From Paenibacillaceae bacterium (GTDB lineage: Bacteria > Bacillota > Clostridia > Lachnospirales > Lachnospiraceae): a stretch of 40,507 nt of DNA. The translations under genes and the position numbers were made by a program. The notes under the pieces were generated by a model. That model worked only from the letters and a program-made list of their open reading frames with translations. It had not been told where the DNA came from and searched no databases. The stretch spans positions 1 to 40,507 of the forward strand of contig SVDS01000029.1 of the NCBI GenBank assembly GCA_015057715.1, read 5' to 3'. Of this stretch, positions 1 through 40,507 are shown one piece after another (the first letter of the stretch is position 1; each line of letters starts with the position of its first letter).

Positions 1-252
1 AGTAAATACCATCATATTTTTAACAGCAAAACCGGCTATCCTATGGAAAGTAATATTGCTTCTCTGACTGTGGTCGCCGACCGGTCCCTGGACTGTGATA
101 TTTATACCACAGAATTGTTTGGACTGGATGCAGTATCAATCATTCGTAAAATGAACAATATGAAAGATTTGGGTGCTGTAGTAATAACCTTAGATGGAAA
201 ATTGGCCTGCACGGAAAATCTTATGGAACGAATTCGTCCATTAAGTATGTAA
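1..252 (+). CDS. apbE: FAD:protein FMN transferase (ApbE), C-terminal fragment
   Basis: The reading frame is open from the first base and ends at TAA 250-252, so this is the 3' end of a gene that starts outside the window. The visible start, SKYHHIFNSKTGYP, matches the conserved HHI-(D/N)-P/S-x-TG-x-P segment of ApbE. It is followed by the SLTVVA strand and D-I-Y-T-T, which fits the family's Mg-binding D-x3-T pair. ApbE proteins attach FMN covalently to Thr/Ser of flavoproteins such as Rnf and Nqr subunits, usually as membrane-anchored lipoproteins. The N-terminal half, including any lipobox, is not visible. A terminator follows at once, so the gene is probably not co-transcribed with the next operon. 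Confidence 0.85.
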   Translation, partial: SKYHHIFNSKTGYPMESNIASLTVVADRSLDCDIYTTELFGLDAVSIIRKMNNMKDLGAVVITLDGKLACTENLMERIRPLSM

Positions 253-277
253 TATAAAATTCAATATACTCCTGCTT

Positions 278-316
278 AAAGTCCACCAATCGCATTAATG
301 CCGAAGGTGGGCTTTT
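278..316 (+). terminator. Rho-independent terminator after apbE
   Basis: AAAGTCCACC (278-287) pairs with GGTGGGCTTT (306-315) with one G-T wobble. The loop is 18 nt and the descending arm ends in a short T-run. It separates apbE from the promoter of the next operon. Confidence 0.75.
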
Positions 317-340
317 CATGTGCAAACTAATAATGTTTCA

Positions 341-370
341 TTGACAAACAAATACATTGTATGCTAGGAT
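341..370 (+). promoter_or_regulatory. Promoter of the methyltransferase operon with a candidate operator in the spacer
   Basis: TTGACA (341-346) is a perfect -35. The best -10 is TAGGAT (365-370) with an 18-bp spacer and an extended TGn just before it (362-364). Inside the spacer lies the perfect inverted repeat ATACA-T-TGTAT (352-362). A dimer bound there would block RNA polymerase. The first gene carries a MarR domain, so autoregulation through this palindrome is my inference. A ribosome binding site (AAAGGAG) lies a few bases upstream of the ATG at 414. Confidence 0.65.
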
Positions 371-413
371 AACAATAGTAAGAATAATTATTATAATAAA
401 GGAGAAGTAAATT

Positions 414-1850
414 ATGTTTGAAGTAGAAAACAGTCCAAAGCGTTATTATAAAGTCATGCACAATTACCAGGAGGCGCAATTGCTTTTTGCTGCAATACGT
501 TTGAATATTTTTTCCTATCTTGATACACCTCAAACTGCACAAACTGTAGCAGAAGCCATCAATTGTGACAAACATCAAATGGAACTCATGCTGTTATCAC
601 TGGTCTCCTGCGGTTTGGTGAATAAACAGGAAGAATATTATAGAAATACACCAGAAACAAGAAACTTTTTATCCCGCAACAGCAATGTGTTTCTTGGTGA
701 TACACTATTATTTCGGGAAAAGATGACCTCTCTTGGGCAACTGGAGGAAAAGATAAAGTCAGTATCATCAGTAAATAACGAGACTTATGATTTTTCTGAA
801 CTTGCCCGTTTGTCTATTCCTGAAATGTACTCTGGACGTGTACAGGCATTTATAAATGAAGTAAACAAGCTGTTTCCTGATAACAATGAATGTCTCAACA
901 TTCTGGATCTGGGAGGCGGAGCAGGCATTCTGGATGTTGAACTGATAAAACATTTTCCAAACAGTAAAGCAACCGTTATGGAAACGCCGGATGTTTCTAA
1001 AGTTACTAAGGAAATTGTAGAGAAATATGGGGTACAGCAAAAGGTTCAGGTGATTTCAGGTGATTTTAATAGTGACCCTTTAGGCGGACTTTATAATATG
1101 ATTATTGCCTCAGGCGTTCTGAACTTTGTTGATGGCGATTTAACTGATTTTATAAAGAAAGTGTCTGATTCGTTAGAGATAGGAGGTTATTTCTTTGTTA
1201 TAGGGCAGTTTGCAGATGAAAAAGACGCTGTTCCTGCAAATATGTTAAGCTGGCTGTCTGGGTTTATGGATGGCATCCCCTTACCTCCTAAAGCTCAGGA
1301 TATTGAAACAGCATTACAAACGTGTGGTCTTACTCTCGCAGACAGGGTGAGAGTTGCTATGTTTGAGGGTTACATTTACCGAAAAGAGGAAAAGAAGGAA
1401 TCTGTGACTTCGAAAGATGTAATTAATTCTTTTATTGAATTAACGGAAAGTATTTCTAATTCTAAAACGAATATTTTAGATTTTGGAAGTGAAGATATGA
1501 CATTTCATCGTGGAGAAATTCACATGATTAAAACAATTGGTGATTATCCGGGAATTCACAGTGCTGAGCTTGCGCGTAAATATGGTATAACAAGACCGGT
1601 TGTTCATAAAACTTTACAGAAATTATCAGAGAGAGATTTGATCGTCAAAAAAGATGATCCGGAAGATAAAAAACGCTATTTACTTTATTTGACGGAAAAG
1701 GGAAATGCTGCCTACAGGGCTCATGAAAAATATCATAATGATAATGATCAATCACTTTTTGATTTTCTGAATGGTACTTCCAGTGAAAATTTAGCAAGTA
1801 TTAAAGGATTTTTAGAACATGCTATAGGTTTAATACAAAATCACTCATAA
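414..1850 (+). CDS. Class I SAM-dependent methyltransferase fused to a MarR-type regulator
   Basis: The 478-aa protein has two parts. Residues 1-90 form a winged-helix dimerisation domain like those of the plant-type/acetylserotonin O-methyltransferase family. Residues 160-325 form a Rossmann methyltransferase whose SAM motif I is LDLGGGAG (164-171). Residues 334-476 are a complete MarR domain: the recognition region is around GIHSAELARKYGITRP (380-395), followed by the D-P-E-D-K-K-R-Y wing (415-422). The family usually O-methylates small, often phenolic acceptors, and MarR proteins often bind phenolic ligands, so one chain may both modify and sense the same compound; this is inference. It is the first gene of the operon, 20 bp before the oxidoreductase gene. 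Acceptor unknown. Confidence 0.88.
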   Translation: MFEVENSPKRYYKVMHNYQEAQLLFAAIRLNIFSYLDTPQTAQTVAEAINCDKHQMELMLLSLVSCGLVNKQEEYYRNTPETRNFLSRNSNVFLGDTLLFREKMTSLGQLEEKIKSVSSVNNETYDFSELARLSIPEMYSGRVQAFINEVNKLFPDNNECLNILDLGGGAGILDVELIKHFPNSKATVMETPDVSKVTKEIVEKYGVQQKVQVISGDFNSDPLGGLYNMIIASGVLNFVDGDLTDFIKKVSDSLEIGGYFFVIGQFADEKDAVPANMLSWLSGFMDGIPLPPKAQDIETALQTCGLTLADRVRVAMFEGYIYRKEEKKESVTSKDVINSFIELTESISNSKTNILDFGSEDMTFHRGEIHMIKTIGDYPGIHSAELARKYGITRPVVHKTLQKLSERDLIVKKDDPEDKKRYLLYLTEKGNAAYRAHEKYHNDNDQSLFDFLNGTSSENLASIKGFLEHAIGLIQNHS

Positions 1851-1870
1851 TCCGAAAGAGGAGAAGAAAA

Positions 1871-2914
1871 ATGTATCCAGATCGTAAAATCATGATTATT
1901 GGCGGGCATGGTAAGGTAGGCCAGTCTATTACGAAAGAACTGAAAAACTACAGTTTGATCCTGGCAGGACGAAACGAAGAGAAAATGAAAAGCTTCATTC
2001 AAAAAGAACAGCTGAAAGCAGAAATCTGCGTAATGGATATTCTTCACATTGATTTTGCACTGTTACAAAATGTAGACTGGGTTATTGTTTGTGTAGATCA
2101 GGAAAATACCCTTCTGGTAGAATATTGTGATAAAAACGGAATCGATTATATGGATGTCACTGCAAATTCAGAATATATTGATAAGATTTGTAAACTTAAA
2201 CTTAAGGGCACAAGCAAAATTATGCTGGGAATTGGTCTTGCTCCTGGACTTACAAATCTTCTGGCAGAAAAATTTGTACAAATGTATCCCACAGAAAAAT
2301 ATATTGATATTCAACTTATTTTAGGGATGGGCGAAAAACACGGAGATGCTGCCATAAAATGGACTCTGGATAACTTTACTAAAAACTACAATCATCGTAT
2401 TCATGGATCTATGAGACCATTTACTAAAAAAAACAAAATGGAGAGCATGCAGAAGCGATTCTATTCGTTTAATTTTAACTTTGTGGACCAGCACATGTTA
2501 AATAATAAATATAATGATAAGATATTTACCACTTATCTGGGATTCGATCAGTCTATTATAACTGTATTCCTATATTGGGCAAACAAACTTGGACTTCTTA
2601 AATTGTTAAAATATAAAAAAGTATATAATATGGCAGAACGACTTCTTAGGAATCCTAAAATTGGTTCTGATATTTTTATCGTGTCTATTCAGTCCGGTAA
2701 TAAAAGCCTGTATGCCTGGGGACATGACGAAGGAAGATTTACCGGACTGATTGCTGCTGAATCAGCAAAGCGAATGGCAGATCCCACATTAAAAAAAGGA
2801 ATTATGGAAATATCAGATATTTTAAATATAGAAGATATCGCAGACAATGATCTGTTTCAGTTAACCCTTCAGAAAACAACAGAGTTTCATATTTCAAAAG
2901 CAAAACATCTATGA
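1871..2914 (+). CDS. Saccharopine-dehydrogenase-like NAD(P)-binding oxidoreductase
   Basis: This 347-aa protein starts with a Rossmann strand and the glycine motif IIGGHGKVGQ (9-18). The D-x-T-A-N-S-E-Y-I segment and the L-G-I-G-L-A-P-G-L-T-N-L segment are typical of the Sacchrp_dh_NADP group. That group includes saccharopine and carboxynorspermidine dehydrogenases as well as many uncharacterised reductases. The C-terminal half is divergent and rich in Lys/Asn/Ile, so the substrate cannot be read from the sequence. A GAGGAG ribosome binding site precedes the ATG. It sits between the methyltransferase-MarR gene and a ketopantoate-reductase-like gene, which suggests a short biosynthetic or detoxifying route. 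By eye it is more AT-rich than genes further right. Confidence 0.82.
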   Translation: MYPDRKIMIIGGHGKVGQSITKELKNYSLILAGRNEEKMKSFIQKEQLKAEICVMDILHIDFALLQNVDWVIVCVDQENTLLVEYCDKNGIDYMDVTANSEYIDKICKLKLKGTSKIMLGIGLAPGLTNLLAEKFVQMYPTEKYIDIQLILGMGEKHGDAAIKWTLDNFTKNYNHRIHGSMRPFTKKNKMESMQKRFYSFNFNFVDQHMLNNKYNDKIFTTYLGFDQSIITVFLYWANKLGLLKLLKYKKVYNMAERLLRNPKIGSDIFIVSIQSGNKSLYAWGHDEGRFTGLIAAESAKRMADPTLKKGIMEISDILNIEDIADNDLFQLTLQKTTEFHISKAKHL

Positions 2915-2968
2915 TAAGATTAATTTTATAGCTTATAATTTGGTAATTTAATTCCAGGGAGGGACAAC

Positions 2969-3901
2969 ATGAACAAAGAAATAAAAAAGACTGCCATCAT
3001 AGGAATGGGTGCACTAGGTATGTTATACGCAAGCCAGATCAGTTCAGCAATTGGACCCGATTCCGTCTATTTTCTTGCTGACCAGAAACGAATCGGGCGC
3101 TATCAGAAATTGACTTTTACAATAAATGGTACACCCTGGTCTTTTCCCATGAAAGCGCCTGAAAATGCAGGTCCAGCAGATTTGATAATTATAGCGGTTA
3201 AATACAACGCCCTGCCATCAGCACTGGATATTATGGCTTCCTCAGTGGGTCCTGATACCACCATAATCTCAGTTATGAATGGGATTGACAGCGAAGCGAT
3301 AGCAGGCAAACGCTATGGAGATGAAAAAGTACTCTATTGTATCGCCCAGGGAATGGATGCCATGAAGTTCGGTGCCGATTTAACCTATACTAAGTTCGGA
3401 GAATTATGTCTTGGCACCAGAATAAAGGGTCAGGAACATCGGCTCGATGCCTTAACCAGATATTTTGATTCCGCCAGTATCTCCTATCGTACCGAGAGTG
3501 ATATTTTAAAACGGCTTTGGGGGAAATTCATGTTAAACGTTGGCATCAATCAGACCTGTATGGCATATGAGGTCAATTATGCCCAGGCTCTTACTCCAGG
3601 TACCCCATACGATACATTAGTCGGAGCCATGAGAGAAGTAATATTACTCGCGCAAAAAGAAGGCATTAACCTGGCAGAAGGCGACCTGGAAGCTTACATA
3701 GAACTCTTAAAAACCCTTTCACCTGAGGGAGTTCCATCCATGCGTCAGGATGGGATCGCCCATAGACCATCGGAAGTAGAGATGTTTTCAGGCACAGTAC
3801 GCAGACTTGCAGCTAAACATAGTCTTCCTGTTCCCATTAATGATATGCTTTATAAAAAAATCAAAGAGATGGAATCCACTTATATTGATATAAATAAATA
3901 A
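2969..3901 (+). CDS. Ketopantoate reductase family protein (PanE/ApbA-like)
   Basis: The 310-aa length is normal for the family. The NADPH motif is IIGMGALGMLYA (10-21). Other family landmarks are AVKYN, the W-G-K-F-M-L-N segment that holds the catalytic Lys, N-x-x-x-A-M/T, and R-P-S-E-V-E-x-F-S-G near the C-terminus. PanE reduces 2-dehydropantoate to pantoate in coenzyme A synthesis. No panB or panC is nearby and the gene sits in an accessory operon, so it may be a paralogue acting on another 2-keto acid; I therefore give no gene symbol. A GGAGGG ribosome binding site lies 5' of the ATG, and the response regulator gene begins 16 bp downstream. Confidence 0.85.
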   Translation: MNKEIKKTAIIGMGALGMLYASQISSAIGPDSVYFLADQKRIGRYQKLTFTINGTPWSFPMKAPENAGPADLIIIAVKYNALPSALDIMASSVGPDTTIISVMNGIDSEAIAGKRYGDEKVLYCIAQGMDAMKFGADLTYTKFGELCLGTRIKGQEHRLDALTRYFDSASISYRTESDILKRLWGKFMLNVGINQTCMAYEVNYAQALTPGTPYDTLVGAMREVILLAQKEGINLAEGDLEAYIELLKTLSPEGVPSMRQDGIAHRPSEVEMFSGTVRRLAAKHSLPVPINDMLYKKIKEMESTYIDINK

Positions 3902-3917
3902 ACGAAAAGGAGTGGGT

Positions 3918-4622
3918 ATGATGAGCGACCGGATTTTACTTTTAGAAGATGACATCAGTTTAGTAGATGGATTGAAATATTCATTAAAGCGCAATGGCTT
4001 TGATGTTGAACTTGTCCGTACAGTAGAAGGCGCCATAGGCTGTTTACCTAAAATCGATCAATATGACTTACTAATCCTTGATGTGACATTACCGGATGGA
4101 ACGGGTTTTGAAGTATGTGAAAAAGTGAGAAAACAGGGATATCAGATTCCGATTCTATTTTTAACAGCTTCCGATGAAGAGGTAAATATCATTCGTGGGC
4201 TGGACAGCGGCGGCGATGACTATGTAACAAAACCTTTTAAACTGGGTGAGCTTTGTTCCCGGATTCGTGCCTTACTGCGCCGGGTGGGAAAATCCAGTCA
4301 AAATAACCTTACCGTAATAGAATGTGGTGATATTTGGATTGACCTTTTAGGAAGCCGGGTGCTGTTAAATGAAAAAACTCTGGATTTAACAAGCGCAGAA
4401 TACCGTCTTATCTGTTTATTAGTAAGAAATTCTAACCGGGTCATTACCCGCAATCAAATTTTAAATGAACTGTGGGACAATACAGGCGATTTTGTTGATG
4501 ATAATACTCTCTCCGTTTATGTTCGCCGACTCCGTGAAAAAATTGAAGCTGATCCTTCCCATCCGGAGCATTTAATCACCATCCGGGGTTTTGGCTATCA
4601 GTGGAATGAGGTATCTGTATGA
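3918..4622 (+). CDS. OmpR/PhoB-type response regulator
   Basis: An N-terminal receiver has the acidic pair E-D-D, the phospho-acceptor in LLILDVTLPDG, the conserved Thr in FLTAS and Lys in VTKPF. A C-terminal winged-helix Trans_reg_C domain ends in R-G-F-G-Y-Q-W. An upstream GTG at 3912 is directly against the AAAGGAG site (3905-3911), so I chose ATG 3918, 6 nt from it; ATG 3921 is also possible. The kinase gene overlaps the stop by 4 bp (ATGA). With the following ABC genes this is the usual sensor/regulator/exporter layout of peptide-antibiotic and envelope-stress modules in Firmicutes. The likely target is the ABC operon just downstream. Confidence 0.92.
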   Translation: MMSDRILLLEDDISLVDGLKYSLKRNGFDVELVRTVEGAIGCLPKIDQYDLLILDVTLPDGTGFEVCEKVRKQGYQIPILFLTASDEEVNIIRGLDSGGDDYVTKPFKLGELCSRIRALLRRVGKSSQNNLTVIECGDIWIDLLGSRVLLNEKTLDLTSAEYRLICLLVRNSNRVITRNQILNELWDNTGDFVDDNTLSVYVRRLREKIEADPSHPEHLITIRGFGYQWNEVSV

Positions 4623-5842
4623 ACCTTTTTCAAGATAAGCAAATCAAACACTATACCATGTTTATTTTAACTCTTGTTTTGCTGATTTTTCTTTCTGTCA
4701 TTGGTTTGAATGCTGTTCTGGTAAAAGCCATGCATGGTCTGTTTCTATCCCACGACAATGCCGTTGTGACTTCTCTTTTCCAACAAGGTGTTTCAAAAGA
4801 TGTAATTGCCAAAGCCATAACCAGTACAGCAAGCAGCCAGGAGGGTGCGACTCTGCTCGCTAATATTGGTGTAACAGAGAATACCGCAATCAGATTTCTT
4901 CCCTTTATTAATGAGTTTCATAAGATTTCCATATACTGTATGCTGCTTTTTAGCGTGATTCTATCCTGTTTGCTTTTGGTTGGATCATTGGTTTTTTTAT
5001 GGAAAAGAGAGCAACTTTATCTGCAGGCTGCAAAGGTAATTACCAATTTTACAGAAGGCGATTTTTCTTACCACATGCCGCAAATGAAAGAAGGAACCAT
5101 ATATCGTCTCTTTGCCTGTGTGGATCAGCTTGCTATGATCCTGCAGTCAAAAAACGAAGCTGAGAAGAAAGCAAAAGATTTTTTAAAAAGTACTATTTCA
5201 GACATATCGCACCAGTTAAAAACACCACTTGCGGCTCTTACTATGCATCATGAAATTATTTCTGAGGAACCGGATCATGTTCAAACCGTAATAGAATACT
5301 CCCAAAAAACAGAATTAGCACTAAAACGTATGGAACAACTGATTCAGGTCATGTTGAAAATAACCCGATTAGACGCCGGCAGTATTGTCTTTGAAAAAGA
5401 AAGCTGTTATTTATCGGAATTAATTGCCCAGTCTGTCAGTGAACTGACAACAAGGGCAGCCCGAGAGGGAAAAGAAATTATTGTAGATGAAGTACCGGAA
5501 GAAAAACTCATTTGCGATAAGCAGTGGACCAGCGAAGCGATTGGAAATATAGTTAAAAATGCTTTGGATCATACCGATTCTGGAGGAAAAATCCGCATTT
5601 TCTGGAAGCGGACTCCTGCCATGCTACGCATCATGATTTCAGATAATGGCTTCGGTATTGCACCGGAAGATTTACATCACATATTCAAACGTTTTTACCG
5701 CAGCAAAAAATCTCTGGATACCCAGGGAATCGGTCTGGGCCTGTCACTGGCAAAAGCCATTGTTGAGGGTCAGGGAGGCATCATCTCCGTTCAAAGCGCA
5801 CTGGAAAAAGGAACCGTTTTTACGTTTTCCTTCCTTACGTAA
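4619..5842 (+). CDS. Two-component sensor histidine kinase (HisKA/HATPase)
   Basis: The 407-aa protein has two membrane segments (about residues 13-35 and 103-127) around an extracytoplasmic loop of about 65 residues. A HAMP-like linker follows. The H-box is D-I-S-H-Q-L-K-T-P-L, and the ATPase domain has N-I-V-K-N-A-L-D-H-T (N box), D-N-G-F-G-I (G1) and G-I-G-L-G-L-S-L (G2). It is translationally coupled to the response regulator. The loop is larger than in classic BceS-type kinases, which have almost none, so direct ligand sensing is possible; that is inference. Confidence 0.92.
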   Translation: MNLFQDKQIKHYTMFILTLVLLIFLSVIGLNAVLVKAMHGLFLSHDNAVVTSLFQQGVSKDVIAKAITSTASSQEGATLLANIGVTENTAIRFLPFINEFHKISIYCMLLFSVILSCLLLVGSLVFLWKREQLYLQAAKVITNFTEGDFSYHMPQMKEGTIYRLFACVDQLAMILQSKNEAEKKAKDFLKSTISDISHQLKTPLAALTMHHEIISEEPDHVQTVIEYSQKTELALKRMEQLIQVMLKITRLDAGSIVFEKESCYLSELIAQSVSELTTRAAREGKEIIVDEVPEEKLICDKQWTSEAIGNIVKNALDHTDSGGKIRIFWKRTPAMLRIMISDNGFGIAPEDLHHIFKRFYRSKKSLDTQGIGLGLSLAKAIVEGQGGIISVQSALEKGTVFTFSFLT

Positions 5843-5911
5843 CTGTAAGCTGTTATTCACCCGATTGTAAGATGTACCTGTTATTCTCTTTTGAAAGGAG
5901 GTGCTAATAAT

Positions 5912-6607
5912 ATGAAGATTTTAGAAGTACGTCATTTATCAAAAACCTACGGAAAAGGTGAAAATCAGGTAAATGCATTAAAAGATGTCTCTTTTACATT
6001 AGAACAGGGAGAATTTGCTGCAGTAGTTGGAGAATCAGGTTCCGGTAAAAGTACGCTGCTTAATTGTATTGGCGCCCTGGATACCCCTACTGCCGGGAAT
6101 ATCTATATGGACGGAAATGATTTATTTTCAATGAAAGAAGAACAGCGTACTATTTTCAGGCGGCGTAATATCGGCTTTGTATTTCAGTCTTTCCAGCTTG
6201 TTGCAGAATTGACTGTGGAACAGAATATTATGTTTCCCATTCTTCTGGATTACAGAAAACCCGATCAATCGGCTGTAAATGAAATTTTAGAAGTCTTAGG
6301 GCTTTCAGAACGCCGCCATCACTTGCCTGGCCAATTATCCGGCGGTCAGCAGCAGCGTGTTGCCATTGGACGTGCACTGATCACAAGGCCAAAACTGATC
6401 CTGGCGGATGAACCCACCGGAAATCTGGACAGCAAAAACAGTCAGGATGTAATTGATTTACTGGTCAGGGCATCCCGCCTTTATCAGCAAACGATTCTTA
6501 TGATTACCCATAACAATCATCTGACCACCTCAGTAGACCGCGTGCTGCGGGTTTCGGATGGTGTTCTGACGGATTTGGGAGGCAAAGAGAATGAAAAGTT
6601 ATCTTGA
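5912..6607 (+). CDS. ABC transporter ATPase, MacB/LolD/BceA type
   Basis: The 231-aa ATPase has Walker A GESGSGKST (40-48), a Q-loop in FVFQSFQL, signature LSGGQQQRVAIGRAL (142-156) and Walker B LILADEP (162-168). An upstream TTG at 5891 would put the AAAGGAGGT ribosome binding site inside the gene, so ATG 5912 is the start. It overlaps the permease gene by 17 bp. The family drives mechanotransmission-type permeases that export or expel peptides, lipids or antibiotics rather than importing nutrients. The C-terminal region has the H-loop ITHNN. Its partner permease is interrupted, so the ATPase may have no working partner here. Confidence 0.92.
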   Translation: MKILEVRHLSKTYGKGENQVNALKDVSFTLEQGEFAAVVGESGSGKSTLLNCIGALDTPTAGNIYMDGNDLFSMKEEQRTIFRRRNIGFVFQSFQLVAELTVEQNIMFPILLDYRKPDQSAVNEILEVLGLSERRHHLPGQLSGGQQQRVAIGRALITRPKLILADEPTGNLDSKNSQDVIDLLVRASRLYQQTILMITHNNHLTTSVDRVLRVSDGVLTDLGGKENEKLS

Positions 6608-7460
6608 CCTTGTTCCCATTTCAGCCAAAGTCCATAAAAGGCAGAACAGAATGTCTGTATTCTGCATTGTCTTAGCAGTGTTTCTAGTCACAACTATTTT
6701 TGGTATGGCCGACATGTTTATACGCAGCCAGATCATGCAGGCCCGTATAGAGGACGGCAATTGGCATGTGATGATCCGAAACATAAATGAAGAACAAGCC
6801 GCCCTGATTTCTGCTCGAGCTGAGGTAACTGCATCTTCCTGGTATGGTGTCCTAAATTACAGAGGAGATCAAGGCTATACTGTATTGGGGAAAAATGTGA
6901 TTGTAATGGGAAGTGATAAAGACTGGATTATGAAAATGCAAACTCAGGACATTCGGGACGGAACGTTTCCACAGAATGACCATGAGGCTATGGTCACCGA
7001 AAACGCAAAGATAATGCTTGGCCTGCAAATCGGAGATTCTATTTCAGTCAATGGACCTGACGGAACCAGCTATGAATTTACCATCTCTGGTTTTACTAAA
7101 AATGCTGCTAAAACAATGAAAGAGGACTCCTACGCAGTTTGCCTGACTACCCAGGCGTTTCGCTCCTTATATCCCGGAGTCTCAAATGGCCAGCCTGCCC
7201 AGTATAACAGCATTTTTTTTGTACAGTTTTCTACTCATAGCAATATACGAAGTACAATTGCCGAGATGAAGTCCCAACTGGGACTTTCGGACGAACAGGT
7301 TTCGGAAAATACGAAGCTGCTGGGCTTACTTGGTCAAAGCGGAAATTCTTTTATGATGCAAATCTATAGTTCTGCTGCTGTTTTATTTCTATTAGTTTTG
7401 CTGGCAGGCATTATGATGATTGCCAGCAGTCTAAACAGCAATGTGGCACAGCGCACGTAA
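6591..7460 (+). CDS. N-terminal fragment of the interrupted permease
   Basis: This 289-aa piece holds the first membrane helix (about 22-44), the large extracytoplasmic MacB_PCD-like domain (about 45-255) and the second helix (about 260-282), then stops in the cytoplasmic turn. If translated alone it would be a two-helix membrane protein without the rest of either FtsX domain and is unlikely to transport. The start ATG overlaps the end of the ATPase gene. Confidence 0.6.
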   Translation: MKSYLDLVPISAKVHKRQNRMSVFCIVLAVFLVTTIFGMADMFIRSQIMQARIEDGNWHVMIRNINEEQAALISARAEVTASSWYGVLNYRGDQGYTVLGKNVIVMGSDKDWIMKMQTQDIRDGTFPQNDHEAMVTENAKIMLGLQIGDSISVNGPDGTSYEFTISGFTKNAAKTMKEDSYAVCLTTQAFRSLYPGVSNGQPAQYNSIFFVQFSTHSNIRSTIAEMKSQLGLSDEQVSENTKLLGLLGQSGNSFMMQIYSSAAVLFLLVLLAGIMMIASSLNSNVAQRT

Positions 7461-7469
7461 TTTTTTGGA

Positions 7470-8951
7470 ATGATGCGCTGTATTGGTGCCACACCAAAGC
7501 AGTTGATGAGATTCGTCCGGAGGGAAGCCCTTGGTTGGTATAGGTTTGCTATACCGCTGGGCATTTCTGCGGGAGCCGTTATCATTTGGATCTTGTGCGC
7601 CTTACTACGTTTTCTCAGTCCGGAATACTTTGCCGAAATGCCTGCATTCGGAATAAGCATACCCAGTATCATGGCCGGTATCTGTGTAGGTATCCTGACG
7701 GTTCTACTGGCGGCTCGTACACCAGCTAAAAGAGCTGCCAGGGTTTCACCACTGGCAGCCGTATCCGGAAATGCGAATTCTCTTCAGCCTGTGCGCAAAG
7801 CCGCAAATACAACACTATTTAAAATTGATACTGCTCTTGGTTTCCATCATGCGAAAGCCAGTAAAAAGAATTTTGTTTTGATGGTAGGTTCCTTTTCACT
7901 AAGTATTACTCTTTTTTTAGCGTTTTCGGTCACAATAAATTTTATGCAACATTCCCTTACTCCATTGAAGCCGTGGACTCCGGATTTATCTATTGTCAGC
8001 ACGGATAATACCTGTTCGATTCGTAGTAGCTTATTGAAAAAACTTAAGGAAAATCCAGCAGTTAAGCAGGTATACGGGCGAATGTTTGCCTATAACGTTC
8101 CGGTTACGGTAAATGGTCAGGAAAAAAAGGTGGATTTGATTTCTTATGAGGAAAACCAATTCAGATGGGCTAAGAATTATTTACTGGATGGATCTTTCGA
8201 TTCCGTCCAACAGAAAAGCAATACCGGATTGGTTGTTTTTAAACCGCAAAATATTATAAAAACCGGAGACACGGCTACTCTGCACATTGGGGGGCAAACG
8301 TCGGATATAAAAATAGTCGGCTCTCTTTCTTCCAGCCCCTTTAACAACGCCCCTGACGTTGGAACAATAATCTGTTCTGAAAATACCTTTCGGCAGCTGA
8401 CCGGCGAAACGGATTATACAATTATCGATTTGAAGTTATCTAAGAATGTGACGGATGCTGATGTTGATGAAATTCATAGAACCGTTGGTACGGATGTCAC
8501 CTTTTCTGATGAGCGCTCCGGTAATCGCAGCGTAATAGGTTCGTACTACTCTTTTGGATTGTTTATCTATGGCTTTATGGCTTTGATTGCTTTAATTACC
8601 ATATTTAATATTGTAAATAGCATTGCTATGAGTGTCTCCTCCCGTATGAAGCAGTATGGAGCATTTCGTGCCATTGGCCTGAGTAACCGCCAGCTGATAA
8701 ATATGATTGTTGCCGAAGCTTCTGCCTATGCGATTACAGGGTGCATCTTCGGCAGTGTTTTCGGATTAATGCTGAATAAGTTCCTGTACGCAAAACTGGT
8801 AACTTCACACTGGGGCGAACAGTGGAATGTCCCATTTATACAAATGGCCATTATCATAACAATTGTCTTATTATCCGTTATCCTGGCTGTACGAGGTCCA
8901 GTAAAACGCATTTGCACTATGTCCATTGCAGATACCATAAGTGCACAGTAA
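7470..8951 (+). CDS. C-terminal fragment of the interrupted permease
   Basis: This piece (up to 493 aa) begins M-M-R-C-I-G-A-T, in the middle of the first FtsX domain, and continues with two helices, a linker, another helix (near N-F-V-L-M-V-G-S-F-S-L-S), a second outer domain and three C-terminal helices ending the second FtsX domain. No ribosome binding site precedes ATG 7470. Translation could only come from coupling to the stop 9 nt upstream or from readthrough. Confidence 0.55.
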   Translation: MMRCIGATPKQLMRFVRREALGWYRFAIPLGISAGAVIIWILCALLRFLSPEYFAEMPAFGISIPSIMAGICVGILTVLLAARTPAKRAARVSPLAAVSGNANSLQPVRKAANTTLFKIDTALGFHHAKASKKNFVLMVGSFSLSITLFLAFSVTINFMQHSLTPLKPWTPDLSIVSTDNTCSIRSSLLKKLKENPAVKQVYGRMFAYNVPVTVNGQEKKVDLISYEENQFRWAKNYLLDGSFDSVQQKSNTGLVVFKPQNIIKTGDTATLHIGGQTSDIKIVGSLSSSPFNNAPDVGTIICSENTFRQLTGETDYTIIDLKLSKNVTDADVDEIHRTVGTDVTFSDERSGNRSVIGSYYSFGLFIYGFMALIALITIFNIVNSIAMSVSSRMKQYGAFRAIGLSNRQLINMIVAEASAYAITGCIFGSVFGLMLNKFLYAKLVTSHWGEQWNVPFIQMAIIITIVLLSVILAVRGPVKRICTMSIADTISAQ

Positions 8952-9020
8952 TAATACGATAAGCCGAACCTCCCATTCGCTACCTGTTATTGGCTTTCAT
9001 TATGAGCAAAAGATAATTTT

Positions 9021-9050
9021 AAAAGGCAGGTTCTACAGAATCTGCCTTTT
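9021..9050. terminator. Bidirectional terminator between the permease and the cupin gene
   Basis: AAAAGGCAG (9021-9029) pairs perfectly with CTGCCTTTT (9042-9050) with a 12-nt loop. It ends in T-runs on both strands. It serves the + strand ABC operon and the convergent - strand cupin gene, which ends at 9055. Confidence 0.8.
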
Positions 9051-9054
9051 ACTT

Positions 9055-9414
9055 TTAAATTCTCTCCAGATCTTCAACAGTCCGACTGTTTCTAACGCTG
9101 CCAGTGTTTAATGTACTTTTAGGTTCAATTAAAAGCACATGAGCTTCATTCTCCGCAACAGGCATATGCTCTACTCCTTTGGGGATAATAATTGTTTCTC
9201 CCTCCTTCAGGCATACATCCTTATCTCTGAATTTTACTGTCAGTACGCCTTTTACCACATAGAACATCTCGTCTTCGTTGTCATGGGTATGCCAGGTGAA
9301 TTCCCCTTTAAATTTAGCAATTTTTACGTATGATTCGTTTAATTCTCCAATAATCCTGGGACTCCAATATTCGTGAAAGAGCTGAAATTTTTCTTCTAAA
9401 TTAATCTTATCCAT
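9055..9414 (-). CDS. Small cupin-domain protein
   Basis: The 119-aa single cupin has motif 1 W-H-T-H-D-N-E-D-E (metal ligands H42, H44, E49) and motif 2 P-K-G-V-E-H (H83). All four usual metal ligands are therefore present. The frame extends upstream, but AAAGGAG is placed for ATG 9414, so the start is MDKINLEEK. Such proteins bind a metal and may be small isomerases, dioxygenases or sugar-binding sensors; the substrate cannot be told. It is the last gene of the lar/mupG run, 76 bp after the mupG-like gene, with a hairpin in the gap. Confidence 0.85.
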   Translation of the reverse strand: MDKINLEEKFQLFHEYWSPRIIGELNESYVKIAKFKGEFTWHTHDNEDEMFYVVKGVLTVKFRDKDVCLKEGETIIIPKGVEHMPVAENEAHVLLIEPKSTLNTGSVRNSRTVEDLERI

Positions 9415-9448
9415 TTTTATTTCTCCTTTTATTTTATACATAAACAAC

Positions 9449-9486
9449 TGCAAGAGTGAAAGATCCAAAAATCCCTCACTCTTGCA
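9449..9486. terminator. Perfect hairpin between the mupG-like gene and the cupin gene
   Basis: TGCAAGAGTGA (9449-9459) and TCACTCTTGCA (9476-9486) form a perfect 11-bp stem with a 16-nt loop. The T-tract after it on the - strand is weak (GTTGTTTATG). It is therefore more likely a partial terminator or an mRNA-processing/stability hairpin that sets cupin expression below mupG. Confidence 0.5.
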
Positions 9487-9490
9487 ATTA

Positions 9491-10582
9491 TCAGTTATTT
9501 ATGAATCCAAATTCATATTCAGGCAGGAGACATTCCAACAGAATCCATTCTTCCCGCGGTATTTTCCCTATCAGATTTCTTTCACCATCATTTGGCATAT
9601 CCTGAAGCACAATTTCCAGTTCTCCTCTGTAATGTGTCAGATTATCGTTTACCGCAACCACATCTCCTTTGTGAAAGTAATCCCCTTCCACTTCTCTGTA
9701 AGGGATACTTTTATTCCTATACGTTTCTCTGGGCCAGGACGAACGTATCATATAATCAGATGCATCTCCTCTTGAAATATGTCTGTATTCAAAAATAAGC
9801 TCTCTTTCAGATTCTGTACAGTCTTTCACTGTCTCAATATGAAACGTAATCTTACTGCAATCCACTTCAGACATAAGCTTTAACTCTTCTTCTGATGCAA
9901 AGCAATTACCTATAATTATATCATCAATTATATTAGTGGCTAACAAATGCCTCATTTGCAAATCTATAGGAAGATTGCGGTGAATTTCACAGGTAGGCAG
10001 CCCTGCTTTTACTGGCCATGGTCCAAATGTGTTCTTATTCTGGCTTGAAACAAAGGCCGCAGTCCTGAATCCGCTTTTTTTATATTTCTCAGTTAAATTC
10101 AAAAAACGTTTCCAGCCAAGCCCTGAATATCGTTGCGGATAAAAATTATGACACGTCACAATATTCCAACGATCAGCGCCCCGCTCCACCAATAAATCCA
10201 GATCCATATTAGATGATCCATTAAATTCAATGGGTATCATATAAGGGTTCCTGGTAATTGCAATATCTTCCAAATCTCCGAAATGTCCATCCAGCCGGAT
10301 AATATCGACTCCTAAATCAGCAAATGGTTTTATTTCAAAAGGAGTCGCGCCCAGATATTTAAATACAGTCGGATTCGTATCAACAGCAACTTCAAACCCG
10401 TATTGGTGAGCAAGTTCCATAAATTCAGTAAACTCTTTTATTATCTCTTCTTTTGATTTTCTAACTGACAGTAAACAGGTAAAAATTCTATTGAAACCAT
10501 ACCCTGATGCCAGTTTCATGTAGCTTTCTATTTCACTTTTTGTGCTATGTTCCGGATAAATTGAAATACCTAACTTATGCAT
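9491..10582 (-). CDS. mupG: MupG/DUF871-family glycosidase (6-phospho-N-acetylmuramidase-like)
   Basis: The 363-aa length and sequence fit the DUF871 family: an N-terminal TIM barrel starting L-G-I-S-I-Y-P-E, with V-D-T-N-P, I-R-L-D-G-H-F and N-I-V-T-C-H-N-F-Y-P-Q, then a cyclophilin-like C-terminal domain. The studied Staphylococcus aureus member MupG hydrolyses MurNAc-6-phosphate-GlcNAc in the cytoplasm during cell-wall recycling. It normally sits with murQ and murP, but here there is no MurNAc phosphotransferase or etherase nearby. The gene lies 27 bp after larE with no terminator. A related phospho-disaccharide substrate is equally possible, so the specific function is an inference from family. 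Confidence 0.75.
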   Translation of the reverse strand: MHKLGISIYPEHSTKSEIESYMKLASGYGFNRIFTCLLSVRKSKEEIIKEFTEFMELAHQYGFEVAVDTNPTVFKYLGATPFEIKPFADLGVDIIRLDGHFGDLEDIAITRNPYMIPIEFNGSSNMDLDLLVERGADRWNIVTCHNFYPQRYSGLGWKRFLNLTEKYKKSGFRTAAFVSSQNKNTFGPWPVKAGLPTCEIHRNLPIDLQMRHLLATNIIDDIIIGNCFASEEELKLMSEVDCSKITFHIETVKDCTESERELIFEYRHISRGDASDYMIRSSWPRETYRNKSIPYREVEGDYFHKGDVVAVNDNLTHYRGELEIVLQDMPNDGERNLIGKIPREEWILLECLLPEYEFGFINN

Positions 10583-10609
10583 ACTATCCCCCCTGTAAAT
10601 AATTTCAAA

Positions 10610-11431
10610 TTATTGAATTCCCACATCCATGCTTCCAGAGCGAAACCCTTCCAAATCCAAAGTAATATAGGCAAAGCCAAGTTCTTTTAAGTATGAGATC
10701 ACAGCATCCCTGTCATTTAAAACACTGTCAAAAGAATCCTGATCCACTTCAATCCGCACAATATCCTTATGCAGCCGCAGCCGTACATTTCCCTTAAAAC
10801 GTGAGCGAAGGAACTCCTCTCCCTCACCGATTTTTCCTAAAATATCATAATCTATTTCTGTATTATACGGCAGTCTGGTTGCCATACAGGGAGCAGATGG
10901 TCTCTGTGCCACAGAGATTCCATATTCCGCCGCTAATGCCTTTACCTGTGCCTTGGTGATATGAAGTTCTGCCAGAAGGCTGATAATTCCCAGTTCTTTT
11001 AAAGCTTTGATACCAGGACGATACACATGCATATCATCTTCATTGGTTCCATCCATAATAACAGGAATATTTCTTTCCCCTGCAAATTCTTTCAGACTTA
11101 AAAACAACTTTTTCTTGCATAAATAACACCTGTCTACTGGATTGAAACGAATCTCCTCCTGCTCCAGCTCATCTACGGTAATTATTTCGTGGATTCCTCC
11201 CAGCTCTTTTGCCACATTGGAAGCAATTTCAAGATCGCATGATGGATGGAGCCTGCTGTCGAATGTAACAGCATACACCTTTTTTCCTGTCTTTTCCACC
11301 GCTTTTGCTGCAACTTTCAACAGGAGACTGGAATCAACTCCACCGGAAAAGGCAAGACAGATGTCTTCTTTAGCGTACTCGCCCATTGCCTCTTCCAGTT
11401 TTATTCTGAGACTTAATAAGTTTTCATCCAT
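10610..11431 (-). CDS. larE: LarE, sulfur transferase for the nickel-pincer cofactor
   Basis: LarE thiolates the two carboxyls of pyridinium-3,5-bisthiocarboxylic acid mononucleotide synthesis, after adenylation with ATP. The PP-loop is SGGVDSS (29-35). Three cysteines stand out: C102 and C105 in R-C-Y-L-C and C182 in P-S-A-P-C-M-A-T-R. In Lactiplantibacillus plantarum a single Cys is sacrificed, whereas three-Cys LarEs such as that of Thermotoga maritima hold a [4Fe-4S] cluster that carries the sulfur. The pattern here points to the second type. The gene begins 6 bp after larC and belongs to the same operon. Length is 273 aa, normal for the family. Confidence 0.93.
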   Translation of the reverse strand: MDENLLSLRIKLEEAMGEYAKEDICLAFSGGVDSSLLLKVAAKAVEKTGKKVYAVTFDSRLHPSCDLEIASNVAKELGGIHEIITVDELEQEEIRFNPVDRCYLCKKKLFLSLKEFAGERNIPVIMDGTNEDDMHVYRPGIKALKELGIISLLAELHITKAQVKALAAEYGISVAQRPSAPCMATRLPYNTEIDYDILGKIGEGEEFLRSRFKGNVRLRLHKDIVRIEVDQDSFDSVLNDRDAVISYLKELGFAYITLDLEGFRSGSMDVGIQ

Positions 11432-11437
11432 ATGATC

Positions 11438-12808
11438 TTAATCCTCCCTTTGCAGATTCCGGTAAATAGTCTGGTAATCCAGTCCGCTCTTTCGGCACAG
11501 GGCTTTTACACTCTCATATTCCGGATAATAAAATTCCCTGTCTTTATATTTACACACCTTAATCTCTGCTTCTCCCCACTGTGTCATCACTGTTCTCTTT
11601 TCACGAGGCAGAACTGTTCTGTTAACAGGGCATCTTCTTATACCGATGGTTGTGGTCTGAATAAACAGGATCTCTTCCATGGATTCGATCTGGTTTTTTT
11701 TACAGATGACAGAAAGCATATAGGCGGGCCGGTTCTTTTTCATGAAGATTGGTGTATACCAGACATCAGCCGCGCCTGCGTCAAGCAGAGACTCCATAGC
11801 AAGCCCAAGTGCTTCACCGCTGCAGTCATCAATATTGGACTCCAAAACCCACATCTCGTCACCCGCCTGATCTTCCTCCTCAGAAAGAATCATGGCCCGA
11901 AGAACATTGGCCTGCTTAAATTCCTTTTTCCCTGCCCCCATTCCGGTCTTAAGAATCTGACAGGACGCCGGCAGTCTGTCTTCTGTTTTTAAAGCCGCCG
12001 CAATCGCTGCACCGGTAGGGGTAACCATCTCTCCCTCATTATCAGTCAGACGCAGTTTTAAACTATATGCCGATGCGATATTCGCTGTGGCTGGTACTGG
12101 GACAGGAATGACTCCATGCTGGCAGCGTACACTTCCAAATCCCTCAGCCAAAGGTGATACAACGATTTCATCTACTCCCAGATTATCTACACAGACAGCA
12201 ACACTAATAATGTCAATAATGGAATCGATCGCTCCAACCTCATGAAAATGTACCTCTTCCAATGGAATTCCATGAGCTTTGGCCTCTGCCTCCGCTACAA
12301 TATCAAACATCCGTCTTGCCATAGCTTTTACCCGTTCATGGGCTGCCAGACGGTCTATAATTTTATATATATCACTTATGTTCCTATGTTCATGAGGTTG
12401 ATGATTCTCATGGCTGTGGTCATGTTCATGACTATGATCGTGTTCATGACTATGATTGTTTTCATGGCTATGCTCATGATCGTGTTCATGACTATGTTCA
12501 TGTTCGTGTTCATGGCTATGCTCATGGTCGTGTCCATGACTATGCTCATGGCTGTGTTCGTGTTCATGGCTATGCTCATGATCGTGTTCATGGCTATGCT
12601 CATGTTCCGTCTCCAGATGAACATCAAAATCATACGCATCAAGTCCACACTTTTTAGTTCTTCCAAAATGAAGGTGGTATCCACTTAAATTAAGGCTATC
12701 CAGCGCTTTTTCCAGTACTTCTTTATCCGCGCCCAGATCCAGGAGAGCTCCCACCGTCATATCACCGCTGATTCCCGAATTACATTCCAAATATAATATT
12801 TTTTTCAT
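11438..12808 (-). CDS. larC: LarC, nickel insertion enzyme of the NPN cofactor, with a His-rich insert
   Basis: LarC is the CTP-dependent nickel insertase that completes the nickel-pincer nucleotide. The 456-aa chain starts with M-K-K-I-L-Y-L-E-C-N-S-G-I-S-G-D-M (family N-terminus). It continues through H-F-H-E-V-G-A-I-D-S, P-T-G-A-A-I and L-E-S-N-I-D-D to the LarC2 part. The whole gene is one frame; in L. plantarum the two halves are joined by a programmed frameshift. Residues 69-141 contain 35 His among Glu, Asp and Ser, about half of the segment, much longer than a simple His loop. It could store or deliver Ni. larB ends 1 bp upstream. Confidence 0.95.
   Translation of the reverse strand: MKKILYLECNSGISGDMTVGALLDLGADKEVLEKALDSLNLSGYHLHFGRTKKCGLDAYDFDVHLETEHEHSHEHDHEHSHEHEHSHEHSHGHDHEHSHEHEHEHSHEHDHEHSHENNHSHEHDHSHEHDHSHENHQPHEHRNISDIYKIIDRLAAHERVKAMARRMFDIVAEAEAKAHGIPLEEVHFHEVGAIDSIIDIISVAVCVDNLGVDEIVVSPLAEGFGSVRCQHGVIPVPVPATANIASAYSLKLRLTDNEGEMVTPTGAAIAAALKTEDRLPASCQILKTGMGAGKKEFKQANVLRAMILSEEEDQAGDEMWVLESNIDDCSGEALGLAMESLLDAGAADVWYTPIFMKKNRPAYMLSVICKKNQIESMEEILFIQTTTIGIRRCPVNRTVLPREKRTVMTQWGEAEIKVCKYKDREFYYPEYESVKALCRKSGLDYQTIYRNLQRED
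12386..12604 (-). repeat. larC: Coding tandem repeat for the His-rich segment of LarC
   Basis: Imperfect short repeats built on CAT-GAG/GAA-CAT-AGC-CAT units encode H-E-H-S-H-E-H-D-H type runs (LarC residues 69-141). Such a repeat can change length by slippage without leaving frame when whole units are lost or gained, so length variation between strains is expected. Confidence 0.85.
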
Positions 12809-12809
12809 T

Positions 12810-13553
12810 TTATCTTACCGCCAGTCGATTGATCTGTGTCGCAATGTATCCTGCCCCATACCCATTGTCAATATTTACTACAGAAATGCCATTTGCGCAG
12901 GAATTGAGCATAGTTAATAGTGCTGATAATCCATGAAAGCTGGCCCCATACCCCACAGATGTGGGTACCGCTATTACCGGGCATTCCGCTATCCCTGCTA
13001 TGACAGTTCCCAAAGCGCCTTCCATTCCGGCCGCTGCCACGATGCAGTTGGCTCGTCCAATCCGCTCCCGATTGGACAACAGGCGGTGTATTCCCGCCAC
13101 ACCCACATCATAAATCCGATCCACGTAAGAACCGAAGTATTCGGCTGTCTGGGCCGCTTCCTCCGCAACCGGTATATCCGCAGTGCCACCCGTGCAGACC
13201 GCAATGCAGCCTTTTCTTTCTTTATTCTTCCGTTCTACCTTGAGAATTCTCGATATAGGATCGTAGGTAACTTCAGGAACTGCCTCTTTCACTAACTCAA
13301 ACTGTTCTTTCGTGGCTCTGGTCCCCAGAACTTCCCCGTCCCGTTCAAAGAATTTTCTGTAGATCTGCACCAGATATTCATCTGGCTTACCCTGACAGAA
13401 CACTGTTTCCCCAAATCCTGAGCGGAGAGCCCGGTGATGATCCAGTTTGGCATATCCCAAATCTTCATAAGGAAGATCCTTTAAGATCTTTTGTGCCTCA
13501 TCTACCCCCATCTCACCGTTTTTTACCAGGTTAAGCATTTCTTTTATGTCCAT
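12810..13553 (-). CDS. larB: LarB, nicotinic acid adenine dinucleotide carboxylase/hydrolase
   Basis: LarB carboxylates the pyridinium ring of NaAD at C5 and cleaves the phosphoanhydride, the first step to the nickel-pincer nucleotide. The 247-aa length is typical. The C-terminal two-thirds resemble PurE: C-T-G-G-T-A-D, D-V-G-V-A-G-I-H-R, V-A-A-G-M-E-G and P-T-S-V-G-Y-G. The frame also opens at a GTG (13562), but AGGAAAGG lies 8 nt before ATG 13553 and touches the GTG, so I use the ATG. It is followed by larC after 1 bp, so the two are translationally coupled. Confidence 0.94.
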   Translation of the reverse strand: MDIKEMLNLVKNGEMGVDEAQKILKDLPYEDLGYAKLDHHRALRSGFGETVFCQGKPDEYLVQIYRKFFERDGEVLGTRATKEQFELVKEAVPEVTYDPISRILKVERKNKERKGCIAVCTGGTADIPVAEEAAQTAEYFGSYVDRIYDVGVAGIHRLLSNRERIGRANCIVAAAGMEGALGTVIAGIAECPVIAVPTSVGYGASFHGLSALLTMLNSCANGISVVNIDNGYGAGYIATQINRLAVR

Positions 13554-13588
13554 CCTTCTCACCTTTCCTCTGCTGTACCTAAATGCGC

Positions 13589-14107
13589 TTAAAACAGCTT
13601 TTTTAACAGTATATCCCGAATATATCCACCATATTTCTCTTTGGTGAGAACTACTTCATATCCCTGCCTTATTACATTATTTCTGCTATAGTAATTTTCA
13701 GGGTGAACGGTACACATCAGATATTTGTATCCCATTTTTTTAAGATCTGCTTCTCCCTGCTGCATCATGGAATACTGAAGCCCGTTGCCTCTGTAGGAGG
13801 GAAGGATTGCCACTGATTCCATATGTGCTACCTTTTTAAGTTCCTCCTGCGCCAGCCCAATATCCCTGCCTAAATTCTCTTCTTTCATTCCAGGCAGGGC
13901 AACAATAAAAACCCCTGCAACCGCGCCGGAATCTTTTTCCACCGCTTTATATCCCAGGCCGTTTCCTTCTTTCAGGATTCGGGTTGTATATTCGCTGTCA
14001 TCAGCGACAAACCAGTGCTTGTTATCAATGTCATCCCATACTTTTTCAATGATAACCGCCATCATTTCAGCATCTTCACCAGATGCCCGCTCAATATTAA
14101 ATTCCAT
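13589..14107 (-). CDS. GNAT-family N-acetyltransferase
   Basis: The 172-aa protein shows the GNAT acetyl-CoA loop in V-A-I-L-P-S-Y-R-G-N-G-L-Q-Y (R/Q-x-x-G-x-G/A type) and the C-terminal P-E-N-Y-Y-S-R-N-N-x-x-x-Q-G-Y-E segment. The acceptor (amino acid, polyamine, antibiotic or protein N-terminus) cannot be deduced. It lies 35 bp before larB and 14 bp after a 58-aa membrane protein gene, all on the same strand, so it is probably co-transcribed with the lar genes. Confidence 0.85.
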   Translation of the reverse strand: MEFNIERASGEDAEMMAVIIEKVWDDIDNKHWFVADDSEYTTRILKEGNGLGYKAVEKDSGAVAGVFIVALPGMKEENLGRDIGLAQEELKKVAHMESVAILPSYRGNGLQYSMMQQGEADLKKMGYKYLMCTVHPENYYSRNNVIRQGYEVVLTKEKYGGYIRDILLKKLF

Positions 14108-14121
14108 GTTTTCCCTTTCTG

Positions 14122-14298
14122 TCAGAGAAGGAGTGGGGAAGTAACTACCGCTTCCGTTGTTACAACCTGTGCTTTCCCTCTGGGAATATCTGTATCATTA
14201 CTGCCAGTTATGTAACTGTAAGCTCCGGCACAAAGCAATACAACAATTAAACAAAGTGCAATGAACATGACCTTATTATATAATTTTTTATCCTCCAT
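14122..14298 (-). CDS. 58-aa single-pass membrane protein
   Basis: Start at ATG 14298, preceded by a strong AAAGGAGGGA ribosome binding site; stop TGA at 14122-14124. The protein begins MEDKKLYNKVMF, has a hydrophobic helix (about residues 11-31, I-A-L-C-L-I-V-V-L-L-C-A-G-A) and then a polar tail with T-D-I-P-R-G-K-A-Q-V-V-T-T-E-A. Topology by positive charges is N-in, C-out. It is too short for common ORF cut-offs. I do not recognise a family. It is the first gene of the GNAT/lar run, 14 bp before the GNAT gene. The two Cys within the helix could be a lipobox-like signal (L-C-A-G), but the order is not a standard lipobox. Confidence 0.7.
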   Translation of the reverse strand: MEDKKLYNKVMFIALCLIVVLLCAGAYSYITGSNDTDIPRGKAQVVTTEAVVTSPLLL

Positions 14299-14369
14299 AC
14301 CGCTCCCTCCTTTTTCTGGTACAACATTCTATGCAGGCTGTTTTCTTTGCATCACACAGTCAGCGTAAT

Positions 14370-15038
14370 TCATCCATTTCTTGTAAAACGGCACTGGGGA
14401 TAATTGGAACAGCCGTAAAATACACCAAATTTGCCGTTTCTTTTCTTTAATAATCCGCCGCACTGGGGACATATGAATTCTTCCCCTGTCCCGGAAAGCT
14501 TTCCCATCTGCTCATAGCACTGCTGATTCATAATGCAGTCTAAAAGAGCCCGGTGTGCCCCTTCAGTAGGTATATTAAAATGTTCGGAAATGTCCGTAAG
14601 CCGGTGGCGATACAACTGGGGAAGGCGCTCCTTTGCCATATATAAGGTATCTATGTAATCATTGGGTAATGATATTCCCAGAATTTCTTCCGATACCCGA
14701 TATAAAAAAAGCAGATCAAAGGACTGAATATTATGCCCGATTAAAACTTCTCCCTCTATAAAAGAGAGAAATTCCGGCAGTACCTCAGTAAGCCCGGGCG
14801 CTTCCTTTACCATCTCATCTGTTATTCCGTTAATTTTTGTTGCACCTGCCGGTATATGAGTCCCCGGATTAATTAACCTGCTAAACTGATCCGTTATTAC
14901 ATGATTCTTTACTTTCACTGCAGATATCTCTATAATGGAGTCTTCCTGTGTATCCACTCCCGTTGTCTCAAAATCAAATACTACGTAATTTTCTATGTAT
15001 TGGTTCAAACGTCTGCCTGTCAATTCTATTCCAGCCAT
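14370..15038 (-). CDS. DnaQ/PolC-type 3'-5' exonuclease with a C-terminal C4 zinc finger
   Basis: The 222-aa protein has a DEDDh exonuclease: D22 and E24 in D-F-E-T-T-G, H102-N and D108 in G-H-N-I-Q-S-F-D, and H162 with D167 in A-H-R-A-L-L-D. A C-terminal zinc ribbon follows with C190, C193, C210 and C216, like the C4 repeats of topoisomerase I tails. That fusion would help hold single-stranded nucleic acid. An upstream ATG (15050) overlaps the GGAGGG ribosome binding site, so the start is ATG 15038. It has its own promoter and is separated from the lar run by a 71-bp gap. Confidence 0.9.
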   Translation of the reverse strand: MAGIELTGRRLNQYIENYVVFDFETTGVDTQEDSIIEISAVKVKNHVITDQFSRLINPGTHIPAGATKINGITDEMVKEAPGLTEVLPEFLSFIEGEVLIGHNIQSFDLLFLYRVSEEILGISLPNDYIDTLYMAKERLPQLYRHRLTDISEHFNIPTEGAHRALLDCIMNQQCYEQMGKLSGTGEEFICPQCGGLLKKRNGKFGVFYGCSNYPQCRFTRNG

Positions 15039-15097
15039 AGTTCCCTCCATTTCTGTGTGTAACAGGACTTAATCCTTTTATCTTTTGTAACATTTCT

Positions 15098-15126
15098 ATT
15101 ATAACGTCTCCAGATGTGTACATCAA
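15098..15126 (-). promoter_or_regulatory. Promoter of the exonuclease gene
   Basis: On the - strand, TTGATG (15126-15121) and TATAAT (15103-15098) are separated by 17 bp. The -10 is perfect and the -35 matches four of six. Confidence 0.65.
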
Positions 15127-15136
15127 GTTAAAACGA

Positions 15137-15150
15137 GGAAAACGTTTTCT
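15137..15150. promoter_or_regulatory. Candidate CcpA (cre) or LacI-type operator
   Basis: GGAAAACGTTTTCT contains the perfect 12-bp palindrome GAAAACGTTTTC and fits the cre consensus TGWAARCGYTWNCW at all but the first base. It lies just upstream of the exonuclease promoter. It differs from the 14-bp operator shared by the LacI and sugar-ABC promoters. Confidence 0.4.
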
Positions 15151-15574
15151 GTGGGATTTGAAGAAGTAAATTTCACCACCACCTAATCATTACTATTATA
15201 ATTAAATGAGGCATTAATAACTTTTTTTCTTCCCTCTGCCACATATCTCCGATTTTCTAACCTTCTTTATTCCCGTTAGGGCATATCAGCAATCGGCTCT
15301 TTATCCTTGCCTCGCCGTTATTAACTTGCGTGGCATAGATAAAAACATTTTTCTTCATATGCCCTTTTTCTTCAATTTTATGATCCGTTCTATACTATTT
15401 GAGGCATGGCAGCAAAAAAATGTTTTTCCATGCCCCCTTACCCTGTAACAGCAAAAAATCCCCTGAACATCTCTGTCCTGAGGATTTGAATTTTACAACT
15501 TGAAAGCCTTCACCTTCTTTAATTTTCACTAGCTAAAAATGAATCGCGCCTGGCATATTTTCCATAATATATCG
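15151..15574. other. Intergenic stretch with hairpins and no clear gene
   Basis: I see no convincing gene. GGCATGG (15403-15409) and CCATGCC (15428-15434) form a hairpin with A- and T-runs in the loop. AAATCC-type arms at 15453-15463 and 15480-15486 form a terminator for the sugar ABC operon, listed separately. A 33-codon frame on the - strand (15358 to 15257, MKKNVFIYATQ...) has only a weak AAAAGGGC site 2 nt from its ATG, so I leave it as unproven. Confidence 0.4.
15453..15487 (-). terminator. Terminator of the sugar ABC operon
   Basis: Read on the - strand, AATCCTC pairs with GGGGATT (one wobble) and is followed by a run of six T (AAAAAA at 15453-15458 on +). It lies about 90 bp after the last permease gene. 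Confidence 0.6.
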
Positions 15575-16417
15575 TCAGCCTTTTACTGCACCTGCCATCA
15601 TTCCTTCGATAAAGTACTTTTGAAATGCAACAAAAAGCAGAAAAATAGGAATGACAGAAAATACGGAACCCACAATTAAAAGACTGTAATTATCTCCATA
15701 AGGATTAATCAGTGTGTTTAAGCCTAATGTCAATGGATATTTATCCGAAGACCGGATTACCAGCAGAGGCCATAGATAATTGTTCCATGCATTCATACCA
15801 TTTAAGATTGCCATAGCAGAGAATGCCGGTTTCATAAGCGGAACAATAAGCCGGTAAAAGATACCGTACTCCGTAGCACCGTCAATTCTCCCGGCTTCCA
15901 TAAGCGACCTTGGAATGCTGAGCAAATACTGCCGGAAGAAAAAGATGGTTGATGCATGAGCCAGGAACGGCAGAACAATAGCAGTATAGCTGTCCATCAG
16001 CTTCCATGAGGAAATCTGTTTATACAGGGGCAGCATAACAACTTCCAAAGGAATGGATAAAATAAGGAGCACCAGGATAAACAGAAACTTTTTCCCTTTA
16101 AAATCATAGGCAGCAAAACCATATCCCACAAAAGAGCTGATCAGTAAAGTCCCCAGTACTGTAATCACAGTCAGAGTAATACTGTTGAAAAACCATCTCC
16201 AGTAATCATGCTGCCCTGAAAATAGAAGAATATAATTATCCAGATTCATTCTGGAAACGTTTAGATCAAGATTCAGGCCATATTGGAGAAGATCGCTTCC
16301 TGGTTTAAAGCTGGCGATAAATAGAACCCAGATGGGAAGAAAAATCCCCACAGCAAGAAGGGCAAAGATGAAATAAAAGACAATGGTTACCCCACTTTTT
16401 TTCATGCCTCTGTTCAT
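15575..16417 (-). CDS. Carbohydrate ABC transporter permease, MalG type (CUT1)
   Basis: The 280-aa protein has six predicted helices and the EAA loop E-A-G-R-I-D-G-A-T-E-Y-G-I-F-Y-R-L-I-V-P-L that contacts the ATPase. The C-terminus ends Y-F-I-E-G-M-M-A-G-A-V-K-G, a hallmark of MalG-type subunits. A TTG 21 bp upstream would include the ribosome binding site GGGGAGGG, so the start is ATG 16417, 1 bp after the stop of the partner permease. No ATPase gene is present; CUT1 systems of Clostridia commonly share a general MsmK-like ATPase encoded elsewhere. Confidence 0.93.
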   Translation of the reverse strand: MNRGMKKSGVTIVFYFIFALLAVGIFLPIWVLFIASFKPGSDLLQYGLNLDLNVSRMNLDNYILLFSGQHDYWRWFFNSITLTVITVLGTLLISSFVGYGFAAYDFKGKKFLFILVLLILSIPLEVVMLPLYKQISSWKLMDSYTAIVLPFLAHASTIFFFRQYLLSIPRSLMEAGRIDGATEYGIFYRLIVPLMKPAFSAMAILNGMNAWNNYLWPLLVIRSSDKYPLTLGLNTLINPYGDNYSLLIVGSVFSVIPIFLLFVAFQKYFIEGMMAGAVKG

Positions 16418-16418
16418 A

Positions 16419-17303
16419 TCAGTCCCTCCCCTCTTCAAACGTTCCAGTCACCTTCAGCTGAATTAAGTTCACAATCATAACTACAAGAAGTAAAATAAGA
16501 CCGACTGCACATGCATAACCAAGCGCCCGTTTTTCCACTCCCTGTCTGTATAAATAACCCACGATTGTAAGCCCGATGTTATTGGGAGAATTGTTTCCTT
16601 TAAACAGCATATTGCTCTCTAAGAACATGGAAAGACCGGCATAGATGCTGATGGTCAGCACATAGACGGTGGTAGGCTTAACAAGGGGAACTGAGATTTT
16701 AATAAACTGCTGCCAGCCAGACGCACCGTCTATGGAAGCCGCCTCATATAAATCCGTGGGTATGCTCTGCAAGCCTGCCAGAAAATATAAAATATTTACA
16801 CCGGTCCATCTCCAGCATGCCAGGAGAAGAAGGGCAAAAAAGCTAGTGCCTGCCCCTTTTAACCATTTAACCGGGCTTACTCCGAACATCCCCAGAACCT
16901 GATTGAACAATGAGGTTGCGGATTCTCCGAACATCAGCCGGAATATGGTACCTGCGACTACAACCGAGGTAAGAGCCGGTATAAAATACACAGACTTAAA
17001 AAACTCCGTCTTTTTAATCCACCTGCTGTTTAACATGGTTGCAAACAGCATGGGAAATGGGATCAGTAAAATCAGTGTTCCAGTCATGTATTTAAAACTG
17101 TTCCATAAAGCTTTTCTAAATATTTTATCCGTTAAAAGTCTGGAATAATTATCAAAGCCTACCCATTTATTTTTTAATACATCCTGAAAACTTAAAAGTA
17201 TCCCGTTGCAGACAGGAACTAACCAGAACAACAACACGGTTATAACAAAAGGGCAGATGAATACATAAGGAGCTATTTTTTTCGAATAGAAGAATTTCTT
17301 CAT
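16419..17303 (-). CDS. Carbohydrate ABC transporter permease, MalF type (CUT1)
   Basis: The 294-aa protein starts M-K-K-F-F-Y-S-K-K-I-A-P-Y-V-F-I-C-P-F, with a first helix typical of sugar permeases. It has the EAA loop E-A-A-S-I-D-G-A-S-G-W-Q-Q-F-I-K-I-S-V-P. The start is ATG 17303, 5 nt after GGAGG; longer frames lack a site. It forms the heterodimer with the next gene. Between it and the binding-protein gene lies a strong hairpin that should lower permease relative to binding-protein production. Confidence 0.93.
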   Translation of the reverse strand: MKKFFYSKKIAPYVFICPFVITVLLFWLVPVCNGILLSFQDVLKNKWVGFDNYSRLLTDKIFRKALWNSFKYMTGTLILLIPFPMLFATMLNSRWIKKTEFFKSVYFIPALTSVVVAGTIFRLMFGESATSLFNQVLGMFGVSPVKWLKGAGTSFFALLLLACWRWTGVNILYFLAGLQSIPTDLYEAASIDGASGWQQFIKISVPLVKPTTVYVLTISIYAGLSMFLESNMLFKGNNSPNNIGLTIVGYLYRQGVEKRALGYACAVGLILLLVVMIVNLIQLKVTGTFEEGRD

Positions 17304-17338
17304 TTTGTCCTCCTTCCAGTAATGATTTCTACACAGCA

Positions 17339-17364
17339 GCCGCAGGGATATCACTCCCTGCGGC
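17339..17364 (-). other. Intercistronic hairpin between binding-protein and permease genes
   Basis: GCCGCAGGGA (17339-17348) and TCCCTGCGGC (17355-17364) make a perfect 10-bp GC-rich stem with a 6-nt loop, 10 bp after the binding-protein stop. No T-run follows on the - strand. Such a hairpin usually protects the upstream mRNA from 3' exonucleases, giving more binding protein than permease, as with malE-malF. Confidence 0.8.
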
Positions 17365-17374
17365 GTTCCTGATC

Positions 17375-18742
17375 TTATTTTTTGAATTCATTTTTTAAGG
17401 TTTCCTGGGAAGAATCAAGGACTTCTTTTACATCTTTCCCATCCTCAAAAATACTGTTTAAGGTTACAGTGCACAATTCATTGTTGATAGAAGGATACTT
17501 CTCATCGGTATACGCTCTTAAAAGTCCGATGCTGTCCTTTGTTTTTAAAAGAGTATCAAAGGGGTAATTGGTAAAAAACTGAATGAACTGGTTATCGGGG
17601 TTCTGGGTCAGGGACTTATCCGTCCACACTGCCGTATTAACAGGATCGAATCCAAGCACATTCCATACTTCACGGTTGGAATCCTCGGAAAGCTTGATAT
17701 AAGCCATTACTTCCGCAGCCAGTTTTGCATTCTTGCCTGATTTTATAATTGCGGTTCCTGTACCGCCTCCTCCGATGGTTGCTACCTCTTTATCATTCTC
17801 ATTCCAGACAGGCACGGTTGAGATGGCAACCTGCTTCTTTAAATCTTTCATGTAGTTTACAAATCTGGAGGTCTGCCAGAACGGCATGATCTGCACGGCA
17901 TACTCTCCTGTATTGTAGGAAGGATAAGCCTCTTCATTATCCGGCTGTCCTCCCGGAACAGTTGCGAAAGCTCCAGTTTCCTGCATTCCTTTTATGTATT
18001 CCAAAACTTCTGTCAGTTCCTTGCTGTTTAAGTTTAAATTTCCTTTTTCATCAACGTAATCTCCGCCTTTTTGAGCAAGCATCAGGTTAACCATCCAGGA
18101 AGCCGATGTCTCCACACAGGAGAAATACTTTCCAGTGGCTTCGTGATATTTCACTCCGGCCTCTTTAAACTGATCCCAGGTTTTGATGTCCTGATAATTA
18201 ATTCCTGCGTCTTTCAACAGCTTTTCATTGTAAAATGCTACTGTAGTACCTACATGGGTGGGAAGACCATATTCCTTTCCATCTTTGGAATAGATTCCAA
18301 GACGGGATTTTACAATATTATCGCGGTAAGGATCGATCACATCATTCAGTTCCATTAATCCGATATTGCCAACCATGAAGGCTGGAAACTTACCAAGCTC
18401 AATGTCCACAACATCAGGTGCCCCTTCTCCAGATTCCAATGCAAGAGACAGCTTATTATGCATGTCATCGTATGGCATATTGCTTAACACCAACTTCACC
18501 TTTTTATCTGGATGTGCCTCATTCCACTTTTCAGCCATGTTAACATAAAAGTCCTGATGCAATTCAATAAATGTCCATACATTTATGGTAGTAACATCGC
18601 TTCCTGCCACCTCCATTGACTTTTTTCCAGCAGAGGCTCCTTTGCTTTCTGCTTCACCTGAACTGCCCTTAGTACTGCAGCCTGCTGCCAGTATCACCGC
18701 CATGGCTGCACATGCAAGAGCCCCCAATACTCTTTTTTTCAT
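17375..18742 (-). CDS. Sugar ABC transporter substrate-binding lipoprotein (SBP family 1)
   Basis: The 455-aa protein has a lipoprotein signal with lipobox L-A-A-G-C (Cys22) and then a Ser/Gly/Lys-rich linker. The rest is a type-1 solute-binding fold beginning T-T-I-N-V-W-T-F-I-E-L-H-Q-D-F. It captures an oligosaccharide outside the cell for the MalF/MalG-type permeases encoded downstream. The sugar cannot be inferred because no glycoside hydrolase is in the operon. AAGGAGG precedes the ATG. The promoter region carries the LacI-type operator described separately. Confidence 0.93.
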   Translation of the reverse strand: MKKRVLGALACAAMAVILAAGCSTKGSSGEAESKGASAGKKSMEVAGSDVTTINVWTFIELHQDFYVNMAEKWNEAHPDKKVKLVLSNMPYDDMHNKLSLALESGEGAPDVVDIELGKFPAFMVGNIGLMELNDVIDPYRDNIVKSRLGIYSKDGKEYGLPTHVGTTVAFYNEKLLKDAGINYQDIKTWDQFKEAGVKYHEATGKYFSCVETSASWMVNLMLAQKGGDYVDEKGNLNLNSKELTEVLEYIKGMQETGAFATVPGGQPDNEEAYPSYNTGEYAVQIMPFWQTSRFVNYMKDLKKQVAISTVPVWNENDKEVATIGGGGTGTAIIKSGKNAKLAAEVMAYIKLSEDSNREVWNVLGFDPVNTAVWTDKSLTQNPDNQFIQFFTNYPFDTLLKTKDSIGLLRAYTDEKYPSINNELCTVTLNSIFEDGKDVKEVLDSSQETLKNEFKK

Positions 18743-18828
18743 GAATGAATCCTCCTTTTTAATTCTTTCTTATCAACACAGATTCTTCCATCTGCATGAT
18801 TCTAAAAAACTCCCCCCAGGGAGGTATT

Positions 18829-18878
18829 GCCGGCTTATTAAACGTTTCATATGTTTTTTGAATAATCCGGCTTTTTTT
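18829..18878 (+). terminator. Inverted repeat enclosing the operator, terminator-like on the + strand
   Basis: GCCGGCTTATT (18829-18839) and AATAATCCGGC (18861-18871) pair with one mismatch and are followed by seven T. On the + strand this would end transcripts running antisense toward the LacI gene. It also places the operator in the loop of a possible cruciform. No + strand gene precedes it. Confidence 0.4.
18837..18850. promoter_or_regulatory. LacI-family operator, copy 1 (sugar ABC operon)
   Basis: ATTAAACGTTTCAT is identical over 14 bp to the site upstream of the lacI-type gene (20223-20236). Its centre TTAAACGTTTCA is an almost perfect palindrome around CG, as usual for LacI-family operators. 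It sits about 95 bp upstream of the binding-protein ATG. Confidence 0.75.
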
Positions 18879-19059
18879 GTGTTTGTTTCTGCTCACGATG
18901 CTTGATTTTCACTAAAATTCATATATATGATTGCATACTAACACATGAAAAGGGTAATGTAAAGTATTTTTGCATAATTTTTAGATGAATTTAAATCGTT
19001 TAACTATGTAATTTTATATAATTTCTTGTTTAATTCTGTCGAATTTTCTTATCAGCGTA

Positions 19060-19101
19060 AAAAAAGAACGTCTGGCTGTGTTAACAACAGATAAACGTTC
19101 T
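19060..19101 (-). terminator. Terminator of the LacI-type regulator gene
   Basis: On the - strand AGAACGT (19101-19095) pairs with ACGTTCT (19071-19065), followed by a run of T (A-run at 19059-19064 on +). It starts 17 bp after the stop codon. Confidence 0.75.
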
Positions 19102-19117
19102 AATAAATACTTAAATT

Positions 19118-20158
19118 CTATTTGATATTTTTCACTGACTTCCGTATCAGAAGCATACATTCCACCGCGCATACATTTTCCTCTGTATGTGCCAGCTCTC
19201 CTCCATTTAACAGCTCTATCATCCACTCGCTGGCCTTATATCCAATATCATGGAGAGGCAGACTGACCGTTGTCAGGGGCGGATGGTAATAGCCTGAAAG
19301 TTCTCTGTCATCATAACCGGCAACAGAGATTTCATTGCCTATGGTCTGTTTTAATTCCTCCACTCTGTCGTAAACCCCGCCTGCCATCAGATCATTCATT
19401 GCAAATATGGCAGAAACTCCTTTTTCAAGAAGTTCAGCGGCGCAGCGGTATCCGGACTCCCTTGTCCAGTCTCCCTCTGCCACAAGACCTGGATCGTAAA
19501 GAATTTTATTCTGGAATAAAACCTGCTGATATCCTACCAGCCTGGCCTGGGCATGAAGACTGTCCGGCTTTCCGGTTATGACCCCCACTTTTTTGTGTCC
19601 CTGATCCAGTAAATACGTTACAATAGCAGCTGCTCCACTGACATCATCTACTACGACGGAAGGGATCTTCCTGCTTTTGGAATACCCGTATGCCATGACT
19701 GCGGGAATGGGCAGGTTATCTGGTATACAATGAATCACACGCTCATGAGCTGCCACGTAGATAATTCCCTCTACCTGCTTTTCCATCAGTTTTTTAATTT
19801 CCTGCCTGACCAGCTCATAATAATCGTCTTTGTTATAGTAAGTATCATTATATTTTTTAAACAGTCTGAGATTGGTTAACAAAATTTGGTATTCCTGCTT
19901 CTGACAATAATCCGTGATTCCGTCAATAATATCCGGTATGCTGAATATAGTCATATCTTCCGCAATTACACCGATGCTTCTGGTTTTCTGCATCTTTAAA
20001 TTTTTTGCTACAATATTGGGCGTATAATTTAACTGTTCTGCCATTTCCAAAACCAGCTTCCTGGTTTTATCACTGGCACCAGGTTTATTATTCAAAATAT
20101 TGGAAACTGTAGCCACTGATACGCCGCAGCATTTTGCCAGCTCTTTAATTGTCGCCAT
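19118..20158 (-). CDS. LacI-family transcriptional regulator
   Basis: The 346-aa protein starts with the LacI helix-turn-helix (T-I-K-E-L-A-K-C-C-G-V-S-V-A-T-V-S-N-I-L, residues 3-22), the hinge helix region around residues 48-56 and a periplasmic-binding-like sensor domain starting T-R-S-I-G-V-I-A-E-D. It should repress the sugar ABC operon next to it until the imported sugar binds. Direct support is the identical 14-bp operator upstream of both genes, which also predicts autoregulation. The two Cys in the HTH (K-C-C-G) are unusual but lie outside the recognition helix. Confidence 0.95.
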   Translation of the reverse strand: MATIKELAKCCGVSVATVSNILNNKPGASDKTRKLVLEMAEQLNYTPNIVAKNLKMQKTRSIGVIAEDMTIFSIPDIIDGITDYCQKQEYQILLTNLRLFKKYNDTYYNKDDYYELVRQEIKKLMEKQVEGIIYVAAHERVIHCIPDNLPIPAVMAYGYSKSRKIPSVVVDDVSGAAAIVTYLLDQGHKKVGVITGKPDSLHAQARLVGYQQVLFQNKILYDPGLVAEGDWTRESGYRCAAELLEKGVSAIFAMNDLMAGGVYDRVEELKQTIGNEISVAGYDDRELSGYYHPPLTTVSLPLHDIGYKASEWMIELLNGGELAHTEENVCAVECMLLIRKSVKNIK

Positions 20159-20208
20159 TATTTCCTCCAGAGATCTTTTTATTTATTAACTCAGATTTTT
20201 AATTAATT

Positions 20209-20236
20209 GTCAATATAGAAATATTAAACGTTTCAT
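20209..20236 (-). promoter_or_regulatory. lacI-type promoter with LacI operator, copy 2
   Basis: On the - strand a perfect -35 TTGACA (20214-20209) has GTTAAT as a moderate -10 after 17 bp. Eight bp upstream of the -35 is the operator ATTAAACGTTTCAT (20223-20236), identical to the site at 18837-18850. It also lies within about 60 bp of the divergent + strand promoter at 20280. Confidence 0.65.
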
Positions 20237-20279
20237 AAAAACGGTTATTTATTTTTTTGGTTTCATATATTTATATTTC

Positions 20280-20308
20280 TTGACATTTATTATCACTTTT
20301 GTTACCAT
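20280..20308 (+). promoter_or_regulatory. Promoter of the two-TM protein gene
   Basis: TTGACA (20280-20285), 17-bp spacer, TACCAT (20303-20308). A GAGAAGGAG ribosome binding site lies about 10 nt before ATG 20348. Confidence 0.6.
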
Positions 20309-20347
20309 GACATTGTATAAACTTATGGAGAAGGAGTTTATTAAACA

Positions 20348-21004
20348 ATGAATAAGATAATGCAGTCTATTAATGGCAGTATTTTAATACTATTTACAGC
20401 AGGCATGATTCTCATCCTGCTCTCTTTCTCTGGCTTTATTACATCATTTCTCCCTCCCGTCACCTTTGAAGATCTTTTGAATGGAAGAGAAATCAGAATC
20501 GGGAGTCATGTTGAGGGTAATGTGGTTTATGCACTGGACTATTTTGCCTCCGATACCACTTACGAAAAAAACAGCGAAGGAATCATCGTTCCAAAGAAGA
20601 ACTCCGGAAACTATTATATCATTCCCTTTTACGGCGGTTATCTGGGTCTTAAAACAGATCATGATCAGAATTTATCTTTTGACAGACTGACAGATGAAAC
20701 CTATGCATTCTTAAAAGGCGGCCAAAAGCCCCGTATGGAAATATTTATCGATGGTCAGATCATCCCTATGAAGCAAAAACTGATTCCATATTTTCATAGA
20801 TATTTATCGGATGCCGGATATAGTGCGGAGGAAATAAATGCAATGGGATCCCCTTTCTTAATCCAGCCCAGAGCCTTTATCATAAGCCGGATTTTGTTCG
20901 CAACCGGAATTTTGTTTCTTTTCCTGTCAGTCCTGATTTTTAGACGAATCTACAGGCGGTTTAGCATTTTAGAAGAATTCTCCAAAGATATGCCTGTCAC
21001 ATAA
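20348..21004 (+). CDS. Two-TM membrane protein of unknown function
   Basis: The 218-aa protein has helices at about 11-35 and 176-198, so about 140 residues, including G-N-Y-Y-I-I-P-F-Y-G-G-Y-L-G, lie on one side, most likely outside. A basic C-terminal tail (F-R-R-I-Y-R-R-F) is inside. The loop reads like a small soluble domain with E-I-R-I-G-S-H-V-E-G-N-V-V-Y-A-L-D-Y-F, but I do not recognise a named family. It is transcribed alone from its own promoter, divergent from the LacI gene and convergent with a LytTR gene. No known partner is adjacent. Confidence 0.75.
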   Translation: MNKIMQSINGSILILFTAGMILILLSFSGFITSFLPPVTFEDLLNGREIRIGSHVEGNVVYALDYFASDTTYEKNSEGIIVPKKNSGNYYIIPFYGGYLGLKTDHDQNLSFDRLTDETYAFLKGGQKPRMEIFIDGQIIPMKQKLIPYFHRYLSDAGYSAEEINAMGSPFLIQPRAFIISRILFATGILFLFLSVLIFRRIYRRFSILEEFSKDMPVT

Positions 21005-21016
21005 GGCAAAGAAAAA

Positions 21017-21050
21017 CAGACAGCGAAATCGGCTGAATTTTCGCTGTCTG
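21017..21050. terminator. Strong terminator hairpin between the two-TM gene and the LytTR gene
   Basis: CAGACAGCGAAA (21017-21028) pairs perfectly over 12 bp with TTTCGCTGTCTG (21039-21050). The T-run (TTTTTC) follows on the - strand, so it best fits the LytTR transcript, but the hairpin is also right after the + strand gene. Confidence 0.7.
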
Positions 21051-21191
21051 CAATTGGATTACGAATAACAGAATCGAATTAGATAGGAACTGCCGATCTT
21101 GGAAGTATTTGCATTGCATTAACAATAACACCTGACTATGCCTCTGACAATGGGGTGTGCACTTTTTGTCATTATCGTGGCGTTTTCCGTT

Positions 21192-21635
21192 TTAAATCAA
21201 TCTATCATTTAATTTTAAATAAGCTCTGTAATTCTTACCAAATTCTTTTCTTCTGCTATGGCTGATATACAAAACATCTCCATTGGCCATTTCAACCTCA
21301 TCCCCTTTTACAGTCTTAATATGCTGCATATTTACGATATCATGGCGGCTGATACGAATGAACCAGTCTTTGGGAAGCTTTCCTTCCTCTTCATTCAGCC
21401 TTGCCTTAATCCGCATTTTTTCATTTTTTACCACAATGCTTGTTTTCCGATAATAGGATTCCAGATACAAAATCTCCCTCATGTTGAAAACATATGGTTT
21501 TCCATTAAAAAAAGCAGCATATTTTAAAAGCTTATTGGGATTCTCCTGCATTTCGGGATATAATAAAATCATATTATACTCCGTTCCTTCGAAAATCATT
21601 TTAAACCTTTGATCAATTAAAAAGGCAATTTTCAT
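21192..21635 (-). CDS. Stand-alone LytTR DNA-binding protein
   Basis: The 147-aa protein has a LytTR domain at about 46-137, with E-I-L-Y-L-E-S, W-F-I-R-I-S-R-H-D-I-V-N-M, V-E-M-A-N-G-D-V-L-Y-I-S-H-S-R-R-K-E-F. No receiver domain is present; residues 1-45 have no motif I recognise. Receiver-less LytTR regulators in Firmicutes are often paired with a small membrane protein that restrains them. The nearest membrane protein gene is the convergent two-TM gene, which is not in an operon with it, so such pairing is not shown. Confidence 0.85.
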   Translation of the reverse strand: MKIAFLIDQRFKMIFEGTEYNMILLYPEMQENPNKLLKYAAFFNGKPYVFNMREILYLESYYRKTSIVVKNEKMRIKARLNEEEGKLPKDWFIRISRHDIVNMQHIKTVKGDEVEMANGDVLYISHSRRKEFGKNYRAYLKLNDRLI

Positions 21636-21796
21636 AAACTATCCCCCTGTAAATCTATTTACGGACAAATCGCCCTTATGAATAACGTTTGGTCAATATT
21701 ATAACGCCAAAGGAGACTTTACGAAACCATGAATATTTATAGTAGATTTTCTCACACTAAAAAGGGATTAACAATCACAAGGAAAGGAGACTTGAT

Positions 21797-22003
21797 ATGA
21801 AATCAGATAAAAATAAAGACTCTGCCGGGAAGGTGGAACGGGTCACTGCAAAAAACAACTATGACATTGACATTCAGGCCTGTTCCTCCATGGATTTAAC
21901 CGGACTGATACCGGCAGAACCGGCCTCAGATGAAGAACGGGAAGCATACCAGGATCTCTACCCCTATCTTCCCAAAGCAAAGGTGAAAGATAAAAAGCAG
22001 TGA
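21797..22003 (+). CDS. 68-aa soluble small protein of unknown function
   Basis: Start ATG 21797, with AAAGGAG (21783-21789) 7 nt upstream. It has a Lys/Asp-rich N-terminus and a distinct central segment, Y-D-I-D-I-Q-A-C-S-S-M-D-L-T-G-L-I-P, then an acidic and tyrosine-rich part (E-A-Y-Q-D-L-Y-P-Y-L-P-K) and a basic tail. It has no signal or membrane helix. The strong ribosome binding site and a terminator just after it support a real gene. I do not recognise a family. Confidence 0.65.
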   Translation: MKSDKNKDSAGKVERVTAKNNYDIDIQACSSMDLTGLIPAEPASDEEREAYQDLYPYLPKAKVKDKKQ

Positions 22004-22018
22004 TTCCCATAAGGAAAA

Positions 22019-22051
22019 CCCAGCTGGATATCCAAAAGACATCCAGCTGGG
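22019..22051. terminator. Bidirectional terminator
   Basis: CCCAGCTGGAT (22019-22029) and ATCCAGCTGGG (22041-22051) are a perfect 11-bp stem; TTTTCC follows on the - strand and TTCTTATTTT on the +. It serves the 68-aa protein gene and the convergent dctP-like gene. Confidence 0.85.
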
Positions 22052-22057
22052 CCATTC

Positions 22058-23128
22058 TTATTTTCCAGTATCTATAATTGCATCAACAATATCCATATAA
22101 TCACTGCAGTACTTCTCATACATAGGCTTTACTGCATCCTGAAATTTCTGCTTCTCACCCGGCGACAGCTCTATAATCTGACACCCTGCCTGGCGTACCT
22201 TTTCCTCCGACTTTTTTTCACGTTCTGACCACAGCCTTCTTTCATACTCTGCCGACTCCAGTGCACACTCTTTAATTATCTCCTGATCCGCCGCAGATAG
22301 TTTGTCCCAGGTAGGCTGTGAACAAAGCTGAAGTTCTGGTACGCGGTTATGTTCGTCAATGGTATAATACTTTGCCACTTCATAATGACTGGTGGATTCA
22401 TAGGAAGGCCAGTTGTTTTCCGCACCGTTGATTACTCCGGTCTGCAGGGCGGAATAAACTTCCGCATAAGACATCGGTGCAGGACTTGCTCCCAGTGCTT
22501 CCACCATCCCAATCATCATCTCTGATTCCTGAACACGGATTTTAAGCCCTTTCATATCTTCCAGCTTCCTGATGGGGCGGACGGAATTGTAAAAATTTCT
22601 GGCACCGGCATCATACCAGGACAAAGGCACCAGATTGGAACCTTCAAAGGAATTCATGAAATCCTTTCCAATGGCTCCGTCAAGCACCTGCCACATGTGG
22701 TCTGCATCCCGGTAAAGATAGGGAAGCTGCAGTACGTTCAGCTTTGGTACAAACTCTGCCAGCGGAGACAAGGACATTCTCATAAAGTCAATGCCACCAA
22801 ACTGAAGCTGCTCACATACTGACTTTTCATCTCCCAATACCCCGCCTGCCTGGACATTGATTAAAATCCTTCCATTGGTTTTCTGGCTGATCAGTTCTGC
22901 GAATTTATATGCTCCCTGGGTTGTTGGATAGTCTTCTGCCTGGTTTTCCGCATAAGTAAATACGTATTCAGGGGTTTCCCACATTCCTTTCCCAGGTGCA
23001 TTCACTGCTGATGTACCCTGATTCATATCTAAATCCACATTCGTAACTGACTGTTCCGGTCCAATGCAGCCAGAAAGAACTACTGCCATAACAACACCCA
23101 GCAATACACCTGGTAGTTCCCTTCTCAT
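22058..23128 (-). CDS. dctP: TRAP-type solute-binding lipoprotein (DctP family), without membrane subunits nearby
   Basis: The 356-aa protein has a short lipoprotein signal (V-L-S-G-C, Cys21) and a DctP domain. The domain shows D-Y-P-T-T-Q-G-A-Y-K-F-A-E-L, Q-L-P-Y-L-Y-R-D, the conserved G-L-K-I-R-V-Q-E-S and A-L-Q-T-G-V-I-N-G-A-E-N-N, including the Arg that binds substrate carboxylates. DctP proteins capture C4-dicarboxylates, uronates and other organic acids. No dctQ or dctM gene is present: the next gene on the left is convergent. It is downstream of a sensor kinase and AraC-type regulator on the same strand, so it may feed that sensor or a transporter elsewhere. Confidence 0.9.
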   Translation of the reverse strand: MRRELPGVLLGVVMAVVLSGCIGPEQSVTNVDLDMNQGTSAVNAPGKGMWETPEYVFTYAENQAEDYPTTQGAYKFAELISQKTNGRILINVQAGGVLGDEKSVCEQLQFGGIDFMRMSLSPLAEFVPKLNVLQLPYLYRDADHMWQVLDGAIGKDFMNSFEGSNLVPLSWYDAGARNFYNSVRPIRKLEDMKGLKIRVQESEMMIGMVEALGASPAPMSYAEVYSALQTGVINGAENNWPSYESTSHYEVAKYYTIDEHNRVPELQLCSQPTWDKLSAADQEIIKECALESAEYERRLWSEREKKSEEKVRQAGCQIIELSPGEKQKFQDAVKPMYEKYCSDYMDIVDAIIDTGK

Positions 23129-23262
23129 AAACCCCGTCCTTCCTTAACGCTGTCATAATAGAATTCTGTCTCTTCTTAACATCCTATTAACATATTTTAT
23201 TATATCCGGCAGCTTTTCGCAAGGAAACGGTTAAAATTTTATATATTCAACAATATTCGCCC

Positions 23263-24063
23263 CTATTTTCTGTTGAATATGCTCATACGGTATTCTGTCG
23301 GGCTGATACCGGTAACCCTCTTAAATACCTTTGCAAAGTAATTGGAATCATTATATCCTACAGATTCTCCGATCTCCTTTACATTGACCATCGGCTCTGT
23401 CAAAAGTTTTTTTGCAGCTTCTACTCTGCATTCCGTAAGATAGGTTGTAAAATTTTTATCGAAACATTGTTTAAACAGTTTGCAAAAATATGCTTCTGAA
23501 TAATTCATCACCCTTGCCACATCCTGCATGGATAAGTCCCTGACATAGTTTTCCTCCATGTATTGCCGTATCGCCTCCGCTACTTTATGAAGCCTTACCT
23601 GCCCGTCCCCTGGGTTCAGTTCAGCAGAGGGTTTGAATACGGGCTCAACGATTGTCTGCACTTCCTCCCCCTTCTCTTCCAGCAGAGCCTTATCAGCCAG
23701 ACGCATGGCTTCATCCAGCACACCAATTAATTCCTCTTCCTTGCAGGGCTTTAATAAATAGTCAAGAACCCGGATTCCAATGGCCTTTTTGGCGTAAGAA
23801 AAATCATCAAAAGCGGTCAGAAAAATAATACTGCAGGAACTTTTGCGCCGCCGCATCTCTTGTGCTGCCTCAATGCCGTTGATCCCCGGCATCTCGATAT
23901 CCAGCACCGCAATCTGGATGTCATGCTCATCAAATAATTCCAGTGCCTCTCTTCCATTTGCCGCCTGCCAGATTGTACACTGTTCTCCCAGCTCCCTTGT
24001 CAGGGTTTTATAAAGCACCTTTCTTTCTATTAATTCATCATCTGCAATCAGTACCCGATACAT
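23263..24063 (-). CDS. Response regulator with AraC-type output (YesN-like)
   Basis: The 266-aa protein has a receiver (D8-D9, phospho-acceptor D55, T83, K105 in L-L-K-P-C) and a C-terminal AraC HTH pair. The second HTH is F-K-R-V-T-G-I-S-P-T-E-Y-R. GAGGGAG lies 4 nt before ATG 24063, which is preferred to an upstream GTG at 24081. It follows the kinase stop by 14 bp. YesN-type regulators usually control nearby transport genes, here the dctP-like gene. Confidence 0.93.
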   Translation of the reverse strand: MYRVLIADDELIERKVLYKTLTRELGEQCTIWQAANGREALELFDEHDIQIAVLDIEMPGINGIEAAQEMRRRKSSCSIIFLTAFDDFSYAKKAIGIRVLDYLLKPCKEEELIGVLDEAMRLADKALLEEKGEEVQTIVEPVFKPSAELNPGDGQVRLHKVAEAIRQYMEENYVRDLSMQDVARVMNYSEAYFCKLFKQCFDKNFTTYLTECRVEAAKKLLTEPMVNVKEIGESVGYNDSNYFAKVFKRVTGISPTEYRMSIFNRK

Positions 24064-24077
24064 ATAAGCTCCCTCTG

Positions 24078-25589
24078 TCACAGCCTGACTGGTATGGTAA
24101 GCAGGACTGCCGTTCCATGTCCCTGTCTGCTGTATATCTGAAAATCGCCTCCATCGTACATACGATGAATTCTCTGGTAAATGTTGCCCGCTCCGATTCC
24201 TACTCTTGCAGTGGAATGATTTGCCAGGGCTTCTCTTAATTCTTCTAAACTCTCCTCACACATTCCCACACCGGTATCTGCAACGGATATCATAATTTTC
24301 TGATTCTTTTCCCAGATCCGGATCCTTATATTTCCTCCCTCTTCCTTTTTTGAAATGCCATGTACTACTGCATTCTCAACAAGAGGCTGAAGGGTAAAGG
24401 TGGGAATCATAATCCGGCTGCTGTCCACCAGACACTGGATATCGTAATGGAGTCTGGTGCCAAACCGCATCTGCTGTAAATACATATAGTCACTCACTAC
24501 CTGAAGCTCCTTTTTTAAGAGCACCTCCGATTCCGGTGTTTTTAAATTATACCGGAATAGATTACCCAGGCATTCAATCATACGCTCCGTTGTCCCTGCA
24601 TCCTCCAGCTTTGCCATACAGGAAATCATGTTTAAGGTATTAAACAGAAAATGGGGATTAATCTGATTTTTTAACAGCTCAAGCTTGGTTGCATCCAGTC
24701 TTTTTTCGATCTCCATTTTCTCAATCTCTTCCTTGTGAAGAAGATCTGCCATTTCATTTTTTTCTTTTAATGTGGTAATATACTGACTGGTGGAGTGCTT
24801 CATCTTATTAAAGGCACGGACCAGTTCTCCAATTTCATCCTGATTCTCGATTTCCACATCCTCATTGCTGAAATCATTTCCCGCAATTTTTCTGGAAATA
24901 CACGCCAGACGCACCACCGGAACCACCATATCGCGGTGCATCATACGGCTTACATAAAAGGTTCCGCTGATGCTTAACACTGCAAGTACCAGAATTATAA
25001 CCGGAAACCGGTATAAAATCGGTACTTTCGTATGATAGGCATCGGAGCCTTCTCTTAGTGTACTCTGTACCAGACGTTTGCCGTAGTCCGAAAGATAATC
25101 CTGCATTCGATAAATCCGGTACAGCTCATTAATATACTGGGTTATGGAAAAACCGTTTTTATCCTTCCCCAAAAGGAACAAATCTCTCCACTTACTGTAA
25201 TTTTCATAACCATTCCGGATGGACCAGGTTACGGAATACCGCTCTGCCCCCACCCGGTCATAATCAAAAGGCAGTTCTAAAACACTGCGTTCTGTCCTGG
25301 CGCAGGCTGTTTCAAATAATACCCTGCTCTCGTCTGAACGGTCCTTTACATAATCTTTAAATGCCCTTGTTTCCTCCTCCATAGCTGCCTGATAATCATG
25401 GCACCTGGAATTATCCTCAAGAATCTGATTAAAACCATTTAGGGCAAAGTCAAGTATTACAATATTAAATATAATGGAAAGTGCCACGATCAGAATAACC
25501 ATGGCTGCGATTGTCTTAATCTTCTGCTTTAACGTAAAAGAAAGCCACTTCTCATGCAGCTTTTTTGATCCCCACCGTCCCACTTTCAC
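24078..25589 (-). CDS. Sensor histidine kinase (YesM/LytS-type, His_kinase PF06580-like)
   Basis: The 503-aa protein has membrane helices at about 26-48 and 193-213 around an outer domain of about 145 residues that carries no Cache motif I recognise. HAMP follows (about 215-268). The phospho-acceptor is H313 in K-N-Q-I-N-P-H-F-L-F-N-T-L-N, then a HATPase with V-E-N-A-V-V-H-G. The start codon is GTG (25589), preceded by AAGGGGG. It pairs with the AraC-type regulator. A sensor domain that could contact the DctP protein would fit this layout; that is inference. Confidence 0.93.
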   Translation of the reverse strand: MKVGRWGSKKLHEKWLSFTLKQKIKTIAAMVILIVALSIIFNIVILDFALNGFNQILEDNSRCHDYQAAMEEETRAFKDYVKDRSDESRVLFETACARTERSVLELPFDYDRVGAERYSVTWSIRNGYENYSKWRDLFLLGKDKNGFSITQYINELYRIYRMQDYLSDYGKRLVQSTLREGSDAYHTKVPILYRFPVIILVLAVLSISGTFYVSRMMHRDMVVPVVRLACISRKIAGNDFSNEDVEIENQDEIGELVRAFNKMKHSTSQYITTLKEKNEMADLLHKEEIEKMEIEKRLDATKLELLKNQINPHFLFNTLNMISCMAKLEDAGTTERMIECLGNLFRYNLKTPESEVLLKKELQVVSDYMYLQQMRFGTRLHYDIQCLVDSSRIMIPTFTLQPLVENAVVHGISKKEEGGNIRIRIWEKNQKIMISVADTGVGMCEESLEELREALANHSTARVGIGAGNIYQRIHRMYDGGDFQIYSRQGHGTAVLLTIPVRL

Positions 25590-25643
25590 CGAATTTCCCC
25601 CTTCGCACTGTCAAAATACCTCTAAAAGTTTTCCGCTTTTATC

Positions 25644-25652
25644 ATTATAGCA
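25644..25652 (-). promoter_or_regulatory. Extended -10 promoter of the kinase/regulator/dctP operon
   Basis: On the - strand TGCTATAAT (25652-25644) is a perfect extended -10. No good -35 is visible 17 bp upstream. It starts transcription about 50 nt before the GTG of the kinase. Confidence 0.6.
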
Positions 25653-25705
25653 GATTTGGACGGTTTGTGCACCTGCCGTTTTTCTAACAGCTGGCAGCCA
25701 AAACG

Positions 25706-25751
25706 AAACCGCAAAGATACGTAGTTCAGACACGACGTACCTTTGCGGTTT
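25706..25751. terminator. Terminator of the first chemoreceptor gene
   Basis: AAACCGCAAAG plus TACGT (25706-25722) pairs with ACGTA plus CTTTGCGGTTT (25735-25751), with one internal mismatch, a stem of 16 pairs. It lies just after the stop of the - strand receptor gene. Confidence 0.8.
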
Positions 25752-25773
25752 TTATGGAATTATTTGTTATTCA

Positions 25774-27828
25774 TTAGTGAAGACGGAACTTACTCATTAA
25801 CTCCCGTAAATTCTCTGCCTGACCAGAAAGCTCCTCACTGGCTGCAGCACTTTCTTCTGCTGTTGCGGAGTTACTCTGTACAACGGAAGAAATCTGTTCA
25901 ATTCCAACCGTTACCTGAGTTACTTTATCACTCTGCTCCTGCAGTTCGTTGGCAGACTTTTCAATGGCTGTTACCATATTTCTTGTCTCCATCAGAATGC
26001 CGTTTAAGGTCTCTCCAGTTGAAGAAGCAACTCCTGTTCCCTTTTCAACTGCTGTAATGGTATCTGCTACCAGACTTGAAGTGTCTTTTGCAGCATTGGC
26101 ACTTTTACCTGCCAGATTACGTACTTCATCAGCTACCACAGCAAAGCCTTTTCCTGCTTCTCCTGCTCTTGCCGCCTCAACAGCTGCGTTCAGTGCAAGA
26201 ATGTTAGTCTGGAAAGCGATATCTTCAATCAGCTTATTGACCTTTTCAATCTCCTTGGATTTCCTGGTGATCTGTTCCATGGACTGCATCATCACCTGCA
26301 TCTGTGCATTGCCGTCTTCCATGGCCTTACCAACCTGTCCAGCCTGGCTATTAATGCCTTCCACTGTCTTAGCCGTATTTAAAAGGCTGTTTGATATCTC
26401 ATTAACAGAAGAAGATAACTCCTCTACGGAAGCAGCCTGCTCTACTGCGCCCTGGCTTAAATTCTGTGCACCCTGAGATACCTGGGCACTGCCCTTTGCA
26501 ACCTCATCAGCAGACATATTGATGGTTTGCATGGTATTAGAAAGCATATCTTCTGCCTTCATTATGGCTTCCTGAATCACAACATAATCGCCATTAAAGT
26601 TCATATCCTGGGAACGGCGGAAATCACCAGAAGCAATCTTGTCCATAGATGCCGCAATTGTATTGTTATACACTCTGACACTGGTAACGTAATTGCCGAT
26701 TTCCTCAGCCAGCTGCCCGATCTCGTCTTTCCGTTTAATAACCGGAACATCGCTGGTTAAATCTCCATTGGATAAAAGCTTCATTCTGTCTGCAATCGCT
26801 GATATGGGACTTGCAATGGAACCTGCAAACCAGAAAGCAAGGAAACAGCCTGCTACAATTGATAAAACTAAAAGAACAGCCATGCTTCCCACTACCGTAT
26901 AAATTGAGGTAGTTGTTTCATGAATCGGTGCCACAACTCCAAGGGACCATCCATCACTTCCGCTTACAGGGCTGTAGTAGCAGTATCTGCTTACGCCCTT
27001 ATATTCATATTTTCCGATTCCGGTGTTGCCGGAAGTAATCTTCTGAAACATCTTACCAATCGAGGAGTAAGAAGAATCACTCTTTGCATTTTCAATCATG
27101 TTGCTGCGTTCCTGAACAAGATCCGCATTATTACCGCCGATTAAAGTTCCGGTACTGTCTAAAAGAAATGCATTTCCTGTTTTACCGATTTTAAAGTCTT
27201 TAATCAGATTGCTTAATACACTTCCGTCATAGGTACCTACAAGGATTCCAAAATCATAAGGGGTAGCCACCCGGATTACCAGTACATTATTACTGTCATA
27301 TTCCGTTGTTGAAATAGTGGTCTGTCCGTTTAATGCTTTTGTTATGTAATCCTTACCTGCGAAGCTGTCTCCGATGTGCTCCCCGCTGGCACTGCGGGTT
27401 ACTACGCCTTCCTTACTGATAACCTCCAGATCCTTATAACCATAAAGGGTACACTGGTTACTTAAATACTCTGTAACGACTCTGGAGTTAATTGACTTTA
27501 AGCTTCCTCCCTGAGCACTGGCTTCAATACTGACCTTCATCTGGTCTAAATTCTGAACGATCAGATTATTTACCAGTTTTCCTGTTGCTTCCAGATCACT
27601 CTTTACAACATCTGTAATACCACCAAAACTTACCGTAATACTGACAATCATGTTGGTTACAGAAAGTCCAAGAATAATTGCAATAATAAACATCAGCATC
27701 TTCATCTTCAATGATTTCACAGATAATTTTGCCTTAATTGATGCTCCGCCATTCTTTTTCTTACCCAACCCCATTCCTTTTGCCTTTTGGGTCTTCCGAT
27801 TCCACTTCTTATCCCCCGGTGTTTTCAT
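25774..27828 (-). CDS. Methyl-accepting chemotaxis protein with a Cache sensor, receptor 1
   Basis: The 684-aa protein has an unusually long basic cytoplasmic N-terminus of about 45 residues, a first helix (about 45-67), a dCache-like sensor (about 70-305; [22 protein letters not shown]), a second helix, HAMP and a long signalling hairpin. The tip is [23 protein letters not shown]. No CheW-binding scaffold or che gene is in the window and no C-terminal pentapeptide is seen. Amino-acid or organic-acid sensing is typical for dCache but not proven here. An AAGGAG site lies 9 nt before the ATG. Confidence 0.94.
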
Positions 27829-27894
27829 AGTCTTATGCTCCTTGTCTCATCTTTGGTAAATGTGAACCATGACATTTCATAAATGGTTTTTTTC

Positions 27895-27924
27895 ATTATA
27901 CGATATTTTGTAACTATTTGTCAA
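27895..27924 (-). promoter_or_regulatory. Promoter of receptor 1
   Basis: On the - strand TTGACA (27924-27919), an 18-bp spacer and TATAAT (27900-27895), both perfect. This is a housekeeping promoter, not the sigma-28 type common for chemotaxis genes. Confidence 0.75.
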
Positions 27925-27990
27925 CGTATCCATAAATTGACAATGGTTTTTTATTTATCTTTTAATAGACAAGAGTCTATTATCTCAACA

Positions 27991-28047
27991 AAAAAAAGAT
28001 ATCTTACTCCATTTTTCACAAAGAAAAGGAATCAGATATCTTTTTTT
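27991..28047. terminator. Terminator after azlD
   Basis: AAAAAAAGATATCT (27991-28004) and AGATATCTTTTTTT (28034-28047) are perfectly complementary over 14 bp, with a 29-nt loop. It lies 19 bp after the azlD stop. Confidence 0.7.
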
Positions 28048-28065
28048 ACCCTCCATGCTCCCTGA

Positions 28066-28401
28066 TTATTTAAAAAAAGTTTGAATCAATACCATATAAA
28101 GTGCCGTGCCTCCGCCGATACTCAAAAGAGAATTTCCCTTCCATATATGCAGTACAGCTATGACTGCAATGGAAAGAGCCTCAGGAAGACCATAGGGATG
28201 AGCGGTAAAGGAAACTCCTCTTAAGCAGTAAACCACTAATAAACCTATGGTAGCATAAGGAAGAGTATTGCCAAGATAAACCACATATTCTGGTGTTTTC
28301 TTTCCCGCAGGGAAAAAAAGAAAAGGCAGAAACCGGGTGAGCACCGTAGCCAGAATCATAGCCAGCGTAATTAGTGCATAACTGATTAAATTATAATTCA
28401 A
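28066..28401 (-). CDS. azlD: AzlD, small subunit of a branched-chain amino acid exporter
   Basis: The 111-aa protein has about four helices and the AzlD pattern T-R-F-L-P-F-L-F-F, L-P-Y-A-T-I-G-L-L-V-V-Y and A-V-L-H-I-W-K-G-N-S-L-L-S-I-G-G-G-T. With AzlC it exports branched-chain amino acids and related analogues. It overlaps azlC by 4 bp (ATGA). Confidence 0.93.
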   Translation of the reverse strand: MNYNLISYALITLAMILATVLTRFLPFLFFPAGKKTPEYVVYLGNTLPYATIGLLVVYCLRGVSFTAHPYGLPEALSIAVIAVLHIWKGNSLLSIGGGTALYMVLIQTFFK

Positions 28402-29108
28402 TTTCGTTCCTCCTTATCCTTACTCCTCCAATAACCAATGGTAATAACAGAAATAATCACCACCATGGCAGGTACAATAAAAACATCCTTGCCAAAAAGC
28501 ATCACGCACAAAACAGAAGAAATAACTCCGATACATGCCGGCCCATGATCTTTACGGGATTTCCATTGATCAATAAAAATCACCGTAAACAGGGCAGTCA
28601 GGGCAAAATCCATACCAGAAGTATCAAACCGGATCATGGTTCCTGCTATGGCGCCTGCAAGCGTTCCAAAAACCCAGTACAGCTGGTCCAGTGCCGAAAT
28701 AAAAAAATAAACCCAGTGTCTGGAAAGATGGTCTGGCACCTGTTCACTGCAAAGAACTGAAAAGGTTTCATCTGTCATGGAAAATATGAGATAGGGTCTG
28801 AACCTGCCAGCATCTTTTAACTGATCTACCATTGACAGCCCGTAAAATAAATGTCTGGCATTCAACATCACAGACATAAATAAAGCGTACCAGGGATTTA
28901 CCGCTGCCGTAAAAAATGTAATTCCAAGATACTGAAGACTCCCGGCATATACAAATACGCTCCATAGGAGTGCCCAGAAAATGCCAAAGCCATTTACTCT
29001 CATTAATATTCCAAAGGCTGCGCCTAATACCAGATACCCCGCCATAACGGGCAATGTTTTAGGGAAGGCATATTTCAATGCTTCCATTTTTTTGTACTGA
29101 TTCTCCAT
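28398..29108 (-). CDS. azlC: AzlC, large subunit of a branched-chain amino acid exporter
   Basis: The 236-aa protein has multiple helices with the family segments A-F-P-K-T-L-P-V-M-A-G-Y-L-V-L-G-A-A-F-G and N-A-R-H-L-F-Y-G-L-S. It is co-translated with azlD. A - strand promoter lies upstream (TTGACA 29187-29182, TAATAT 29164-29159, 17-bp spacer). No Lrp-type azlB regulator is nearby. Confidence 0.94.
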   Translation of the reverse strand: MENQYKKMEALKYAFPKTLPVMAGYLVLGAAFGILMRVNGFGIFWALLWSVFVYAGSLQYLGITFFTAAVNPWYALFMSVMLNARHLFYGLSMVDQLKDAGRFRPYLIFSMTDETFSVLCSEQVPDHLSRHWVYFFISALDQLYWVFGTLAGAIAGTMIRFDTSGMDFALTALFTVIFIDQWKSRKDHGPACIGVISSVLCVMLFGKDVFIVPAMVVIISVITIGYWRSKDKEERN

Positions 29109-29158
29109 AATGTATTTCCTGTCGTTTTTGATTGCCTTTTTCCAGCATATTTTTTATT

Positions 29159-29187
29159 ATATTAAAGTACCACTACTAATTTGTCAA
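29159..29187 (-). promoter_or_regulatory. azlCD promoter
   Basis: Perfect -35 TTGACA (29187-29182) and TAATAT (29164-29159) at 17 bp; a perfect TATAAT (29161-29156) is also present but at 20 bp. Confidence 0.6.
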
Positions 29188-29204
29188 CAACAGGAGCCTA
29201 ACAT

Positions 29205-30119
29205 ATGAACTTTGACTATATGTATGATTCATGCAGTCTGTGTCCCAGAAACTGCAACGTTAACCGCCGGCAAAGCGCTGGATACTGCGGCTGCACAGAT
29301 ACTGTCATGGCAGCCCGCGCTGCCCTCCATCACTGGGAAGAACCCTGTATCAGCGGAAGCCGGGGAAGTGGAACCGTCTTTTTTTCGGGCTGCACCCTGC
29401 GCTGCTGCTTTTGTCAGAATTACTCCATCAGCCAGGAACATTTTGGAAGAGAACTGACAGTAGAACAGCTTTCCATGATATTTTTAAGACTTCAGGATGA
29501 GGGTGCCCACAACATTAATCTGGTAACTGCCACACAGTATCTACCGTCTGTTTTGAAAGCCCTTGATCTTGTTAAATCAAAGCTTTTCATTCCGGTAGTC
29601 TACAACTGCGGCGGATACGAATCAGCAGAAGTGATTAAAGCACTGGAAGGATATGTGGATATATGGCTTCCTGATTTAAAATATCAAAGCAGCGACCTCT
29701 CTGCCCGTTATAGTAATGCAGCCGATTATTTTGAAAAAGCTTCAGAAGCCATTAAGCAGATGATCAGCCAGACCGGGGCTCCCCGGTTCGACCCTTCCGG
29801 TGAACTGATGGAAAAGGGTGTAATCATACGCCACATGGTTCTTCCGGGAGCGAAAGATGATTCGATCGCTCTGCTTACCTGGATAAAGGATGAATTGGAA
29901 AAAGGAATGTATTATATCAGTCTGTTAAGCCAGTACACTCCGTTCTACAAAAGTGCTCAGTATCCGGAAATCAACCGCAGAATCACCTCTTATGAATACA
30001 ATAAAGTTCTTAATAAAGCCATTGAACTGGATCTGGTTCAGGGATTTATGCAGGAAAAAAGCAGTGCAAAGGAAGAATATACACCGCCATTTGATTTAGA
30101 AGGGATTATCATCGATTAA
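29205..30119 (+). CDS. PflX-like radical SAM protein (COG1313)
   Basis: The 304-aa protein has the radical SAM cluster motif C63-x3-C67-x2-C70 (S-G-C-T-L-R-C-C-F-C-Q-N-Y) and an extra N-terminal Cys group (C10, C13, C17, C28, C30), typical of the PflX group. Relatives resemble pyruvate-formate-lyase activases, but the substrate is unknown. It is a single gene, divergent from azlC and followed by a terminator. The extra cysteines could bind a second Fe-S cluster. The start ATG has an AGGAG site 8 nt upstream. Confidence 0.9.
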   Translation: MNFDYMYDSCSLCPRNCNVNRRQSAGYCGCTDTVMAARAALHHWEEPCISGSRGSGTVFFSGCTLRCCFCQNYSISQEHFGRELTVEQLSMIFLRLQDEGAHNINLVTATQYLPSVLKALDLVKSKLFIPVVYNCGGYESAEVIKALEGYVDIWLPDLKYQSSDLSARYSNAADYFEKASEAIKQMISQTGAPRFDPSGELMEKGVIIRHMVLPGAKDDSIALLTWIKDELEKGMYYISLLSQYTPFYKSAQYPEINRRITSYEYNKVLNKAIELDLVQGFMQEKSSAKEEYTPPFDLEGIIID

Positions 30120-30123
30120 ACAG

Positions 30124-30171
30124 ATAGAAAGGGATACCGATTGTTGCTTTATCATCGATATCCCTTTCTAT
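30124..30171. terminator. Terminator after the radical SAM gene
   Basis: ATAGAAAGGGATA (30124-30136) and TATCCCTTTCTAT (30159-30171) form a perfect 13-bp stem with a 22-nt loop. T-runs are weak on both strands. Confidence 0.65.
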
Positions 30172-30670
30172 ATTATCTCTTCCATTGGAGTCAATACCTC
30201 TTTTCAATCTCATGTTTACTTACAAATTATGTAGGTTTTAAACATGCTCTATATAAATTTTTTACGCTCTCCGTTGCTACAACCAGCTTCTTAATGGATC
30301 CATCTTTTGTTTTGCTACGAATCATGCAGCGCTTCATTCAATCGATTCGTCTCCACTGGTCTTTCACATCGGTAGATTGTGGGGGGCTTTTTGTTTCATT
30401 CTTTCAAATGAAACGATTCTGCTCTTTCTGGTGGACTGTACCTCCTTTCATTAGATTTCCTCTTCTTTGTAACTTTGGTTTCCCTTTGTTATGTCATAAT
30501 TATAGCCTGTATTTCGTTATTTGTCAATATACTTTTATTTATTTTATAATTTAATTGTTAATTTTCAAATTGTATATATTTATTTAGATTATATATGCAT
30601 TATTTTATTTAAATGCAGAATATATTTTTGATTAGATTAAGACAATTTTTGCTGTTTTCTGTCGAAAAAA
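30172..30670. other. AT-rich stretch with no long gene; possible small RNA or decayed small gene on the - strand
   Basis: On the - strand a perfect promoter faces left (listed separately). Behind it AGAGGA precedes ATG 30451, which opens a 15-codon frame (M-K-G-G-T-V-H-Q-K-E-Q-N-R-F-I) ended by TGA at 30406-30404. The same frame continues to a second TGA just before ATG 30338 and then to TAA at about 30230, so with two changes it would be a 72-73-codon gene. Both TGAs would be CGA (Arg) by a C-to-T change. Three hairpins also lie here: 30393-30414, 30317-30350 and 30211-30246. Right of 30530 I see only AT-rich sequence. Confidence 0.4.
30499..30527 (-). promoter_or_regulatory. Consensus promoter with no assigned gene
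   Basis: TTGACA (30527-30522), 17-bp spacer, TATAAT (30504-30499): a full match to the housekeeping promoter. Transcription would start near 30492 and run left for at least 300 bp into a region with no long frame. Confidence 0.75.
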
Positions 30671-30713
30671 GGAAAACGCAGAGTTAAATGTTAATTTTCA
30701 CTCTGCGTTTTCC
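30671..30713 (-). terminator. Terminator of the second chemoreceptor gene
   Basis: GGAAAACGCAGAG (30671-30683) and CTCTGCGTTTTCC (30701-30713) form a perfect 13-bp stem. A run of six T follows on the - strand. It sits 3 bp after the receptor stop. Confidence 0.85.
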
Positions 30714-30715
30714 CT

Positions 30716-32875
30716 CTATTCGGTTCTTAATCGGAATCGTTCCACCAATTCACGCAATAACTGAGCCTGTCTGGAAAGTTCCTGGCTGGAAACAGCACTT
30801 TCCTCAGCTGTGGCCGAATTGTTGCGGACTGCTAAAGATATCCGGTCAAGTTCTTTTGTTATTTCTTCCACTGCTCTGGCTTCTTTCCCTGCAGCTGCAG
30901 AAATGGAGTCCACTGCTTCCACTGCCATAGCCGAATCCTCTAACACCTTCATCAGAGAGTTGGCAGTTTCATTCAAAAGACTGTTTCCATTCTCAACAGC
31001 CGATATGGAACTCTGTATCAGATCTGTTGTATTCTTTGCAGCCTCTGAACTCTTGGCAGCCAAGTTTCTTACTTCACCTGCAACCACTGCAAAGCCTTTG
31101 CCAAATTCTCCGGCTCTGGCAGCTTCGATTGCTGCATTCAATGCCAGAATATTGGTCTGAAAAGCAATGTCTTCAATTACTTTAATAATTTTTTCAATTT
31201 CTCCGGAAGAAACACGTATTTCATCCATGGCTTTTGATAAGTTCTGCATGGACATATCACAGTTTACCACTTCGGTCCCGGTCTGCTGAACCTGCATGGA
31301 AACATCTGAAGCCTTTTGGGCCAGCTTCTTAATATTTCCAGATACATGATTTACGGATTCCGACAGCAGCTCAATGGTTTTTTCCTGGGCATCTGCTCCA
31401 TCTGCCAAAACCTTGGACCCCTCTGCTACCTGACCCGAACTTGCAGCTACCTGACCGGATGACTGATTCACTTCATACATAACTGCATTTAAGTTTAACG
31501 TGATTTTTTTTACTGCTTCTTCCAGTTTGAAGAAATCTCCGGACAGCCCCATATCCACATCCAGATCCAGATGATTGTCCGAAATCTCATGAAGAGCCAG
31601 GGAGATCCGGTCGATAATTATTTTTAAATTTGATGACATCCGCTCAAAGGACTTCGCTGTCTGACCGATCTCATCTCTTGATTCCACTCCGGAAAATCCG
31701 CTTAAATCTCCATCTGCGATCTGTTCCGCTGCTGCAGATAATTTATGTAAGGGCTTTAACTGTTTCTTTATAACTGCAGTAATCATAAACAAAATTATGA
31801 TCATGGCCGCTATAGATATGACAGTCATCAGGGTAGCCATACGCTCAGCCTCCCGGTTCATATCACCGGCATTTACCGCTGTAACAGAATACCAGATGGA
31901 ACCGTTTAACTGGATGGGCTCAAAAAAATAATATACTTGTCCCTTACGATCCCCATCAATTACATGAAACGCTTCTCCTGATGAAACTCCTGCTTTTATG
32001 TCTTCCTTGCAGGACTGGGTGCTGACAAAATCAGATACATTGGTTCCGGCAAGTCCTTTTCCCGTACTCTCAGATATAATGGTTCCGGCTTCATTCAGAA
32101 TAAAGGTAAACATACTGGGATAGGAAGCGGCTGTTTTTACCTGACTGAACCGGTCCAGTCCCACATCCACAGAAACCACACAAAGCAGCCTGTCATTGAC
32201 ACTTACCGGCACTGCCATGGTAATAATCATCTCACCATTAGACTCATAAGGCTCTGTAATGACCCGTTCTCCCGTTCCCAGCACTTTCTGATAATAGTCT
32301 TTTGATGAGTAATCTTCATAATTACCACAACTTGTAACAGTTCCATCCTGGCTGGAATAAATCCCGTAGCTTCTGGCAGCCGAGCTCAGCCCGTACTGTT
32401 CGAACATAATACTGATACCCTTGATATCCTCAGAATACATGACGGAGGACCGAATGGTTGAAATCATGTAATCTTCAATTCTCATACCATTGGTATCCAG
32501 TGTTACCTTGTCAGATATGCGGCTTTTATAAAACGGTTCCGCCGTATTACCTGCCTTGATTCTAAGACTCAGCATTAGTTTTCTGTTATCCGAAGAGTTT
32601 TCCAGATAATAGGTGATACGGTTGGATACCTGGTTTGCCGTATCAAAGATCTGCTGAATATCTTTCCCGTTTTCTGATGCCAGGGTTTTTAGTTCCCCAA
32701 ATGCCGACTGCTGCATGGAACGCTTTGTCATTCGGGAGGTAACCCCTATTAACATACCAAACACCACCACCAGCATAATTCCAGCCATAAATGCAATTCT
32801 TGTTGAAAGATGTGTAAATCTACCTCCGTTTCCTAACCGTATTTTTTTCCCCTTTCCTAATCGTTTCCACATCAT
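30716..32875 (-). CDS. Methyl-accepting chemotaxis protein with a Cache sensor, receptor 2
   Basis: The 719-aa protein has a basic N-terminus, a first helix at about 27-47, a large outer dCache-like domain with [15 protein letters not shown] and [12 protein letters not shown], a second helix (about 350-372), HAMP and a signalling tip [23 protein letters not shown]. The frame opens further up, but AAGGGGG is placed for ATG 32875 (8 nt). Its signalling part is close to receptor 1, while the sensor domains differ, so the two likely arose from an old duplication with sensor replacement. Confidence 0.94.
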
Positions 32876-32916
32876 TGCGTAATCCCCCTTCCGCAGCATG
32901 TCTGTATGTCAACCAG

Positions 32917-32925
32917 ATTATACCA
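32917..32925 (-). promoter_or_regulatory. Extended -10 promoter of receptor 2
   Basis: On the - strand TGGTATAAT (32925-32917) gives an extended -10 with perfect TATAAT. The -35 (TTACAA at 17 bp) is weak. Confidence 0.55.
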
Positions 32926-32980
32926 TATTTACACAACAATTGTAATGTTTTTTTGTTATTTTTCATGACAATTCACCAAT

Positions 32981-35137
32981 TTACATCACTTTTATTATGG
33001 TTTCATAAGGAGCGAGTACAGATTTTACCACGGAATACTCCGTTTTAACAGATGCAGTCTGGGGGACCTCGCTGTTATTGACAATTACAAGTGTCCGGCA
33101 ATCCGCATACCAGGCACATTCCGTCTCTGGATTATCTGTCAGATAGTTCTGATCCAGATTCCTGTTTTTGCTGTAAAGTATGAGATTTAACAGCATTCTT
33201 GTATTGATATTGTTAAATGAAAAGCTGCTTAAATAAATTCCGGCTCCCATTCCAAATGGATGATACGTAATGGACGGTACATTATTTTCCTCTGCCAGGA
33301 CAGAGGTTTCCTGATCCGTTAAGTACAAGCCGTTTTTACCATTGATCCTGGCTCCCTTTGGAATCAGTCCGGGAATTGTTTCTATCTTATATTCCATGCG
33401 CCCATGGCATACTCTGGCACCTGTATCCTGATCAATTCCAAGTACCTGTGACATGCGGAAAAAAGTATGATATCCGTCTGCCGCAGAAGGTTCATTGACT
33501 CCCAGAAATACACCTCCATTGTGAACAAACCGGGCTGTTTCATCCACTATCTCATCCTCTTTCCAGGCATCCCCTCCACTCCAGGCAGTGCCGTAAGCCC
33601 CTGCATTGATAAGAACATCCACATGATTTAATGCTCCATTTTTAATGTCTTCAAAGCTTATAAACTCTACCTGCAATGGAAGCCCGGATAAAGCTTCGTT
33701 TATGTGAATGAGATCATGCATATAGGTTTCGTGAAAATGTCCGGATAAAGTCCACGACCTTAATTTCCCCCAGGCATGGACAACAGCTGTTTTTATGGGG
33801 AGTGTATACACTTCTCCTGCTTCATGCAATCCCTTAAAGGTACGGAATTCATCTGCTATTTTCTCCATACAGCTGCAAAAATCCGGATAATCGGCAGTCA
33901 GATGAAGATATCCGCCAAGACCGATCCGGTCAATCTTCTGGCGCAGGAGTGCACGTCTGACTCTGTTCCAGTATTCGAGGGCATCCTTTGTGGGATTGCC
34001 TCCCGGAGCAAATGTTGGCGTTCCGTTTAGCCCCACAGGAAACAGATAAGGGTGAAGCCTTAGCTCATGGGTTTTAACCGGTACGCCCGCACAAAGTCTT
34101 GCCTCATAGCCGGAAAATACACATTTGATCAGCCCGTCAAAACCAAACTCTTGAAACCTGCTGTGATAGGGTTCCAAACCAATCCAGCTGTCATCGTAAA
34201 AGACGCAGGCCTGCTTTCCATAGCTGTGAACCAACTCTACCAGCTGCTTTCCATAATCCACTACAAAGCGGTTAATAAATTCCATATAATCAAGCTGACG
34301 TCTTCCCGGCGGCATATGGGTTACGTGAAATTTTCCCTGATTAATAAAGTCCTCGGAAACCAGACCATAACCGTATTCCTCTTCAAATTCCTTTAGTGCT
34401 GCCGGGCTTACCGTAAAATCATAGGAGCCCCAGTCACTGAACAGATTTCGTTTTCTCTCACTGCTTCCCCACATCCAGACAAAGTTGTAAAAGAGAGAGG
34501 TAAAACGCACCACAGTTGTGGCAGGATGTTCCTCACACCATATTTTAAGCCAGTTGTATAAATAGTTTCTTGTTTCCTTGTGCCTTGGGTCCAGAGGCAT
34601 CAGATGTTCTTTCTCCCAGTGATTGGTCACATGATTATACATGGAGATCTCTTCCCATATCCGATACGCCAGAAAATTCACGGTGTATTGATGAAAGGGC
34701 ACAATATCTCCGATTGTTACTGTCTTGGTCAGGGGATCATAGTTCCAGGAATCCCTGCTTAACTCTATGTTAGACGTTCTGTCATATACCTGCCAGTATT
34801 TTATGGATTCAGGGCTTTCATTGATACGAAACTGTTCCCTGTAAAAATCCTCCAGCAAAGAAATCTTCAGGTTTTCAGCGGTTGCTGATCTGGGCTCTGT
34901 AATTAAAAAAGTCTGCTGAAGCTGTTCTGGATGAGCGTTTGCCCATTGGTTGTGATCCCGAATCAGGCAGATTGTAGAGTAAATTCCATAACCTGCGTTG
35001 ATCAGCTCATCAGAAAGTACCGTTCCATCACTATCACGTATCATATCTGCGCCCCAGCGTTTTGCAAGCTGCAGGGTTAATTCTTCATAGCCCGATTCTC
35101 CCGGAAGGGTAAAACTTCCTCTTTCTGTCTTACTCAT
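32981..35137 (-). CDS. GH112 beta-galactoside phosphorylase, probably D-galactosyl-1,4-L-rhamnose phosphorylase
   Basis: The 718-aa protein opens R-G-S-F-T-L-P-G-E-S and runs through A-K-R-W-G-A-D-M-I-R-D-S-D-G-T, H-Q-Y-T-V-N-F-L-A-Y-R-I-W-E and F-Y-D-D-S-W-I-G-L-E-P, all GH112 landmarks. The Asp before S-W-I-G aligns with the general acid of the Bifidobacterium enzyme. GH112 enzymes split terminal beta-galactosides with phosphate to give galactose-1-phosphate. Members act on lacto-N-biose/galacto-N-biose or on galactosyl-1,4-rhamnose. The linked acetylesterase and Lpl-type importer, and the absence of an N-acetylhexosamine kinase gene, favour the rhamnose type. No signal peptide, so it acts in the cytoplasm. 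It overlaps the esterase gene by 4 bp. Confidence 0.88.
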   Translation of the reverse strand: MSKTERGSFTLPGESGYEELTLQLAKRWGADMIRDSDGTVLSDELINAGYGIYSTICLIRDHNQWANAHPEQLQQTFLITEPRSATAENLKISLLEDFYREQFRINESPESIKYWQVYDRTSNIELSRDSWNYDPLTKTVTIGDIVPFHQYTVNFLAYRIWEEISMYNHVTNHWEKEHLMPLDPRHKETRNYLYNWLKIWCEEHPATTVVRFTSLFYNFVWMWGSSERKRNLFSDWGSYDFTVSPAALKEFEEEYGYGLVSEDFINQGKFHVTHMPPGRRQLDYMEFINRFVVDYGKQLVELVHSYGKQACVFYDDSWIGLEPYHSRFQEFGFDGLIKCVFSGYEARLCAGVPVKTHELRLHPYLFPVGLNGTPTFAPGGNPTKDALEYWNRVRRALLRQKIDRIGLGGYLHLTADYPDFCSCMEKIADEFRTFKGLHEAGEVYTLPIKTAVVHAWGKLRSWTLSGHFHETYMHDLIHINEALSGLPLQVEFISFEDIKNGALNHVDVLINAGAYGTAWSGGDAWKEDEIVDETARFVHNGGVFLGVNEPSAADGYHTFFRMSQVLGIDQDTGARVCHGRMEYKIETIPGLIPKGARINGKNGLYLTDQETSVLAEENNVPSITYHPFGMGAGIYLSSFSFNNINTRMLLNLILYSKNRNLDQNYLTDNPETECAWYADCRTLVIVNNSEVPQTASVKTEYSVVKSVLAPYETIIKVM

Positions 35138-36345
35138 AAATGTTCTCCTTTATTTATTGATAACCGGACATGCCCTTTTGGGGGCTCCCATACAGGAATC
35201 TTCTTTTCGCCCGATGATATCACACCTGATTTGATCAATCCCTTCCATACAAAGCCAGCCATTTTCCACGCACCGTAATCATTGGTATGCGTGTAATCCG
35301 AGGGATAAAACCATCGTCCAGACTGGTGAAGACCATGTTCTTTTATAAATTCCATACTCATTTCATGGAGATCCACTACAGGTACTGCCATATTTTTTGA
35401 AAGCTGCATAACCTCTTGCCCATATTCTTTTAAACGGTCGTCGTAAATTTCTCCATTTTCCAGCCAGCTGTTTCTGGCAAGGGGTGTGATGAATACGGGA
35501 ATGGCTCCCTTTTTCCGGATTTCTCCCATATACCGAATCAGGTTATTGCGGTAGCCCCCTGCTGCGCCCAGATGATCTAATTTCTGGTCATTATGACCAA
35601 ACTGAAACAGGCAGATGTCTCCTTCACTGATATACTCCATCAGAATCTTATAATGCCCCTCAGTCCGGAAGCTTTCTGTAGTAAGACCGGAGTGAGCATG
35701 ATTGGAAACTGCATAAGCGCCGTTTAGAAATGCAGGCAGCATCTGACCCCAGCCCCCATAACTCTCTGCGGGATTATAAGGAAAATCGGCAGTCTGATCG
35801 GTCACAGTAGAATCTCCCGCCAGATAGATCGTCCTCCCCTTCCATTTTTTTATGTCCAGCTTTTTTAAACGGACTGACCGGCTGATTACAGTCACTTTTA
35901 CAGCCCCATCCCGAAATCGTTCGGTTTCTTCTCTTGGTATAAAATCCGTAATGGTAACAGGAAAGGATTGACACCATTCTTCCTTAGCTTTTAAGCTGCC
36001 CCGCCAGACCAGCTGCCTCCTGCCCACAAACAAGAGCACCTCTTTTTCCTCTTCCTCAGAGTAGAGGGTAATCGTCATGAGATACTTTCCCTGTTGCTTT
36101 ACATCTGCCTGGAACGATAAGGGGTAAAATGCTGCTTTGGAATCAACATAGCATCCATTCCCATCCTGTTTTACTTCAATCTCCTTTAAAACCCCCGGAC
36201 CAGGAATAAATCCGGTATTAAGCTCGGGCAGTCTGCTTGAATAAGAAAAGCCAAACCCTCCGCCGGATTTATAATACCGGGTTGGTTCTACATGAATTCC
36301 AGTGGTTTTTCTGTCCTCTGTCTCATAAAAAACATATTGTGTCAT
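35134..36345 (-). CDS. SGNH/GDSL esterase, rhamnogalacturonan acetylesterase-like (CE12)
   Basis: The 403-aa protein has an N-terminal beta-rich domain (about 1-165) and a C-terminal SGNH hydrolase. Block I is Y-L-A-G-D-S-T-V-T-D (catalytic Ser), Gly in Y-G-G-W-G-Q, Asn in F-Q-F-G-H-N-D, and the Asp/His pair in D-Y-T-H-T-N-D-Y-G-A. The layout matches the YxiM/RhgT acetylesterases that remove acetyl groups from rhamnogalacturonan. AAAGGAG lies 5 nt before ATG 36345; an upstream frame is not used. It has no signal peptide, so deacetylation happens after import. A sialate- or other sugar-acetylesterase role is the main alternative. Confidence 0.88.
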   Translation of the reverse strand: MTQYVFYETEDRKTTGIHVEPTRYYKSGGGFGFSYSSRLPELNTGFIPGPGVLKEIEVKQDGNGCYVDSKAAFYPLSFQADVKQQGKYLMTITLYSEEEEKEVLLFVGRRQLVWRGSLKAKEEWCQSFPVTITDFIPREETERFRDGAVKVTVISRSVRLKKLDIKKWKGRTIYLAGDSTVTDQTADFPYNPAESYGGWGQMLPAFLNGAYAVSNHAHSGLTTESFRTEGHYKILMEYISEGDICLFQFGHNDQKLDHLGAAGGYRNNLIRYMGEIRKKGAIPVFITPLARNSWLENGEIYDDRLKEYGQEVMQLSKNMAVPVVDLHEMSMEFIKEHGLHQSGRWFYPSDYTHTNDYGAWKMAGFVWKGLIKSGVISSGEKKIPVWEPPKGHVRLSINKGEHL

Positions 36346-36392
36346 AATAACTCCTTTTACCCGTAATGATTGATCGCCCACTTTTTAAGAAA

Positions 36393-36419
36393 GGGCTGCT
36401 GCCAGATCCGCAACAGCCC
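36393..36419 (-). other. Intercistronic hairpin/attenuator between binding-protein and esterase genes
   Basis: On the - strand GGGCTGTTGC (36419-36410) pairs with GCAGCAGCCC (36402-36393), with one G-T wobble and a 7-nt loop, followed by TTTCTT. It is 8 bp after the binding-protein stop and should lower expression of the two enzyme genes relative to the importer. Confidence 0.7.
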
Positions 36420-36426
36420 CATGTTC

Positions 36427-38100
36427 TTATTGAGCGATAAAATCACCGGAATCAATCAGCTTCTGTTTTTCATCCAGAATTTCCTGATATCCGTTGTCTA
36501 AATATTCTTTACAATACGCTTCATACTTTGCATCCAGTTCCTCTGGCTTGCAAGTAATCATATCTACATAAAATTCCTGCCACATAGCAGTTAAGTCTGC
36601 CGCATATTCACCTGTTGATGCAACACTCTTGGTGAAAATCGGACTGATCAGTCCATACTGTTCCACTTCCTTGGCATAATCATAGGATTGTTTCACCAGA
36701 TCTTCATATCCAGCCGGAGCTAACATCCTGGTATTGGCTTTCAGATTTTTCGCCTCATCGCCGTAGTCAGTCATCTCAGTAACCAGACACCAGTAATCCT
36801 TGTTGTTATTGTTGGACAGCTTGGATTCTCCCTTGAAATCCTTTACAGGTACTGCAATTTTATCGGAATCCAAGGTATAATTGGCGCCCTCCACACCGTT
36901 TTGCAAATAGAAGAGATTCTCAGGCTGGGACATCCAGTTTAAAAACATCCAGACTGCTGCTCTTTGCTTTTCATCGGTTTTAGAGTTGATCCCCATTATC
37001 ATTCCGTATGGAGGATATTTATAATAATACGGGTGGCTGTCTTTGGGTGACAGGGCTGTGGGACTTAAAACGGAAACTTCTGCCCCTGGATCGTTTGCCT
37101 TTAAACTGCTTATCACATCTGTGTTTGAAGAAAGATAGAAGGAATAGGTTCCAACATTTCCAGCAACAAAGTCGGCTTTCCATGCTGCATCATCTGCATT
37201 TAAGTAAAACTCAGGATCAAGAATACCATCATTAAATTCCTGATTCGTGGTCTTTAAGTAAGCTTTTGTCGCACTCCAGGTAAGAGGTGCAACATTAAGA
37301 TCCAGATAAAGATTCAATTCTTTTTTATCCGGTGAAGAGCTGATAAATGGATATTCGTAGGTATAGCTCTTATTCACGATCTGGGCTCCCAGCTTGCCAA
37401 GCCCGGCTTCCTTCCACGCTTTGGCTGCCTCCTGAAGCTCCTCTCTTGTGGCAGGCTTTTGTTTTCCTACTTTATCCAGCCAGTCCTGCCGGATCAGAGT
37501 CACCCAGTTATAATAAATTGGATTTCTCTGTGCAAAAAAGAATGTATTTTTCCCATCCAGCTTTCCGTATTGATTGATTATTTTTTCTGCATTCTTATAA
37601 TAGTCGGGAGCATAGTATTTTATTTCATCAAGGTCCAGTTCCTGCATGGCTCCCTCGGAATTGTAGTTTACCGCCTGGGGCATGTCATAATGGTAAATGA
37701 TATCAGGGGCATTGCCAGCCGCGATCATCTGCATGTAATCTGCAATCTCTTTCTGCCTGTTGATTGCCACATACTGGACTGTCACGTTGTATTTATCGCC
37801 AAATTCCTTTTGAATCCAGTTGGTGTAATAATTATTTGCGGGATCCCAGCCTTCGAAGCCTCTGTCATACACAGGAATCTTGATGGTTACTTTTTCTGGA
37901 AAGCCCTTGGAATAATCTGTGTAACTTTTTCCCTCCGTTTTTGTCTCAGTTTCAGCCGTCTGACTGGTTTCTTCTTTCTTCGTCTCCTGGGTAGTGACGG
38001 ACGCCTCCTTTTTTGCGCTGCATCCGGACATCACCCCTGCTGTCATTGCAAAAATAGTCCCCCACGCCGCTGCCCTTTTTAAACTCATCCTTTTCCTCAT
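36427..38100 (-). CDS. ABC transporter substrate-binding lipoprotein, LplA/YtcQ type
   Basis: The 557-aa protein has a basic signal with lipobox V-M-S-G-C (Cys27), a Thr/Glu/Lys linker and a large type-1 binding fold beginning V-T-I-K-I-P-V-Y-D-R-G. The size of 500-560 aa is characteristic of LplA/YtcQ-type proteins, which bind oligosaccharides from pectin and other plant polymers. AAAGGAGG lies 6 nt before ATG 38100. It follows the second permease by 32 bp. Confidence 0.92.
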   Translation of the reverse strand: MRKRMSLKRAAAWGTIFAMTAGVMSGCSAKKEASVTTQETKKEETSQTAETETKTEGKSYTDYSKGFPEKVTIKIPVYDRGFEGWDPANNYYTNWIQKEFGDKYNVTVQYVAINRQKEIADYMQMIAAGNAPDIIYHYDMPQAVNYNSEGAMQELDLDEIKYYAPDYYKNAEKIINQYGKLDGKNTFFFAQRNPIYYNWVTLIRQDWLDKVGKQKPATREELQEAAKAWKEAGLGKLGAQIVNKSYTYEYPFISSSPDKKELNLYLDLNVAPLTWSATKAYLKTTNQEFNDGILDPEFYLNADDAAWKADFVAGNVGTYSFYLSSNTDVISSLKANDPGAEVSVLSPTALSPKDSHPYYYKYPPYGMIMGINSKTDEKQRAAVWMFLNWMSQPENLFYLQNGVEGANYTLDSDKIAVPVKDFKGESKLSNNNNKDYWCLVTEMTDYGDEAKNLKANTRMLAPAGYEDLVKQSYDYAKEVEQYGLISPIFTKSVASTGEYAADLTAMWQEFYVDMITCKPEELDAKYEAYCKEYLDNGYQEILDEKQKLIDSGDFIAQ

Positions 38101-38132
38101 GAATATCCTCCTTTTCTTTCTTACCATTATCA

Positions 38133-39047
38133 TCAGCCTTTTACTGCACCTATCATGGTTCCCTGTACAAAATATTTTTGTATAAAGGGATAGATACAGA
38201 TAATAGGCAATGTTGCAAAAATAATGCAGGAAGCCTTTAAAACCTCCGGATTGGTGATCTGACCTGCCGTTAGTCCTCCCTCTGCTTTAAAGGATTCACT
38301 GGCAGCAACCACCAGATAGTAAAGTTTTAACTGAAGCGGGCGTAAATCCACCCTTTGCTTGATATAAAACAATGCATCGGAATAAGCATTCCAACGTCCT
38401 ACCGCGTAAAACAAAGAAATTGTCGCTATAATGGGTTTGGAAAGCGGTACCACAATATAGCTTAAGATTTTAAAATGGCTGGCGCCGTCTATTAAGGCTG
38501 ACTCGATCAGGCTGTCTGGTATGGATGCCTTAAAGTTATTTTTCATAATTAGGAAATTATAGGCTGCAAAAGACAAAGGTAAAATCATGCACCACCAGGT
38601 ATCCAGCATATGCAGATCGTTCATCAGTAAATAATCCGGTATGGTCCCGGCTGTAAAATACATGGTGAACATAATTAGAAATGTCATGATTTTTCTGCCC
38701 TTTAGCTGAACCCGGCTTAAGGCATAGGCGGCGCTTATGGTAAGAAATGTCCCGATTGCAGTAAATGAAACCGTTACGATTACGGAGACATATAAAGATC
38801 TTACAATGGATGTATCCTGTAAAACTTTTCTGTAAGCATCAAAGTTGATTTCTTTTGGCACCAAAAAGATCTTATTTGCAATTACATATGCTTCTCTGCT
38901 GACGGACTTTGCAAATATATGAATGAACGGAAGCAGACATGTCATAGATATTGCAATGAGCAGGATATGAAAAAATACATCAATGACTAAATTCTTTCTT
39001 CTGGTCCTGGTCCATGCCTTAGGCTTTTTATATTGAGATTGATTCAT
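38133..39047 (-). CDS. Sugar ABC permease, LplC/YtcP type
   Basis: The 304-aa protein has six helices and the EAA loop E-S-A-L-I-D-G-A-S-H-F-K-I-L-S-Y-I-V-V-P-L. It ends Y-F-V-Q-G-T-M-I-G-A-V-K-G. A basic N-terminus K-K-P-K-A-W-T-R-T-R-R-K precedes the first helix. AAGGAGGGG lies 5 nt before the ATG. It pairs with the LplB/YteP-type permease 12 bp upstream. Confidence 0.93.
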   Translation of the reverse strand: MNQSQYKKPKAWTRTRRKNLVIDVFFHILLIAISMTCLLPFIHIFAKSVSREAYVIANKIFLVPKEINFDAYRKVLQDTSIVRSLYVSVIVTVSFTAIGTFLTISAAYALSRVQLKGRKIMTFLIMFTMYFTAGTIPDYLLMNDLHMLDTWWCMILPLSFAAYNFLIMKNNFKASIPDSLIESALIDGASHFKILSYIVVPLSKPIIATISLFYAVGRWNAYSDALFYIKQRVDLRPLQLKLYYLVVAASESFKAEGGLTAGQITNPEVLKASCIIFATLPIICIYPFIQKYFVQGTMIGAVKG

Positions 39048-39059
39048 CTTTTCCCCTCC

Positions 39060-40016
39060 TTATATCAGACCATCTTCACCCAGCCGTTTGGCTATGAGAT
39101 CAGCCGCCACCACAAGGGTCAGACCAATTACGGACTGAAAAAGCCCCAGTGCAGTTGCTTCGCTGAATTTTCCGCTTTCAATTCCCCACCGGTACACCAA
39201 AACCGGAATGGTGGTGGTATATTGTGTCGCCTTTGCATTGGCCAGAGCAAATACCCGTTCAAAAGATCCCCCCATCAGCTTGCCAAGATTCATAATCAGC
39301 AGTGTTACAATGGTGCTTCGGATGCAGGGAAGTGTTACGTGAATACACTGTTTTAACCTTCCGGCACCATCCACTCTTGCCGCTTCATAAAGCTCGGAAT
39401 TCACACCTGTGATGGCGGCCAGATAAATAATGGTTCCCCAGCCCATGGACTGCCACACACCAATGAGCACATAGCTGATCAGCCACCAGGTATTCTCCTG
39501 AAGAAACGGAACCGGACTATGACCGGCATTCTTTATCAGAACATTCACCACACCGCTGCTGACTGAGAACATGGAATAACCGATTCCTCCAATAATGACC
39601 CAGGATAAAAAATGAGGTAAATACAAAAGTGTCTGCATGATACTTTTAAAGTATCTGTTTTTGATTTCATTTAGGATAAGAGCCAAAATAATTGGCATGG
39701 GAAAACCAAATACCAGATCCAGGATATTTAACAGCAAAGTGTTGGTTAATGCCTGACTAAAATCCCGTTTGCCAAAAACCTTATGAAAGATGGAAAATCC
39801 CACCCAGGAACTTCCGGCATACCCCTTCGCCACCTTATAATCCTTAAATGCAATGGACAGACCGCTGTATGGCAGGAATTTAAAAACCAGTATGAAAAGC
39901 ATTGGAAGAACCATAAGTACATATAGCTGCCAGTCCCTCTGTAAATAGCGAAGATACCCATTCTTTTTTTTCTGCTTATTGAAACCATAGCCCGCCTCTA
40001 TTTCAGATTTCACCAT
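39060..40016 (-). CDS. Sugar ABC permease, LplB/YteP type
   Basis: The 318-aa protein has six helices and the EAA loop E-A-A-R-V-D-G-A-G-R-L-K-Q-C-I-H-V-T-L-P. The N-terminus Y-L-R-Y-L-Q-R-D-W-Q-L-Y-V-L-M-V-L-P is typical of LplB/YteP. GGGGGGAT lies 5 nt before ATG 40016; the longer frame upstream has no site. It is the first gene of the operon. As in Bacillus subtilis, the ATPase would come from a shared MsmX-type protein encoded elsewhere. Confidence 0.93.
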   Translation of the reverse strand: MVKSEIEAGYGFNKQKKKNGYLRYLQRDWQLYVLMVLPMLFILVFKFLPYSGLSIAFKDYKVAKGYAGSSWVGFSIFHKVFGKRDFSQALTNTLLLNILDLVFGFPMPIILALILNEIKNRYFKSIMQTLLYLPHFLSWVIIGGIGYSMFSVSSGVVNVLIKNAGHSPVPFLQENTWWLISYVLIGVWQSMGWGTIIYLAAITGVNSELYEAARVDGAGRLKQCIHVTLPCIRSTIVTLLIMNLGKLMGGSFERVFALANAKATQYTTTIPVLVYRWGIESGKFSEATALGLFQSVIGLTLVVAADLIAKRLGEDGLI

Positions 40017-40052
40017 AATATCCCCCCATCTCCGTGATTTTCTATTAACTAT

Positions 40053-40081
40053 ATTATAAAAAATGCACAATTTCGTTTCCA
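40053..40081 (-). promoter_or_regulatory. Promoter of the importer/esterase/phosphorylase operon
   Basis: On the - strand TGGAAA (40081-40076) and TATAAT (40058-40053) at 17 bp. The -35 is weak, as expected for a promoter that needs an activator; the AraC-type gene is divergent from it. Confidence 0.6.
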
Positions 40082-40208
40082 ATCAAATAAATCTATAAAC
40101 TATGCATTTTCAATCATTTATTATTACGAGCCAATGAGAATTATGGCTTTATTTTATCATTTTGGGGGAATTCTTTTATACTTTATTAAATTAAGCTCTG
40201 ATTATTGA

Positions 40209-40238
40209 TTGAAATAACAATTAGATATCATGTATAAT
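40209..40238 (+). promoter_or_regulatory. Promoter of the AraC-type regulator
   Basis: TTGAAA (40209-40214), 18-bp spacer, TATAAT (40233-40238); AAGGGGGGAT follows at 40253-40262, 9-10 nt before ATG 40272. Confidence 0.65.
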
Positions 40239-40271
40239 TATGAGAGTAAAAGAAGGGGGGATCAGGAACAT

Positions 40272-40507
40272 ATGCCTAAAAAGAAAAAGACCGTTATTGA
40301 ATTCAGGGATTATGATTTACCAGCACATTTTCCTGTGCTTCTTCTGACTGGGGATCATTGGCGCATATCTGATGTACCCTCAGGACGGCTTCATATACAT
40401 AATTGCCTGGAGATTGGGCTGTGCGAGACAGACAGCGGAACCATTAAATTTGAAGATACCACTTATTCCTTTTACGCAGGAGATGTCACTGCCATATCCT
40501 GTGATAT
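40272..40507 (+). CDS. AraC-family regulator with a cupin sensor, N-terminal fragment
   Basis: Only 78 codons are inside the window, and the frame is open to the end. A Lys-rich start is followed by an AraC-type cupin pattern: H-N-C-L-E-I-G-L-C-E, G-T-I-K-F-E-D-T-T-Y-S-F-Y-A-G-D-V-T-A-I. The DNA-binding half lies outside. It is divergent from the importer operon, with 255 bp between start codons, and is the likely activator of that operon, sensing the imported sugar. Confidence 0.85.
   Translation, partial: MPKKKKTVIEFRDYDLPAHFPVLLLTGDHWRISDVPSGRLHIHNCLEIGLCETDSGTIKFEDTTYSFYAGDVTAISCD

Follow-up and report, generated by a model that had tools for sequence, protein, structure and literature searches.

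A methyltransferase-MarR fusion and its neighbors in a clostridial genome: a probable mosaic of three units

Genes and signals of the locus

The window analyzed here (40,507 nucleotides of a draft assembly in 283 contigs) carries near its start a run of + strand genes that an earlier note had described as one undescribed system of eight genes. Pfam and NCBIfam profile searches confirm the gene order and families it gave: a methyltransferase-MarR fusion (MT-MarR), a saccharopine-dehydrogenase-like NAD(P) oxidoreductase (SDH), an oxidoreductase of the ketopantoate-reductase family (KPR), a response regulator (RR), a histidine kinase (HK), an ABC ATPase, and a permease. In what follows, MT-MarR and SDH (414-2914) are called unit A, KPR with its leader and ApbE neighbor unit B, and the RR-HK-ABC-permease cassette unit C. 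The run is preceded on the same strand by the 3' end of a gene cut by the window start (1-252, ORF 43-252), for which neither Pfam nor NCBIfam gives a match at E 0.001. It is taken to be ApbE-like, the type of gene that neighbors KPR in relatives.

Both terminators said to bound the run are present. The first is an intrinsic terminator (278-316, + strand) between ApbE and MT-MarR, which folds in 7/7 sequences of the clade discussed below, with paired stem changes in L007 (Lacrimispora xylanisolvens DSM 3808). The second is a terminator-like hairpin (9020-9051, + strand) 3' of the permease, found by a scan that alone proves little (9 terminator-like sites against 7.4 expected). Upstream of MT-MarR, positions 334-374 of the + strand hold a promoter (341-370, TTGACA-18-TAGGAT) and two degenerate operator-like palindromes (334-350 and 358-374, 24 bp apart). 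This promoter is among seven scan matches at 10/12; since promoter-like matches are at chance level overall (31 against 30.3 expected), the evidence for it is conservation rather than the scan, as the surrounding block is conserved across the 7 clade sequences.

MT-MarR (414-1850, + strand, 478 aa) consists of Dimerisation and Methyltransf_2-like domains (about residues 1-325) followed by a MarR domain (about residues 334-478). Both halves score above the gathering cut-offs, with 47.2 bits for PF00891 (cut-off 22.3), 47.1 for PF08100 (25.6), 35.6 for PF12802 (27) and 30.3 for PF01047 (24.6). The best solved relatives of the methyltransferase half are DSYB (7wdq, E 6e-17) and HIOMT (4a6d, E 1e-12). 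It shares with these and with BchU the domain order with a Dimerisation domain, but unlike them it carries a C-terminal MarR domain. In HIOMT-type O-methyltransferases the His of the LHxW stretch is the catalytic base; this His (LHDW in HIOMT) aligns with Asn237 of the window protein, and the position is Asp in aligned unfused relatives. The partner SDH (1871-2914, + strand) matches PF03435 at 29.3 bits (cut-off 25.1), as do 10/10 aligned members at E up to 0.01, and its AlphaFold2 model, built from 7 near-identical sequences, has a mean pLDDT of 38.1 and was set aside. Like the saccharopine and carboxyspermidine dehydrogenases (8h4z and 8deb, profile matches at E 4e-9 and 3e-7), it has an NADP-binding domain with a G-x-G-x-x-P-G-x-T-N stretch. 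It differs from them in its length of about 340 aa and in its C-terminal part, as the PF16653 domain is absent from the window SDH and is found in 1/10 aligned members (E 0.004).

KPR (2969-3901, + strand; PF02558/PF08546) is preceded by a leader (2905-2968, + strand) with a promoter-like site at 2911-2939 (10/12). It meets the 2-dehydropantoate 2-reductase model TIGR00745 (167.9 bits, cut-off 141.35), a subfamily-level model that does not fix the substrate. RR (3912-4622, + strand, identified by Pfam) belongs to the cassette that is free-standing elsewhere. It starts 10-30 bp after KPR, and the scan gives it no separate promoter-like site, so co-transcription of units B and C is probable, and they could have gained a joint role. 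HK (4619-5842, + strand) has two predicted transmembrane helices (16-34 and 109-127) flanking an extracellular loop some 75 aa long, and is followed by an ATPase of the LolD/MacB class (5891-6607, + strand) that probably begins at the ATG at 5912. The last two reading frames of the run (6591-7460 and 7470-8951, + strand), previously read as part of an "ABC pair," are the N- and C-terminal parts of a single permease gene with MacB_PCD and FtsX domains, in one frame and split by an in-frame TAA at 7458-7460. The permease is uninterrupted in 4/4 tested copies (L006, L007, L008 and L010), and neither part shows relaxed selection; because the assembly is a draft, the stop may be a sequencing error.

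In MacAB-type exporters, the ATPase and permease of MacB form one chain and a MacA adaptor stands alongside. Unit C departs from this type, since its ATPase and permease are separate genes and no adaptor-sized extra + strand ORF is found between 3912 and 9051. BceRS-BceAB and other such cassettes (PMC12484072, PMC5985334) resemble it in layout: RR, HK, ATPase, and FtsX-type permease form one cassette, with the two-component genes beside the transporter. However, PMC12484072 gives BceAB-type permeases 10 transmembrane helices with one extracellular domain of 200-250 aa between TM7 and TM8, and the kinases of these modules an extracellular loop of about 25 aa. The unit C kinase loop is about three times that length, and its permease is predicted to have 8 helices and two large outer domains; by hydropathy only, the intact L006 and L082 permeases show 8 clusters of transmembrane segments and two outer stretches, roughly 220 and 200 aa long. 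Measured against that description, the predicted topology rules out a BceAB-type identity. Unit C would be a two-component/ABC cassette of the envelope- or peptide-stress kind.

Separation of the units in relatives

Units A, B, and C are found jointly in only one clade of seven near genomes, in one of which (G015) the arrangement is spread over two contigs (L011 and L084). The earlier note had also proposed checking whether the enzyme trio and the sensor/ABC set co-occur; this check was run, and outside the clade they are separate in all fetched loci. Neither KPR nor the cassette lies near MT/MarR in any of 15 loci, each seen over 5-20 kb. In 5/5 cassette loci (8.6-20 kb), MT, SDH, and KPR are all absent; outside this count are six permease relatives at a greater distance (40-45% identity level; second copy of G004, G008, G009, G011, G017, G018). 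KPR, in one case a fragment, is without MT, SDH or cassette in 8/8 loci, and all eight have lar genes within about 8 kb. A 323-aa ApbE homologue lies directly 5' of KPR in L071 and L072, and ApbE and KPR are adjacent in G003 and G016. In G016 the KPR leader is preserved apart from one change in its second hexamer, and MT and SDH do not stand between ApbE and KPR; in G003 the leader is kept less well.

The run is therefore probably a mosaic of three units rather than one system. The arrangement suggests an ApbE-KPR locus beside which two separate units came to lie in one clade. KPR would be an old member of an ApbE-lar neighborhood with its own leader. Unit A would have been inserted between ApbE and that leader, and unit C, free-standing elsewhere, would have been placed behind KPR, both arriving here rather than being lost in the other lineages. 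What counts against a mosaic is that each of the seven clade genomes carries, or once carried, units A, B, and C as neighbors. This adjacency on one strand, the short KPR-RR gap, and purifying selection on each gene (mean dN/dS 0.10-0.24, 5-7 sequences per gene) are also what favors the integrated scheme, in which a compound made or modified by the three enzymes is detected by the MarR part or the kinase and transported by the ABC proteins. That scheme is very improbable: the synteny of the fetched loci speaks against a single integrated system, one of the seven clade genomes (L009) has lost the cassette by deletion while keeping MT-MarR, SDH, and KPR, the window permease is interrupted, and the separate promoter-like leader of KPR disfavors one strong promoter for all genes. 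Since its parts stand apart outside the clade and the cassette is deleted or interrupted within it, the eight-gene system is unsupported, and reading the locus as a mosaic removes a false one. The earlier proposal thus holds for genes and order, while its one-promoter operon and its reading of the permease are not confirmed; of the functional link it drew, the pairing of MT-MarR with SDH stands, and the inclusion of KPR and the cassette does not.

Unit A, its operator-like repeats and its control

Judged from the sequence, MT-MarR and SDH are a true unit, with its own terminator, promoter, and paired operator-like repeat. Outside the clade, SDH adjoins MT(-)MarR in L091 and L092. The same pairing is found in two further genera: G168 has the fused MT-MarR (69%) followed by SDH (60%), and G368 has MT, MarR, and SDH as three separate genes in the same order. 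This shared order is why the two genes are held to belong together. On the other side, 7/9 SDH loci fetched outside the clade (a count that leaves out the G023 SDH) have no MT nearby. When 397 genomes of the family were searched with each protein, SDH was found in 5 and MT in 4, all of them among the 5. In G022, MT and SDH are both present on different contigs.

The repeats are clearest where MT and MarR are unfused. In 7/9 such loci (G001, G004, G011, G022, G023, G368 and G907), TGTATRCTTGRCATACA occurs twice 5' of MT, at a distance of 28 bp and with 0-2 mismatches per copy. G841 has a single copy, upstream of the importer genes with which its operon begins, and no copy was found in G870. In whole-genome scans, the sites with 0-1 mismatch lie on the MT promoter in 6/6 unfused genomes; G004 and G011 each have one extra 1-mismatch site elsewhere. 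With up to 2 mismatches allowed, a search of 12 genomes yields 60 sites for the pattern and 27 for its reversed control. The best repeat pair of 10 fused promoters is 24 bp apart and has more mismatches than in the unfused ones. The copies of the fused lineage are weak, with summed mismatches of 8 in the clade, 6 in G017, 8 in G008 and 11 in G168, the last a value also reached by 1/500 shuffles of the window promoter.

Control of the MT-MarR/SDH unit by MarR is plausible from these repeats. The MarR half most likely binds the two palindromes over its own -35 and -10, closing the promoter. A small ligand, probably the substrate or product of the methyltransferase, would release it, and MT and SDH would then modify that compound. 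The bilQRS genes, encoding the MarR regulator BilQ, the reductase BilR, and the flavodoxin-like BilS (PMC10769871), resemble unit A in that a MarR regulator stands next to an oxidoreductase of small molecules, likewise in Clostridia. Unit A differs in its enzyme families, methyltransferase and SDH, and in the fusion of MarR to the methyltransferase. The MarR half matches the BilQ model NF045593 weakly (38.8 bits, far below the cut-off of 125). Among the titles and abstract openings listed in searches of licensed PMC papers, none describes a methyltransferase-MarR(-SDH) unit, and unit A is the only one of the three that is possibly a new module.

Partners of the fusion and the compound handled

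The commonest partner of MT/MarR is a Fec/Btu-type importer (binding protein, permease, ATPase), which adjoins 7/15 loci fetched outside the clade. In a genus sample of 25 genomes, 15 match MT/MarR: 10 of them encode a full-length SDH and lack an importer adjoining MT-MarR, 4 have an adjoining importer and no full-length SDH (the G004 SDH match covers residues 7-226 only), and G010, which is 67% complete, has neither. A strict choice between SDH and importer is countered by G021 and G024, which carry a related importer elsewhere in the genome (58-59%), and by G002, which has SDH and lacks MT; the split is thus a tendency at most.

As a lead, it is possible, rather than probable, that unit A is a self-repressed module for a tetrapyrrole- or metallophore-like compound. 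This would be taken up and then modified (with the Fec/Btu-type partner) or modified inside the cell (with SDH). The importer partners are of Peripla_BP_2, FecCD, and ATPase type, and the best model for the permease is BtuC, below its cut-off. Behind an operator copy, G821 has a cobalamin riboswitch (100.5 bits) and then genes for a NifH-like protein, closest to CfbC, and for two NifD/K-like proteins. The tetrapyrrole methyltransferase BchU is the best NCBIfam match of the window MT half, below the cut-off (TIGR02716, 40.7 bits against 276.1), and the only match of the G841 MT at E 1e-6. Other findings count against it. The G821 methyltransferase is a different, shorter one, and the NifH-like protein of G821 scores nearly alike for CfbC (333.7) and NifH (322.5), both below cut-off. 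The riboswitch occurs in that one locus; none reaches the gathering score in the seven other importer-linked loci scanned (L031, L032, L036, L037, L128, L129 and L130). The L3 glutamine methyltransferase outscores BchU for the G004 MT, the G001 MT has no match at 1e-10, and FabT outscores BilQ for the MarR half. Finally, G168 and G368 have no relative of the importer binding protein at 1e-10, and the best one in the window genome is 27% identical.

Noxious phenolic and similar compounds are frequent targets of MarR regulators and Methyltransf_2 enzymes. Unit A may, tentatively, serve in detoxification, with MarR sensing such a compound and MT and SDH inactivating it, while the importer-linked relatives would be another use of the same regulator. 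Repeats over the -35 and -10 fit tight auto-repression, but the frequency of the importer as a partner and the replacement of the HIOMT-motif His by Asn or Asp weigh against it. A broader proposal, on balance unlikely, makes MT-MarR the hub of an undescribed clostridial module for uptake and remodeling of tetrapyrrole- or metallophore-like compounds. In it, a methyltransferase fused to its own repressor, whose substrate or product opens the operon, would pair with either a Fec/Btu-type importer or an SDH-like reductase. The combination of SDH and importer also raised the idea of opine-type metallophore synthesis, which was considered. Through its fused MarR domain, recognizable operator, and alternative partners, the enzyme offers direct handles on the compound handled by these anaerobes.

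Samples of the class gave MarR-half matches in 6 genomes of 341 and 4 of 321. SDH relatives occur in 36 plasmid records, all below 60% identity, and four regions were opened. Two from Enterococcus have no methyltransferase or MarR among their annotated genes, and one from Niallia carries no annotation. In the Haloarcula region, the annotation places a SAM-dependent methyltransferase four genes downstream.

Gene content and spread of the 414..8951 cluster

The gene families of the 414..8951 cluster match those of the earlier note (ORF and family profile searches): a methyltransferase (MT) fused to MarR (414-1850), a saccharopine-dehydrogenase-like oxidoreductase (SDH, 1871-2914), a ketopantoate-reductase family protein (KPR, 2969-3901), and a cassette of regulator (RR), kinase (HK), ABC and permease genes (3912-8951). 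MT-MarR recurs at 93-95% in six genomes besides that of the window (5.4 Mb, 283 contigs, the window being contig C282). These are loci L006-L011, by position G014, G021, G013, G024, G007 and G015, respectively; three of the six are named Lacrimispora, and the others are metagenome-assembled and labelled Paenibacillaceae or Hungatella. The window is taken as Lacrimispora-like, and the seven genomes are called the clade.

The genes themselves are as seen, but the single system that the note built from them is not supported: the units lie apart in the loci fetched outside the clade, and the cassette is deleted in L009. Neither KPR nor the cassette is near MT/MarR in any of 15 loci fetched outside the clade; MT, SDH and KPR are absent from all five cassette loci fetched there (L079-L083), as are MT, SDH and the cassette from all eight KPR loci fetched (L071-L078). 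MT-MarR with SDH is a real, small unit, and KPR and the cassette are ordinary neighbours. Of the proposed operon from one promoter, the same-strand gene run stands; a single operon is not plain, as KPR has its own leader (2905-2968) with a promoter-like site inside. The permease family was also correctly read, although its two supposed genes are one of 787 codons including the stop, split by an in-frame TAA (7458-7460). Unlike in the window, the permease is uninterrupted in L006, L007, L008 and L010, and the stop, if real, is recent. All genes measured are kept by selection in the clade, with mean dN/dS of 0.14 for MT-MarR and 0.13 for SDH (7 sequences), 0.16 for KPR (6 sequences), and 0.11 for RR, 0.24 for HK, 0.10 for ABC, and 0.13 and 0.17 for the permease parts (5 each).

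The KPR locus and the cassette

An ApbE-like gene is followed directly by KPR (84%) in G003 (L071) and G016 (L072). The KPR leader is the same in G016 and more altered in G003; for the second hexamer, the window shares TATAAT with L007, L008 and L010, and L006 and G016 have TATATT there. KPR runs toward larE in both L071 and L072 (the larE end of L072 was read off the DNA directly), and all eight KPR loci fetched outside the clade have lar genes no more than about 8 kb away, L078 being a KPR fragment. Most simply, MT-MarR-SDH would have been inserted after ApbE and ahead of the KPR leader, with the cassette arriving downstream of KPR. The window itself encodes what we take to be a LarC-like protein with a His/Glu-rich insert of ~75 residues (11438-12808, minus strand), within a larB-larC-larE-like set (10610-13562).

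Outside the clade the cassette is complete at 71-87% in G002, G003, G004, G005 and G016, about 1.7 Mb from KPR in the single-contig genome G005, and the C-terminal part of the permease has a match in 16 of 25 genus genomes (E <= 1e-60). Within the clade it lies behind KPR in 6/7 genomes (G015 pieced together across contigs L011 and L084). L009 is the exception: a deletion there fuses the RR start to the last 64 permease residues, leaving MT-MarR, SDH and KPR intact. In this strain (L. xylanisolvens ASCUSBR21, about 13510-13780 and 18059-19149) the deletion spans the RR start to permease residue 430; a presumably MupG-like gene of L009 is in three abutting pieces (tblastn). By hydropathy, the permease has 8 TM clusters and two outside segments, each about 200 aa long, and the kinase a loop of about 75 aa. 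This topology departs from the BceAB hallmark (10 TM, one outer domain, ~25-aa loop) as given in PMC12484072. From its family, we infer that the cassette may act in envelope or peptide stress.

The MT-MarR-SDH unit and its predicted operators

When MT and SDH were each searched in 397 family genomes (E <= 1e-25), SDH was found in five and MT in four, all four among the five. The order is fused MT-MarR then SDH in G168, and MT, MarR, SDH in G368; in G022 both are present on separate contigs. No description of the unit was found in the literature searched. Fused forms make one group in the trees of both halves (MT 96/99, MarR 100/100), so MT and MarR were likely fused once; the placement of G841, G870 and G368, on long branches, is unsure. 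A regulator/kinase pair, unrelated-looking, lies upstream on the opposite strand in G168 (L091 5090-7064).

Neighbours were counted in 15 MT and/or MarR loci outside the clade (L031-L038, L091, L092, L128-L132). SDH adjoins in two, and a binding protein, FecCD-type permease and ATPase in seven (L031, L032, L036, L037, L128, L130, L131); L129 has the binding protein only, and five have neither SDH nor importer (L033, L034, L035, L038, and L132, which is near a contig end). MarR is missing from L130, and window-type MT from L131, L132 and L038. The SDH relative at L067 9479-10312, similar only over residues 7-226 and probably truncated, belongs to G004, which has importer-linked MT and MarR. A PadR-like regulator (by eye), a 4Fe-4S membrane protein and a flavodoxin lie upstream of MT and MarR at L033 5662-9208, and also in L034 and L035.

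Two copies of the operator-like palindrome TGTATRCTTGRCATACA, 28 bp apart with 0-2 mismatches each, precede MT in 7/9 unfused loci, the first holding the -35 TTGACA and the second overlapping the -10. In G841 a single copy with 1 mismatch precedes the importer genes that head the operon; G821 has one ahead of a nitrogenase-like operon, and L130 (G870) none at up to 3 mismatches. In 10 fused promoters (7 clade, G017, G008, G168) the two copies of the best pair are 24 bp apart, and their mismatches add up to 6-11. The window pair sums to 8, reached by 0/500 shuffles of the window promoter, and the G168 pair to 11, attained by 1/500, figures that depend on how well the shuffle mixes, the pair score itself owing part to the promoter hexamer. 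Genome-wide, 12 genomes hold 60 sites at up to 2 mismatches vs 27 for the reversed pattern. Those with 0-1 mismatches are the MT-promoter pairs of G001, G004, G011, G022, G023 and G368, and single sites elsewhere in G002, G004, G011 and G017. The predicted operator pattern fits a mostly local auto-repressor.

Possible substrates

Several weak pointers, a number of them from one locus, direct the unit to tetrapyrroles. Downstream of the G821 operator copy come a cobalamin riboswitch (RF00174, 100.5 bits, L131 1488-1670) and, in order, a NifH-like protein, two NifD/K-like proteins, an importer, a different short methyltransferase and MarR. The NifH-like protein is nearest CfbC (333.7 bits, cut-off 402; NifH model 322.5, cut-off 394.35). 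This single gene run, from operator-like site and riboswitch to methyltransferase and MarR (L131 1472-9175), is a candidate operon for the uptake and reduction of tetrapyrroles. The G017 importer permease scores best with the BtuC model, under its cut-off. The window MT half best matches BchU in NCBIfam (40.7 of 276.1 bits), which is the sole NCBIfam match of the G841 MT at 1e-6; for the G004 MT another methyltransferase model outscores it. The cobalamin riboswitch was found at gathering score in none of seven other importer-linked loci scanned, and no relative of the importer binding protein in G168 or G368 at 1e-10.

Asn237 of the window MT replaces the His of the HIOMT stretch, and ordinary O-methylation by that base is therefore doubtful, as judged from sequence. 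The SDH profile search extends to saccharopine and carboxyspermidine dehydrogenases, at most a hint of reductive coupling or its reverse. ABC half-transporter pairs, about 50% alike between genomes, stand beside importer and MT at L036 8728-12236 and L130 5089-8524, and resemble siderophore-type IrtAB/YbtPQ pairs. Just downstream of the L036 importer genes is a c-di-GMP-I riboswitch (15304-15390, 65.4 bits).
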